Assembly (NCBI RefSeq): GCF_000003815.2
Contig: NC_049986.1
Location: 17,866,457-17,930,456 of the forward strand
Direction: 5' to 3'
Length of the DNA stretch: 64,000 bases
Source of the DNA: Branchiostoma floridae
Taxonomy: Eukaryota > Chordata > Leptocardii > Amphioxiformes > Branchiostomatidae
The notes under the pieces are model-generated. The model was not told the origin of the DNA and searched no databases. It worked only from the letters and a program-made list of their open reading frames with translations. The translations under genes and the position numbers were made by a program. This document shows positions 1-64,000 of this stretch, piece by piece (the stretch's first letter is position 1; each line of letters begins with the position of its first letter).

Positions 1-1731
1 AAAAGCATGGTAGACAATTTCTGCATGCTCAATCATCTATAACAAATCAATGAATATTAAATCTGGAGCAACTAGAACCTTCTCTGTACAATCACCCGTA
101 ATTGTTCCGAACCTGACATACAATTTTTTTCATCTTTTAGTTATTTGCTATTCAGACACAAATTAGTTAGACACCACGCACTATGGAACAGATGAGAATT
201 CATGAGAACAGAATAGGTGCAATTTGAAATTATAGTAATTATGTTACATTATATTATATATTATATTACATTGCAATTATGATTATTTTTTAAATAATAA
301 GTACACTTTGTATGTTCATACAGATATGCGCAAATCTCTGTTAAAGTGTCCTTCGACTATACACATTATTATGCATGAATAACAAAGGACAAAATTTTCT
401 GTTATACAACGTCATCTAAAGGCAATGGTAGAAAAATTGTCAACACTTGACGTAGATATAGTATTGAAAAGGCTTTAAATTGTGAGCTCTATGAATATTC
501 TGCTAAAAAAAGTGAAATTCAGCCAACAGGCTTTAAAAGTTTTGTTTTAGATTGTACAATAGATCTTTCATACAGTCTTTCAGTCATAGATAATAATGAC
601 ATTTTGCAATCATTTGACATCTCTGATAAAAAATTAAACAAGAAAGATGGTAAAGTCTACACTATGTAACGTTACATCATAATAAAAAAAGGTGTCAAAC
701 TCCAAAACACCACAGCAAAATAAATTGTCACACATTGATACAAGATTCTCCATGAAGTATCCAAGACTGTCTTCAGCTTTAAATTCTCATTGTTTGGGAG
801 CCCATGTTGACAATTTCCTTTGCAAAATTTGTCATCTCAAGCTTATAAAAATACAATTTCATCAATGTAAATGATTGTCATGTCATGAAGTTCAGATTTT
901 TTGACAGCATTTCAAACTATACAGTGATAATGAGATAATGATCCTCTGCCTCCTGCAGAAGCCTTTATAGTGGCTAGTTTTTTTTCTGTGGCTTTTTTTC
1001 TGATTTGTGCCGTTTTGTTTCTGTTGTTTTTTTAAATTCTTTTTTTACTTAATGGTTACCAGTTACCACGTACAAGACCTGAAGGTGCAAGGCATATACA
1101 AGGTGCAAGGTGTGATCTGAAGGCCACTCTGGAGTTGCATGTTACATACATACATTTGTATGCAACTGTAATGGCATCTCTTGTCCCTGAGTCAGAAACA
1201 TTGCTCACTAAGAGTGAGGACTAACTGACCCAATAGGAGAAGCAGTACTTAGGGCATAGTCACATAAAGGTCGTGCAATTGTCGTACGATCGCTAACTTT
1301 GGGCATTTGGGAGGACAAAAACGTACGTCTCTTGCAAAGTTCAACTGTCTTGGTACACAAAAATGCTGTTTTGGATCCATGTCGGTGGTTGGTTCTGTCA
1401 CAGCCTGTTTGTAAATCCATGACATCAAAATCGTACAATAATCGCATGACCTATGTGACCGTGCCCTTACAAAGGCTGCTCGGTTCTGTTTTCTGATCTC
1501 TCACATGTTCTTGAATCAATAGATGGCCAACTCCCCAATATGAATGTGATAAGAAACCATGTGATAAGAAAAGAAACACAATTCCAACAGGAACCTGCAA
1601 TTGAGGCTATTATTAAGGGAAATGCCATGCGATTGACCTACATGTAGCTGTTTCAGACAATATGGTGTCTTCATTTAAACAGTTTGGCCAATCACAATTA
1701 AGCAAGACCAAATGAGTCAAGTACGCAACCT
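1..1731. other. AT-rich non-coding stretch downstream of the FIBCD1-like gene
   Basis: No splice-bounded coding exon could be supported on either strand. The left 1 kb is AT-rich with T-runs. The part 1210-1500 is a copy of a repeat also present twice near 45.4-45.7 kb, upstream of another gene; the shared pieces are a block around GTTGGTTCTGTCACAGCCTG and a block ending in CATCAAAATCGTAC. Some of the stretch next to 1731 is probably the 3' UTR of the fibrinogen-domain gene, but I could not place a poly(A) signal with confidence. Confidence 0.5.
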
Positions 1732-1987
1732 TTAAGTCGGTTTGATCATCATCTTAAGGTCCACCATGTCCACAAATGGCATGCCTGGGGCATAGCTGCG
1801 GAGCCATTGGCCCAGAGCATGTATGGATGCCCACCACCCAGGAACATCAGGCTCCATCCTTCTATCCGCGGTGACGAACGGCTGTCCGTCGTACATCTCC
1901 AGGATGTTGCCAGCATCGCCCTCCATGAAATCCCCCAGGCTCAGTCGGTAGCCTTCTTCTTCATTCCCAACACGGAACATTGTATGA
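1732..1987 (-). CDS. Last exon of FIBCD1-like gene: divergent C-terminal half of the fibrinogen domain
   Basis: It begins phase 2 after a CAG acceptor and stops at TAA (1732-1734). It encodes FRVGNEEEGYRLSLGDF, GQPFVTADRR, PGWWASIHA and DLKMMIKPT. These align with the YRL, F-S-T-DRDND, WWY and EMKIRP landmarks of fibrinogen-related domains. The acidic DND calcium ligands are replaced by RME-type residues, and both cysteines that normally bracket this segment are missing. Confidence 0.9.
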
Positions 1988-4900
1988 CTGGAATAATAAT
2001 AAACATACTTGTATGATTATAGTATTTAACTTAGGATATAGGGAGATCAGGAGCATTCTTTTCCACAAGCAGTAGCTACTTATTTGGCTTACGTTTCAAT
2101 GTCTCTCTGAGGAAGGTGTCTGAGAGACATCGAAACATGAGCAAAGTAAGTACCTACTGCTTGTGGGAAAGTATTCTCCTATGTCCTATATTGAACATGA
2201 TGAAATTATTTTCGTAATATGTAACTTATATTCTACACATAATATATATTGATGTGTATGACCACTTGTATGTCAATTTTAAGCACTAGTACATGCTTCT
2301 ATTGGAGACAACACCCCCATGTTTCGATGCCCCTAAAGCTAAAATACCCCATCTTCTGACCCCCCCATCATTAGGGTTTATAGGGTTATGATATAGGGAG
2401 TTGTTGAAACATGTGAGAAGAGGTTTGAAGAATTCTATCTAAAGAGCCTCTGAGCATCTTTATCGAAACATTTTTCGAAAGTGTTTTTGAGAACGCTTGG
2501 AATCGTTTGTGAAAACGCGAGTTAAGCGGGCCTTACCGTGCAGCCACGGTCGGGTAGGTTCCGTCCTTGGTTCCGATGACCTTGAGCTGGTAGGTCGTCT
2601 GGCGGGTGATGTTGTGGATCAGGTCGTTCCCCAGCCAGAAGGACTCCCAGCCCTCCAGCTTGAAGCCCTTCTTGAAGATGTACCAGGGCTCATGGTAGAG
2701 GCCTGGATTGAATCCCTGGTGAACATGAATACAAATTGAGCATTTTTTTTAAATTATATATTGTACATTGTTTGTTTGCTTATTTCTTTAATCAGAGAAA
2801 TACATATCGCCTTCAATCAGTGTTTTTCAATGTGGCTCTGGGGGGAATCCCCAGACATTAGCGAAATCAATCTTAGCAAAAAATCAAACTTAGCAAATAA
2901 TAGTCAGATTACAAAATCACAACAATCCTGTTTCAACATCCAAACTCACAAGGCCAAGGAAAAATATGTTGTGTTCCCTGTTACCTGACTAACCCTAGCC
3001 TTCTTTGGGTTGTTGATCCCCGAAAAGGGACATGAGAAATGAATGATAAAGTTGTTGAATCTAGTAAACCTACTTATACTACTAGTAAATCTCTAATGTA
3101 CATACATGTATGTTGTATAACTACCCTATTTTTTCCAGGACTATGATCCAAAACACCAATTTTTTCAGGCCTAGTGTTTAGTAACCAAGCCATTACTAGG
3201 TGTCTGGTTCAACTTGTTTTGATCTCAACATCCAGACATGAATATCTCTTCTGTTGCTGTAAGTGTTAGTTTTAGTGCTACTTAGTGTGTATGGTGTTCC
3301 TGTCCTTACTTCAGTGTTCTCTGTAAGGCATTACGTACAATTTTGTTTTAGGTGTTTCTGCGTCATGTATTCGTAATTGTTTATTAATGTATATACATAT
3401 ATTTCTGTATTCACCATGTAACAAGTTGTAAAATCAGTGATATTCAGTTTGTTTTTTTACTGACTGCGATGCTGATTGTTTTTCTGAATAAACTATGAAT
3501 AAACTATAAACTATGAAACATTAGATTGGTGAATAAATAGTGCTGGAATTCACAACCATGAGTGCTGGCTACCTTGCGAGCATGGATGACAGTCCATCCC
3601 CCCTCCTGGTCCATGTGGCAGTACACCTCCTGATTGGTGCGAGTACCCCTGGGCCGGATGAACCGTGGGCCGTCCTCAATGACGCCTGCCATGTACCAGT
3701 CAGCACAGTCCTCCTTTGCAACTGTGAAGGAGAGCAAACCAGTTACTTACGACATCACTCATGTAACGTTACCTGTAACTCAACAGGTAATGCTAGCTCA
3801 CCTTTATCTGTGGGGTAACCTGTATTCATTTTACATGTTTTTTCAAAAAACAGTTTTAAGGGATATCTAGTCAATGGTTTTACTTTGCAATGCTTTGAAA
3901 TATTGCAGTTTGAAACCACCATCTGTCGACTTGATATCCCTAAGTACCCTGTTTTGAAAAACAACGAATATAGGTTACCCTGCAGATAAAGGTGAAGTGG
4001 CAATAACATAATGTATGCCAACTTTTCTTCCAATTAGTGCATTGGTCCGAACAAGGATGGTTTGACTTACAGGTGAAGGTATGATCAGTGTACTTGGTAA
4101 GGTTTCACTGTTTTCCTATTCAAAGATGTTAGACATGAATGAAACTAAATTTCAGCCAGAACAAGGACGGTTTGACATAGTGTCTGTTATAACAAACTGT
4201 TATAACGTTATGGAGCATAATTTGCCAGGGGAGTTTCGCTAGCCAGCGGGGAGACATTAACCTTAGCGCGGACTGACTCTCCTGGCCAATTTCCAAAGTT
4301 CTACTCTCCCTGTACCCCTCTAAGGCTTAGGTCCCAATTTCCAGGGGCCCAGTCGGGTAGCTTTCAGAAACAAAAAATATGATATAAAAGGCAGCAGAAC
4401 ACACAGAACCTACAAAAATATTCATGAGCATTACGCTAGTTCACCTTTATCCGCATGGTAACCTTCATCCATTGTATATAAAAAAATTTTTAGGTATATC
4501 ACGTTGACAACAAGTGTTGCTATGAATGCTATGAAAATATTGCAAATTGAAACCAACGTTTGTCGACTAGATATCCCTCAATATCTCGTTTTTTTAAAAG
4601 AACGGAAATAGATTACCATGTGAATAAAGGTGAACTATTGTTAATTTGTGCGCATTCCTTGGTAAACACTTTTTTTTTTCTATCCGCAAACATCCCAGCC
4701 GGCGCCCGGTTTGGAAATGGGACCTAGGCCTAACCCTTAAACTGCCAGAGTTTCAGCCCTATAAAATGCTATAAGTGCCAGGGTTGGCTGCTGACCTCCA
4801 AAAAGAACCCCCCGAACAAGGCCGAAGTCCCTATTTCCGGGGTTCGTGCACTACGCGCGCGCAAAGCTGCTACTTTGGGGGAATACACTATCCCGGACAT

Positions 4901-7900
4901 ATCCGGGCACGGCACACAGGGCATGTAACGTTATATGTGTGCCAGATATATCCGGGTTTGGCAGTTTAAGGGATGGCCTGGTGGAGGCTAAGTTTGACTT
5001 ACAGCTGTCCATCATGTAGTCCAACTGGATGCCTCCGAAGGGTGCCTGTGCTTCAGGCTCCGGGGTGGTGGCATGCAGAGGCAGGGGGGCAGCCTTGGCG
5101 TCGGGGGTGGCCCTGGTCAGGCGCTTCTGCTGCTTGGCCGTGGGGATCTTCTCCACGTTCATGGCCGCATCCTCCAAGGCTGTGGCCGTGGTCATTGCTT
5201 CACCTTCTGGTTTCTCAGTGGGTCCAGCATGCTGAGCATGACAATACTAGAGTCAGGAAAGTATGTAGTTGAAACAATAATGATGTTATTTTGGGGCATT
5301 TTCTTATTAATTTCCTCATGAAGGGAGGAAGAAAGGGAAACCCCTTAAACAAGGGAAACCCCTATAGGTATCCTAATGCTGTAATTAATGCATGATGACC
5401 AGTTAAATAGATTGAGATCACACTGCAAGTGCATGTATGAACAAAAACACATAAAAAGGAGACAAATGAAGATTTTTTGCACAAAACTGTGTATTGTATT
5501 GAACAGATGTTACTTGTTTCATAATGAATTACTTCCAACTGACAATTCAGAATCCATCCTCTACCTTCTGGGCCTTAGAAAGGGCTGCCTTCTGCTTTGC
5601 CAGTTGAGCTTCCAGTGCTTTGAAGCGTCCCTCTGTCTTCAGTTGAAACTTCTTTTGCTGTAGGAAGATTTGAGAAAAAAAACAACAATGTAAACAAAAA
5701 TGCCATTTATGGCAAACAACTTTACCCTTTTCTATTTTTTTTCAAGATTTGCCCCTTAAAAACACATTTCACACATTTCAAGTAGAATGGAGCATACATC
5801 TATGCCACCAACAAAATAATAAGAATATTCTGTGATATTTGACTTGGTATGATTCATTCACTTGACATGAATCCTGTACAAATGTTAAGTGTAGCTCTTA
5901 AATGTCATCCAGTAGCAAGCACAGGAATAACTGTTATGTAGCTTTAACACTCAGTAACCAGAGAAAGAGACATTTAACATGTGATTCAGGGGCAGGGACA
6001 ACAGTAGTTTAACATGTAGTACCAGGGACAGGGCCAATAGTAAATCTAACATGTTATTTAGTACCAGGGACAAGGCCTTCAGTAGATCTAACATTAACAT
6101 ATCATTCAGTACCATGGACAGAGGAAATAGTAGATCTAACATGTCATTCAGTAACTAAAGACAGGGATGACAGTAGATTAACATGTAACATGTCATTCAG
6201 GGACAAGAGTAAATCTGATATGTCATTTAGTACCAAGGGCAGGACCAACAGTAGACCTAACATGTTTTTCAGTATCAGGGACAGCGAATTTAACTTGTCT
6301 TTCAGGGATAGGGACAATAGTAGAATTAACATACATTTCAGTACCAGAGCACAATACTAGCGGTAGATCTAACATGTTTTTCAGGAACAGGGACAACAGC
6401 AGATTAAAAATGTCATTCAGTGCCAGGCCTGGGGACAACAGTAGATCTAACATGTCATTCAGCACCAAGGACAGGACCAAAAGTAGATTTAACCTGTCAT
6501 TCAGTACCAGGGACAGGTACAACAGTGGATATGATATGCCTTTTAGTACCAGGGAAAGGGCATGTTTTTCAGGGACAGGGCCAACAGATGATGAGATATG
6601 CCATTCAGTGCTGTGGACAGGGGTAATAGTAGATCTAACATGTCCTTCAGTACCATGGACAGGGCCAACATTAGATGAGATATATCATTTAGTACACGGA
6701 CAGGGGAAAATGTAGATCTAACATGTCCAGTACCAGTGACAGGGTAGAACTTCATTGCACTCTTCTATCTTTTGTTTTGATTATCAAGTAACCACTTTTG
6801 CTACATGTTCCTGTGTAAATGAAATTGGGCTGACTTTTTTTCTACCCACCTTGTTGTGCAAGAACGTCTGGTGACTGGCCCGGTGAATGACCTTTCAAGT
6901 AATCCCTATGGCTACGGCTGTTGTTTTTATTCATGGTTTTTACATGCTCTGGGCAAACATATTTCAAACCCAGACAATCTTCTGCAGGAACATCCTTTGG
7001 CGCCGTGTCATGTTTTATTGATTTTTTGACGACGCCTCAGGGGAGTCGTCAAGTGGTATATATTGCATTCAGTCTGCAAAAATTCTAGGAATTGCACAGG
7101 CATTTTTCCAAGAATGCTAGTACTCCACAGTATGCTGGGTATGCAAGTCCCCCCTCCCCCCTAAATCTGTTCCAGATGTATCTCTGGTATGCAATGGTGG
7201 AATGTAGGTCACACTGGATCCCTGGAGGAATTTGTCCTTTGAAACTAGTGGTAAGACAGGGAAACTCTGCACAATGGATCAAGTTGTCTTGGTTGTTATG
7301 TTATGTTATGAAGGATACATTTTCTTTTCTAGAGCTTGTTCAAGCCATACGCCAGAGGCAGACAGGAAATACTTCTGTAGTGCTCAGCTGTAGGTTTAGG
7401 TCACTGGCAGACCATTGTGCTGTACCGGGGATAGTACATTTCTGGCTGTAGGTTTATGCTACAGGTGGGCTAGTATATTGTGCCAGGGATAGTGCGACAG
7501 GGAAGTTCCAGTCTATTTCTGATTTGAGCTGTATTGTTGTACTCGTTGTTGTATTGTTGTATCGTCGTCATGGCAATAATACATTTTTATTGCCAGTCTT
7601 GTTTCCTATTTGACCTCTCAGAACAAGGAGGTTATGAAAGTGGGAGTAAAAATAAGGTACAGTACGAAAAAGTTTTTCTTGTTGTTGTTGTAGTGTTGAA
7701 TAGGTCAGCAAGTGTGTTGCTTCTAAAGCAGGGTACATTTTTAAAGAGATGGGTTCTAGCCCAGCACAAGGCACACAAATAACTCGAACACAGGACCCCC
7801 ACTTATGTCCCTTCCGAAAGACAGGTGAAGCCCCAACCGAGAATCCCGATCCCGTGATGGGGATCTCTAAGTTGGAACTATGGGCTCAACTGTAAGAGCT

Positions 7901-10900
7901 GCTACCAGATAGGCCACAGGGACGTACAAAAAAGACGCTCTGACAGAAAAAGACGGCAACCAACTTGGTGGTGATCTCCGACAGAAAAAGACAGCATATA
8001 AAAAAACGATCACGGTTTTCCCCTATCAAACTCTGCTTGGAGATAGCTGACGGGAAAAGACGACATATAAGGAGAGGGGTCACGATTTTAAACCCCATCA
8101 ACGTGTGCTTGAAGAGTATGAGATGCCCAGTGAGATCGTGTGGCGCAGCGGTAGCAAGTTTGGCTGGGCACCGAGAGGTCTCTCGAGTTCGGACCCTGCG
8201 GTGTCGCCGATACTTTACACGGTTTTCCTCACTTTACTCAGGTGAAAATGAGTGCCTAGTGCTAGGGCCGTCCCTCGGATAGGACGGATAGTTAAATGGA
8301 GGTCCCGTGTTTGGGGAGAGCCACACCCCACGCACGTTACTTAAAGAACCCCACACGTGCGATGGTGCGGCGTGCGATGGTGCAAATCCTTCCGTCTAGA
8401 ATTGGTGATTCGCTACAAATCACCCGGACTCCAGGAAGTATGGTGACATATCAGTCATTAATGGAGATCTGTATTAAACCAAACCACTGTACCTGTTCGC
8501 GTAGTTCCTCAGCGTCGTTCCCGGCAGACATGGACAGGATGAAGGCAGACACCTGCAGACTGACGGACAGCACCATCAGCAGGGTGAAGATCAGGAAGCT
8601 GGCCCGGTAGCTGGTCTTCTCGCCCGACGAATTGGTCCTTTTTGGGGCTGTACGGTAGAAAGGCATAATATCGTTTTACGTTTATGAAGGTTAGACATCC
8701 AGGTAAACAATATTTATATTTTGATCCACATGAAGAGAGAAGAGAGGAAGAAAGAGATAGAGAGAATTCTAGCAGTTGTGGTCCTCTTCTGGGCTGCATG
8801 TACAGTAGAAAAGCATGATATGTACCGTTTTGCGTTTATAAAGGTTAGACATCCAGGTAAACAATATTTAACGTTTAAGTGCAATCCAATATCTACAACT
8901 GGATAAAAACGGAGATTTACTTCCGAACGTTTTGAGTGACACCCATCACCCTTCTTCTAATGACACTGAGGAAGAGTGATGGTTGTCACCCGAACGTCCG
9001 GAAGTAAATCTCGGTTGTTATCCAGGTTGGATCGAGAGAGACAGAGAGAAAGAGCGGGAAGGAGGAGTGATAGAAAAAGAGAGACGGATCTCCAGAGAGA
9101 GAGAGAGAGAAAGAGAGAGAAAGAGGGGGGGAGAGATAGAAAGAATCCATACCTCCGGCAGGGTAGTTGTTGGCTCGGTGGATGGGCCTAGGCGAAGACG
9201 ACACCATGGGAGCCGTACGTACGGGCTGCGGGCGGATGACCACCGCCGCCGGGCACTCGTAGTCATCGGAGCTGGTCGGGTCCGTCCGGGGAGCTGGAGC
9301 GGAGATAGAAACAAGGGAACACAAAAGTTAACGAAGAAAAGAGGAACGGTGTTTTTTTTTCTATTTCCTGAAGTATATGAATGGTTTATTTGACATAGAT
9401 ATCAATCTTGCAGTCGTAGGACTGAAATGCAGTGAACACTGGATACAATTACACAGTGGATACAATTACAATTACAAAGTATAGAGAAATGCGAACGAAG
9501 ATTAAGATTGTTGAAGTTCTGTCTGAAATTGCGAAGAATGCCATCAGAGATGTCCGCAAAACAAACGCTTGTCACCGTTTATCAAAATTAAACCGTACCG
9601 TTACTGCTGGATGTATTTTCTAATTTTCCACCTTAAGGTTTGAAAATTTCGTTTTCTAAAAAAAATGGTAAAAGAAAAAGGGTAAAAAAAATGCTAATCT
9701 ATCCACCCGACAGAGTAGGAAAATATCTAATTGAATTGTAACTCCTACAGGGATATGAGAAACCGTCCTCCTACGCATAATCCCCCAACGGCACTAGCAA
9801 ACTGCCTATTGGGGCACGGTGCGTAGGAGGACGGAAGAAGCAGGTGAAGACTGGGACTGACATTACAGTTCGATGAAGAAGATTTCTAAGTATATAGTAT
9901 GGATCCCCTGCCATTACGGGAAAAGAAGGCCCAAAACCAAATGGGGATAAACTAGATAGGGTGGCCCGACGTGCCTTAGAAAGCATGGTGTGGATTATTG
10001 CTTAGGGATAGAAATGCTAGAAGTTATAAATACAAAAGTGGGAGAGAAACGGCATATTATTTCAATCCTATGGTGGAAGAATAGAAAATACATCCTACAG
10101 TGACGTATTGAAAACTGTAACAAATTCGGTGAAGAAATGTAAAAACCATTTCGTGTTCTTTAGCACCCGAAAGTTAAAAGAGGAATATCTAAGGGCATAT
10201 GTCCATGGACATACGAACAAAACCTATCATTACAGGTTGTTTATCACAAATCTATTACAACATACGGCGTTCTTAACGTTATACAACAACAAACGAGCGC
10301 TAAATAGCCACTTTCTGCAATGATTAATTTCTGGGTGAGTGTGGCTCAATTCGTATTCTTTTAACTCTTTTCTTCAAGCATTTTTCCTGGTAAACAGTCT
10401 ACATAAGACATTGACCGTAGTCTATTACAATGTACAGCGCTTGGTATAACAATAAACAAGCGCCAAACAGCCACGTTATGCAATGATTAATTTCTGGGTA
10501 ACTGTACATGTGGCTCAACTCGCATTCTTTTGACTCGTTTCTTCGAAAACATTTTTCCTTGAAAATAGTCTACGAGATGTGTAAGACTGAAAGCCTTGAA
10601 GTATGATTAAAGGTATGACGGAGGCCGGGTGGACATCAAAACCAGGAGCATGCGCAGTCAACCGAATTGTGCATGTTGTGTCCTTATAAAGTTCGCAAAA
10701 CGTCTTTCATATGATGTGACGCTTGTTTACATTAAACAACGCTGTATTAGGAAAGGAGAAAGACCTAAAATTAATTTGTGCAGAAGTTTCGTTATTCATA
10801 TACCCCCAACGTGCCTTAGAAATTATGGATGGGAGTGAAGTCTGGGATAAAAATGCTAAAACTTTAATATAAAAATAAAAGAGGAGAAGAAGCAGTCATA

Positions 10901-12656
10901 ATTGTTTAACCTTATGGTGGAAAATTTGAAACTACATCCAGCAGGTGCGGTACGTATTGATAAACGGTAACAAATTCAGTGAAAAAATATATAAAACGTA
11001 AGTAGTACGGAAAAGTAAAACCCAGTACGTATTCTCTAGCACATGAAATATATATATATATCAAGGACATGATGTCCATGCAAATACGAACAAAACCTGA
11101 CATTATTAGAAGTTTTGCACAGAATAACAACATACAGTGTCCTGATATAACAACAAACAAGCGCCCAACAGCCACCTTATGCAATGATTAATTTCTGGGC
11201 GTGGGTCCACCCGCATTCTTTTAACTCTTTTCTTCAAGGGTATGAGTCTATGACGGAGTGGACATCAAAAACAGGAGCATGCGCAGTCAACCGAATTGTG
11301 CTTGTTGTGTCATTATTACGTTCACAAAACGTCTTTCATGTGCCACGTTATGCAATGATTGATTTCTGGGTAAGTGTGGCTCAATTCACATGCTTTAAAC
11401 TCCGTTCTTCAAACAGTTTCCCTCGAAAATAGTCTACGAGATGTGTAAGACTGAATACCTTGAAGTATGATTAAAGGTATGACGGAGGCCGGCTGGACAT
11501 CAAAAACAGGAGCATGCGCAGTTAACCGAATTGTGCTTGTTGTGTCCTTATAAAGTTCGCAAAAAGTCTTTCATGTGGCGCTTGTTTACATCAAAAAGCG
11601 CTGTAAGCAGAAAAGCCGAAAATCAGTTTCAGCAGAAGTTTGATTATTCATGTACCCAGGGCTGGGGATTAATGGATTCCGTCTGCAGTGGCCCCGGTGA
11701 GCATGAATACTTTAAACAAAACTCAGAACTATTGCAGAGTGGAATTTGTTATCACCAAGCACAGTAGGGCCATTTTCTCTGGATAGTTTTAAAGAACGCT
11801 TGCAAATAGATGCGCGAAAGTCAGGTCTGATGGGTCATTCAGTGTAATATAACCAGCGCCGCGTGCCTAGCCCCTGCGAAGCTGGTGTGTTACGCCGGAG
11901 GGCGGTTATACCGGCTATATAGATACAGATACAGAAGCTGGTGTGTTATGCCGAAGGGCGGTTATACCGGCTATATACATATAATACAGATACAAAACTG
12001 GTCTCTACAGCAATCCTGAAAATAAGCTTACATAGTGGCCTTTGTGGTCAATGTTGTCGGCTTAGAACCTGGGGGTATTGAGTTCTAATCTCCGACATGT
12101 CCCAATATTGTGCAGTTGGGAAAGGCACTTCACACCAATTTTCTCACTTGACTATGGCGCTTGCGAGTACAAAATGTACCTAGCTTTGGCATGGAATATT
12201 CCTAGGATAGGACGTTTAATGGAGGTTTATGATTTGCGGAGAGCCACAACTCGATCACGTTAAAGAACCCACCACTTTTATCGAAAAGACAAGGGGTCCT
12301 TCTCGGTGTGAGCGGATCAAACCTTACAGTTTGGTTTCAAGCAGCTAACACTTACTGTACAAACCTAGGGTGTTACGCATAAGGGTGGTTTACTGGTGGT
12401 GCGAAATAAACAAACAAACAACGAAAAAGATGACAAAAACAACTTTAAAAGCTAACAACAGCTTACCACCCAAAATCGTGATCACATATCATGTCCAGAA
12501 CACGAGATATCCAAAACCGGACGTTCCGCTGCAGTACTTAGGGAAGCCGCTAGAGGGCCCCATATCTAACCATTTCCAGTTGTTGTCACACACTACTAAC
12601 ATACCAAATATGATTATCAATCCATCCAGTCGTTCTTGACTTAAGCTTGCTCACAA

Positions 12657-12748
<92 letters not shown>

Positions 12749-13156
12749 ACACACACACATACACACACACACACTTTGACTTTATTGACGATGAGCCAAG
12801 TCATTACATGGGCCCGGGTCTGCCTAGGCAGCTTTGGGCTGGTAGCGGCAGACCCTACAAAATGCGGACGAACATACAAAGAATTCATCACAAGAAACAT
12901 TACAATATACTACAATAAAAATAACCAATAACTATAAAATTTGTCATGCATACACACACACAAACACACACACACACACACAAGCGGCCAGAAATATAAC
13001 CTCAAACCAAAATCCACTATTGCACCTACCTGGCAGTTTGGTGTCGCGCTTAGGCGCAGCGGTGGTGGGTCCGTACCGGCTGACGGGCGGAGCGGCCCGG
13101 GGTGGGACCTGAACCGCCACCCGCACAGGCTGGGGACACTCGTACATATCCCCCAT
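1732..13156 (-). CDS. FIBCD1-like type II membrane protein with fibrinogen-related domain (8 coding exons)
   Basis: Coding exons in transcript order are 13156-13030, 9293-9153, 8647-8493, 5657-5565, 5213-5003, 3721-3573, 2715-2537 and 1987-1732. All junctions are GT/AG and phases match (1,1,0,0,1,0,2), giving a 436-residue protein. There is no signal peptide. A Pro-rich cytoplasmic tail (1-104) leads into one hydrophobic helix (about 105-127), a charged heptad-like segment (about 133-175), a Pro/Ala linker and a fibrinogen-related domain (about 246-436). Domain hallmarks seen are EDCADWY, VYCHMDQEGGWTVI, WYIFKKGF, ESFWLGNDLIHNIT and the final DLKMMIKP. Vertebrate FIBCD1 has the same order of parts and similar length (461 residues) and binds acetylated ligands such as chitin at the cell surface. 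Here the canonical DxD calcium loop and the second Cys pair are absent, so that function should not be assumed. The ATG has G at -3 and +4. Introns are crowded with MITEs and minisatellites. An amphioxus-specific fibrinogen-domain relative is equally possible. Confidence 0.88.
2034..2217. mobile_element. Hairpin element with 11-bp direct repeats
   Basis: The arms are inverted copies containing CCACAAGCAGTAG and GTTTCAATGTCTCTCTGA, and the unit ends in a short non-palindromic tail GATGAAATTATTTTCG. Flanks TATTTAACTTA (2023-2033) and TATGTAACTTA (2218-2228) match at 10 of 11 positions and look like a target duplication. A second copy lies at 59663-59920. The element sits in the last intron of the fibrinogen-domain gene. 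Confidence 0.75.
2537..2715 (-). CDS. Exon 7 of FIBCD1-like gene: core of fibrinogen domain
   Basis: Phase 0 acceptor at 2716-2718 and donor GTAAGG at 2531-2536. It encodes GFNPGLYHEPWYIFKKGF and then ESFWLGNDLIHNITRQTTY. The FWLGND-IH-LT block is the most diagnostic signature of fibrinogen-related domains. Confidence 0.93.
3573..3721 (-). CDS. Exon 6 of FIBCD1-like gene: start of fibrinogen domain
   Basis: It encodes KEDCADWYMAGVIEDG, QEVYCHMDQEGG and WTVIHARK. The DC...YC cysteine pair that forms the first disulfide of the domain is intact. The acceptor is TTCACAG. The donor is GTAGCC, weaker than the others in the gene. Confidence 0.92.
3788..4005. mobile_element. MITE, AGTTCACCTTTAT family
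   Basis: The element starts with AGCTCACCTTTATCTG and ends with the inverted form of the same sequence (CAGATAAAGGTGAAGT). An inner inverted pair is GGGGTAACCT / AGGTTACCCT. Its left end is about 67 bp upstream of the exon at 3573-3721. Relatives in this window are at 4432, 31799, 36678 and 38567. Confidence 0.8.
4432..4642. mobile_element. MITE, AGTTCACCTTTAT family (second copy)
   Basis: Terminal inverted repeats are TACGCTAGTTCACCTTTAT and ATAAAGGTGAACTA, with an inner pair GGTAACC / GATTACC. The centre carries the family's TTGAAACCA and GACTAGATATCCC blocks. It is about 430 bp from the copy at 3788. Confidence 0.8.
4733..4976. mobile_element. Small element with CCCTTAAACTGCCA inverted ends
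   Basis: CCCTTAAACTGCCA near 4735 is matched by its exact inverse TGGCAGTTTAAGGG near 4960-4973. An inner pair of TATCCGGG sequences is also seen. The end sequence resembles piggyBac-type CCCTT...TGCCA ends, but no flanking TTAA duplication is visible, so the class is uncertain. It lies within the intron just 3' of exon 5 in transcript order. Confidence 0.5.
5003..5213 (-). CDS. Exon 5 of FIBCD1-like gene: Pro/Ala-rich linker
   Basis: Phase 0 acceptor (CACTGAG) and donor GTAAGT. It encodes a low-complexity stalk between coiled coil and fibrinogen domain, including TAKQQKRLTRATPDAKAA and TTPEPEAQAPFGG, and ends YMMDS before the domain. Confidence 0.88.
5565..5657 (-). CDS. Exon 4 of FIBCD1-like gene: coiled-coil segment
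   Basis: A 31-codon exon with CTACAG acceptor and GTAGAG donor. It encodes QKKFQLKTEGRFKALEAQ followed by LAKQKAALSKAQK, a charged amphipathic helix. In FIBCD1-type proteins the corresponding segment drives oligomerisation. Confidence 0.85.
5945..6745. repeat. Intronic minisatellite, unit about 36-42 bp
   Basis: About twenty imperfect direct copies built on AGTAGATCTAACATGTCATT followed by CAGTACCAGGGACAGGG. Copies vary in length and some lack blocks. It lies in the intron between the transmembrane exon and the coiled-coil exon. Confidence 0.9.
7735..7930 (-). mobile_element. tRNA-derived SINE fragment
   Basis: On the minus strand the end near 7925 reads GTCCCTGTGGCCTATCTGG followed by AGCAGC and an internal anticodon-like loop. 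The rest matches the SINE at 25255-25535, including the shared GAAAGACAGGT...AGCC and GAACACAGGACCC blocks. Confidence 0.6.
8130..8425 (+). mobile_element. tRNA-derived SINE
   Basis: The head carries a box A-like TGTGGCGCAGCGGTAGC and a box B-like CGAGTTCGGACCC, followed by a body with GGTGAAAATGAGTGCC and GGTCCCGTGTTTGGGGAG. The body is shared with the SINE at 12030-12425 (TAATGGAGGTTTATGATTTG and a shared CACGTTAAAGAACCC-type block). Confidence 0.75.
8493..8647 (-). CDS. Exon 3 of FIBCD1-like gene: transmembrane segment
   Basis: It encodes PKRTNSSGEKTSYR and then the hydrophobic helix SFLIFTLLMVLSVSLQVSAF, followed by ILSMSAGNDAEELREQ. The positive flank before the helix and its absence after it predict N-in/C-out (type II) topology. 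Its 3' splice-site region is partly duplicated in the upstream intron near 8782-8870. Confidence 0.9.
8637..8880. repeat. Tandem duplication of an exon start and flanking intron, period about 145 bp
   Basis: The exon-intron boundary around 8637-8720 (GGGGCTGTACGGTAGAAAGG then GGTTAGACATCCAGG) recurs at 8782-8870 (GGGCTGCATGTACAGTAGAA then GGTTAGACATCCAGG). The second copy lies upstream in gene orientation. Confidence 0.75.
8890..9036. mobile_element. Palindromic element with AACTGGATAA / TTATCCAGGTT ends
   Basis: The left arm holds GAGATTTACTTCCGAACGTT and CACCCATCAC; the right arm holds their inverses (GAACGTCCGGAAGTAAATCTC, split here by one mismatch, and GTGATGGTTGTCA). Single-arm relatives are at 13525-13595 and 34225-34290. 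Confidence 0.7.
9093..9145. repeat. GA-rich simple repeat
   Basis: A purine run of GAGAGA and AAAGAG units with a short G-run, immediately 3' (in gene sense) of the exon at 9153-9293. Confidence 0.85.
9153..9293 (-). CDS. Exon 2 of FIBCD1-like gene: cytoplasmic Pro-rich segment
   Basis: A 47-codon phase 1-1 exon. It encodes APRTDPTSSDDYECP, AAVVIRPQPVRTAP and ends NNYPAG. The DDYECP-x-P-V/R pattern repeats that of the preceding exon (GDMYECPQPVRVAV), so the cytoplasmic tail seems to contain a duplicated module with a possible YECP phosphotyrosine-type site. The latter is inference. Confidence 0.85.
9960..11620. repeat. Nested direct segmental repeats in the second intron
   Basis: Blocks recur several times in the same orientation. 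GCAATGATTAATTTCTGGG occurs near 10320, 10480 and 11180, with a variant at 11350. The block with GGAGCATGCGCAGTCAACCG occurs near 10648 and 11274, with a variant near 11508. ACGTGCCTTAGAAA occurs near 9970 and 10810, suggesting an underlying unit of about 840 bp. A diverged copy of the GCATGCGCA block is near 16298. No coding sign was found. Confidence 0.75.
12030..12430 (+). mobile_element. tRNA-derived SINE with AAAC-rich tail
   Basis: The body contains CAGTTGGGAAAGGCACTTCA, GAGAGCCACAACTCG and GTGAGCGGATCAAACCTTAC. It ends in a simple AAACAAACAAACAA tail at about 12405-12425, as expected of a retroposed 3' end. Confidence 0.75.
12657..12775. repeat. CA/GT microsatellite, about 115 bp
   Basis: Nearly uninterrupted CA dinucleotides with a few CATA interruptions. 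A shorter CA run follows at 12950-12982. Confidence 0.98.
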
Positions 13157-13166
13157 CTCTCTGACT
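13030..13166 (-). CDS. Exon with start codon of FIBCD1-like gene
   Basis: The ATG at 13156-13154 opens MGDMYECPQPVRVAV. The ten bases before it are the end of the 5' UTR, after a TGCACAG acceptor. The donor is GTAGGT, phase 1. An upstream leader exon ending at 13992 has an in-frame stop, supporting this ATG. Confidence 0.85.
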
Positions 13167-13480
13167 CTGTGCATGTGGCAAGGGAAAGAAGGTGATGTTA
13201 ATACTCTCATAGATCAAAGTGACCATAAGTGTGTTGGTGTCTTTTCCACAGAGGTTTGACTGTTCATTTCTTTGTACATGTGTACGCATGTGTACTGTTC
13301 TTAGTGTTATATGTAGCAAGGGAAACGGCGATGCCAGTACTCTCATATATCAACACTCGTACATATCCCCTATCTCTCTGACTCTGTACATGTGGCAAGG
13401 GAGAGATGGTGGTGTCAATACTCTCATATATCAAAGCGGACCACAAGTGTGTCGGTGTCTTTTGCTCATAGAGGTTTGAC
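13137..13480. repeat. Tandem duplication (period about 217 bp) covering the 5' end of the first coding exon
   Basis: CACTCGTACATATCCCCC...CTCTCTGACTCTGT at 13137-13170 recurs at 13354-13388, followed in both copies by GTGGCAAGGGA, ACTCTCATA and GAGGTTTGACT. The second copy carries the exon 5' end and acceptor in diverged form, so it is a decayed duplicate splice site. Confidence 0.8.
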
Positions 13481-13991
13481 TCTCATTTTTTTACGGTTAT
13501 GAGAGTAGGCGTGCAGGTAAACAATATCTGCAACTGGATAAGAAACGGAAATTTACATCCGGATGTTTCAAGTGACATCTATCACTCTTCTTAAGCGTCA
13601 CTAGAATGAACTGGCGGAACAATTTCTTTGTAAAAGTTCACATCACGAAACGTTTGTGCAAGATTTGGACAGTGCAACTGTATATCTAAGCGAGGCATGT
13701 TGGAAAAAAGCACAACGCAAGCAGCAAAAAAGGATTGGAATCGATTCCCCCAAGCTAGCAAAAAGTACATCAAACCTGTTTCTTCCCGTAAATTCAGGCA
13801 GATTTTACCTGAGAAAAGCTCACCGAAAAGTTGTCAAGGGTCCAAATACACACAATGATATGGTATGTTTTATAATGATTACAAAGCTAGAAATCGGTGT
13901 GAAAGATACTTTCTTGAACATTTATCTATTCCATCATTAGATATTGTTTACGGAAAAAAAATAAACGTCTAAAGCATTTAAAGTTACTTAC

Positions 13992-14110
13992 ATATTGCAG
14001 TTGGTCTAGAGCTGATCGTTGTCGACTCTTCTCTGTGTACTGTTCAAGCACTCACGATCTTTCCTCAGTACACGCTTAAGCTTGTACACGCTGTGTCACC
14101 AGTCTGAACC
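13992..14110 (-). other. Probable 5' UTR leader exon of the FIBCD1-like gene
   Basis: A strong donor (GTAAGTAAC) ends an exon at 13992. Reading into the next exon in the used phase meets TAG a few codons before the junction, so the segment is non-coding. The upstream limit is a guess. An imperfect X-box lies about 390 bp further upstream. Confidence 0.45.
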
Positions 14111-14491
14111 TTTTCCAAGCAGAGCGGCGAGAAAGTGTGGTCCCGGAGGGTCGCACGGCTTGCTATATGTGCACCCCGCAACGTTTGATTGCTTGGTTCT
14201 GACGCACACACACATGACTATTAAACAGGTAGGCGTAAGAAAAACATGTCGAAGGGCAGACAATTATCCTCGCCTACGCAAAAAAAAAAAGATAGTGGAA
14301 GATAGAAGGCAACTGATCCCGACAACCCTCTCAAGAAATGAATGCAGCAACAAACTGTATACTTATCCTCATAGAACTATACATATAATATATTGAATGA
14401 AAGAAAGAAATTAAAGATGACACAAGAAGATTCTTTATATTTTGTAAAAAAAAACGCAAAATGATTTACGGTTAAGATATCTCCAATAGCC

Positions 14492-14505
14492 GTTGTTATG
14501 GCAAC
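14492..14505. promoter_or_regulatory. Imperfect X-box-like palindrome upstream of the FIBCD1-like gene
   Basis: GTTGTTATGGCAAC differs from the RFX X-box GTTGCCATGGCAAC at two positions in one half-site. It lies about 0.4 kb upstream of the inferred leader exon. Function is inference. Confidence 0.25.
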
Positions 14506-15530
14506 GGCTGTGCGCTCTATGACGTAGAACGAGGGCGTGGCCTTCAATTCGTGTTGTTCTTTTTGTCTATCTATGACTAATTGTATATTACTGCAACTAC
14601 TTATATAGAAATTGGCGTGATATGAATTGGTCGTTTCAGTTTGTTGACAGAAAGCAAGAATGGCTTCACGTATTGAAATGTTTTTTTTTGTTGTAAAAGT
14701 TGGTTTCGCTATATCCTACATTTGCTCCTTTTTCACGTGAGTACCTGTCCTTCCTACTGTCCTTAAGGGACCTTGCACACTTTCTGTTTTTCATATCTGA
14801 GGCTGAGTTGGCGCTTGTTAGAACTCGTTGCATTGTCGGCACTGTACACATATTTTACATAAACATAGGTATTCAAGGCTAGTAGTGTTGTCTTGTGTTG
14901 GTCGTAGTTAGCGCTTGGAAGTACTTCTAATACTGGTACTTCCAAGCTAGCACTTTGAAGTGATTGTTTACGTTACCTGGTAACAATTTATGCTTTAAAC
15001 CGGCTGCTGCCGCGCCTATTGCTCGCGAAGTTGGTGTGTTGCACCGAAGGGTTACTAGGGGTGGGTACCGGTACAGACAATGATTCTGTTTTGTGGAGTA
15101 GCCGACGTCCATTGACTATCCGAGTCATATAAACAGCACTAACTGTCTCTGTTTTAGACCAAGTTTGACTGTAGAAGTCTGGTTAAAACGACCCCCAACT
15201 CTCCCATACTTCGTTTTGTATACCGGTCCCCACCCCTTCCGGTTACGCCACTCCAGCTAAATAAGATTTCCAATGGATCCAGCGGCGTGCCACTACACTT
15301 TTTTTCGATGACCCCATTTTAGATTGACCTACGGATTGGTGGATCACTTCACCAAACTTTTGTACATAAAAAATATCCTACATCCATTCTATATAGAACA
15401 GAATTTTCCAAGTAAAGAAATATACAACTCCTTTTTGTACGTATGTTAGAACAGGTGAACAGTCGTATTTTGTTAAGAAATGGGAGTGTTTGGCTAACAC
15501 CTGACACTGCCCTTGAAAAATTTGCGACTG

Positions 15531-15704
15531 GTAGCCTCCATAGCAGACTGGGCCTTTTTTGCTCATAGTACACTTTTGCTGGCCATTTCTTTTTTGTACT
15601 GGGTCGTTTGTGTCTACCAACTGGCGGCAACCCAGTACAAAAAGAAATGGCCAACAGAAGTTTATTATGAGGGAAAAAGGCCCAGATAGCCTGGTATGGA
15701 GGCC
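15531..15704. mobile_element. Palindromic MITE, TAGCCTCC family
   Basis: The arms contain TAGCCTCC, GGGCCTTTTTTGCTC and GGCCATTTCTTTTTTGTACT, with the inverses on the other arm (AGTACAAAAAGAAATGGCC, AAAAAGGCCCA, GGAGGC). A second copy is at 58456-58628. Confidence 0.8.
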
Positions 15705-15959
15705 AGAACTCCGGCTTGAATCCTGTGTGGAAACTGCGCTTTTTTTTGCCATGGAAATAGGTAGCAGAAGAAACTCCAACATGACAGGAATAAAAAGACC
15801 AAGTGTCCAGAGGTTAACTCATGGTCAGGAGAAAAAAAAATCCCCACCCTCATGGAAAATTCATAGAGCATGTAGATGGTCAAACTTTGTCTGAGGGACA
15901 CTTTTAAAGCGCGCATTTAAAGTACGATGGGTACGTAGAATATGGACAAAACATGGTGA

Positions 15960-16110
15960 CTAGGTATATCACATCAACGGCCTGTGATTTCAAATTGTAA
16001 TATTGCAGTTTAAAACCACCGTCCGTAGACTTGAAATCCCCAAAATGCCTGTTTTGAAAAACAACGGATACAGTTTACCCCAGGAATAAATGTGTACTAG
16101 CGTTAGTTGC
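15960..16110. mobile_element. Decayed MITE of the AGTTCACCTTTAT family
   Basis: The family's internal blocks are present (TTTAAAACCACCGTCCGTAG, TTGAAATCCC and GTTTTGAAAAACAACGGATA), but the terminal TTCACCTTTAT sequence is eroded at both ends. Confidence 0.55.
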
Positions 16111-16622
16111 TATTCCCTATTTACAAAATAGCTTAGTTATCTGATTAAGTGTGTGTGACTAAATCTGTATTTTGTTCAACATTTTTTTCCAATCCTATTA
16201 CTTTATCCAGAAAACTTCATAGAAACCAATATACAGTTCGCCGCGTACGATTAAAAGCCTTCAAACATCAAAATATGTGAGTATGTGAAAGTAAGGAGCA
16301 TGCGCATTCAGTTGAAATGCGCTCGTGGTGGTTGTGTAACACGGTTGTTTACATAAAAAAACGAAAAACACAAATGTCAGAAAAAATGTCAACTGAAGTC
16401 CACGACGCCCCCGTGTGGGGAAATGACTGATCTCTGTAGTAGATCAGTAGAGGCACAGCCAGAAAAACATGCTGCAGTGTATTACTACTGACGTCATAAC
16501 GCCTACAGAACGATTAGATTTACACGACTTCCTCACTTCACACCGGTGTAGAAATCGGTACCTGACTTCGGTTGGAGAGGTACAGGCCCAGGGTAACAGG
16601 GCAGTGAAAGGAGAGGGAGATG

Positions 16623-16737
16623 TAATCTCCAAGCAGATCTTGCTGTGGCAAATGAGAAGGAGTTTAGCTGTGACCAATAACTCCTCTGCCGGCTAAACTC
16701 CTTCTCATTTGCCACAGCAAGATCTGCTTGGAGATTA
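16623..16737. mobile_element. Perfectly palindromic MITE with 9-bp target duplication
   Basis: It starts TAATCTCCAAGCAGATC and ends with the exact inverse; the arms continue as inverted copies for about 50 bp (TTGCTGTGGCAAATGAGAAG). Flanks at 16614-16622 and 16738-16746 are both AGGGAGATG, a perfect 9-bp duplication. Nine-base duplications are typical of Mutator-like transposition. Confidence 0.92.
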
Positions 16738-17410
16738 AGGGAGATGGGCTTCGCCTTGGATAGCAACCCACCGCCCCACGCCGTTAAAAACGCTATAGAA
16801 CGACCTTACCTGCCCTTTTCTATGTTTGTTTAAAATGCAAAGACATATGCTTTCTTTCATAAATGGCATACTCTTTAATGAAATGGAAAAGGGGTACAAA
16901 AACAATTTCCTCTCTTCTATAGCACATTTTTCTTTACAAAACATATCCTCCCTTCTCTTAGAATTTCATTTCTTCGAAGATGAAGAAGTATCTTATGTTC
17001 TCCTTTAACAGCTTTCAATAGAATCAAAAACAAATGTCCTTATATACCATGATAATCAACGTCTACGAGCTACGTGCTCAGTCAAACGTCTGGAAAAAGT
17101 AGGACACCCGGTTGACCCAGGTCAGATACGTCCTTGGTCAGAAGTATAAAACTGATATAAGAAGGCATTATAGGTCAGTGTTTAATGAATAATTTCAGAC
17201 CCAAAACCTGGGTTGTTAGTCTCGAAAGGTTGAAATGACAGTGTGCTATCATTGTCGTATTTTTGTTTGTTTGTTTTTTTCGCCAGTTTGTGACATTACG
17301 AAAGCTATTAGAACTGTCCTTGGTTCTGAAATACAGCTGTTCTTAACTTAATGTGCCTCATCGACTTTGTTGGTGGATGTTATAATCAGTGTAGCTATGC
17401 GATGTCCAGC

Positions 17411-18976
17411 GGTGTACCGAAAGTGCGAAAAGGAACGAAAAGGAGCGAAAAGGAACGAAAAGGAGCGAAAAGGAACGAAAAGGAACGAAAAGGAACGAAA
17501 AGGAACGAAAAGGAACGAAAAGGAACGAAAAGGAAAGTACCGAAAGTGCGAAAAGGAACGAAAAGGAACGAAAAGGAACGAAAAGGAAAGTACCGAAAGT
17601 GCGAAAAGGAACGAAAAGATTGGATAGGAACGAAAAGGAACGAAAAGGAAAGTACCGAAAGTGCGAAAAGGAACGAAAAGGAACGAAGTATGAAGCAAAG
17701 TGAAATAAAATCGATGGGAATATAAGGTAACGGCACTGTGATCGGCAAATGCATTTGCAACGGACTTTATTTTTGCATTTTGCGACTTGTTCCACGAAAT
17801 TCCTAGAGCTCCAATGGTTAAACGGCGAACCGGCGGGAAAGTGCACGCGTGGAAATAGCTAAATACAAATCAAAGGCGATGGGCGGAGTCACGAATCAGT
17901 GCGTCTCGGGTTCCCACGCGGGCTGTCACAGACCAAATTCGGGGGGAGGGGGGTAAAAGCCGCTGAGTAGCGCGCCTGAAAAACGTTTGACGGGTTGACA
18001 TTCTGGTGTAGATTATTTTTCTACGGTCTCAAAAATGCCACAAAGTCGTTTTCTAGTGGTCCCGGCCTAAATTATATGTGGCCCCGGGCAATCGGGACAC
18101 CGCGTTGATTTCAATTCGAGGTCTGGTTCCAAAGACTTTTTCTGTCGAACCCGCACGGGAGACGTGAGTCAACGGCCAAATCTCTCCGTAGTTTCCCAAT
18201 ATCCTTTGCACAAATTCCTCACGTTGTCCTTTCTTCCCGCCAAAATTATGAATACTCATGGTACAACGTGATGAAAGCTCCTTGGTACAATCACTACAAT
18301 GTATACATGCCTATCCTTTCACACCTTTTCTTTTGTCGTGAACGAGCGAGAAGATATGTCTCCAGTCTCCAGAAAAACATGTTGTGGGCCCTGTTGAAGG
18401 GAGCTGTCATGCTAGTGGGGCAGCAGTTTATTAGCATATCATTCCAGGCCGGATTTCTATTAGACGTAAACAATCGCAAGAATTGCATGCGGTGCTCCCA
18501 TCTTGGGAGAACAGAAGCCATCCAAATACAACAGCAACGCTACAATCTTGAATCATTCTGAAAATGTACGTTAATCGATATTTATCTATCACCCGCCAGT
18601 AAGAGATTCAGATTCAGCTTTATTCCTGGATGACTTTATTCCTGGATGACCTGGAAACTGAATTTTAGTCCTTACTTTCTTATCTCAGTTCTGTTTCCTT
18701 GCATTTCGCTGATCTTCAGAGAATAATTTAGCCACACAAGCACAACCGCCTAAAACAGCGCCGTAAAAAAGTCATATTGCCAAATTCTAAAATAAAACAC
18801 GTTTTAAAACATGTTTTATAGGCTTCTAACGCCCGCAGTACCGGTTCCTTATATTCTCATTGATTTTATTTTAGTTTGCTTCATACTTCCTTCCTTTTCG
18901 TTCCTTTTCGTTCCTTTTCGTTCCTTTTCGTTCCTTTTCGTTCCTTTTCGTTCCTTTTCGCACTTTCGGTAGACCC
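17411..18976. mobile_element. Foldback-type transposon with minisatellite terminal inverted repeats
   Basis: The left arm (17411-17733) begins GGTGTACCGAAAGTGCG and is built from about 28 decamers GGAACGAAAA, interrupted by GGAAAGTACCGAAAGTGCG units. The right arm (18838-18976) is inverted, with the decamer reading TTCCTTTTCG and the end CGCACTTTCGGTAGACCC. The arms also share an inner inverted segment (AAGTATGAAGCAAA, then ATAAAATC and ATATAAGG). Direct flanks ATGTCCAGC at 17402-17410 and 18977-18985 are a perfect 9-bp target duplication. The 1.1-kb centre has no convincing ORF, so the copy is non-autonomous. Drosophila FB elements have the same design. Confidence 0.9.
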
Positions 18977-18999
18977 ATGTCCAGCATACAGATATTCAG

Positions 19000-20860
19000 T
19001 GTTTTTCGGTGTCAAATGTTATTGCGTGTTCTTTAATTTTGAATATTTTGAAATAACCAAGTAAAGAGGTACCTCATTTCACTGCGTCTCTGTCAGTGCT
19101 TCGTTACTTCATAACGGTATGGCCTTCAAGAAATTAGCAAAGTTGAGAGGTTTGACGGTTTTAGACACTGTAGACGTTATTTTGGACCATTTATATGTAC
19201 TTGTAATGCTTCTATTGATTTATTCTGTCCATTCTATTTGTACTGTTAGCAATTGGTTGTAGCCGCAGGCTAGTTGGGCAGCCCTGGCTGTGCGTGCTGA
19301 ACAGCCAAACCAATACGTTAATGCAGAACATTTTTAGATTCAATGTATACCCCTCGGCAACTATCGTTGTAGAGCTTCACTAGTCACGTATGAATACAGT
19401 TAATAGAATATTCTTCAATCAGTGATTCTTTGTAAGGCGTAAACAAAGTATGCCCCTGAGCAAGTTTTTTATATATATATAGAAATAACAGATACCGTTT
19501 CGGATGCCGTCCGGAAAATACTTACATACAAAACATTAATTGTCTGTCGCTGAAGAAGGACGGCATAGTGTTCAACGTCTAGGTCTGTTATTTTGCAACA
19601 AAAGCTTGCCCAGTGTTATAGATTGAATTCTTTAAAAACTTATCCTTCATTGCTTGATGTCTAACCTTCACAAACGTTTCTAAGGTTTCTAGTTTGCTTA
19701 TTGAAAAGGTTACTGGCGGGCATGTGGTTTACATGTACATGTACTTGATACGTTATCTAAGACTCAGAGACGTCTGGGTCATGCTGGCTCTACATCTGTG
19801 TGAAACAAATGTGTAAGATTGCCAATACGGAATTCTGGATCGTTTTCCCCAAACCGTGGTGAGAAAAACACATCGCAATCATCTGTGCAAAGTGTCTGTC
19901 TGAAGACCCAGATACATAAAACAAAATGTTATTTTCGTCACACGTGAGCAACAGGTCACGTTGTACCCGATTGGAATTTGTGCACGTACGTTCCAAACCA
20001 TCCTTGTCTGGAAAACATTTCGGCTCTTCCTGGCAATTCTACATAAGGCCACAGCAAGTAAATCCTCAGCAGACTGTAAAAATAGCAAGATAGGGCGACG
20101 AAAAAAGATGGGTACACAAAAAAAAAACACAAGATACCATAAACGTTGTAACAAGAATTAAAGGGACAAAACATGGTATCACAGCCAACAAGGCATTAAT
20201 TCCTTTTGTCAAGATGTCCGCTGGTGTATTCAAGTAGTATGGTAGATTGGCATCACTTACAATGTTGGTAACTACAATCATGGCTTCCATATTGGCACCA
20301 CTTTTGCAACATTCCAACAAGTTTCACTTCTACAACTACAGTCATGGCTACCTCAACAATATCACGTCTACAGGTACAATCGTTCGAATGCAACACAACA
20401 TATTTGCTCAATTAGGTAATTTTGTCGTCATGTTGACCATCTCTAAAGTGGTTGGTGGGTATATCGTAGAAATGACTTTCTCAAATGCACAATATTGGGG
20501 CATGTCGAGTATCTAACCCGTAACCTAACTGCTGGTTCTGAGTTCAACGTTACACCGACCACACCGTGAGAAGAATCGGTTGAAAAATTTTACATTAACA
20601 CCATAAGCGTAGAAAAATAAGGAAAAATAAAGGTGGAATACAATTTGCTATTGACAAAATAAATCAACAAACAAAACTGCAGCGTTCTCGTACTTCATAT
20701 AAAAAAGGAAGTCTCAAGGAAAATAGTACATTTTAGAGTAAACAATCCATTAAATGCATCAAAACAGTTGTAACGTACAATTTATGTATGTAACATTACA
20801 AAAGTTAGCTACAGGTGTAACAGTGGCTAGAAAATATATGCGTTACCAAGAGGAAATTCT
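19000..20860. other. No gene seen
   Basis: No exon-like ORF with plausible splice sites and protein-like composition on either strand. The stretch is AT-rich with short low-complexity runs, and near 20250-20350 it repeats short ACAATCATGG / ACAGTCATGG motifs. Confidence 0.5.
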
Positions 20861-21650
20861 GGTTTGGTAGACTGCAGATCTAGACCTACATACATAGATA
20901 TAATCATTGAAGGGTGGCTCTAGAAGGTCAGAGGAACCCAGACATATCTTGATACGTTCGTGTGAGAATCACGGAGATTGAGATAAGGGCCTGGGTCCCA
21001 TGGCGTCTGGAACACATAATTATCACGATGAAAATATAACCCCCTGAGGAAAAAAAATACAAACAAAACAAGTCCCAATATAACGTTAAAAAATAAGGGT
21101 CGACACAACTTTTTTTGTTTCCCATGAAGAAAGCTATGATAAGATAAACCCACCATCGGGAACTCAAACCTATAGTATCATGCAATTCATACACCTGCGA
21201 ATGTTTACACTACAAGTGTTACAGAGGCTGGAAAAATATTTGTTGCCAATACAAAATTTTGGTTTGGTAGACGGCAGATCTAGAATTACATACAAAGATG
21301 CAATCGAGGAAAGGTGGATCTAGAAGGTCATAGAAACCCAGACATATCTTGGTACGTTCGGGAGATTTTGGGGATAGAGGACTGAGGCTTATGGCATCTG
21401 GTATTTAGCACTATCACAATAAAAAACATCGTCGTCTGAAGAGCAAAAAAAAACAGGGTCGACACGATATGTTTATATGTTTATATAAGGTTCTGAAGCT
21501 CATGGCACCTGGTATCTAGCACTATCTCGATCAAAAACATAGTCTCCTGAAGGAGAAGAAAAACAGGGTCGACACGATATGTTTATATAAGGGACAAGAC
21601 AAAGAGGGAGCCGTCACACACACACACGCACACACACACACACACACACA

Positions 21651-21691
<41 letters not shown>

Positions 21692-24270
21692 AAACACACA
21701 CAAACAAACACACAAACACACAAGGAAGATGTTACATATAAAATGACTTTACATATAAAGATGTGATCAGTGAAGTGGGGGCTTAATGATGGGGGTCGAC
21801 ACAACCCAGACATATCTGTTACGTGGACGAGAGGTTGATATTAGGTACATCACAGACAGCCATGATGAGAATCTTCATGAAGTAAAAAGTCTCAATTTAG
21901 GGGTCGACATGACATGTCTCTAATCAGAACCACTGTGTCCGTTTCTTGGCTTTTGTTGGATGGCTCTGTACAAGAAGAAGGCTTTCTGTAACATTACATA
22001 TAAAGATGTGATCAGCAATATGGTGAGTCTTGATGATTGGTGTCGACATAACCCAGACATATCTGTTACGTGAGCACGAGGTTGATATTGGGTACTGAGA
22101 GCATCATAGACAGCCATGATGAGAAATATTCATGAAGTAAAAAGTCCCAATCTAGGGGTCGACATGACACAAGTTTATTCAGAATCTTTAACCGTTTTGG
22201 GGGGCTTTTGTTTTCGGTGTTTCTGTTTGTCTGCTCGCCAAGTACAGCCATGAAGAATGTGAAGTCTTTCTGCAACATTACATATAAAGATGTGATCAGC
22301 GATATGGTGAGTCTTGACGATTGGGGTCGACACAACCCAGACATATCTGTTACGTGAGCACGAGGTTGATACTAGGTAACTGTTACATCATAGACAGGCA
22401 TGGTGTTGTAGACATCATGCAACCTAGTGACTAGTCGAGATGACATCTCTTTAACAGGATCCTTAATCGTCTGTTTTTATTGTCTTTTGTTTTCGGTGTT
22501 TCTGTTTGTTTCTTTGTTTGCCAAGTACAGCCATGAAGAAGGAGAAGACTTTCTGTAACGTTACATATGCAGATGTGATCAGTGACATGGTGAGTCTTGG
22601 TGGTTGGGGTCGACACAACCCAGACATATTTGTTACGTGGGTGGGAGGTTGATACACATGTACTAGGTACCGTATGCACAGCCATGGTGAGAAATCTTCA
22701 TGAAGTAAGAAAAAGTCCCAATCTAGATAGCCTGGGTACCATTCTCCGCTGGTCGGCTTTGGGGTGCTTTACCCGGCCCAGTGTGCTAAGGCACCGACCT
22801 GCTTCTGTCAGCCTGTCTGATTAGCTGCCTTTTGAGATTTTGCCGCAAGAGATTTTAGCCGGCCTTTTTTAGTTTACAGCCATGATGAGAAATCAAGCAC
22901 AGACATCATGAAGTAAAGAAACTCCCAATCTAGGGGTCGACATGACATGTCTACTCGTACAATCAAAATCGCTGTGTCTGTTTCTTGACTTTTGTTTTCC
23001 ATGTTTCTGTTTGTTCGTCAAGTACAGTCATGATGAAAAAGTATCAATATGGATAATAGAAAACAGGGTAGGTTTTGCATGAAGACAAGAAGGAGCTGTA
23101 AAGTTACTTGTGTCGGGTGGAAACCATTTCCATACTGGGACGGCTCTGTATAAGAAGAAGGCTTTCTGTAACACTACATATAAAGATGTGATCAGTGATA
23201 TGGTGAGTCTTGATGCTGGGGGTCGACACAACCCAGACATATCTGTTACGTGAGCACCGAGAGCATCATAGACAGCCATGATGAAAAATCTTCATGAAGT
23301 TAGAAAAGTCCCAATCTAGGAGTCGATATGACATCTCTTTAATCAGAATCTTTAATCGTCTGTTTCTTGGCTTTTGTTTTCGGTGTTTCTGTTTGTCTGT
23401 TTGCCAAGTACAGCCACGAGGAAGAAGAAGGCTTTCTGTAACATTACATATAAAGATGTGATCAGGAAAGAGTTGAGCCATGATGTTGGGGGTCAAGACA
23501 ACCCAGACATATCTGTTACGTGAGCGGGAGGCTGATATTGGGTACCGAAGGCGTTAAGCTCAGCCATGATGAGAAATCACCATGAAGTTAAAAAAAGTCC
23601 CAATCTAGGGGTCCATATGACATATCTTTAACCAGAATCTTTAATCGTTTGTTTCTTGGCCTTTGTTTTGTTTTCGGTGTTTCTGTTTGTTCTCCAAGTA
23701 CAGTCATGAAAAAGAAGAAAGCTTTCTGTAACATTACATATAAAAATGTGATCATCAAAGTGTTGAGCCATGACGTTGGGGGTCGAGCTAACCCAGACAT
23801 ATCTGTTACGTGGGCGAGAGACTGATACTACGTACCGAGGGTATCAAAGACAGCCTAGATGTTGTAGATAGACATCAAGAAGTAAAAAAAGTCCAAATCT
23901 AGGGGTCGACATGACATATCTAATTTAATCAGAATCGCTCTGTCTGTTTCTTGGCTTTTGTTTTCGGTGTTTCTGCTTGTTTGTTTGTCAAGTGCAGTCA
24001 TGATAAAAAAATATCAATATGAATGATGAAAAAACAGTGTAGACGTGACATGTCTGTTATCAGAATCGCTATAGCGACTTGCTGTCCGTTTCTTGGCTTT
24101 TGTTTTCGATGACTCCGTTTGTCTGTTCGTCAAGTGCAGTCATGATGAAAAAAATATCAATATGCAAAAAAAACAGAAAACACAGGACCCAATACAGAGG
24201 GTCGACGTGACATGTCTGGTATCAGAGTCGATATGGCGGATTGGTGTTTTTTCAGAGTTACCTTTAAAGC
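20860..24270. repeat. Satellite-like tandem array, unit about 250-290 bp (longer at the left)
   Basis: The block ACCCAGACATATCTGTTACG recurs in direct orientation near 21805, 22054, 22338, 22618, 23232, 23502 and 23790, with older variants near 20937 and 21346. Each unit also holds TTACATATAAAGATGTGATC, GGGGTCGACA and TTGGCTTTTGTTTTCGGTGT. Spacing is mostly 250-290 bp, with one interval of about 614 bp that may be two units with one diverged. A CA microsatellite (21613-21721) interrupts the left part. Confidence 0.85.
21613..21721. repeat. CA microsatellite inside the satellite array
   Basis: CA dinucleotides with CGCA, CTCA and CAAA interruptions over about 109 bp. Confidence 0.97.
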
Positions 24271-24602
24271 GCTAGTCAATGTCTAATTCTAGATTATTTG
24301 GTCTGTCCAGTAAAACTTTCTAGCATGTGTTTCCAACCTTCAAAATATCACACAGCACTCAAACTTCTGCAGATTTGTACTACAATACTAAAGCTTTGGT
24401 GTGAGTGTGTCCGTGCGTGCGTGTTTGTGTGTGTGTGTGTATACGTGCGTGTGTCCGTCTGTCTGTTTGGTAGTTGAATACGTCAAGAAAAAATCGTGGA
24501 TAGGTGTTTGTTTTATTGATTTGTTGGTATGTGTTGGCAAAATGAGGATAAAACTATATGAAGGGCCCCCAGCGGCTTTCCATGGTACAGCAGCGGAATT
24601 GT

Positions 24603-24951
24603 TGGTTCTATTATGCGATCTAAACACCTCCTGAAGAACACATCCTTAAAAAAACTGTTGTATGGAGATCTACCACCGTTATCTCAGGTCATACGAGAAA
24701 GAAGGCTGAGGTTTGCAGGTCACGCATGGCGGAGTAAAGATGAGATCATTAGTGACGTTCTGCTGTGGACACCCAAACATGGTCATGCAAACAGAGGTAG
24801 ACCACGCAAAACATATGTACATCAACTTTGTGAAGACACTGGCTGCTCGGCTGAAGAACTGCCCAAGGCTATGGAGGATAGGGAAGGATGGAAGAAGAGA
24901 GTCATGTCCATCCGTGCAACCAGCATGCCCGGATAATGATGATGATGATGC
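24603..24951 (+). pseudogene. 3' remnant of a non-LTR retrotransposon (LINE) ORF with ATG-repeat tail
   Basis: About 100 codons encode LLYGDLPPLSQVIRERRLR, FAGHAWRSKDEIISDVLLW, then NRGRPRKTYVHQL and EDREGWKKRV. This is the familiar C-terminal tail of LINE reverse transcriptase polyproteins (RRLRF-GH, GRPR, W-x-x-R-V blocks). It stops at TAA (24936) and is followed directly by an ATGATGATG tail, as in several LINE clades. No endonuclease or RT domain precedes it, so it is a 5'-truncated dead copy. Confidence 0.85.
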
Positions 24952-25254
24952 TGTGTTCTGGACATGCTAAGGTAACAGGAAGTATAATTCGCAATGCCTC
25001 CAGGGAATATCACGTCACCTGGCCTCACCTTTGCATCTGTCTCCGATGAGGAGCTATGCCCTTTGTGCCTGTCTTAGTTAAAGAGCTTTCCAAAGCCTGA
25101 CGACACATGAATACAGCGTCATTAATACTCCCCGTCTCTATTGTCTGAATGCACAAATGTCAAGCACATTTTCAAACATCTGTATTTACTATACTAAAGG
25201 GTAACTGCAACTCACTTTGTCGTTATAGTCGCCAGAGACGTTCGTTCGTTATTT

Positions 25255-25535
25255 CGGACCCTTGTAGTACCTAGTGGCACACAAGACAACAAGTTTTCTT
25301 GCTGTTTCAGTAGCAGGGTATATTTTACAGGAAGGAGTTGCTAGCCCTTCCCCCTTAATGTGCTAGAGGAACCTCCTCGAACACGGGACCCACATTGTAT
25401 ATCCCTTTTGAAAGACAGGTACAGCCTCAACCAAGATGTCCTGACTACAAAACTTAAACACTGCTGCCAACTGAGCGGAATCAGGAGCTCAACTGTGAGG
25501 CTGCTACCAGTTGAGCCACAGGGACATCCCTGTCG
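25255..25535 (-). mobile_element. tRNA-derived SINE just upstream of the first paralogue
   Basis: On the minus strand the head reads GTCCCTGTGGCTCAACTGG with a following AGCAGCCTCACAG, typical of a tRNA-like 5' region. The 3' part contains CTGCTACTGAAACAGCAAG. It ends about 45 bp before the ATG at 25579, so it lies in the proximal promoter or 5' UTR. A fragment of the same family is at 28575-28640 inside the gene. Confidence 0.75.
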
Positions 25536-25578
25536 CCAGTGATATTATTCTCTAAATCACGCAGAGTCTGAGAAGAAA

Positions 25579-26377
25579 ATGCTAAGTCCACGGACTAAGA
25601 TCAGTGATCAAGCCAGAGGAGCCTCCGACGGATCACTGAGATCCCCAAGACGTCAGACACAACGGACGAGAGAGACTTCTCCAAGGGCCCCTTCTCCTTC
25701 TGTGGCACAAGAACAAAGGAGACACGTCACATCGCATTCAAGACCTGTGTCTGCCAAACGGCCAAGCTCTGGATATGCGAGACGAACTAAGACAAAGGCT
25801 AGACCGTCGAGCAGTCGTAGTACTGCCAACCACAAGAGAAAAACAAAGACCTCTTCCGACGGAAATGCCTCGACGAGAGCCGAAAGTCCACGAATCTCAA
25901 ACGACAAGCTGACAGTGCCTGACCAATCTAAAGTTTCTCCAAGATCTGGAAGTGAAAGGCCCAAACTTCTCCCGTACATGTTCACTCAGGAGTGTGGAAT
26001 ATCGCCTGATCTTCATGATTTACAATATCTCCCTTCCCCTAGCCCAAGAGACAACAAGACCGAGGAGAAAGCTCCAGCTCAAAACAAGATCTCTCCTCGG
26101 CTACGGCATCATCGCACGTCCTCCAAAACGTCGACAACATCGCAAGGAAAAGGGCGAGAGAAAACCACCCAACGACACGTTCACTACTTTCACAAGTTGG
26201 GCTCCATACCGTGCCCCGCCGGTCTGACCATAACGGACAGTCTATCCCCACCCCGACATCTCAGTCCCTGCTGTACCGCAGACGAACCAGTAGACGAACC
26301 GTGTGGTCTCGTCAAGGACTTGATAACCCCGCTGCGGCGATACCCGTACTGTGAAGTATGCTGTGGGAACGGCACTG
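25579..26377 (+). CDS. Exon 1 of paralogue A: long disordered basic region
   Basis: The ATG has A at -3. It encodes many SP and RSP motifs (SPRRQTQRTRETSPR, RAPSPSVAQEQ) and no hydrophobic segment, so it is probably intrinsically disordered and possibly phosphorylated by proline-directed kinases. The short conserved blocks shared with paralogue B are LLPYM, SPRD and the CxVCC end. If the intron is retained, translation stops three codons later at 26383-26385. Confidence 0.85.
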
Positions 26378-29300
26378 GTAACTAAATTCAATAATTGATT
26401 TGGTTTGTTTTATTCGGCTGTATAAAAAGACATACGGCCAGGGCTACCCAACTAGACAGAGGCTATCACAAATGGCTAGCCCTGGTAACTGCACAATAAG
26501 CGATACAAACGGTTACAATGCACAGTAGATGCGTTTACAGATACACAGTTTTACGTACTAAGATATACAAGTAATACAGGGAAATATTTTCGGTCTTTTC
26601 AATCGGCCATTGTTTGCTTACTGAAATAACAACAGTACTGTCTGTGATAAAAGCACTGTTCCAAGCAGATGTAGGGTCTGGCTCAGTGTATCGGGGTAGG
26701 GCGAAAACGGGAATAAAATTGGAAATGTCAAATACGACTGAAATACTAAACCGAGCCTTACGTCTTCTTGGAGATTACAGGTGACAAACTAACTTGATTT
26801 GATACTGACATCTGCTATGTTGTATCTCTATATCTTTATAAGGTTAAGGTTACAATGTCACTTTGTGTAGAAACTGGAAGCACATAAATCTGTCACCAAC
26901 ATGCATCATCATTTCCTATTAGAATATCACTCTACCTATTGGCAGTAACAATTGACCTAATGCCTGCCTGCACATCCCTGACTCAAACAAACAAACAAAC
27001 GTAACGTAACGATTCTCAAAGTCTCTCGACTCTCGACAAGGTAATGTACACTCTTATTGTTCAACAATGACGAAGAGGTCACTGGTCCATAACCACGTAA
27101 GAGTATAAAAGCCCACTTCTTCTCAGATTCCCTGGCCAGCCTCCAACAGCGTAAAGAGAGAAGAGAACATCGTGAGCAGCCCTGGACAGAGGACACGCCG
27201 GAATATGAGGACCTGCAGTGGAAAATAGGTCAGAATATCATCGTTCATGTCGACGTCTATCTTTAATCCACAAATAAAGATAGAAAGTACCAGACGAGCA
27301 CAAAAACATTTTAAAAAGTAGAATGAAGCATTTTGATGTCTACATAACCCTTAAAGAGGGGTTCACATGTGCGTATATATTCAAGTCCGTATGAGGTCTG
27401 TGTGGAGTTTTTAGCCTCTACCAGGTTCTTCAGGTCGCTAAGAAAATGCTAGTACTAGAAATTGGACAAATATTAATGCATAACATGCCAGAGGAGTTAG
27501 CTGGCCAAGTACTGGTTTGCGACCCAGCTGAATCGTTTGACATAATATCTGGCCATATATGGCAAATTTCTATTATTTTTTCAGCAACCTATGGAGCCTG
27601 GTAGAGGCTAAGACTTTCATACGGCATTATACGGACCTCATACGGACTTGAATATACATGTATACGCACGTGTGAACCCACCTTTAGTGTACACAATACC
27701 AGCATTGGATATCATATCTGGTTACAGCCGATGAACAGGCCACTTTGTTAAACTCGTTGTTTCGGCACAACACATTTCTGAGTAGCCAGCCATGAATGAG
27801 GTGTCGTGTAACAATTTATGCGCTAGATTATTCCCGGGTGACGAGATACGCCATGCCATTTCTGCATCGTGTTGTTGCGTTATCGTCTTGATATTTCATC
27901 CACTAGAGTGGCGACCTTGGTACGACCGCGCTGCGACCTTCGACTTGGCATTGCGCTATACGAATTTCACAAAAAGATCTTTATATGCTTTGTGTCTTTT
28001 GTTGTCTTTTCAGCAGTCACATTTTACATTTTGTATAATGGCCCAATCATAAATTCAGGGTTACACACATGTAATTTAGGTCGCAACCGTCCAATTAAAT
28101 AAATGGAATGGGGATATACAGCAGTATTATGCTTGAAGGAATTTGATAACGTTACGGTCTATTCGCTAGATAAATCCAACTACTTCCTAGGAGGTGATAA
28201 CACTTCACTTACAAGTGTACAAATAGATAAATATATCAAAGAATGTTTCAACCTTGTAACCAATAGTGTAAATGATATTCTAGACTCAACATGTTGAAAG
28301 ATAATTCTATTTTGTTTCCACAGTGAATGAGCTGCAGCTGAATATCGATAACTACAAGGGAGACATCGTTGACCTCCGCTGGAAGGCTGAACAGATCCAG
28401 GAGAGGGCGGACCTGGCCACACATGGCGCGCTCCCGCCGCCAAGGGTAGTGGTGAGTCAGTTCTGTGATAACACAGCTACACGGCAGCAGCAACATACAT
28501 TATTTTTAAGTTTACCTCTCCCCGTTTCTTCCACGTCCTCTTCGTATGATCCAAACAATAAAGGACATTGACCCGCTGTTTCAGTAGCAGGGTATATTTT
28601 ACAGGAAGGGGTTGCTACCTCTTCCCCCTTAACGTATTTTCAATTTTAACTCTCCCCGCTTCTTCCATGTCCTTTTTTAAAATTAAGGACATAGACCTGG
28701 ACCAGACGTTTGTTGTGGTTTGTGGTTTGTGTGTTCGGTGGTTTTCCTTAGCACTGCAACAGAACTACAGGTTTTTGTATTTTCGTATGTACGTTTGGGG
28801 GTTGGGATGGAAATCAGCTCTTTGCATATATTACAATGGAATTCTTGAAGCCTGAAAACTAGACGAGAAAGCAGGCTGAATCAGTATTCTCAGTGGATGA
28901 CTGAGTCATAGTGGTACAAACATGCCAACAATCTCGTCGATGAAAACACAGGGTCTTCGCTACGTGTTATTTATCACTACCCTGGGGCACTATTATGCAT
29001 AATGTTTGCGTGCTATTTTGTCTTCCGTTAACATAATAAACGTTTCTCAATGTCAAAATTTGACTATTCCTTTCTTCCTGTTGTATGTCATGCAATCATC
29101 TATGACCTTATTCTTTTATACAAAACAATTAATTTTGCCTGTAATAACAGCATACGGAAAACATCCAACCTTTGTCATGAAAACAGACGTAAACGTGTCA
29201 AATTTTATTGTTTGACCCGGGAAGTCAAGGACTTTAGGAAAGGTTCGCCTAGATTATAGTCACTTATTATCTAAACATTGAATTCCCAAGGGAGATATGA

Positions 29301-32300
29301 AATGAACCCCTGGTGTAGGTTTTATTTGTAGCAATCAGCTCCATAATAATGTCATGTCACTGTAGATAGTTTATTATCAAAACACAATGAGGTATCTTAA
29401 TTGATGCAAGGTTTTCTCTTAGGTCTAGAAATGCCCCTTGTTCAATATCTTGCCACTACTGTTGAACGAAAACGGCAGAATTTGTAAGCAAATGACATGT
29501 TTAAATACATTCATTTTCTAGTACAAGAAACTACTGCCCTGTTTATTCTTTACCAAACCATCCATATAATATGTGACTTGTCCCTTAAAGCTCTGTCCTA
29601 CCACTTGGTACATAATGTAATCACCACAGGATTGCAACAGCACCGAGTGAAATCATCAATGAAAGCTCCTTGGTATGCGGTATCACAAAGTCTACATGTA
29701 TGTGACTGTCCTTTCATGTGGTAAGACTTATACTATGTTGTTGCAGCTGATCTCCTCCTCCGTACCAAAAGCCAAGTTTCTGCCCCTGACCGTAAAGAGT
29801 GACCCCGCTGTTCTGGTGGTCTCCTATGTAAGTATCTCAAAGTTTCGGTATCGAATCCCTGATCAATTCAAGTGCTGTGCCCTTAGGATAACCACTATAC
29901 ACCTATTCCAGGAGACTCAGCAAAAGGGATGTGTTTGTTTGTTTGTTTATTGTTTATTTCAGGCACCATGGCCCATACACAGCTACAGTATAAACAACTT
30001 AAAAACAATAGTACCTAGCTTCGGTTAGTGACGTGCTGTCGGATTTAATGTACAACCCCGAAAGTCCAGGACTTGAAGGTGGTAACACCTCGAGCACGTT
30101 AAGAACCACACTTATCGAAAAGAGTAAAGGCCCATCTCGATATGAGTGGATTAAGCCTTACAATCTGGTCATATGCAGCATTCGTCTACTTTTGAAAACC
30201 AAACAAACATAACAAACAAACATGCAAGCAAAGACACTCCTAAGAACAATAACTAAAGAAAATAGAATACAACCCACAATAAGAGCGGTAAAAATTCAGG
30301 TCATGAAAATTAATAAGAAAAGTTTCAATTGAGATTTAAATGTTATCAACTATCAAATTGTTATATTGGCTTCTAATTCCTTTCATCTATTGCAGGACCA
30401 CCAGAATGACAGCTTTGACAAAATCCTGGGTAAGGTTTCCATCCTGTTTATCTGTTTTCAGTCTTTCTCATCCCTGACCCAATGGTCAAGGAACGTAACC
30501 ATATTTCAGTTTATACATTTATCCGTACATGTCACTTTTACCGCACAGTCTTGTCGAGTATGGCTTTATTGAAAGTTCAGGTCATCAGGTCAATGAACCC
30601 TAAAATCGCGCAATGATCGAGAAAGCTGTAACACCAGCCGTATTACTACCGAAAACGTTGTTTGTATCTCGCACACTCGTCGTCCGATCGATTTTCGCAC
30701 GATGCGACATGGGTATTATTACGTTCACCATCCGTACACCAGTCTCCTCCAGATACGCCACAAAGCAGTTACTCAAGCAACTGGATATGATTTTGGAAAT
30801 GGTCAGACGTTTCAGATAACATCCACTATCTTTTGTCAGTGACATCAAAGTGATCTGGAAGAAACTGGTCTTTTATACCCTAATTATGAATGCAAAAGAG
30901 ATGAAGACAATTTTGGGTGGAAACAATAGGAAACTAGATAAGACAAAAGTCAAACTGAAGTTGGCTTTGTCATAAGTGGAAGACGTCTTGAGGAAGGTGA
31001 GGGACGGACTGCGCTTTAAAACATCATCTGGGAGAGAGCACACATCTGGGTGCCAGGAGAGATGATTAGCAAAAGTGTCATCACTGAGCATCACATGGCC
31101 AGCCATGCGCCAGGAGGCACAATTGCCAAATCATATAGGTGGAAAACATGTCTGGTCGAAGGGCTTTTCTATACTGCCATTCACGCTTACTTATTCAATG
31201 TTCCTGTTATTCACAGGTGCTGTACAGAGCAAGTTGATCAGCTATTGTCCTGGGTGCAAGGCTAAATCTTTGCTTTTGTATATCAAGGTAAGACCCTAAA
31301 GGCTGCAATGAATTGATTTTCTCGAAGACATCCGCACGCATCGATTTTGCCAGTTTACAAGAGGGAGAAACGCTATCATGCTACACCATCATCTAAAACA
31401 GGACAACGCACTTCCGAAAAACAAAACAAGTATAGAAGTTGAATTTTACTTTGCTGCACCATCCCCATTTCTGCAAGGCAATGACTCTTTTCTGCCATTT
31501 TATTTTTCAAGCTAGTCTTTACAATTACCGCCGCCCCATATAGCGAAGTAATTGGCACCCTATATGTAGATACCAATCATTCGGCCAACAAAACAATCTG
31601 TCTTGAGCAACTATCTGGTCTCCGCAACTACTTTTAGGACAGACTACCTGAATGGCTGCTGAAACCAGGTTTGAATGTATGTCAAGGCCATTGGAATAAC
31701 ATTTTGTGGCCAGGTGTTCAACATTTTATCATGTAAAATAAAACGGTTCAGTAAAATATCAAAGTTATCAAGGGAAAGTGGACTATGTCATGTATCTCTA
31801 ACGATAGTTCACCTTTATTCGCGGGGTAATCTATATCCGTTGTACCTAAAAACAGGATATTGAGGGATATCACGTTGATGGACGGTGGTGTCAAATTGCT
31901 TTTTTTTCTCAATATGATGCAGTTTGAAACCTCCGTCCGTCAACTTGATATCCCGAAATACCCTGGATAACTATACAACGGATAAAGGTTACCCTGCGAA
32001 TAAAGGTGAACTAGCGTTACGTGTATACATGAATATAGGTGGCGCTTTTAAAGATTTTCATGGTGCTAACTGGGTTCATTACATGGCGTCAAAATATCGA
32101 TTCTTTTACACCGATCGGCGTTTTTAAAAGTCTTGAACTTCTTTATGTATTTGATTTGAATTCGATTTGAAGACGTTTGGACCTAACTGGGAGTGTTCGT
32201 GGTAGCTATAAGCTTACGATATATCCACATTTTTCCATTTTGGTAGGACATTCCCTATGACAGCCCAATGTGCAGTACCTCTCCCGTCCGCAGCTAGAAA

Positions 32301-34846
32301 AGTGACAAAGACGACCGTCAAAAAAGCGAAATTTCTGTCTTTCCGTGAATGGAGAAACAGTGAAAGACTCGCAAAGAGCTTTGAATTTTATAGGCTTATA
32401 TGGATTTCCTTTTACAAAAGTAACCTTTTAGAATAAAGAATGACATGCAATATCTAAGACATTTCACAAAGAAAATAATATCAGTGGGTCAAAAACGAAA
32501 TGTTCCTTACGCATTTTGCCAATTTTGAACGTGAATTGTTCACGTCCGGTAGATTGTAACGCTCAGACGGTGAACCACATACAAATTTGATTCGTATTGT
32601 TGTGAGACAAACTAACGTTAAACAACAGATAGTGTGTTTCTGTTTGATTGTCCATGCATTAATAGATCCAATATTTCTTTCAATATACCGCGAAGTGTGT
32701 GGATTACTTTGCAGTGCAATATAATCTTAGGCGCCAGGGAGAGCTGCTTGTTGGACTGAATTGGTGTTCTGATAACAAGACGACACAACCATATACCACG
32801 AAAGAACATGAAAATATGATTGTTTGTTTGTTATATCGCGTTGTGTGTCGCTCCAGTTTCGGGGCGTCTTGAATATGATATCCATAAAATCAAAGCTATG
32901 TGGCAGCTTTTGACTCGTACAGACGTAGAAAGTCTTCTTCATTGATATGATTAAACTTATAATGCAGCTTTTTTTTATTACTTAACCGAGTCCTTTCTTC
33001 TTCAGGGAGGCCCCGCTCATCTGTACCTGAAGAAAAACAAGGTGACAACAGTCGCCAAACTGAAGAAAGAAGGCAGTGAGGACATGGTTTGGTAAGAACA
33101 GATTATAACGTTAAACGTTTCAGTCCGTAAAGTACCAGGATGGATATGCGTAACAATCCGTTTCTTCTTATCGAAGTTTTAAACAAAAAGTGCAGCTAGA
33201 TGTGCAAAGGTTAGGTCGTTCAGTGTAACGTAACCCGAAGCTGCCGCGCCACTTGGCTGCGAAGCTGGTGTGAAATTCAATCATTACAACCCTTGCAGCG
33301 TCAATCAAGTAATTCATTTTGCGAAAACTTCTTCAGAACTGTTTTCATCACGTTGGTAAATTACTCATAGTGTAAGCTTAAGGTTCTTCAAAGACACAAC
33401 CAGAATTGTACTCACTTCCAACGTTTCGATGTCTATCAGAAACAGACCCAGTCATTCACCCTGATGATGATGTCAGATAGACATCGAAATGTTGGACACA
33501 GTGAGTACAATTCTGGTTGTGTCCTTGAAGAACCTTTCTATATATATGTGTGTGACACCGATTTTCCTTCTGTAGGTTCTGGAAGACACTGGGAAGTCTG
33601 ATGAGTAAACTGGAGCCTGACTCCACCGTCATACACATCATGGGCTGTAACGTCATGGGGTATCCCAAATATGTGGGCATTGATGTAAGTATTTGACTTC
33701 GATTTTTCCGATAGTTTCCTACCTTAATACGTTTTGTATCTGTGTTAGAAGCTATCAATAAACTGCACCAAATGCACCAGGCATTCGCAAAGGAACGCAA
33801 CCGGCGCCAATTGGTACAATTCGATTCGTCAACTAGAATTAACATTTACATTGCGAATTTGAAAAATTTCGCGATTCGCAAAAAAGCCAAAAGCTATGCA
33901 ATTTATATAAATATGCTCCGCAATGCATCATAAATAAACTCGCAAAGGTGGCACACATTCCTAGCGCATATTTTATCGCAGTCCAGTAACCAGCTTAAGT
34001 TGTTGTTCCACCTCTCTCCCCAGCTGTTTGAGTACTTACAGGAACTGATGAAGCCTTCCATTGTTAAATTCGAGGCTCCATTGGAGGTTTCCATTAAGGG
34101 TGAGTAGGACCGTTGTACTTTGCCATTGACCAAATATGTCAACAGACATAGGAATGCTATGTTTTTCTCAGAACGTTTATGAAGACCTCCGGGTGAAGAA
34201 TATATGCAAGGACAATGTAATATCTACTACTGGATAAGACTAAAAGATTATTTCCGTACTCTTCTTCAGCGTCACCCAGAATGATTTTTAGAATTCGTTC
34301 ATGTCCGAATCTTAATGCAGTTGTAGAGATTGTTTCTTGGAACTTTTAGAAATAGGAAATATCAAACTGAGATAACAGCATGGGGAGTAGGCTCTATATG
34401 GCATGGACGATAACATTACTGTCAAACCTGCCCAAGAACAGGTCACCATAGACAAGATTCGTAATGCTTATGTCCAGTGTCAAAGGAAAAAAAAGCTATC
34501 CAAGGCACCACCAAAAAGGTGGTCTTTATGTGTAGGTGATCACTTATACAGGCTTTACGTACTGTAGTTGAATGTGTGTCAAAACGGAAAGCATGTATTC
34601 ATATTTAAGCACAGTGTTTCTTCTCTCAAACTTTTTTCCTATCTTCTTTCATCTTCAGGTAACGCTATAATAGGGAGTTACTTTGACAGAAACAAGTACA
34701 AGCTGTGGAAGTCCCAAAAAAACTCCAACAACTTAGAAAAAGTGTTTGGGCTTCGATCTTCGACATCAACATCAAGAGCAACGTCGAGAGTTGCTATGGT
34801 ACCAACAATTACAAGCTGTGGAAGACGTACCGATACTCCATCTTAA
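25579..34846 (+). CDS. Paralogue A of an unrecognised family: SP-rich N-terminus plus DUF4347-like C-terminal domain (10 exons)
   Basis: Exons are 25579-26377, 27127-27228, 28324-28451, 29747-29827, 30396-30429, 31217-31287, 33006-33091, 33576-33684, 34024-34099 and 34659-34846. All introns are GT/AG and every phase matches paralogue B. The product is 557 residues. Residues 1-266 are basic and Ser/Pro-rich (RSPRR, RAPSPS, SPRSGS) with conserved LLPYM and a Cys-rich CEVCC end. Residues 267-343 contain HREQPWTED, DLQWK and NELQLNIDNYKGDIVDLRWK. Residues 344 on form the conserved domain: VLVVSYDHQNDSF, ISYCPGCKAKSLLLYIKGGP, HLYLKKNKVTT and VIHIMGCNVMGYPK. The layout (beta-strand, helix, strand with GG, helix, strand with GCNV) resembles the DUF4347 family, but the His of its SHG motif is absent. 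This is my inference; no function is claimed. The last exon is internally duplicated and its C-terminal 30 residues are probably frameshifted. Confidence 0.88.
26395..26480. repeat. Short dispersed repeat in intron 1 of paralogue A
   Basis: A block with CCAGGGCTACCCAACTAG shows inverted similarity to GCAGGCTAGTTGGGCAGCCC near 19265. The family is not recognised. Confidence 0.35.
27351..27694. mobile_element. Element with about 100-bp terminal inverted repeats
   Basis: The left end holds GGTTCACATGTGCGTATATA, TTCAAGTCCGTATGAGGTC and TTAGCCTCTACCAGG. The right end holds the inverses CCTGGTAGAGGCTAA, GACCTCATACGGACTTGAA and TACGCACGTGTGAACCCACC. It lies in intron 2 of paralogue A. Superfamily not determined. 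Confidence 0.75.
30040..30240 (+). mobile_element. SINE 3' part with AAAC-type tail
   Basis: It shares CACGTTAAGAACCAC, TATCGAAAAGA and GAGTGGATTAAGCCTTACA with the SINE at 12030-12430, and ends in AACCAAACAAACATAACAAAC. It lies in intron 4 of paralogue A. Confidence 0.65.
30762..30853. repeat. Dispersed repeat with AGTTACTCAAGCAACTGGAT
   Basis: The repeat continues GGTCAGACGTTTCAGATAAC and CTATCTTTTGTCAGTGACA. Other copies are at 34875-34955, 41553-41634 and, inverted, 38285-38400. All four lie within the two paralogous genes, but it is probably a general repeat. Confidence 0.75.
31799..32020. mobile_element. MITE, AGTTCACCTTTAT family
   Basis: Ends are TAACGATAGTTCACCTTTAT and ATAAAGGTGAACTAGCGTTA, with the inner block TTTGAAACCTCCGTCCGTCA. 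It lies in intron 6 of paralogue A. Confidence 0.85.
33373..33537. mobile_element. Palindromic element, GTTTCGATGTCTATCAGA type
   Basis: The left arm has AAGGTTCTTCAAAGACACAA and CCAGAATTGTACTCAC; the right arm has GTGAGTACAATTCTGG and TTGTGTCCTTGAAGAACCTT. The centre resembles the hairpin elements at 2034 and 59663. It ends about 39 bp before the exon at 33576. Confidence 0.8.
34659..34846 (+). CDS. Last exon of paralogue A: duplicated C-terminus read partly out of frame
   Basis: The first copy encodes GNAIIGSYFDRNKYKLWKS, then NNLEKVFGL, and aligns with the end of paralogue B (which stops right after VFGL). Here the frame continues for about 30 residues. Another frame of the same DNA (34770-34842) encodes NVESCYGTNNYKLWKTYRYS, a second copy of the exon. 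The continuation of that second copy (SNLDRVFGL) appears at 34965-34995 after an inserted repeat. Confidence 0.8.
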
Positions 34847-35284
34847 ATAGACCATATAGCAATAACTCAAGCGGCTACTGGATATGAGTTTGGAAATGGT
34901 CAGACGTTTCAGATAACATCTGTTATCTTTTGTCTTGACGTCAGACACTGAAGGGATCGTGTTGGAGAGTAACCTAGATAGAGTGTTCGGACTTTTATCT
35001 TCAACCTGTATATTTTTTCAAGTTGTTTTATCCAATCTTTATCAACTAGGTGTTGTTCGTATCTTGATAATAAAATCACGAATATTAGATCGATGACTTG
35101 TTGAAATGTCTGTCTTTCCTTGATTGATAAACTAGACTAAGTATAAAACTATAATAGTGTACTATAATCTTACAGAATAAAGACTACTATTGAAAACAAG
35201 CTTTCTAATGATACTCCATACTATATAATTGGTAAGTAACAACGGAGAAATGATCAAATTTACTTTTCCGAACTGTTTAGAGAG

Positions 35285-35321
<37 letters not shown>

Positions 35322-35336
35322 GCACAAACACACACA
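35285..35336. repeat. CA microsatellite
   Basis: About 50 bp of CA dinucleotides with CTCACG and CAAA interruptions. Confidence 0.95.
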
Positions 35337-35694
35337 CTCCCTGTCAGTAAGGCGAGGGGTCTGACGTGTTTGCACGTAAATGTGGAGGCTTTATGGCAGC
35401 TTGTCAAACATCGCCTTTGATGCAGGCCATAAATGACAGATTTGTGAACACTTGACATCAGATAAAGTTCACCGTGTCATTTACTGTGTTGTTTCTCTCC
35501 TTGTCGCCCCTATATACGTAAAGGTCAAGGTCTGACACACTAGAGTTTTATGGATGGCATTCACGGTGATACACGCAATGCTTCCAGTCTGTCCTATCGC
35601 CAAGACGAGATGTTCGGACCTTCAATGAACACAGCAAACCATTCTACAGTAAACACCATTAAAAACCTTTAACAGTATAATAGCAGTAAAGGGA

Positions 35695-35890
35695 AGGTGG
35701 CGTCAGATGGCAGAGTGGCTGGGCAAGCGGAGAGGAGATTGAGAGTTCAGGGGTTGATTATTGACACTTTTGGCTAGAAGTTGTGCCCTTGGGAAAGGCC
35801 CTTTACATGACTTCACCTAGGTGTAAAAGTGAGTACCCGAATTTGATTGCGGGGGATAAAATGCAATCAATGGCATTTCAAGTCATGAGG
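35695..35890 (+). mobile_element. tRNA-derived SINE
   Basis: The head carries AGATGGCAGAGTGGCTGGGC and a box B-like GAGAGTTCAGGGG; the body has GTTGTGCCCTTGGGAAAGGC and GTGTAAAAGTGAGTACC, shared with the SINE at 46985. Confidence 0.7.
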
Positions 35891-36677
35891 ACACAGACAC
35901 GAGGAAGGTGATTATCATCGTCTAGCTGATAATTTTTTCCTTTTCTTTATCTTAAAAGAAACATTCAGTTGATTGATGCAATATCTTTTAAAAGATCTCA
36001 AGACGATTCTTTCATTTTATGCTTTTATCAATGTTGATTCCTCTAACGTTAGTCAATTCGAAAGTCATAGAAGCTGTGAATGAAGAATCTATTGTTCTCT
36101 AAACCATACACTATATGTTTAGTCATTTGTTCAACCTTCCTGACCTCTTGAATTAATGAAGACAACTTTATTTTGGTAAACTTTATTTTTCTACATTATT
36201 ACTGATCATGACATCTTAAAATGGTTCTATTACATACTGTACAAGTCAGGGGTGTCAAAGATTGTTTTAAAAGAAATGATGAAGCTTGGAAGTTATAGCA
36301 ATTAGAGGGAAAGGAAAAGAAATGGCAACAGGGGTTGACATAAATTCTAACTCCCCCTGAAACATGCAAAATGTTCTAGACTAAAGACCATACAGTCTCA
36401 ATCACATAACAGATTTTTATACAGAACAAGTGAATAATATTATCAAAATTGACTATGTTGACTAACTTTTGACACAGTAACTGCTAATATAAAAGTATTA
36501 ACAATGTCATAATCTAAACAGTATACATTTCATTCATGAGATGCATAAATTCTGGTTTTCTTGACTGAACTTTCTGTAAAACTTAAACTACACATCTACA
36601 GACTTTCTCAGAGTTAACTTGTTAAGTTTTTTTTTATCCTACTGCTATGCAAACAATGATGATAATGATGCATGATA

Positions 36678-36898
36678 TAACGTTAGTTCACCTTTATCCT
36701 TGGGGTGACCTTTATCCGTTGTCTTTAAAAACAGCACATTGAGGAGTATTAAGTCTGCGGACAGTGCTTTCAAATTTGCAGTATTTTCAAAATGTTCTGA
36801 TTTGAAACCACTGTCTGGTGACTTCATATACCTAAATACGTTTTTTTCTTACAAACAACGAATATAGGTTACCCTCGGATAAAGGTGAACCAGCGTTA
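36678..36898. mobile_element. MITE, AGTTCACCTTTAT family
   Basis: Ends are TAACGTTAGTTCACCTTTAT and ATAAAGGTGAACCAGCGTTA, with inner GGGGTGACC / GGTTACCCT. It lies downstream of the stop of paralogue B, possibly in its 3' UTR. Confidence 0.85.
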
Positions 36899-37285
36899 CA
36901 TGTAAGTAACCTAAAGGTGTGACACTGACAGGTTGAAGGTAGCCTGGAGTCCAGCCTTATTGTGCTTTTAGTCGCTCCCCAAAGGTCCGCTTCTGCCAAT
37001 GTTGGTTTGGTGAAAGTAAACAAAAATGTTCAATTGAAGGCCTTATATGCTATGCTAGATATACTACAAACTTTTAAGGCAAGTTCTCACCAGTTTTTCT
37101 CTCCTGTAGATTGTGCTGTAAGTGGGTGTTTAAGTCTGCAATATTCAAATGGCTACAGGAGTCACATACATGCATCAAGAAAAACTGGCATATTATGGAT
37201 GAGAACTTGACTTTGTGGTATATTCAGCATAGTATAGTAGAGTTTTCAACAGGACCTTTTTGTTTCATTTTGCAACAGTTGAAGC

Positions 37286-40200
37286 TCAGAGTCCAAACAC
37301 CCTGTCCAGGTTGGAGTATCTCTGGGACTTCCACAGCTTGTACTTGTTGGTGTCAAAGTAACTGTTAATGACAGCATTACCTGTGTGGAAATCAAACATG
37401 GAAACAAAATCAGCATCATGAGAAAGTGGTAGGTTTTAGACAATTCATTTATCACATATTCAGGTACATGACTGTTATGATATATTCTACAGTGATTTAT
37501 GATCTTTTTTACTGAGTGTGCATTTATTGAAAAGGATACTTTTTGTAATATTTGATTTTCATCTCTGCTTAACATATCTTAAAGCAACCTTTACTACAAA
37601 ATGTCAAATGGTACTTCTGTCATTTTATCAAATGATTCTTCTTTCCACAGTTAAGTCAAGGCTTTCCCTTTGTAGAAAAAAGGATACTTACCCTCGATGG
37701 ACATTTCTAGTGGAGCCTCAAATCTAACAATGGATGGTTTCATCATCTCCTGCAAGCACTCAAACAACTAGGGGGGCAAAGGAAGAACTCTTTTTAAATC
37801 AAAGGCTACTCTATTTCAACACCATAAGTACTCCCTTAATCTTGAAATTAGCAAAGAACATCACTGTATGTACATTAGGAAGGAAGAGTTTGAAGATCAA
37901 ATGCCTCCATGAAATCTTAAGAGTTTCTTGTATGTGCTGTAAAATTGTAGTTCTTTAAGCATGCAAATACCTTTTCATTTAAATTTCAACGATTGACAAG
38001 TCTTCAACCAACCTAGAGATAGAAAAGATGTTTGGAATTTTGCAAAATTGGCAGAAAAATCCATTTACACCCTGAGTATATTATATACTATGTATCAGAA
38101 GAAAGGTTAAAAAATGTAGTGCAGACTATACTTACATCAATGCCCACATATTTAGGATACCCCATGACGTTACAGCCCATGATGTGTATGACTGTGGAGT
38201 CAGGCTCGAGTTTGCTCATCATGTTCCCTAGTGCCTTCCAGAAACTGTGTATGACAAATAGAAGGGAGTATCAACACTAAGCAAAGATATGACTCAGTGA
38301 CACTGACGAAAGATAGTGGATGCTATCTGAAATGTCTGACCTTTTCCAATATCATATTCAATTGCTTGAGTAACCGCTTTTTGGCATATCTTATTACCTG
38401 GATGTCTAATCTTCATTGAAGTATCAAGACACTAGTTCATCTTTATCTGTGGGGTAACCTACATTCGTTGTACCAGTTTGTACCATGTATGTAGTGCAAC
38501 CCGCCAATCAGCACCAAGGACAGTTATCACCAAATTGTGTGCAAGAAACAGGAGAGTATCAACTCAGGTTCACCTTTATCTGAGGGGTGACCTATATCTG
38601 TTGCATTAGTTTCTACAACGTATGTACTGCAACCAACCAATCAGCACCAAGGACAATTATCACCGCCCTTCCACTCAATGAAGTTGATGGACGGTGGTTT
38701 CAAATAACACTAGAACACTGCATGAAACATATAATGCAGTTTGAAAACATCATCTGTTGAATTGATATCCCTGCTTTTATATACAGCAGTTATAGGTTAC
38801 CCTGCATATAATGGTGTAATAACTAGTGTTATATCCAGGCAAAATTAATGCATGAAGATTAGGGCCCTCTCCCATATTGACCATCATTATCTGGATCACA
38901 AGCATTCTCAATGGACGTATTTCAAGGACACATTCAAGTAACATTCATTTGTTACAGCACAGTGGGAACAATCGATGTTTAGTAACTTGTAAATTGATAG
39001 GTCAAGTTCGTCTACACATCACAAGTTCCTTTAAAGTTCCAGAAGTTCGTTTTTTCTGTCCTTACCAAACCATGTCCCCATGGCCTCCTTTCTTCAGCTT
39101 GGCGACTGTCGTCACCTTGTTTTTCTTCAGGTACAAGTGGGCGGGACCTCCCTGGGGAACACATTCAAGATTTCAGAAGACTGAAAATTCATGGTGAGTG
39201 AATTTTGTCATGTTGAAAACAGTACAATACACATGTTGTGGCCCTCATATGTCATAAGACATAGACATTACATTAATACACTGAGTAGCTTGTGAATCTG
39301 AGACATGGAATACAGCATAAAATATCAAATATTGTCTTAACTATGTAACATGCATTGGCATAATACCGGTAGTAAGACTTATACCGGTAGATTAAAAATA
39401 CTGGAACTTAAAGAGATCTACACATGCAACAATAGTTATTTCTGAGCTGTGCACACTTCAGACATCTAGGTGTCCAATACATCATTTACAAAGCATCGAT
39501 AACAATGCATTCGAAGACAACAAGGCCAAAAGTTTTCAGTATCTTTTTCGGGGTAGGCAGCTCGTCGTGGGACGAACACACTGTCACATTCATTGCCAAA
39601 TTTATAGATCATAATTACACATGCTCACGGCACAAGACGAACATGATTCAACAACAATCTTGAATTTCTGTTGGTGACCTACAACTCATGTAAAAGTGTG
39701 AAGAACCGTTGCATAATAGCCCGGATCTACGACTGAATGGGCAAAATTGAACGTACGCAGCCATTTTCCCGCCATTTTTATATCTACGCTAGCAGTGAAG
39801 TGTTACGTCATAGCGGTTGTGACGGACAGAAGTTAAATGAAAATTCTTGACAGTATACGTCCGTTTTCTCATGACATTTTGTATGCTCATGCAGGTTTAT
39901 GTTTTATGCATTTACTGACAGAAAAGGAAGGAACATCAGAGGATGTATAAATGTACATAGCGGCAGTTAATTGTTCCGTGTTTCTTCCTACCGGTATTTG
40001 TTACCCCCTCCCAACCACGCGCCTGTTCGCCGTGTAATTCCGTGGCGTGTTACAATTACAATATTACGCTTTTAGCAGGACAAGAGTGGCAAAAAAGTTA
40101 CACAGAAGAAGTGGCAAGGGTAACCTATAACAGCAACATGTAAGTGGAGAAAATGATGCGTTGACAATTTGTCAAATCAGCATGGCTAGAGAAATCGTCG

Positions 40201-43200
40201 TAAACGTACCGGTATTATGATAATAGATGTTAACAGGCAGTCCAATCAGACAGTCTCTGCTGGAAGGCTCTCTGACTTTAAGCTTGTTCTAAATACTGAG
40301 GTAGTTGATTCCAGATATGGTCTGACACTGGAGTGTAAATTTCTTTGTGTTCAGGAACAGAATTGTGCAATTATGGATTCTATCATCACAGATGAGCAAC
40401 TTTAATTCAAATTTCATGACTTACTTGCATGTACATCAGCAATGACTTAGCCTTGCATCCTGGACAGTAGCTAGTCAACTTGCTCTGAATAGCACCTGTA
40501 AATGACATAACATTAAGCAGCTCATGATGAGAAATTGTTGTGGGAAGTGTGACAAGAATGTGTCTTGGAGAAATTTACAATATGCAATATCTATTGTGTT
40601 CAAACTCTGCAAACTGTCATTGAAAAACCAAAACAGAAATTTTGTTAAATCCTTATTTATTCAAATCACATTGATTTTATGATATAGTTCTATGTTCACA
40701 CAATGAAAACATGGTAACAAAGGCTGTACATTGCTGAGGATGCATTTTTCATAAGCTAAAAATTGCTCACAAAGTGTATAAGAAGAAAACAGATTTGAAG
40801 AGCTGAAAACTTACTCAGAATCTTTTCAAAGCTGTCGCTCTGGTGGTCCTGAAATAACAGATATTTCAAATACATATATAAATTTTATAATACATGTATT
40901 TACTAAAGCAATGGGATATGCTTTTGGAACAAATTTGCCTCTTTGACTTTTCTCATATCTACTGTATACTTGATATTTTCGGTTCTTATGTGAGAAATGT
41001 CTACAGTTATGAGCAAATATCTTGTTTTTCCAATGTACAAGACTGTTTCACCACAACAAGCTGCTAGCTGCCAAGAGGCCTGAAATCTAATAATTCTCAG
41101 TCTCATCAAGACCTTCCTACATACCAAATATCAATACAATCAATCCTGGCCTTCACAAGTTATTGCTGGTCTTATACAAACACACACACACAAACACGAC
41201 CACCACCCAAAATATAACCTTCTTGGTGAAGGTGATTAGAAACAAGTGATGAGTAGGATACTTACATAGGAGACCACCAAGACAGAAGGATCTTCCTTCA
41301 CAGTCAGGGGGAGAAACTTGGCCTTTGGTACAGTGGAGGAGACCAGCTGCAGGGAGAATGTACAAGAAGGTTAGAGTGAGAAGTGGTCTTGATATTTCTA
41401 GCTTTGAGGTTATATTCCACTGACCGTGATACAACAGACACTCCCAGCAGGTATGTGCAAATTCATTGTGCTTGGAAAGTTCCCCTAACTCATTTTCACA
41501 AGTACAGTGGACTGGAGCTAAACATCCCCTACGTCAACAAGCAGTTACTCAAGCAGCTAGATATGATTTTGGGAATGGTCAGACGTTTTAGATAGTATCC
41601 ACTATCTTTTGTCAGCGACACTGAAGAGATCTAAACAAAATTTGTCATTGGCTTGTTTGTTTGACCCTCTATTTATCAATGACAAGCTTAAATTGACCTG
41701 CAGGCTTTCTACTAAGGTTTCATTTTTCAGCATCCTTGAACATGATGTTCCACATTTTGTTGCACGTAAAACTTCATTCACATATTCTCATTCATAATTA
41801 ATAAATGACATACTACCAGGGCTGCTAAGGCATAACTAATAAGTCTATTGTTCACCTTTTATATGTATTTATTGTCAGTTAAATTACTTGTTTGAATTTC
41901 ACGATTCATCTGCCCTCGATCACCCTTTCATTCTTCAAAGTATGAGTTGATTTTTAAGAATCCTGATACTTTTTCTAAGGAATGGAAATGGTATATCCTG
42001 TATTTTATGACTAATCTTTACTCTATGACATGTTTAAGAATACCAGAAAAGAAAATTTGGGCTCGTCAGAAAAACTACAATGATTGTAAATTTTCAAAGT
42101 TTCATGTTTTTAAGACAAGATCGTCTTTATGCCAGTGAATCCTTAAAAAAATTGTTGACTCTCTTGAGTTAAAGAAGAAAATGTGATTTGCTCACAACTG
42201 CTTTCTATGGTAAGATTGATATTTTCTGATCCAGATGTGGTCACAAACAAGACAAATTGTCTGCCTCTCTCAACAGACATGCTGAACAAAAGAATTATGT
42301 CAAAGATAATTGCATGAGGTACATTGTGAAAAGAATTGTCAGAATTCTGACATTTGGGAAATATTTGTTATGTTCGCAAGGACAATGGCACATAGATTTG
42401 GCAGAACAGTGCCGCAGGGCGATAAGTATAGAATATATGTTACTGTATTGAGGGTTAACATGCAGGAATTTATCATTTCATTTTTTCATTGTGCCGGTAA
42501 AGTTCAGTAGGAAAAGAATTGATGGACACTATTCAGAGGAGTTCATGCACAGAATTTGGGCAAGTTTACAGACTAAAGATATCTGTGGGGGGAAACAGAC
42601 ACTGTTTTTTGCTCAGTACAAAATAAACCCTTTTTCCTTTATAAGAAGACAGGGAGTTTAAAGAAGGAAAACTATGTTTCTGTACTTTTTCACTCAAAAA
42701 CAACTGTTACATCGAAAAGTTAACAAATAATATTGAAAACCTGTAGCTTGGGGATCAAACTACATGTATACAACTACATATGAGTGTAGTGTTAGAATGG
42801 CATTAGCAAAACGCAACTTAGAATTTGTCTCTAATCATATAATAAGACAATTTGGTGCTTACCACAACTCTGGGAGGGGTGAGGAACCCGTGTGCAGCCA
42901 GAGCGGCTTTCTCCTCCAGCTGTTCTCCCTTCCATCGCAGACTGACAATGTCGTCCTGGTAACCATCTATGTTCAGCTGTAGCTCATTCCCTACATAAAC
43001 AGGACAAGTTAACCTTAAATAATGCTGGAAATATTCTGGACAATGAAATAATCAGCTGTAAATTTTGAATTTAGAGGCACATTTTAGCATAACGTTTATT
43101 GTATCATCATTCCATATTCAATGTGTTAATAAACAATGCAAAACAGACTAAGCTTCCATTATTAATTGGTATCACCAAGAAAAACACGCTAGCTTGATGT

Positions 43201-45282
43201 AAACAAATAAAATCAAACAGGCAGTCTTTCTACGGTATGTTGGTAATACATGAGGATACAATGATGTCACAGTTACACTCCCTTATTATTGTTATGCAAC
43301 AAAACAGAGTTGGTTCAACTTAATATGTAAAGAAATGACCAGAAATTGACTTGGGAGACCTATAAATTGACTAGAATTGAAAAAAAAGCAACAATTTCTC
43401 ATCCAAGTTGATTGTAAGACCTAGTTTTTACGTCATAGTTGTCTGTCTATGGGTTTGACGTCATCTTTCAGCTGAATGGGTAGAATTTCTTTGGACCAGC
43501 TCCAGTATTACTTAACAGCCGGGTTTTAAGTAATGTCCACAGGTCACGCACCTTTGGATAAGACTTAAAGATGGCCTTTTGTAAGGGTCTAAACTGATGC
43601 AACACAGCTATGTTTACGTCAATTACTAAAGGTGGCATCTCACTGCTCTTGGGGCACTGGTGTGGCACTGCAGGGCTTGAAAGATTATTTAACGCATTTC
43701 CTTTAACAAAGAATGTAGATATGATGATGTACATTTTTTTCTGGGAATCAGACACAATTCTTTTCCCTAGACCTAAGGCCAATTAATGCTTAATTTTGAC
43801 CTGAAAGGTCAGTTTTTACTCAGTTGGTAACTTTCAGAGTATAGATTTTATCTATAAATGACCATGATGATTTCTATTGTCATTTTCTTAAAAAAAGAAT
43901 GTAGATATGATGATATACAATCCTGTACTAACCTATTTTCCACTGCAGGTCTTCATGCTGTGGAGTGTCCTCTGTCCAGGGCTGCTCACGATGTTCTCTC
44001 CTTTCCTTACGATGCTGGAGGCTGACCAGAGAGTCTGAGGACAATAGACAACAACCATAATCTTAGACATTCCTGCAGTATAGATATTGAGTGATCTCAA
44101 TATATCCGGACTAGCTTGTCTAAGAGTTCACAAAGTGGCTGCCACAGTAGTTTTGTGCATAGTACAGTGGTTAGTGACCCTGCCTCTGGACCAAGAGGTT
44201 GACTGTTTGGAACAACAGGTATTTCAAAAGCTGTAAGCAGCTTTTCTCAAGACATCTGAGAGACGTTTTCAGAACATTGATATGACAATTATTCCTTGTA
44301 TGGTAAGCATTCCCTTGTAATTGTATTGTATGGTTGCATAAGTATGCATTAACCTATTGTGCACAATTCAGCATCTTCTGCTGTGCAAAAGATGCTGCAA
44401 TGTATTTTAGTGTTCATGCACTTCATAGATTGAACCTATAAATCAATTATTAATTACTGATAGCAAGACTTAGTCCTCCTCCCAAAAAACTGACAAAGAC
44501 AATATACAACCTAACAAGCACACTCTTGGAGGATGTCTCAAAAAGTCAAGGAAAACATGATTTTTGAGCATGTACATTTTGTATCAGCGCATCCTTTCAA
44601 AGACATTTCCTACCCGTAATGTTACACTGACAAGGACGCATTTAGGATCATGTTTCTTTTTACCTCCATAACAACAGCAGACAGTACAGTAGGTACGTTG
44701 TGAAGACTGCAGAGAATTCTCAAGGTGCAAACACTCCACATCTTCTGGAGTTAACTGCACTGATTTCTCCTCAGGAGGGATTACATGACAGTCAGGAGAG
44801 ACTTTGCTTTCCTCCGGAGTTTGTTCCTTGTCCTTGCTGTCCCTTGGGCTGACTGCAGTGAGGAACTTTGTCTCTGGAAGAGGAGACAAACTCCTGCACT
44901 CCGGTGTATCCATGTAGGGAAGCAGGTTTCTACATCCTAGCGAGGATTGAGATTGTTGAGGCATGGCTTGTTTGGCCTTTGCAATCCCCGGACTGGGAGA
45001 TCTAGGAGAAATAATCTTCACTGGGGAAGTCTTTGTCCTTCTGCTGAAGTGCACTGAACTCCGACAGCTTGGAAGTCCTGCCTTTGAGTTTGTTTGCTTC
45101 GTGCGTCCTCCTGGCCTCGGGCTTGGTGCACGTGGAGTTGCAGATTTTGGCCTTGAGCGCAACGAACCGCGCTTCCTTTGTTCTCGAACCACAAGCGGGG
45201 AAGACTTAGGAGAAAGATCCCTTGAGCGGGCCGCCTGACATCTTGGAGTAGGAGTTCTCGATCTTGCTTTAGAACTTGACAT
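37286..45282 (-). CDS. Paralogue B of the unrecognised family: SP-rich N-terminus plus DUF4347-like C-terminal domain (10 exons)
   Basis: Exons in transcript order are 45282-44664, 44034-43933, 42990-42863, 41346-41266, 40848-40815, 40495-40425, 39151-39066, 38244-38136, 37767-37692 and 37380-37286. Introns 2-9 flank exons of exactly the same length as in paralogue A (102,128,81,34,71,86,109,76). The product is 466 residues. The N-terminus (1-206) is basic and SP-rich (RSRTPTP, RSRDLSPKSSP, SPRSPSPG), with LLPYM and CTVCC. Next come HREQPWTED and NELQLNIDGYQDDIVSLRWK. The domain from about residue 284 has VLVVSYDHQSDSFEKIL, YCPGCKAKSLLMYMQGGP, HLYLKKNKVTTVAKLKK and VIHIMGCNVMGYPKYVGID, ending YSNLDRVFGL. 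The domain is far better conserved between A and B than the N-terminus, indicating selection on it. The start is the ATG at 45282; an upstream in-frame GTG is not a plausible start. Resemblance to DUF4347 is inference, and the expected SHG His is replaced (QGG). Confidence 0.9.
38285..38400. repeat. Inverted copy of the AGTTACTCAAGCAACTGGAT repeat
   Basis: On the minus strand it reads GCGGTTACTCAAGCAATTGA, then GGTCAGACATTTCAGATAGC and ACTATCTTTCGTCAGTGTCA. It lies next to the exon at 38136-38244 of paralogue B. Confidence 0.7.
38430..38832. mobile_element. One partial and one fuller MITE of the AGTTCACCTTTAT family
   Basis: AGTTCACCTTTATCTG starts a truncated copy near 38433. A second GGTTCACCTTTATCTG begins near 38569 and ends with AGGTTACCCTGCATATAATG near 38815. 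Both carry the inserted block CAATCAGCACCAAGGACA. Confidence 0.65.
41553..41634. repeat. Dispersed repeat copy in an intron of paralogue B
   Basis: CAGTTACTCAAGCAGCTAGAT, here split by one substitution, is followed by GGTCAGACGTTTTAGATAG and CTATCTTTTGTCAGCGACA; same family as 30762. Confidence 0.75.
44664..45282 (-). CDS. Exon 1 of paralogue B: disordered basic SP-rich region
   Basis: It encodes MSSSKARSRTPTPRCQ, RSRDLSPKSSPLVV, KSATPRAPSPRPGG and SPRSPSPGIAK. Composition is Ser, Pro, Arg and Lys rich without hydrophobic segments. It ends SQRTYCTVCCCYG before donor GTAAAA, a weaker donor. Confidence 0.85.
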
Positions 45283-45394
45283 TTTTTCTCGTCTCACTCT
45301 CTGTACGTTTTAGGGCCTGGTCATATGCAAAAAGCAGCCAGCAGGCCGATTTGAGGTAGCTTTCATGAATAACAAAGGTTCAAACAAACGAACG

Positions 45395-45720
45395 ATATGA
45401 TAGCTGCACGACTACAGACTGAGGGCATCCTTGTGATGGTCATGCATATGCCGTACAGAGTTCAACCGTCTTGTAAAAGGAAACGATGTCTTAAAAGATC
45501 CTTCTCTGCCGCTGGCTCTGTCACAGCCTGCTTGAAAAGTCTACAATGTCAAAATCGTACGCCTTATGATGGTCATGCATAGAAGAGTTTAGCTGTCTTG
45601 TTAAAGAAAACTCTGTCTTAGAAGATCCTTCTCTGCAGTTGGTTCTGTCAAAATCTGCTTGAAAACTCTGCGACATGAAAATCGTACGCCGCCCTACGAC
45701 AAATGGGATCGTGTCTCTAC
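45395..45720. repeat. Two tandem copies of a dispersed repeat in the 5' flank of paralogue B
   Basis: The unit runs from about 45460 to 45560 and again from about 45590 to 45690 (AGATCCTTCTCTGC twice, then GGCTCTGTCACAGCCTGCTT and GGTTCTGTCAAAATCTGCTT, then CAAAATCGTACGCC and GAAAATCGTACGCC). A single related copy is at 1300-1440. It lies within 450 bp of the start codon. Confidence 0.75.
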
Positions 45721-46446
45721 CAGCGACACTGCCAATGACACGGACAGATATAAACTCTTGAACCGAGCCTGGCATTTATCCATTCAGACATGTCGGTACC
45801 AGAGTCAGTGTAGTATTAATGATGTGGTATTCATGTGTCACTAACTCGTTAATCTTTTTCTTTTCTTAAATGTCATTGATTTGATTACTTTTGCCTGGGC
45901 AGAGAAATACAAAGTGGGTCACCTAACAGCCGGATACGCACACATAGGCCGATTATTACACAAACTTTGCCCATGTAACTAAATGCAACAGCATGTTAAG
46001 TTCATGGTGATTAATTTTGAGGCAGGGAGAAAGTGGAGTGTTCAGATTGGTCTTAAGTTTGTGGCAACATTATAGTCCTATACTGTACAGTAAATGAAAC
46101 ACCAATTCTAAGCGGTGAAGTGGTCACTGCAAAAACCACAAACATAGAATCAAGGCAAAAACTTAAAAAATAACAATACATTTTTTGGGTCACAGGGTAG
46201 AAGTTCAAAGAAAGAGAAAAGTACACAATTTCACACAAACTGATTATCTTTTATTTAGAAGAAAAGCAGGATAAATCATGTATCTAGCTGGCCTGAGGTT
46301 AAAAGTTCAGGACATAAATTTGTATCTATTACATGTAAATGTCAGCTGGATTTATAGAGTGCAGGCAAAACCATATAATGGCAAAGAAATATAATCATAA
46401 GGGGAACCCATATATCTATAATTGCAGCATAATTTCCAGATAAACC

Positions 46447-46478
46447 CTAAAACTCAGTCTGTTTCTCTCCAGCAACCT
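46447..46478 (-). CDS. Terminal micro-exon of the IQ-motif gene
   Basis: Only 32 bases: after a pyrimidine-rich TTGTACCACCCAG acceptor it encodes EVAGEKQTEF and TAG. Phase 1 fits the donor at 48199. Because it is so short it is the least certain exon of the gene. Confidence 0.6.
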
Positions 46479-49400
46479 CTGGGTGGTACAAAAAAAGAAT
46501 AATATTATATAAACTGTTTAACTACATGTATACATTTTTTCCAGCTCTTAATTTTCCACATTCCACTCGTTTTGGAGCCCAAGTTGTCAATCTGTCACCA
46601 TACAAAAATAATTTTTCACCAATTTATGTTTTGAAGTTCAGACTTTTTGGACGGATGGGGTAAATCTATATTCTGTCCCAACCAGCATCCTACATGTGTA
46701 GGTACACGTGAGAAGTTGAACTAGAGGGCATTGAACGAGAAAGTGGACGCCTGACATCAATCTTGCATGACAGGGAGCTATGTTGGACCTTTATGTCACC
46801 AGAGGGATGATTTGAGCTGAGTTGAGTCTTCTTGACGTGACATTGTCAGGGACCCACAGTGTAGACACAAATCACTCACCTGTCAGGCAGGTGAGTGACT
46901 GGAAACTTTATACCTGTGTAGCAAAAAAGGTCAGCTGTGCCGTTTGTTTACTGTTGGTGTCATATTGCTGTGCTGTGTCACATGATGAGGTGCATGGTTA
47001 GCATGACTGGAGGGTGTGTGGCTCAAAGCCCAGAGGTAATGGGTTCGAGTCCTCTGACGTGCTTGGACGTTGTGCCCTTGGGAAAGGCACTTTACAAGAA
47101 TTTCCTCACATCACTTATGTCCTGTTCAGGGCTAAAAATACTGGGTGCATGTGCACCCAGGCGCACCCAAAATCGGAGCTGTGCACCCAATTATTTTCTG
47201 TGGGTGCACAGGGTTCACCCAAATATTTTCATTTCAAAACATTTATGTATGTAAAGATATCACTGTATACTAGTATGCATCATATTCTTGACATGATGAG
47301 ATCTAAGTGTTAGAAAGATAATAAAAATGTCTGTCATGCTACTTGTTTAAGAATTTGATAGTAGTAGCTTGTAACTAAGTTTTATTATTAGGTTATTACT
47401 TACATTCAAGTGGTGCACCCAAACAGTTTTTGGTGCACCCAATTTTTTGAGCTGGGTGCACCAGTGCACCTAATCCCAAAAATGAATTTCGAGCCCTGCA
47501 TGTTACTTCCATACTGGATGGGACATTAACCAGAGTATGATTTTGTTTTGAAAAAATAGTGAAAACATGAGGCCACATTATCATCGGTGTCCATATATTT
47601 ATATTCTAACAACATAACTGTTATTGGAAGGAATCCAGCACCAAGGACAAGCATCTGAGTCAAGACATATTGTGACATCCCTATTATCACTTCAAGGCCT
47701 GACTGAAATGAGAACTTTGCTTAGTATAAAATTTGTCTAACATTGGAAGGCACCAAGGACAGACATCTGAGACTTCATGGAAACTTGGTGGCTTCCTTGA
47801 TCAACTTAAAAACTATCTGACTGGAGGTAAAAATTTTGCTCAATATGAATTTGTCTGCCATCGGGAGGCATTTAGCACCAAGGAGAGACATCTGAGATTT
47901 GACGGCGTAATCCAATATCAACTTGAAAAGGCCCTGGCAGGAACATTACTTAGGATAAAATTATGCCACCATTGGAAGGCATTTAGCACCAAGGACAGAC
48001 ATGTTATCTAAGAGATTCTATAGGGCACCACTAATTAACTTAACATGACCCTAACTGGAAGTGGACCTTCCCTTTTGTGATGTTTTCTGGACAACTGCTC
48101 TAGTAGCTAGTATTGCTGAGATTAAGATAGAAGAATTTTGCTGCAAATTCTGAAAATTGATACGTTGTATATAGTCAAGTGGGTAAAGTAGTCCATACCT
48201 GAGATTTTGCCACTCTTGCTGGGACTTGGTGAACTTTGTCCTTTAACCTTTCCAGCTCTCTGCTGATCCGCTGTCATGCTATCTGCAGCATCAGTCGACC
48301 CTTGACTTGCTGTGTTGCTGGATGCTCCTTCTGCTGACCCCTGACCAGTCGTGTTTTTGGATGAGCTGTCTGGTGACCCCTGACCCATGAAGTTGTTTGT
48401 TGAGTCCTCTGATGACCCCTGACCTTTTCCATCCTGGTCATCTTGGGTCTGGGTGGAGGTCATTCCTGTGCTGTTGGGCTTTGCCTGGCCAAATTTCCGA
48501 ATCAGAAGTGGTGACCTTTCACCCACAGGGTCAGCCAGCTTTGCTGTTCTTGGTGACCTCTGACCCATCCTGGAGCTGGGTATGGGAGAAGCGGTGTTCC
48601 GAGCTGGTCTTTCATGTAGGACTGCCTTCTTCACAGTCAGAGCGCGACGTCTGAACTGCCTGCAATTACAGTAAAGGCAGTGCTATGAATGAAACATAAA
48701 AAATCTAAATAGCTGCTGGACAGACACAAGTTTTCTTTAGCAAGTTAATGGTCTGAAGGCACCAAATCTGTACTGAGAAGTGGCTTAATGTCAGTACAAT
48801 TTAGATATAGCCTTTGAGGTATTCAAAGATAATATTATAGCTGCCGAGAGAGGTTGGAAACTTACTGTTTGTTTATTTGTTTATCTTTATTTTACCAGGG
48901 TAACATATCGCCAATTAAGGCATTTTTCAAAGTTCCCTTCTTTACCCTTGTGCATGCAAAGGCCTGCTATCACTGATCGTTGAGGTATCCTCATTGTATT
49001 TCAAAAATAGCAACTTGCAGGACAGGAGTAATTAGTCTTCTTGTTGATCATATGTATGATTTGTTGTCGTGGAAATCTTGGGAGGAATTTTAATTAGTCC
49101 TGTTCACTGTAGATAACGGTTGTTACACATCACCACAACACCATCACATACCTCTGGATCACCCGAGCCATCCGCTGCTCTGTCTCTAGGTCTTTTCTCG
49201 TCTTGTAGCCACGGAACCATCTACAAACAAACAAACAAACAAGCAAATGAATTATCTTAAATATTGTTGCCCACAAAGACAAAACTAGATGCACTAGTTT
49301 TTTGAATGGGGAAAAGGCGCACAACTTTTTTCTTGAAGATCTGGGCAGTACCATTGCAACACAACAAATGGACACAACAAATCCAGTTCCCTAAAAGCTT

Positions 49401-52400
49401 CTAACACTGATAGCTAGAGGAAACTTTTGAGCAAAACTACAATTGAAATCATAGGAGATACAGACGTTCTACTGAGAACATTTGCTTACAAAAAAAAATT
49501 GCTTACAAAATTTGTTTTTCATAACAATATTCAACAGTTGAGTTGACATGTGTCATTGTGCAACAGATGTCTGACACTTTGGCCATTACTTGGCCAATGG
49601 CTATCAGACTAATTCGACTCAACATCCTGGTCAACTCAGTCCCACACCCTAACCCTAACTGTAACCCTGGCAAAGTTGACAAGGGCTTTGGGGCTAAGTT
49701 GATCAGGGTTTTGGACTCGGTTGACCAGGAAGTTGACAATGCTGAGTTGTTAGGCTGACTTGTCCTGATCCCAGTGCAACAAGTCTTACCTGCAGTGTGG
49801 ACATGACTTGTAGTGGGGAAAGAACTGGTCCAGTTGAAAATCTTCAAACATATTTGAGCCAAGTCTCCTTACAGCCTTGCATTTCACAGCGCAAGAGGTC
49901 TAGTCTGACATCATATATACGTCATCAGAGAAAGTCTAATTAAAGCGCTAATTATAGAGTTGCCAACAAGCAAGTCTTATTGGGAGGAGGCATTTTTAGT
50001 TTTAACTTTTTTCCCGTTTCATTATCAAACATTTACAACTTTTGGAAAGGAACACCTTTTCACTTTGAGCTTTTGGACAACCATTTCAAGTTTTCAACCA
50101 TGCCAGATTTGATTTACCTTGCATAGATATTCAACATTTTCACATTAGACCCCATTTCTTCAGATATAAGATGGGCTATTCCACTAAAGGGTGATGCTAC
50201 TAATCATCCACAAACTTAGAGTCATAATTATGGGTGTCATTTTTCTCCAGTAGTGATGAAGCTATTCATTTATCTTGTACCATGGCTACAAAGATAATAA
50301 TTTTCCTAATTGGCCCAAATCACTACCATTAGATACAATCAGGAATAGTCATGTTGCGTCCATAGCAACTGGATGAACAGGTGTTCAAATTTTGTCATAT
50401 TGAGGTGGTTGATGAAAATGCAGGAGCTTCAATAAAGCAATGTCTTTACATTGAGTGTAAAAGGTAAAAGGTAAGGTAGTCCTTTAGCCCTTGATCATAT
50501 ATATTAAGTGAATGGATTGTTATCCACTGCATCTGTATTGGAAGGCACAGCCTATGCCTGTTCTTCTGCCGCCTTTCACCTTAGAACTGGAGTGAGAAAA
50601 GTTGTGTACAGCTCCTTTCCCAAGGAAACTACGTTTTAGTACGTATGTCTAGGATTGCCTGTAATCAAACCTGTAACTCTCAATCTCATGCCCAGTACCC
50701 TAGCCATTCTGCCATTTGAGGCCACGAGTCTGTGTTATGTGAAGTCTGAACAAAGCTTGTGGCATTTCATGGTACACAATGTGTATTACCTTTGAATGAT
50801 AACCGCTGCCAACATCAGCTGCTTCAGCTCTGTTGCTGTGTACGTCCGTCGGGGCTGTTCTGTGATGTACCCATCACGTGTTGTAGCAATGGTCTCCCCT
50901 TTGATATAAAGATGCCAAAAGAAAATTAATACTTTGTATCATAAAGTATGTTGAAAAGATAGAATATGCATTGAGAGAATACAAAGTGTTTGAACTTGTA
51001 AATATATATACAAGCAATGTATATTTTAGTCTGTCTTGACTGCATGTTACTAGAAGTACTTTGTAACCTTCTATCATAGAGAAAGTTTTTTGTATGTTTG
51101 CCACACAGTTGCGACAAGGAGGGCCTGTAGAAGTCCTGTACGTCATGTACTTACATTATAGATGTTACTGTTTGAAGCTGAATGGGAGTAGTTTTGCTGA
51201 AAGCTATGCGTCCAACTATTCATAATAAAGCTATGTGTCTAATCATTCATAACCAACTATTTTTGCTTGCACCGTTCTGCAGGTGTCCGTCTGCTGGTCT
51301 CCCTGGCTGCAGTACTGCATCTTGTTGCATGGTGGCACTGCTGTCATGTCCATTTGTACCTTCATGTTGAAAATAAAGTGTATGTGCCATATTCATTTTC
51401 TGGCAATTATACAGAAAAAATCTCTGAATACTCTTCCTGCCGTCCAGTAGTTCCAGATTCTTAACTTAAAAATAATGATTGTTTCATATTTCCTGAGAAT
51501 TTTGTAATCAGCTTTATGATATGAGTGAATTGTTCCATTATAACTTGAAAATAGAATACCCTAAGTAGAGATCTTATTTATGTACTCACCATTTGTTGTA
51601 ACTGGACTTTTTCCATTTTCTTCATTGTGACCATTTTCTATTTCCTTCTGCTGCAGTACTGGTTCTTGCTGCAATGTGGCGCTGTCATTGCCTGAGACAG
51701 AACAAAAGATTTAGAAAGGACAAAAAATGACCATGAAAAACAGAATTTCCTAAGTTTGAGGCTAACTCTACTGAAAGTAGGCTTTGTTGATTATTCTATA
51801 GCTGCAAATCATGTTTTACCAGTAGATAATATTTTCATACTTAGCTTTTTACTTCATGACTGTGTGTTAATAAATACCTTCATTAAAATAATGTGAAAGG
51901 AGCGTGCAATTCTGCAACCGATTGCAAAATGGTTTTGTTCGTTTGTTTGTTCGTTCATTCATTTATTCACTCTTTCATTTTGTGATACAGTCCATTTTGG
52001 CATTGCATTACAATTATAAACAATAACAGCAAAAGACATTTTCAAGTGAAGCTGATGTAGCCATTAAGTTCATTCACCTCTCTGACCCAGTTTTAAGATT
52101 CAATCATCTTAACCATGATATGAGTATCAGGTATTATGATTTTCCTTTTTGTTGCCCCCCTTGTTCAAACACTAATCCATTAAGGGCTATTGGGTCTCTA
52201 TACACCTTTTGGAAAAAGAAGCTACATCAAATATTGAGAAAGTCATCCAGAGTGAGCAACGATTTCCGAACAAACAATATCAGCAGGCGATACAGTAGTT
52301 TTATGTGGCCTAAGTGTTTTATTTCATTGCCAAACTGCATCTGTTTTTACTTCATACTGTCTATAGCTAATATTAAAACATGACAAACTAGAGTTCCTCG

Positions 52401-55400
52401 AACACATATCTTCGCCAAATAAACAATTTCTATGGAAGATAGTTCTTTTTGAATGATTAATGTGTATAAGTCCATATGTTATCTAGTCACATCATGTAGT
52501 GGTTGGTTGGATTATGAACATTGTGAGTAGATTAGTCTATTCTGTCGGTGTACATAATGCAGCAAATCTTTTGGCGATGTGAATGAATGTCTTTGCATAA
52601 TCAGAACAATTTGTACAGGTATGAGGTTACTGTTCTATTTTGTGTTGTCATAATTACTTTCGGAGAGCTGGTTATGTTTTGGGTAGCGTTTGTATGTATG
52701 TATGTATGTATGTATGTATGTATGTAGAAACCAGCAAATTGAAGACCGGCTGAATGGATTGAAGTGATATTTGGTATGTGGGTAGGTCTTGGAAACCTGG
52801 AAACCACAGGAAGTCACGCCGATAATTGCATTCGTCACTCACCAAACCTCGGCCACTGTAACAGTTGTTCCTTCCAATTTACGGAACTTTTTAACTCACC
52901 AAGGGTCATCTAAGGGCCATATGTAAGGATTGCTACGACCCCCGCCTTGGTGAACGTTTGTTTCAATCTCATGAAAATAGAAAGTAAAGTTTTGCAGTCG
53001 CGAGTTAAGTCAGAGGTATTTTACAGAGTCCAAGGTTATGATTTCTGCGACTGTCCGATGACAGCCGCCTGTCACCTTTGGCGATTTGTATTTCTCGCAA
53101 TGATGTCAGTTCTTTCTAGCCGACCTTTCCCTTACAACATGACATCTCTGTTAAGAGTTGAGGAATGCGTGGATAATTGACGGTGACCCTTTTGACCTAA
53201 GTGCTGTTCTTCAACATGTTGGGTTTGTCTTGTCCCAGCACTTGGTCACTTGTTGTTTTAACCTAGTTCACAGATGTAAGTACTATGTGTTACAAGCCGT
53301 CATTGTTCAATTATGTTATATTACTGACTTTACATAGTACTTATTCGTTTGTTTAGACCCATGTAGTGTTACTGGCACATGGAACACCAAGTTTCCTTGC
53401 AGTCCATCATAAGAAAATACACCTGAAGTGTCTCGTAGATATTAGCTCTACATCTTTATATCAAGTGATATTCGTCAAGTTCCCTCTACTACATTTTTAC
53501 CGTTCCCATGATATAGTGTTGCTTTTATTGTTGATCTGTATATAGATATAAGCAACACTTGTATATAGATATGTTATATTTCAACTGCTATGAATCCTTT
53601 GCTGTGTGCCGTCGTATTGACATCAATTCAGCAAGCTATTTAATTGCTTAATTTTATAGATACGTGTTGGACACGGTCAGGCTTTGTATTTTGCTAACAT
53701 GAACCATGACCATTTATAGGCATTTTTCAGCCAGTAGTCTCTACCAGACTCCATCCTGGCGGAATAGTACACGGATGACCTAGTAACATCCCTGGTCAAT
53801 CAGAATTTCATGCCTCCAAGACAACGTCTGTTTATCAGGGAGCCCCTGCTTCCACTGGCTCCTTTGACCTACTTTATTAGACTATTTTTAGACATGTATG
53901 GGTCGATTCAAGTCCTTTCAGGTGACTCCGTCACAAGTATTTTTCAACCGTTATAGAAGTTTCCCTAAGTAATTATATTAAATACAGAGTGATTTATATA
54001 ATTTGCATCTCATTATGTTGATAATCATCCAAAGTACCTACCTACCAAAAACAAAAAATATCCATCAATCCCCTCAGGAGTTATCCATCTAAAAAGTTAC
54101 GAAATATAACACCCACTGCAATTCCAAACAAGCTGCTAGGGGGCCCAAAATTAGACCATTGACTCCTAGTACCAACAGCTATCCACCAGTAAAAAATCAC
54201 GAACCTGGCACTTCTGGAAAATTTAGGCGCAAACTTTGATGCTCACTTGCAGTACCAAAACAATTTGCCAGGAGGCCCATTATCGAACTTGACCTTCCTT
54301 TCTGTGTCCCCTACCTATCAACCAAATATCATTAACATCCATCAAGAACATCTCGAGTTATCTTGCTTACAGACAAACGCACTTACATACAAAGCCAGCT
54401 ACAGCACCATAGGTAAAAGGTAGCTAAACCATTCTCGCACATGGCAATCCTTTCCACAGCCGCTACAGACCTGCCAAATATCGTGGAAATCGCCCAGCTA
54501 CATTTTGACTTATGCCTCCCGAAAAAACACCAAAAAAAATACCAAGCTCGCTAATGTACCATAGGAAAACGCCAGGTAACCCATTTTCGAACTAGGCATG
54601 CCTTTCAACAACCGCTACACACCTGCAAAAAATAAAAAAGTTCCATCCACAATTTCTCGAGTTATATCCTGTTGACCTACATACAGACCCAAGTCGGCAA
54701 AAACATAAGCTTCTTGGCGAAGCTAATGACTCGGTAAGAGCAGCTGGAATAAAAGACTTGTTGTCTCACCTTTATTTGATTCTTCATTACCTGGTGGTTT
54801 AGGTGCGTTGCTTGTCACTGCTGAGATGGCACTGAAAATTAAGAAAATTGAAAATTAATTAATACATTTATAATATATCTATTCAGTTTAAATTAGTGTA
54901 GTGAAAAATTGCGAATCTTCCACTGAATTAGAAAGAATGCTTTATACAGACTACAATACAGGTTCAGTGTACCAGAAAATTAAGAAAATTGAAAATTAAT
55001 TAATACATTTATAATATATCTATTCAGTTTAAATTAGTGTAGTGAAAAATTGCGAATCTTCCACTGAATTAGAAAGAATGCTTTATACAGACTACAATAC
55101 AGGTTCAGTGTACCAGAGAAGTTCCTCTTTCAACTGTAGGTACAATGAACAGAAGGCCACTGCTTAAGGAACAAAGCAGGTGATCTAAACACAGGTGAGT
55201 TTCCCACAGGTGCGACAAGAACAGGTAATTCCAGGTGTTAACAAAACAGACTCCACAGCAAACAGAGAAAGGTCCACAGGTCAGGGTACCCACCATAAAC
55301 ATACATGACAACCTGTGTTGTACATAATAACCGACTGTGCTGTTGGCATTTGATGTGATAACAAAGATGAAGGAAAGGTCAGGTTAAATAACTGGGTATA

Positions 55401-56689
55401 TTGTGCTTAATAAACACCATCTTTCTTCATAACTCCAAGCACTGGGGTTGTTTCATTATTAGATATCAGGGTTAGAAAGATGAGTGATTTGGACGATTTG
55501 GCCCTTTAAGAATCCAGCGCCGTCAATTCAGCCCCAAACCCTGGCCAACTATGCCCCAAACCCTAGTCAACTTGGCCAGGGTAAGGGTTAGGGTGTTGGG
55601 CTTGCAGACATGGGTGTTGGTCTAAGATGGTCTGATTAAATCTCCAAGCAGAGGTTGGTGGGGAAAACTGTGACCTCATCTTTATATGCCATATTCTTTT
55701 TACCAGACTCCCCACTGGCAGGTGGAAAAAGTAGCATATAAGGAAGAGGTCACAATTTCCCCCCACCAACCTCTGCTTGGAGAGTAGGTATGATGACCAA
55801 GTTGGTAAAGGGCCAAACTGTCTGAGGTCTAAAAGATGATAAGATTTCTATTTCTTTGCAGAATTTTCCTTCAGTTTGACAGGATTGTATGATTTCATTT
55901 CACTTGAAAGGAAAAACTGGTCAAATGAGATCAGAGAATTTATATGCCTGAGATCAGTAATTTCATACTCAGCTGAAATACTGTTAGTGTTACATTGTTT
56001 GTAAATCCTATGAAATAACTGCAATAAGGTTTCCACAGTGGAAGTTGATGGATCTTGCTACATCTTAACATATGTATTTGAGTTGACTGTATGGGATCAA
56101 AGGATTTGAAGCCTTAGAGATCTCATCTATCTGCGTAGAAAATAGAAGCTTAGCAAGCTGCGGATCCTAATGATCATGATATTGGTGTATAAGGGACAGT
56201 AAAATCAGGTCAAGTTCAATGATAGGCCTCCTAGATTTAGAATAATCTGCAATCATGGCAACAGTTTTTCTGTAGTTTGCTGGTTCTGTATACTAGAACA
56301 GTTCAGCTGAATCAAAGCATGACCGAGAATGGCAATACACATCAGACAATCCGTCCACGTATTGTTTACAAAATTGTGTGTGGTCCAGGCAAGGGGCTCT
56401 TGAGTACAAACTTCAGAATTCCGTGTCCTTGCATATTCCACAGTATCAAACAACTGTTAACGTTCACATAGAAGCTAAATTTCAGATTATAACCTCCTTG
56501 TGAGAAGTCACAAAGAATCGCTGGGATCACTGATGTTGATACATGACAAAAGATATGATAGACGATACAAAACGTTTGATAAAGTTAAACACCCAAATCC
56601 CACAGTCTTCTAGTTCAGTACATAATACGACGGGCTCACCTAAGTTTAGTTGCGGCGTTCTTCTTTCTCCTAGACGCCGCCGACCCCAT
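46447..56689 (-). CDS. Predicted N-myristoylated protein with two IQ motifs and Ser/Gly-rich repeats (7 exons)
   Basis: Exons are 56689-56640, 54831-54770, 51691-51590, 50898-50790, 49220-49152, 48659-48199 and 46478-46447. Phases match (2,1,1,2,2,1), giving 294 residues. The start MGSAASRRKKN fits an N-myristoylation signal (Gly2, small residue at 6) followed by a polybasic patch, predicting attachment to the inner membrane face. IQ motif 1 is AAVIIQRWFRGYKTRK, a textbook IQxxxRGxxxR. IQ motif 2 is ARVIQRQFRRRALTVKK, lacking the Gly. Both are expected to bind apo-calmodulin or calmodulin-like light chains. The C-terminal third is low complexity with GQGS-type repeats. I do not recognise a vertebrate orthologue; neuromodulin-like or cilium-associated roles are conceivable but unproven. 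A near-perfect X-box lies about 780 bp upstream. A minus-strand AATAAA is at 46250-46255, about 190 bp after the stop. Confidence 0.85.
46985..47125 (+). mobile_element. tRNA-derived SINE head and body
   Basis: Box A-like GCATGGTTAGCATGACTGG and a perfect box B-type GGGTTCGAGTCC are followed by GTTGTGCCCTTGGGAAAGGC. The element is cut short where the neighbouring hAT-like element begins. Confidence 0.75.
47128..47504. mobile_element. Non-autonomous element with CAGGGCT ends, hAT-like
   Basis: The left end reads CAGGGCTAAAAATACTGGGT; the right end is the inverse of CAGGGCTCGAAATTCATTTT. Inside, GGTGCACCCA-type motifs occur many times in both orientations. A TIR starting CAG and this length suggest hAT, but an 8-bp target duplication is not clear. 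Confidence 0.65.
47630..48015. repeat. Four imperfect tandem copies, period about 117 bp
   Basis: CACCAAGGACA..CATCTGAG recurs near 47640, 47750, 47876 and 47988, each followed by similar AACTT...CTG and AAATTTGTCT/CCATTGGAAGGCA blocks. It lies in the last intron of the IQ-motif gene. Confidence 0.8.
48199..48659 (-). CDS. Exon 6 of IQ-motif gene: end of second IQ and Ser/Gly/Thr repeat region
   Basis: It opens QFRRRALTVKKAVLHERPAR and continues with SP motifs (GQRSPRTAK, GERSPLLIRK). There follow imperfect 11-16-residue repeats on GQGS (GQGSSEDSTNN, GQGSPDSSSKN, GQGSAEGASSN, SQGSTDAADS). The segment is predicted to be disordered. Confidence 0.9.
49152..49220 (-). CDS. Exon 5 of IQ-motif gene: IQ motif core
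   Basis: It encodes WFRGYKTRKDLETEQRMAR and VIQ. The first IQ motif is split across the upstream intron (QR|WFRG) and the second across the downstream intron (VIQ-R|QFRRR). Confidence 0.9.
50480..50725 (-). mobile_element. tRNA-derived SINE, minus orientation
   Basis: On the minus strand it reads GGCAGAATGGCTAGGGTACT, GAGATTGAGAGTTACAGG and TTCCTTGGGAAAGGAGC, the same head-body order as the SINE at 35695. Confidence 0.65.
50790..50898 (-). CDS. Exon 4 of IQ-motif gene
   Basis: It encodes GETIATTRDGYITEQPRRTY and TATELKQLMLAAVIIQR, leading into the first IQ motif. Acceptor ATCAAAG, donor GTAATA. Confidence 0.85.
52688..52728. repeat. GTAT tetranucleotide microsatellite
   Basis: About ten TATG/GTAT units. 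Confidence 0.95.
54050..54700. repeat. Degenerate tandem-like repeat, unit about 130-160 bp
   Basis: Similar blocks recur in direct orientation: GGGGGCCCAAAATTAGACC, GGAGGCCCATTATCGAACTT, then two blocks with ACCATAGG..AA and TTCGAACTAGGCATGCC or TCGCACATGGCAATCC, each followed by CCGCTACA-ACCTGC and CATC-A...TCTCGAGTTAT. Not coding. Confidence 0.6.
54834..55115. repeat. Perfect 141-bp tandem duplication abutting the exon 2 acceptor of the IQ gene
   Basis: Two identical 141-bp units start at 54834 and 54975. The first unit starts in the AG of the 3' splice site. I found no mismatch between the two copies by eye. Confidence 0.95.
55638..55786. mobile_element. Palindromic MITE, ATCTCCAAGCAGA family
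   Basis: Ends are AAATCTCCAAGCAGAGGTTG and CAACCTCTGCTTGGAGAGTA; the arms also share GTGACCTC-TTATATGC inverses. Flanks GGTCTGATT and GGTATGATG agree at 7 of 9 positions, compatible with a decayed 9-bp duplication. Confidence 0.8.
56640..56689 (-). CDS. Exon 1 of IQ-motif gene: myristoylation signal
   Basis: It encodes MGSAASRRKKNAATKL. An upstream minus-strand ORF (56931-56698) ends just before the ATG and would act as a uORF if transcribed. Donor GTGAGC, phase 2. Confidence 0.8.
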
Positions 56690-57465
56690 AGCGTCGTCTA
56701 CAAAATGAAGGACGTCTTCTCCGGCGCCCCAAGATCTGTCCTTGTTCCAACAGACACTTGTTGATCCACTGCCGGGTACGTAGCAAACGCAAACGCAGCT
56801 TTCTGATTGTCGGGCGTTCGCTCAAGTATATTCAACTCGTAGTTAAACTGTCCAAACGCGTATTTTATGCGTTTATATAAATTTACTACAGTTACAACGT
56901 CTGGTACTATGCCGTACCGTTCCCTCGGCAAAAAGTCGGACGCGCCACTGTTGTTGAATCATCAACCCCTCGTCAACACGCCCCGCGGCGCCAATTTACT
57001 TTTCTCGATACCGACAATTATAAGTTGATAAGGGACTGATCGTCCTTAATTTGAAGGGGCTTATCTTTCTGTGTTTTTTTACGGAAACAAAAAATAAAAT
57101 CAACTTGATCTATGCATTGATCTATATCTTATCAGCAAACTCGGAAACCAGCCTTCGGGCGAAAAAAGGTTGGAAAACTGGATTGCATTTAAGTAATAAA
57201 ATCCAACTGAAGAAAGAGTGCACATTACCACAAATGATTTTTGATAACTTGGGTCATAGCGATTTTCTGTCAAAACTTTCTGAGAAATTTCTTTTCAACA
57301 GTTTTCCCGCTTTCTTTGATTTTACGCGAGTTATTCTCACAGGCAGTGTATTTTACAATGCTTTGTACTTATAGGAATCTCGGCAACCAGTTCCGAACCC
57401 GTCTTACTAGTGTCGCGATCCGTCCCCGAGTGTCCTGCGGCCTGACGACTTTACCCTCTGATGCT

Positions 57466-57479
57466 GTTGCCATGGCAGC
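57466..57479. promoter_or_regulatory. X-box-like RFX site upstream of the IQ-motif gene
   Basis: GTTGCCATGGCAGC differs from the palindromic X-box GTTGCCATGGCAAC at one position. It lies about 780 bp upstream of the ATG. X-boxes mark RFX targets, often ciliary genes. The regulatory role is inference. Confidence 0.35.
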
Positions 57480-57700
57480 AGTAAACGATTGGACAGCGCT
57501 GTCGTTTGATACCAGAACTTCCGCCTTTTCATCGCGTCATCGGAAATGCCTTTATTTATCATGACAAATACGTGTGCAAAACACGATCAAGGTAATGGAC
57601 TGACAGTTTCTTGTCGAAGTTTCTCCGAAGCAGATTGTCTGTTTATGTAAATATTATTATGCCCGCGGCTTTACCTGGCCGTATGCAGCAAACTTGTGGT

Positions 57701-57914
57701 TCTCTCCAAGCAGAGGTGTAGCTCCGGCTATTTTGACGGGTTTTAGGCGTTGTTATCGGGCTTTGTATTTTGTGCAGTTTCCCTCATGACTGGCAAGTGC
57801 TTTTTAGGCGTTTTTATATTAACTGTTATGTGCTATTTTCTTTATGACTGGAAGACAGATAAAAACGCCTATTAAAAACACGTCAGAAAACAGCCGAACC
57901 TCTGCATGGAGAGT
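57701..57914. mobile_element. Diverged palindromic MITE, CTCTCCAAGCAGAGG ends
   Basis: Ends CTCTCCAAGCAGAGG and CCTCTGCATGGAGAG are inverse. Inner inverse blocks are TTTTAGGCGTT-type sequences and AAAACGCCTA. Possible relative of the TAATCTCC family. Confidence 0.6.
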
Positions 57915-58455
57915 TTCTCCGTTGTTTCGCGATTTTGCTGTGGAAGGGAGCTTGCCATGAAAGAGTCAAATCTTCCTCGACAAACCCCCTTTCCCGGCAC
58001 AAGGGAACATAGCCAATGTTGAAAATCAACGACCTCCCCCCCCCCCAGTGGCTAGTGCAAAAAAAAACCAGCTCCCGGCGTTCGAAGAGTGCAACGGAGG
58101 CTACATTCTCCCTGGGTTCAACAGGAGGTGGTGCTACCTTTCGGGTTTGCTGGTTTAAAGAATGTGGCTTGAAATATCAAAGATCTTATAGCTCAGGGAA
58201 ACATTTAGAGTTATTTAGAAATTCCTTCCCAGAAAAAAAAAAACACAAACATGTCCATTTCACACATTACACACACCACAATGAGTCACATGCCATCCTT
58301 GGGTTCTTGACTTTTAGTCACTTCCTACAAGCTTACAAAAGTGATGACCAGCTTCACATCCTGCCACTCCCTGTTTACAACTCAGGAACAAACTTGACCC
58401 CAGGTCTGGGGGAATAAACCTGCACACACTGCTCCAACACAAACAGACAAAAAAA

Positions 58456-58628
58456 TAGCCTCCGTAGTAGGCTCCCTGTGGCCTTTTTTTGGCACATAAT
58501 ACACTTTTGCTGGCCATTTCTTTTTGTACTGGGTTGCGGGGCCGGCAATCAGACACCCAGTACAAAAAGCAAAAGTGTATCATAAGCCAAAAAAAAAAAA
58601 GGCCCCAGAAAGCCTGTTATGGGGGCTA
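58456..58628. mobile_element. Palindromic MITE, TAGCCTCC family, with near-perfect 9-bp duplication
   Basis: Arms share TGGCCTTTTTTTGG, ACACTTTTGC and TTTTTGTACTGGGT with their inverses. Flanks ACAAAAAAA and CCAAAAAAA agree at 8 of 9, but low complexity weakens this. Confidence 0.75.
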
Positions 58629-59662
58629 CCAAAAAAAGTACTAGTATACCACAACATCACAATGGGATATTCTCTAAATTTTGATCTAATCAAATGGAAG
58701 AAAATGTCATGAACCAGTTATTTAGCACCAAGTAACAATACCTGACATGGTTGCTCATCCCTAATCAATCGTGAAATTAAAGACACAGGAAAGAAATCTA
58801 ATCAACAATTCAAAGTTTAATACAAAACCTTAACTAAACAGGTAAAGAGATACAAATTCCACATATTTAATTTGTTATGGCACAATTCTGAGTAAGAGAT
58901 CATAGAATTCTAATAGTATGTTCTTCAACTTCTTGCTAAAAGTATGTATCTATGAATCTAAACGAAGGACCTTGTTTAAACCAATGTATGACTACTTATG
59001 GCTGGACTATAGTGTGGGTTGTTGTCTTAAAGTTTTGTAACTGTCTCCTTTGCTGGTATCACCTTTCATACAACAACTTTTGTTTTGAGCTGAAAAACTG
59101 CAGTTTCGAAACAAAGAGTAACAAGAACAGTCCCATTTCTGTATTCTGTTGTCTGTCATTAAAAATTGTGCTTTTGGATCCACCCAGTCCATGGCTGATT
59201 AAAATGCTATGGGGTGATGATGATGATGATGAGTCCACTTTAGAGAAAACAACTTGAAGAGTTAAGAGAAATACGGTGAAACTCTCTTAAGTTGCCAGAG
59301 AAGTATTTTCTTCTATAATCAATATTACCTTACATTCAATAGAAGACATATCTTTCTCTAATACAATGTAGCTACAAATGCCTCAATAATGAGCACCAAA
59401 TACATGTACATTAATAGGAAATCTACACATAGAGGGATTGAAAATGACAAATTAACTTTTCTGGGTACACATAATTCTTATAAAAGCTAATAATCTATAA
59501 CTGACTTCTCTTACAAATACTAAAGAAAGTATCTATACAAACCCTATCATTTATTACTGATAGCTTTCATGATTGTACATTATGTCTACTACAATTGTAC
59601 AGGATGTCTAGATTTTACAAGATAAATTTCTTCACAAAACTCTTACAATTAATACCGACATT

Positions 59663-59920
59663 GGATATAGGAGAATTCTTTTTACACAACTAGCAGGTAC
59701 ATTGTACTTACATAGCTTACGTTTCGATGTCTCTCAGACACCTTCGTCAGAGCTTCTAACTGGAGTTCAGCTTCTCACCGCTATGTAGGCAGCGCTTTTG
59801 CGGTGAGAAAACAAATTGCTGGTGTCTGAGAGACATTGAATCGTAAGCTATGTAAGTACCTGCTGGTTGTGTAAAAAGAATTTTCCTATATTCTACCAAC
59901 CTGATGAAACTATTTTTGAA
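59663..59920. mobile_element. Hairpin element with 12-bp direct repeats
   Basis: Second copy of the element at 2034. Arms hold GCTTACGTTTCGATGTCTCT and GAGACATTGAATCGTAAGC, and the non-palindromic tail contains CTGATGAAACTATTTTTG. Flanks AATACCGACATT at 59651-59662 and 59921-59932 are identical. Confidence 0.85.
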
Positions 59921-60228
59921 AATACCGACATTACGGGATGAAAAAGGTACTGGCCTTCCTAAACCTTCCAGCACAATCTAATGACATAGAGAATTCTTTC
60001 ATTCTTGTAAAACATTACTGGAAGCATATAATGGCAACAATAAGCAAGATAATTTCAGTTGCTCCAACTAGTGAATTTTCAATATTTGATACTTTTTTTT
60101 AACAAGTATGGACAATGTTATACAATGGCTATCTAAAATGATAGGCTACCTTAAAATAAGAGACATGAATGTGATTGTGATTACAGGATTAATTCAGTGC
60201 CTCCAGATTTGCAAAACCTGCTATGAAC

Positions 60229-60404
60229 TAATCTCTTTAGTTAGCAGATCCTACAATGGCATAAGATAGTACTTAACTGGCCAAAGAGTGTTGTCAGCCA
60301 AGAGGTGTACATTTGGTAGCGTAACACACTCCTAGGCCGGCTTCACACCTCTGGCAGCTTTTGATACTTACCATTATGCTACCATAGGATCTGCTTGTAG
60401 ATTA
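60229..60404. mobile_element. Palindromic MITE, TAATCTCC family (diverged)
   Basis: Left end TAATCTCTTTAGTTAGCAG, right end CTGCTTGTAGATTA; inner inverses GATCCTACAATGGCATAAG / TATGCTACCATAGGATC. It lies 430 bp downstream of the AT-hook gene. Confidence 0.75.
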
Positions 60405-60645
60405 CTATGATCTGGGTCTTAGGACCTGCAATTTGTATGGTAGATACTAGACATGTTAAACATTTCTCTGCTCCTACTGATTGTTACCCTGCTAGCACCT
60501 TGGCTGAGCAATTTGGTCTTCAATTTTCTAAGTTTTGAGCCACTAAACAATCGAGTCTGGGCTTCATGTACATACATTTGTGTACATATTTAGGGGTGGA
60601 TTTACACATATTAATTATATCTTATTGTCTACATCACATTTCAGT

Positions 60646-60822
60646 TAATCTCCAAGCAGATCCTACGGTAGCATAAGATAGTCTCAAAAGCTGGCAGAGG
60701 AGTGAAGCCAGCTTAGGAGTGTGTTTCGCTACCTACATGGCAAATGGACACTTTTTAGCTGACTACACTCCTTGGCTAGTTTGGTACTATCTTATGCCAT
60801 TGTAGGATCTGCTTGGAGATTA
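60646..60822. mobile_element. Palindromic MITE with perfect 9-bp target duplication next to a stop codon
   Basis: It begins TAATCTCCAAGCAGATCC and ends GGATCTGCTTGGAGATTA. Flanks CATTTCAGT at 60637-60645 and 60823-60831 are identical. The duplication ends two bases from the stop codon of the AT-hook gene (60834-60836), so the element occupies the very start of its 3' UTR. Confidence 0.92.
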
Positions 60823-60833
60823 CATTTCAGTTA

Positions 60834-61325
60834 CTAAGTCCTACCATCTGGCGTGAACCCCTCCCACTGTACCAAGTACTGCACCTTTCCGTCCGGTGTT
60901 ACCCTTCTCGCCAACACAGTGTACTTCTCCCCGCATGCCAACCTTCCTTCCGCCCCAAAATACGAGTTCACCGAAGCCCGGAGGTGCTCCATAGAAATCG
61001 CTGTATCTTTCATACTCTTGATCACCTCAGGTTCGACAATGCTTTCGTCCTCACTCTCGCTTGACGTCTCTACGTAAAGCTCCTTCTTGGACGGCCTTCC
61101 CCGCTTCCTACCCGTGCTCTTAAACTTCTTTTCCACGTTCTTCTTGGGGCGACCGCGCTTGTTTGGCTTCTTGCCCTTCGGAGAGAGGGACCTCCTGTTG
61201 GAGGGGGAGGTGGAGGGGTGGTGTCGGCTGGCCACCAGGTAGCTGCTGCCGGCTGAGGGAGGGATGCTGGAGCAGGAACTTACTGTGGACTCGGACACGG
61301 ACGGTGCACTGCTGGAGCCAACACT
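60834..61325 (-). CDS. Last exon: AT-hooks and chromodomain-like C-terminus
   Basis: The 163 codons run from [13 protein letters not shown] through [25 protein letters not shown] and [13 protein letters not shown] to [16 protein letters not shown] and TAG. Acceptor GGCACTCCAG, phase 0. Confidence 0.88.
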
Positions 61326-63465
61326 CTGGAGTGCCGGTGAAAAATCAGTAAATACCAAAGAAAAAGAGAGCTTACTTAAAATCTCAACTACCAGTTGTAC
61401 AAAACGGATACTGGAACAGGAACTGTACATGCTTAACTAGGGAAATTCTGTCGAAGGCACAATGATCCCAGGAAAATGTTGAAATCTAGACTCTCTGAAA
61501 TGCTATTTCCTTTCATCATTTCCTTTAAGTGTATTTTGAAAAGCGAATTTTGCTGATAGATCCAGCTTCGTTCAATTAATATCTTCACATGCCAACTTTT
61601 GTCAGTCACAATGGACAGAATGGACAAAATTTTTGTCCGTTCGTTCCCAGCTGAAAAATTCTGTCAAAAACTGGAAGGACTGACGGAGGTCCTACCCTGT
61701 TTGAGCTGAGATTGTCGAAGGTTGCCTCGTCACAGTGAGGGATGCTGTCCAGCAGACTGGAGGTGGAGGGGAGACCGTTATCCCCGTACAGCCTGCCGCC
61801 GTAACCTGTGTACGACTGGTTCGCACTCTTCGGGCTCTTCACACGCAGCTGGAAGAGAGAAAGAGATAATAAAATGATCTTGCACCAGTGAAGTCCTGTG
61901 AAGTCCTGTGCACAAATGGTTTGCACTCTTGGGGTTCTTCACACAGATCTAGAAGAAAGAAAATGGGAAAGAAAGTGATCTTGAACCAGTTTAGCTAATT
62001 TTAGAGGTAACTCTTCCACTGTAGCCTGTGCCTGCCAGTATAACCTGTGTACGACTGGTTCACACTCTTGGGGCTCTTCACACGAAGCTGGAACAAAGGG
62101 AAATAAAGAGATCTCAAACCAGTTTAGCTCACTGAAAAGCTATTAAGTAAGCCTGGTCCACATTCTTTGGGCTCTTCACCTCAAGCTAATAGAAAGAAAG
62201 TGAGAAAGAAAGTGATCTCGAACCAATTTATCTCACTGAAGCGCAACTCTACCACTGTTTGTGTGAAGACAGATGCTATGTACAGCATTTATAGGTTCAT
62301 TGTGCTGGGGAAATATTAACTACTTTTAACAAGTACATGTACAATGATCAGTGGACCACAGTTTATTTGTTTGGGTGAGGGATTCAAACTCATGGCTTCT
62401 TGGTCCAGAGACGGGCACTAACCACGGGACTACATATATGTCAACTGTTAATACAATTAATACAATTCAAATGCATACTGTATATGATATACGCACATGT
62501 ATATTTTAATTGCTGCCAGACTCTGTTGAAGTGAGTTTCGTAACCTAGGAAATTACTGTGTTGGGTCTGCATTGGGCCTGGGCACAACTTGATTACAACT
62601 CCATGCTAATATTGTTTAAATTATTAAAAGTATCAAAACTTGCTATTGCATCTGGGAAGTATGACGTTCTCAATGGAATATTTCCACCAGAAGTCTGTGA
62701 TGACGGTAAAGTGTACATACAGTTGTCTTAGCTGCCTCCAGGAGTTTGCGCGCTCTCTTGGCCTTGGTGTCCATGTCAGAGTCATCCAAGTCTAGGGACC
62801 GTTTTCTGTTCAGGGGTACGGGGGATTCTGACAGCCTGAAAACAAATAATAGAATAGAAAGGTTTATACATACATTGTACATACATGTACACAAATTATA
62901 TAGCTATATACTAAAACAATATTACAAGGTATACAAGTCTGTTATACCTTGCTATAAAACTGGCTGAATTAAGTTAGTTTTAGTATGGAATAGCATCCTT
63001 AACATGTACAACATAACGTACTTGTCAATAATTGATACACACCAAGGTTAAAAATACATGTAGCAATACTCCATGCATGGGCCTATTATATATTAGCACA
63101 TATTAGCATATATTTGATCATTTTGCAGCTTCTTTGTATGATTTACAGTATGATCACAATTTTTTGGCTGTGGAAGGACAGAAACTGATGGCGTGGGAAT
63201 GACATCAATCATTATCCATATAATCAAGCTAGTGGGTCTTAAATGGAGAAAGAGTGATGTCTGAAGTTTTTTTGTGATTTAACATCCGTACCTTTGTGCT
63301 GGGACAAAAGTTTTGACCTTGCGACCCTTCATCTCAAGGTCATTCATTGTCACCTCGTTGATTGGCCCGTCCAACGGAAGAATGATGGTGGGGGGGACGG
63401 GAGGTGTGCGAATTCGCAAGCCAAATATGGACTTCCTCTTTTTGACTTCCTTGCCGCAGGCAAAC
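60834..63465 (-). CDS. 3' part of a nuclear protein gene with two AT-hooks and a half chromodomain-like end (4 exons visible)
   Basis: Exons are 63465-63292, 62835-62721, 61848-61696 and 61325-60834, with matching phases (2,0,0). The first visible exon starts phase 2, so more exons lie beyond the window. The visible product is 310 residues. It includes [43 protein letters not shown] and a Ser-rich linker. There are two AT-hook cores (NKRGRPKKN and RKRGRPSKK), which predict binding to the AT minor groove. An acidic SSESEDES stretch follows. The C-terminus [22 protein letters not shown] resembles the first two or three strands of a chromodomain (Y-V...YLVKWKG) but ends seven residues later, without the rest of the fold. 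Nuclear localisation and chromatin role are inference; I do not recognise the orthologue. Confidence 0.83.
61696..61848 (-). CDS. Exon with [13 protein letters not shown]
   Basis: It encodes [18 protein letters not shown] and ends DNLSSNR. Acceptor TCTTCCAG with a good pyrimidine tract. Its 5' end is present in three further copies upstream. Confidence 0.88.
61806..62245. repeat. Four tandem copies of an exon 5' end plus acceptor, period about 100 bp
   Basis: GGTT-GCACTCTT-GGGCTCTTCAC-C..AGCT recurs near 61820, 61920, 62058 and 62160. The copy at about 62035-62092 keeps an intact acceptor (TTGTTCCAG) and reads [18 protein letters not shown]. Confidence 0.85.
62360..62432 (-). mobile_element. 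tRNA-like SINE head fragment
   Basis: The minus strand reads CCCGTGGTTAGTGCCCGTC, CTGGACCAAGAAGCC and GAGTTTGAATCCC, i.e. box A and box B order. It is too degenerate for a functional tRNA. A similar fragment is at 44155-44215. Confidence 0.55.
62721..62835 (-). CDS. Exon with basic putative nuclear localisation signal
   Basis: It encodes [18 protein letters not shown] and [20 protein letters not shown]. The KAKRARK cluster is a plausible nuclear localisation signal. Confidence 0.85.
63292..63465 (-). CDS. First visible exon of the AT-hook gene
   Basis: It encodes [38 protein letters not shown] and ends KVKTFVPAQ. The acceptor CATCCAG and phase 2 entry imply an exon upstream of 63465; none was found in the remaining 535 bases. 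Confidence 0.85.
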
Positions 63466-64000
63466 CTGGATGGGCAAGATGTGCTTGTTAAAACATTTTA
63501 TTAAATTCCGACTTTGCTATGAGCAATTTCTGAAGTATCAACAATATTACTGATTTTTGTCAGCAAACAATTGAAATCATTCCAAATACACACTTAACAT
63601 TAATCATAATATAAAATACACGTGTAGGTATAAATACTTTTTGAATTGTTCATGGTATAAAATCAATTGTGAGTTGCTTTGAATTTCATCCAAAATTACA
63701 TTAAGACTTAGCTTACTGCACAGCAGTTTGGAGCATTTCTGGGAATATTGGCTGAGAGAAGCAACAACATACTGAAGAGACAAGCAAGGCACCTCAAGAA
63801 AATTACATTGTATGCTGGCTAACTGAAACTACTGAATCTGTTTGATGGAGTATTGGACTTCTACTGGCGTTTCAAAATTCTACCTTCGTGTAAACAACAC
63901 TAATGCCTCTGTTAACTTAGATCAAGTTTGACTGTAAAAATGACTATCAACTGTCCCCTACTTCGCTCTTGTCATTTCCTTGGGCCGGTAAGCCCTAAAA

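Follow-up and report, generated by a model that had tools for sequence, protein, structure and literature searches.

The span under study (25579-45282) lies within a window of 64,000 nucleotides of amphioxus DNA, which is the whole stretch analysed, and extends from the start codon of one gene to the start codon of another that faces it tail-to-tail. Gene models were built by exon-by-exon comparison of the two strands, and they reproduced at exactly the same coordinates the two inverted ten-exon genes proposed in the initial annotation, with GT-AG introns throughout. The eight internal exons claimed to be identical in length and phase are so: exons 2-9 measure 102, 128, 81, 34, 71, 86, 109 and 76 bases in both genes.

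25579..34846, + strand: plus gene, ten exons, 557 aa, a single open frame from ATG to stop
25579-26377, 27127-27228, 28324-28451, 29747-29827, 30396-30429, + strand: plus gene exons 1-5
31217-31287, 33006-33091, 33576-33684, 34024-34099, 34659-34846, + strand: plus gene exons 6-10
25579..26377, + strand: exon 1 of the plus gene, encoding a basic N-terminus rich in Ser, Pro and Arg (13 SP/TP in 270 aa; ends near YCEVCC)
29747..34753, + strand: plus-gene C-terminal domain with an alpha/beta pattern, a DUF4347-like candidate (exons 4-10, up to FGL)
45282..37286, - strand: minus gene, ten exons, 466 aa
45282-44664, 44034-43933, 42990-42863, 41346-41266, 40848-40815, - strand: minus gene exons 1-5
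40495-40425, 39151-39066, 38244-38136, 37767-37692, 37380-37286, - strand: minus gene exons 6-10
44664..45282, - strand: exon 1 of the minus gene, encoding a basic N-terminus rich in Ser, Pro and Arg (16 SP/TP in 200 aa; ends near YCTVCCC)
37286..41346, - strand: minus-gene C-terminal domain with an alpha/beta pattern, a DUF4347-like candidate (exons 4-10)

Each protein would consist of a basic, Ser/Pro-rich and probably disordered N-terminus followed by a C-terminal alpha/beta domain. Serine makes up 17% of the minus and 14% of the plus N-terminus; both are also rich in Pro and Arg and carry a net positive charge. The motifs quoted earlier for the domain (VLVVSY, SFEKIL, LLMYMQGGP/LLLYIKGGP, HLYL and VIHIMGCNVMG) were all found, SFEKIL being the minus form where the plus protein reads SFDKIL. 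At 34754-34846, behind plus exon 10, part of that exon is repeated in degenerate form (NNYKLWKTYRYS, in a different frame), and the longer C-terminal tail of the plus protein is translated through this repeat. Elsewhere in the window, the minus strand encodes a Polycomb-like MTF2 C-terminal domain (60837-61436; Pfam E 5.8e-26), where Chromo and AT-hook also match weakly, and parts of a gene with a fibrinogen C-terminal domain (3507-3746 at E 1.1e-7, and 1735-2016 at E 0.006, which is below the Pfam cut-off). An open frame just upstream of the plus gene (24562-24933, +) gave no Pfam match at E 0.01; we take it to resemble the final part of a reverse transcriptase gene of the LINE type.

When 190 residues of the minus domain were searched against the whole 513,431,437-base genome (431 contigs) at E up to 10, 13 matches were obtained, comprising 12 exon matches and one degenerate partial exon 10 repeat behind the last exon of the plus gene. 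All of them fall at the two loci, and the family therefore has two copies within the reach of an exon-by-exon search; no third copy was detected in the 513-Mb genome by this search, which scored only the best candidates. The two genes are paralogues, sharing 81% identity in the domain and 63% over the full proteins. Both are under purifying selection: in the domain, Nei-Gojobori dN is 0.088 and dS 0.766 (dN/dS 0.115), and in exon 1 they are 0.52 and 1.68 (dN/dS 0.31). These ratios indicate that the pair is more than a product of chance, and they bear out the contrast that had been drawn between a strongly conserved C-terminal domain and a loosely conserved SP-rich N-terminus.

Beyond ~20 bases from an exon edge, nucleotide similarity between the genes is confined to a few matches. 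Minus exon 10 matches the tail that follows plus exon 10 over 52 bases, 28 bases match in the upstream regions of the two genes, and a 140-base stretch of intron 3 (28980-29117 and 42419-42288) aligns at 73%; this stretch is either an old repeat or a conserved element, the rest of the introns not aligning in this way. A short dispersed repeat of ~80-95 bases has copies in one plus-gene intron (30751-30844), in one minus-gene intron (38298-38391) and in the plus-gene 3' flank (34852-34934). Synonymous divergence is lowest in exons 7-8 (dS 0.39 and 0.42) and ranges from 0.57 to saturation in the remaining exons; the regions of low dS (33003-33102 and 33574-33692 on the plus strand, 39154-39055 and 38246-38128 on the minus strand) are flanked by introns that do not align. 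Exon 8 contains a 38-base identical run spanning GCNV. Gene conversion was considered as the source of the high exon 8 identity and is not supported, because the similarity reaches no more than about 10 bases beyond the exon. At the protein level, the longest identical runs are 31 and 21 residues (MSKLEPDSTVIHIMGCNVMGYPKYVGIDLFE and GGPAHLYLKKNKVTTVAKLKK) and cover the Cys stretch and the GGP stretch, where the Cys loop and the sequence after the His place would lie; the permutation P for runs of such length is 0.057 and 0.085, which makes run length alone weak.

The C-terminal domain had been likened to DUF4347. Bacterial DUF4347 domains have the clan CD (caspase-like) fold, as judged from predicted models and a VIA-align realignment of Foldseek's best chains, and a solved DUF4347 protein, Tce1 (PA0256; PDB 9qpe), lends support to clan CD (PMC13323088). 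With the isolated amphioxus domains as queries against Pfam at E up to 10, a search whose program filters remove most matches above E ~0.1, DUF4347 was the sole family reported for both. The minus domain scored E 0.03 (14.5 bits; residues 41-159 of the 225-aa query aligned to profile positions 1-100 of 164) and the plus domain E 0.047 (13.9 bits; residues 41-161 of 226 to positions 1-102 of 164), the aligned range running from strand 1 to GCNV and ending on it. Both lie ~10 bits under the gathering cut-off of DUF4347 (PF14252), 24.6 bits. The full minus protein matched DUF4347 at E 0.14 (12.4 bits), beside an unrelated N-terminal DUF7808 match at E 0.11, and the full plus protein gave no DUF4347 match in Pfam. 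Among ten Pfam decoys (two reversed and eight shuffled in windows of ten), five had as their best match a family different from DUF4347 (E 0.015-0.036, over 19-95 residues), so that the E-value alone proves nothing. What gives the match weight is that the family had been named beforehand from the motif order, that the match is ~120 residues long and that it ends on GCNV; since the naming relied on the same GCNV, the match is not independent of it.

Two other readings of the domain bear on these results. It could be an unrelated orphan alpha/beta domain, Rossmann-like or otherwise animal-specific, with a chance resemblance to DUF4347 in its GCNV and in the order of its strands and helices. We regard this as possible, if rather doubtful: the sub-threshold Pfam scores and the decoys with equal E-values favor it, whereas the report of DUF4347 alone for both paralogues speaks against it. 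The domain could also have a clan CD fold from another branch, such as the CHAT-, caspase- or legumain-like proteins, which is unlikely given that Pfam returned no family other than DUF4347 for either isolated domain.

Searches of other collections yielded weak matches at best, and those in the PDB and in bacterial genomes count toward an orphan domain. PHROGs gave three (E 0.034-0.15) for one paralogue, these too counting toward an orphan domain, and no match for the other. The minus protein had no match in NCBIfam; in the PDB, the animal domain alone had none and the animal pair as query had three, the best at E 0.97. A minor pilin chain in the PDB scores E 0.0024 with the DUF4347 profile, and weak E-values of this kind therefore mislead. 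In viral contigs, 35 pattern matches contained no relative by tblastn. Plasmids searched with the animal domain gave two weak matches (E 1 and 7), one of which was inspected and dismissed. A DUF4347 search of the amphioxus genome, which was blind to introns and scored one candidate, found none at E 0.001. With a limit of E 1, the animal profile matched 35 of 299 bacterial genomes, the lowest E being 0.0139, and DUF4347 genes, which are common in that group, did not stand out; with a limit of E 0.05, it matched three of a further 394 bacterial genomes, the lowest E being 0.0085.

Profiles of DUF4347 were built from domains sampled in plasmid loci (L015-L022), in bacterial genomes (L023-L102, the best 80 of 578), in L103-L107 and, as L108-L137, in the phylum of the genome that carries L027 (G001), where 76 of 200 genomes exceeded the cut-off for DUF4347. 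The HMMs give the pair only about 3-5.5 bits. With a model of 88 mostly proteobacterial domains, the pair scored E 3.8 and 5.1 among ~1000 sequences, three of 1000 shuffles lying above both, and hhalign with this proteobacteria-heavy set produced no useful match. With the A5 HMM, the pair was reached by one of 2000 window shuffles and by 5-6 of 2000 full shuffles. The hhalign P falls as the DUF4347 alignment broadens, from 0.074 (A3, 8 rows) through 0.024 (A5, 40 rows) to 0.013 (A6, 40 rows), at probabilities of 0.8-3.3%. The alignment is colinear over 117-146 columns, from strand 1 past the GC motif, compared with only 24-29 columns for the reversed pair. Column shuffles reached the hhalign score in 0, 1 and 1 of 150 cases with default options and in 0, 1 and 2 of 150 with a looser option (A6, A5 and A3, respectively).

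As decoys, 738 chunks of real proteins from the sampled loci were used. The minus and plus domains ranked 2nd and 8th among the chunks with the A6 HMM, 2nd and 5th with A5, and 7th and 9th with the 88-domain model. Glocal scores without composition adjustment were beaten by 152 and 255 of the 738 chunks, a result no better than that of many decoys and one that favors an orphan domain. Adjusted by own shuffles, the glocal z was 4.3-4.6 for the minus and 2.8-3.8 for the plus domain; across 500 of the chunks, one was at or above 3.7 and none at 4.5, and one decoy scores z 4.41, above the 4.3 that the minus domain obtains with an equal shuffle window. Six true DUF4347 members have adjusted z of 18.8-24.5, far above the pair. 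Chou-Fasman propensities fitted the DUF4347 strands and helices as well in 5 and 11 of 738 chunks, and in 5 and 8 of 600 shuffles, as in the pair; three of the six true members (L018, L020 and L022) fit worse than the pair, which shows that this strand/helix test is coarse. The pair thus falls in the best 1-2% in most decoy tests and outside it in one unadjusted test, and because the decoy and profile tests share one kind of alignment they are not independent. Against an orphan domain stand the single colinear alignment given by three profiles relative to shuffles and the secondary-structure fit within the best 1-2% of decoys. The proposed homology to DUF4347 is accordingly upheld in part: the sole Pfam family and the colinear hhalign alignment point to it, and the scores below cut-off, the decoys matching the E-values and the weak reverse matches hold it back. 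Sequence by itself does not establish the link.

The hhalign alignment places the domain on the DUF4347 frame as follows: VVLV corresponds to the first strand, LVVSY to the second, SFEKILSAI to the first long helix, LLMYM to the His strand, HLYL to the hairpin, the CFWKALGNMMSKL region to the long helix and VIHIMGCNV to the Cys strand. The codons at the two catalytic columns are:

31285..31287, + strand: Lys codon at the catalytic His column (hhalign), the last codon of exon 6, at the splice junction before GGP
33646..33648, + strand: codon for the GCNV Cys, which aligns with the Cys of DUF4347
40425..40427, - strand: Gln345 codon at the catalytic His column, the last codon of exon 6
38172..38174, - strand: codon for Cys398, the GCNV Cys, which aligns with the Cys of DUF4347

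The match at GCNV noted in the initial annotation holds for both paralogues, as the Cys aligns with that of DUF4347 in each. In bacterial rows, the Cys ending the fourth strand (GC) is present in 123 of 123 (the scan pattern for 80 of these demanded it), and the His after the third strand, in the SHG loop, in 120 of 123 (some places having been fetched twice); the three His-less rows (L018, L045 and L051) have Glu or Asn in its place and keep the Cys. The animal pair has the aligned Cys and lacks this His: at the corresponding position of the clan CD His-Cys dyad, the minus protein has Gln345 and the plus protein Lys, or Tyr rather than Lys in glocal alignments, and never His. No secure counterpart of the C-terminal TG and W-x-L of DUF4347 was given by the glocal alignment. 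With Gln or Lys at the His place, the His-Cys pair for protease chemistry would be broken. It is very improbable that the domain is nevertheless an active clan CD cysteine protease with a substitute His, such as the invariant His350 in PAHLYL, paired with Cys398: both residues are identical in the two paralogues and lie within the two longest invariant runs, but His350 aligns with a variable position beside the strand that follows the His loop.

We favor, with a joint probability of roughly 0.5, a reading in which an old tail-to-tail gene duplication in amphioxus gave rise to the pair and the domain is a far-diverged clan CD (caspase-fold) domain of the DUF4347 kind with a broken His-Cys pair, probably serving as a binding or scaffold module. 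It would have retained the strand-Cys loop (GCNV) while carrying Gln or Lys at the catalytic His place before GG. If the hhalign alignment is right, the dyad is broken and binding or scaffolding, around the old active-site pocket, is the likeliest use; the charged, phosphorylatable tail may set partners or location. The curated score and the His were both tested, and because the score lies below the cut-off and the His is absent, the pair is presented, on its sequence features, as DUF4347-like candidates rather than DUF4347 members. More tentatively, one may picture a chordate family whose ancestor was a clan CD cysteine protease of the DUF4347 type, acquired perhaps through an ancient transfer from bacteria, and in which the His was lost and the Cys loop stayed under strong selection, leaving a regulatory or scaffold module with a disordered, phosphorylatable tail and a pseudoprotease line separate from the caspases. 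Should the link be true, an animal His-less branch would be added to a little-studied clan CD family, together with two natural paralogues for asking what a caspase fold does without catalysis; should it fail, what remains is a two-copy gene family under selection.

The pair shares with bacterial DUF4347 (PF14252) the order of strands and helices and the Cys in GCxV at a strand end, and some bacterial members also have GGP after the loop (SHGGPGSLQL in L108 versus MQGGPAHLYL in the pair). It differs in the Gln or Lys that stands for His, in a score below the cut-off and in a W-x-L that is not securely placed. The proteins, of 466 and 557 aa with an SP-rich tail, also contrast with the many bacterial DUF4347 domains found in frames of at least a thousand residues. 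A 2026 publication describes a solved member and the first activity data for DUF4347, through Tce1 and Tce2 (PMC13323088). There, Tce1 is a bacterial type VI secretion cargo whose His186 and Cys240 match the dyad of the TcdB protease domain; the animal pair, in contrast, has no aligned His. Bacterial pseudo-orthocaspases, described in PMC6426788 as caspase homologues without the His-Cys pair, parallel the loss proposed here, but they belong to another family and carry Tyr and Ser substitutes. The earlier description of DUF4347 as mostly bacterial is fair, with the qualification that the annotation is already found in a snail and in a green alga protein. BGLB031575 of the snail Biomphalaria glabrata, of ~24.7 kDa and among snail-released proteins, is annotated as DUF4347 domain-containing in PMC6744689. 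Animal DUF4347 annotations therefore already exist.
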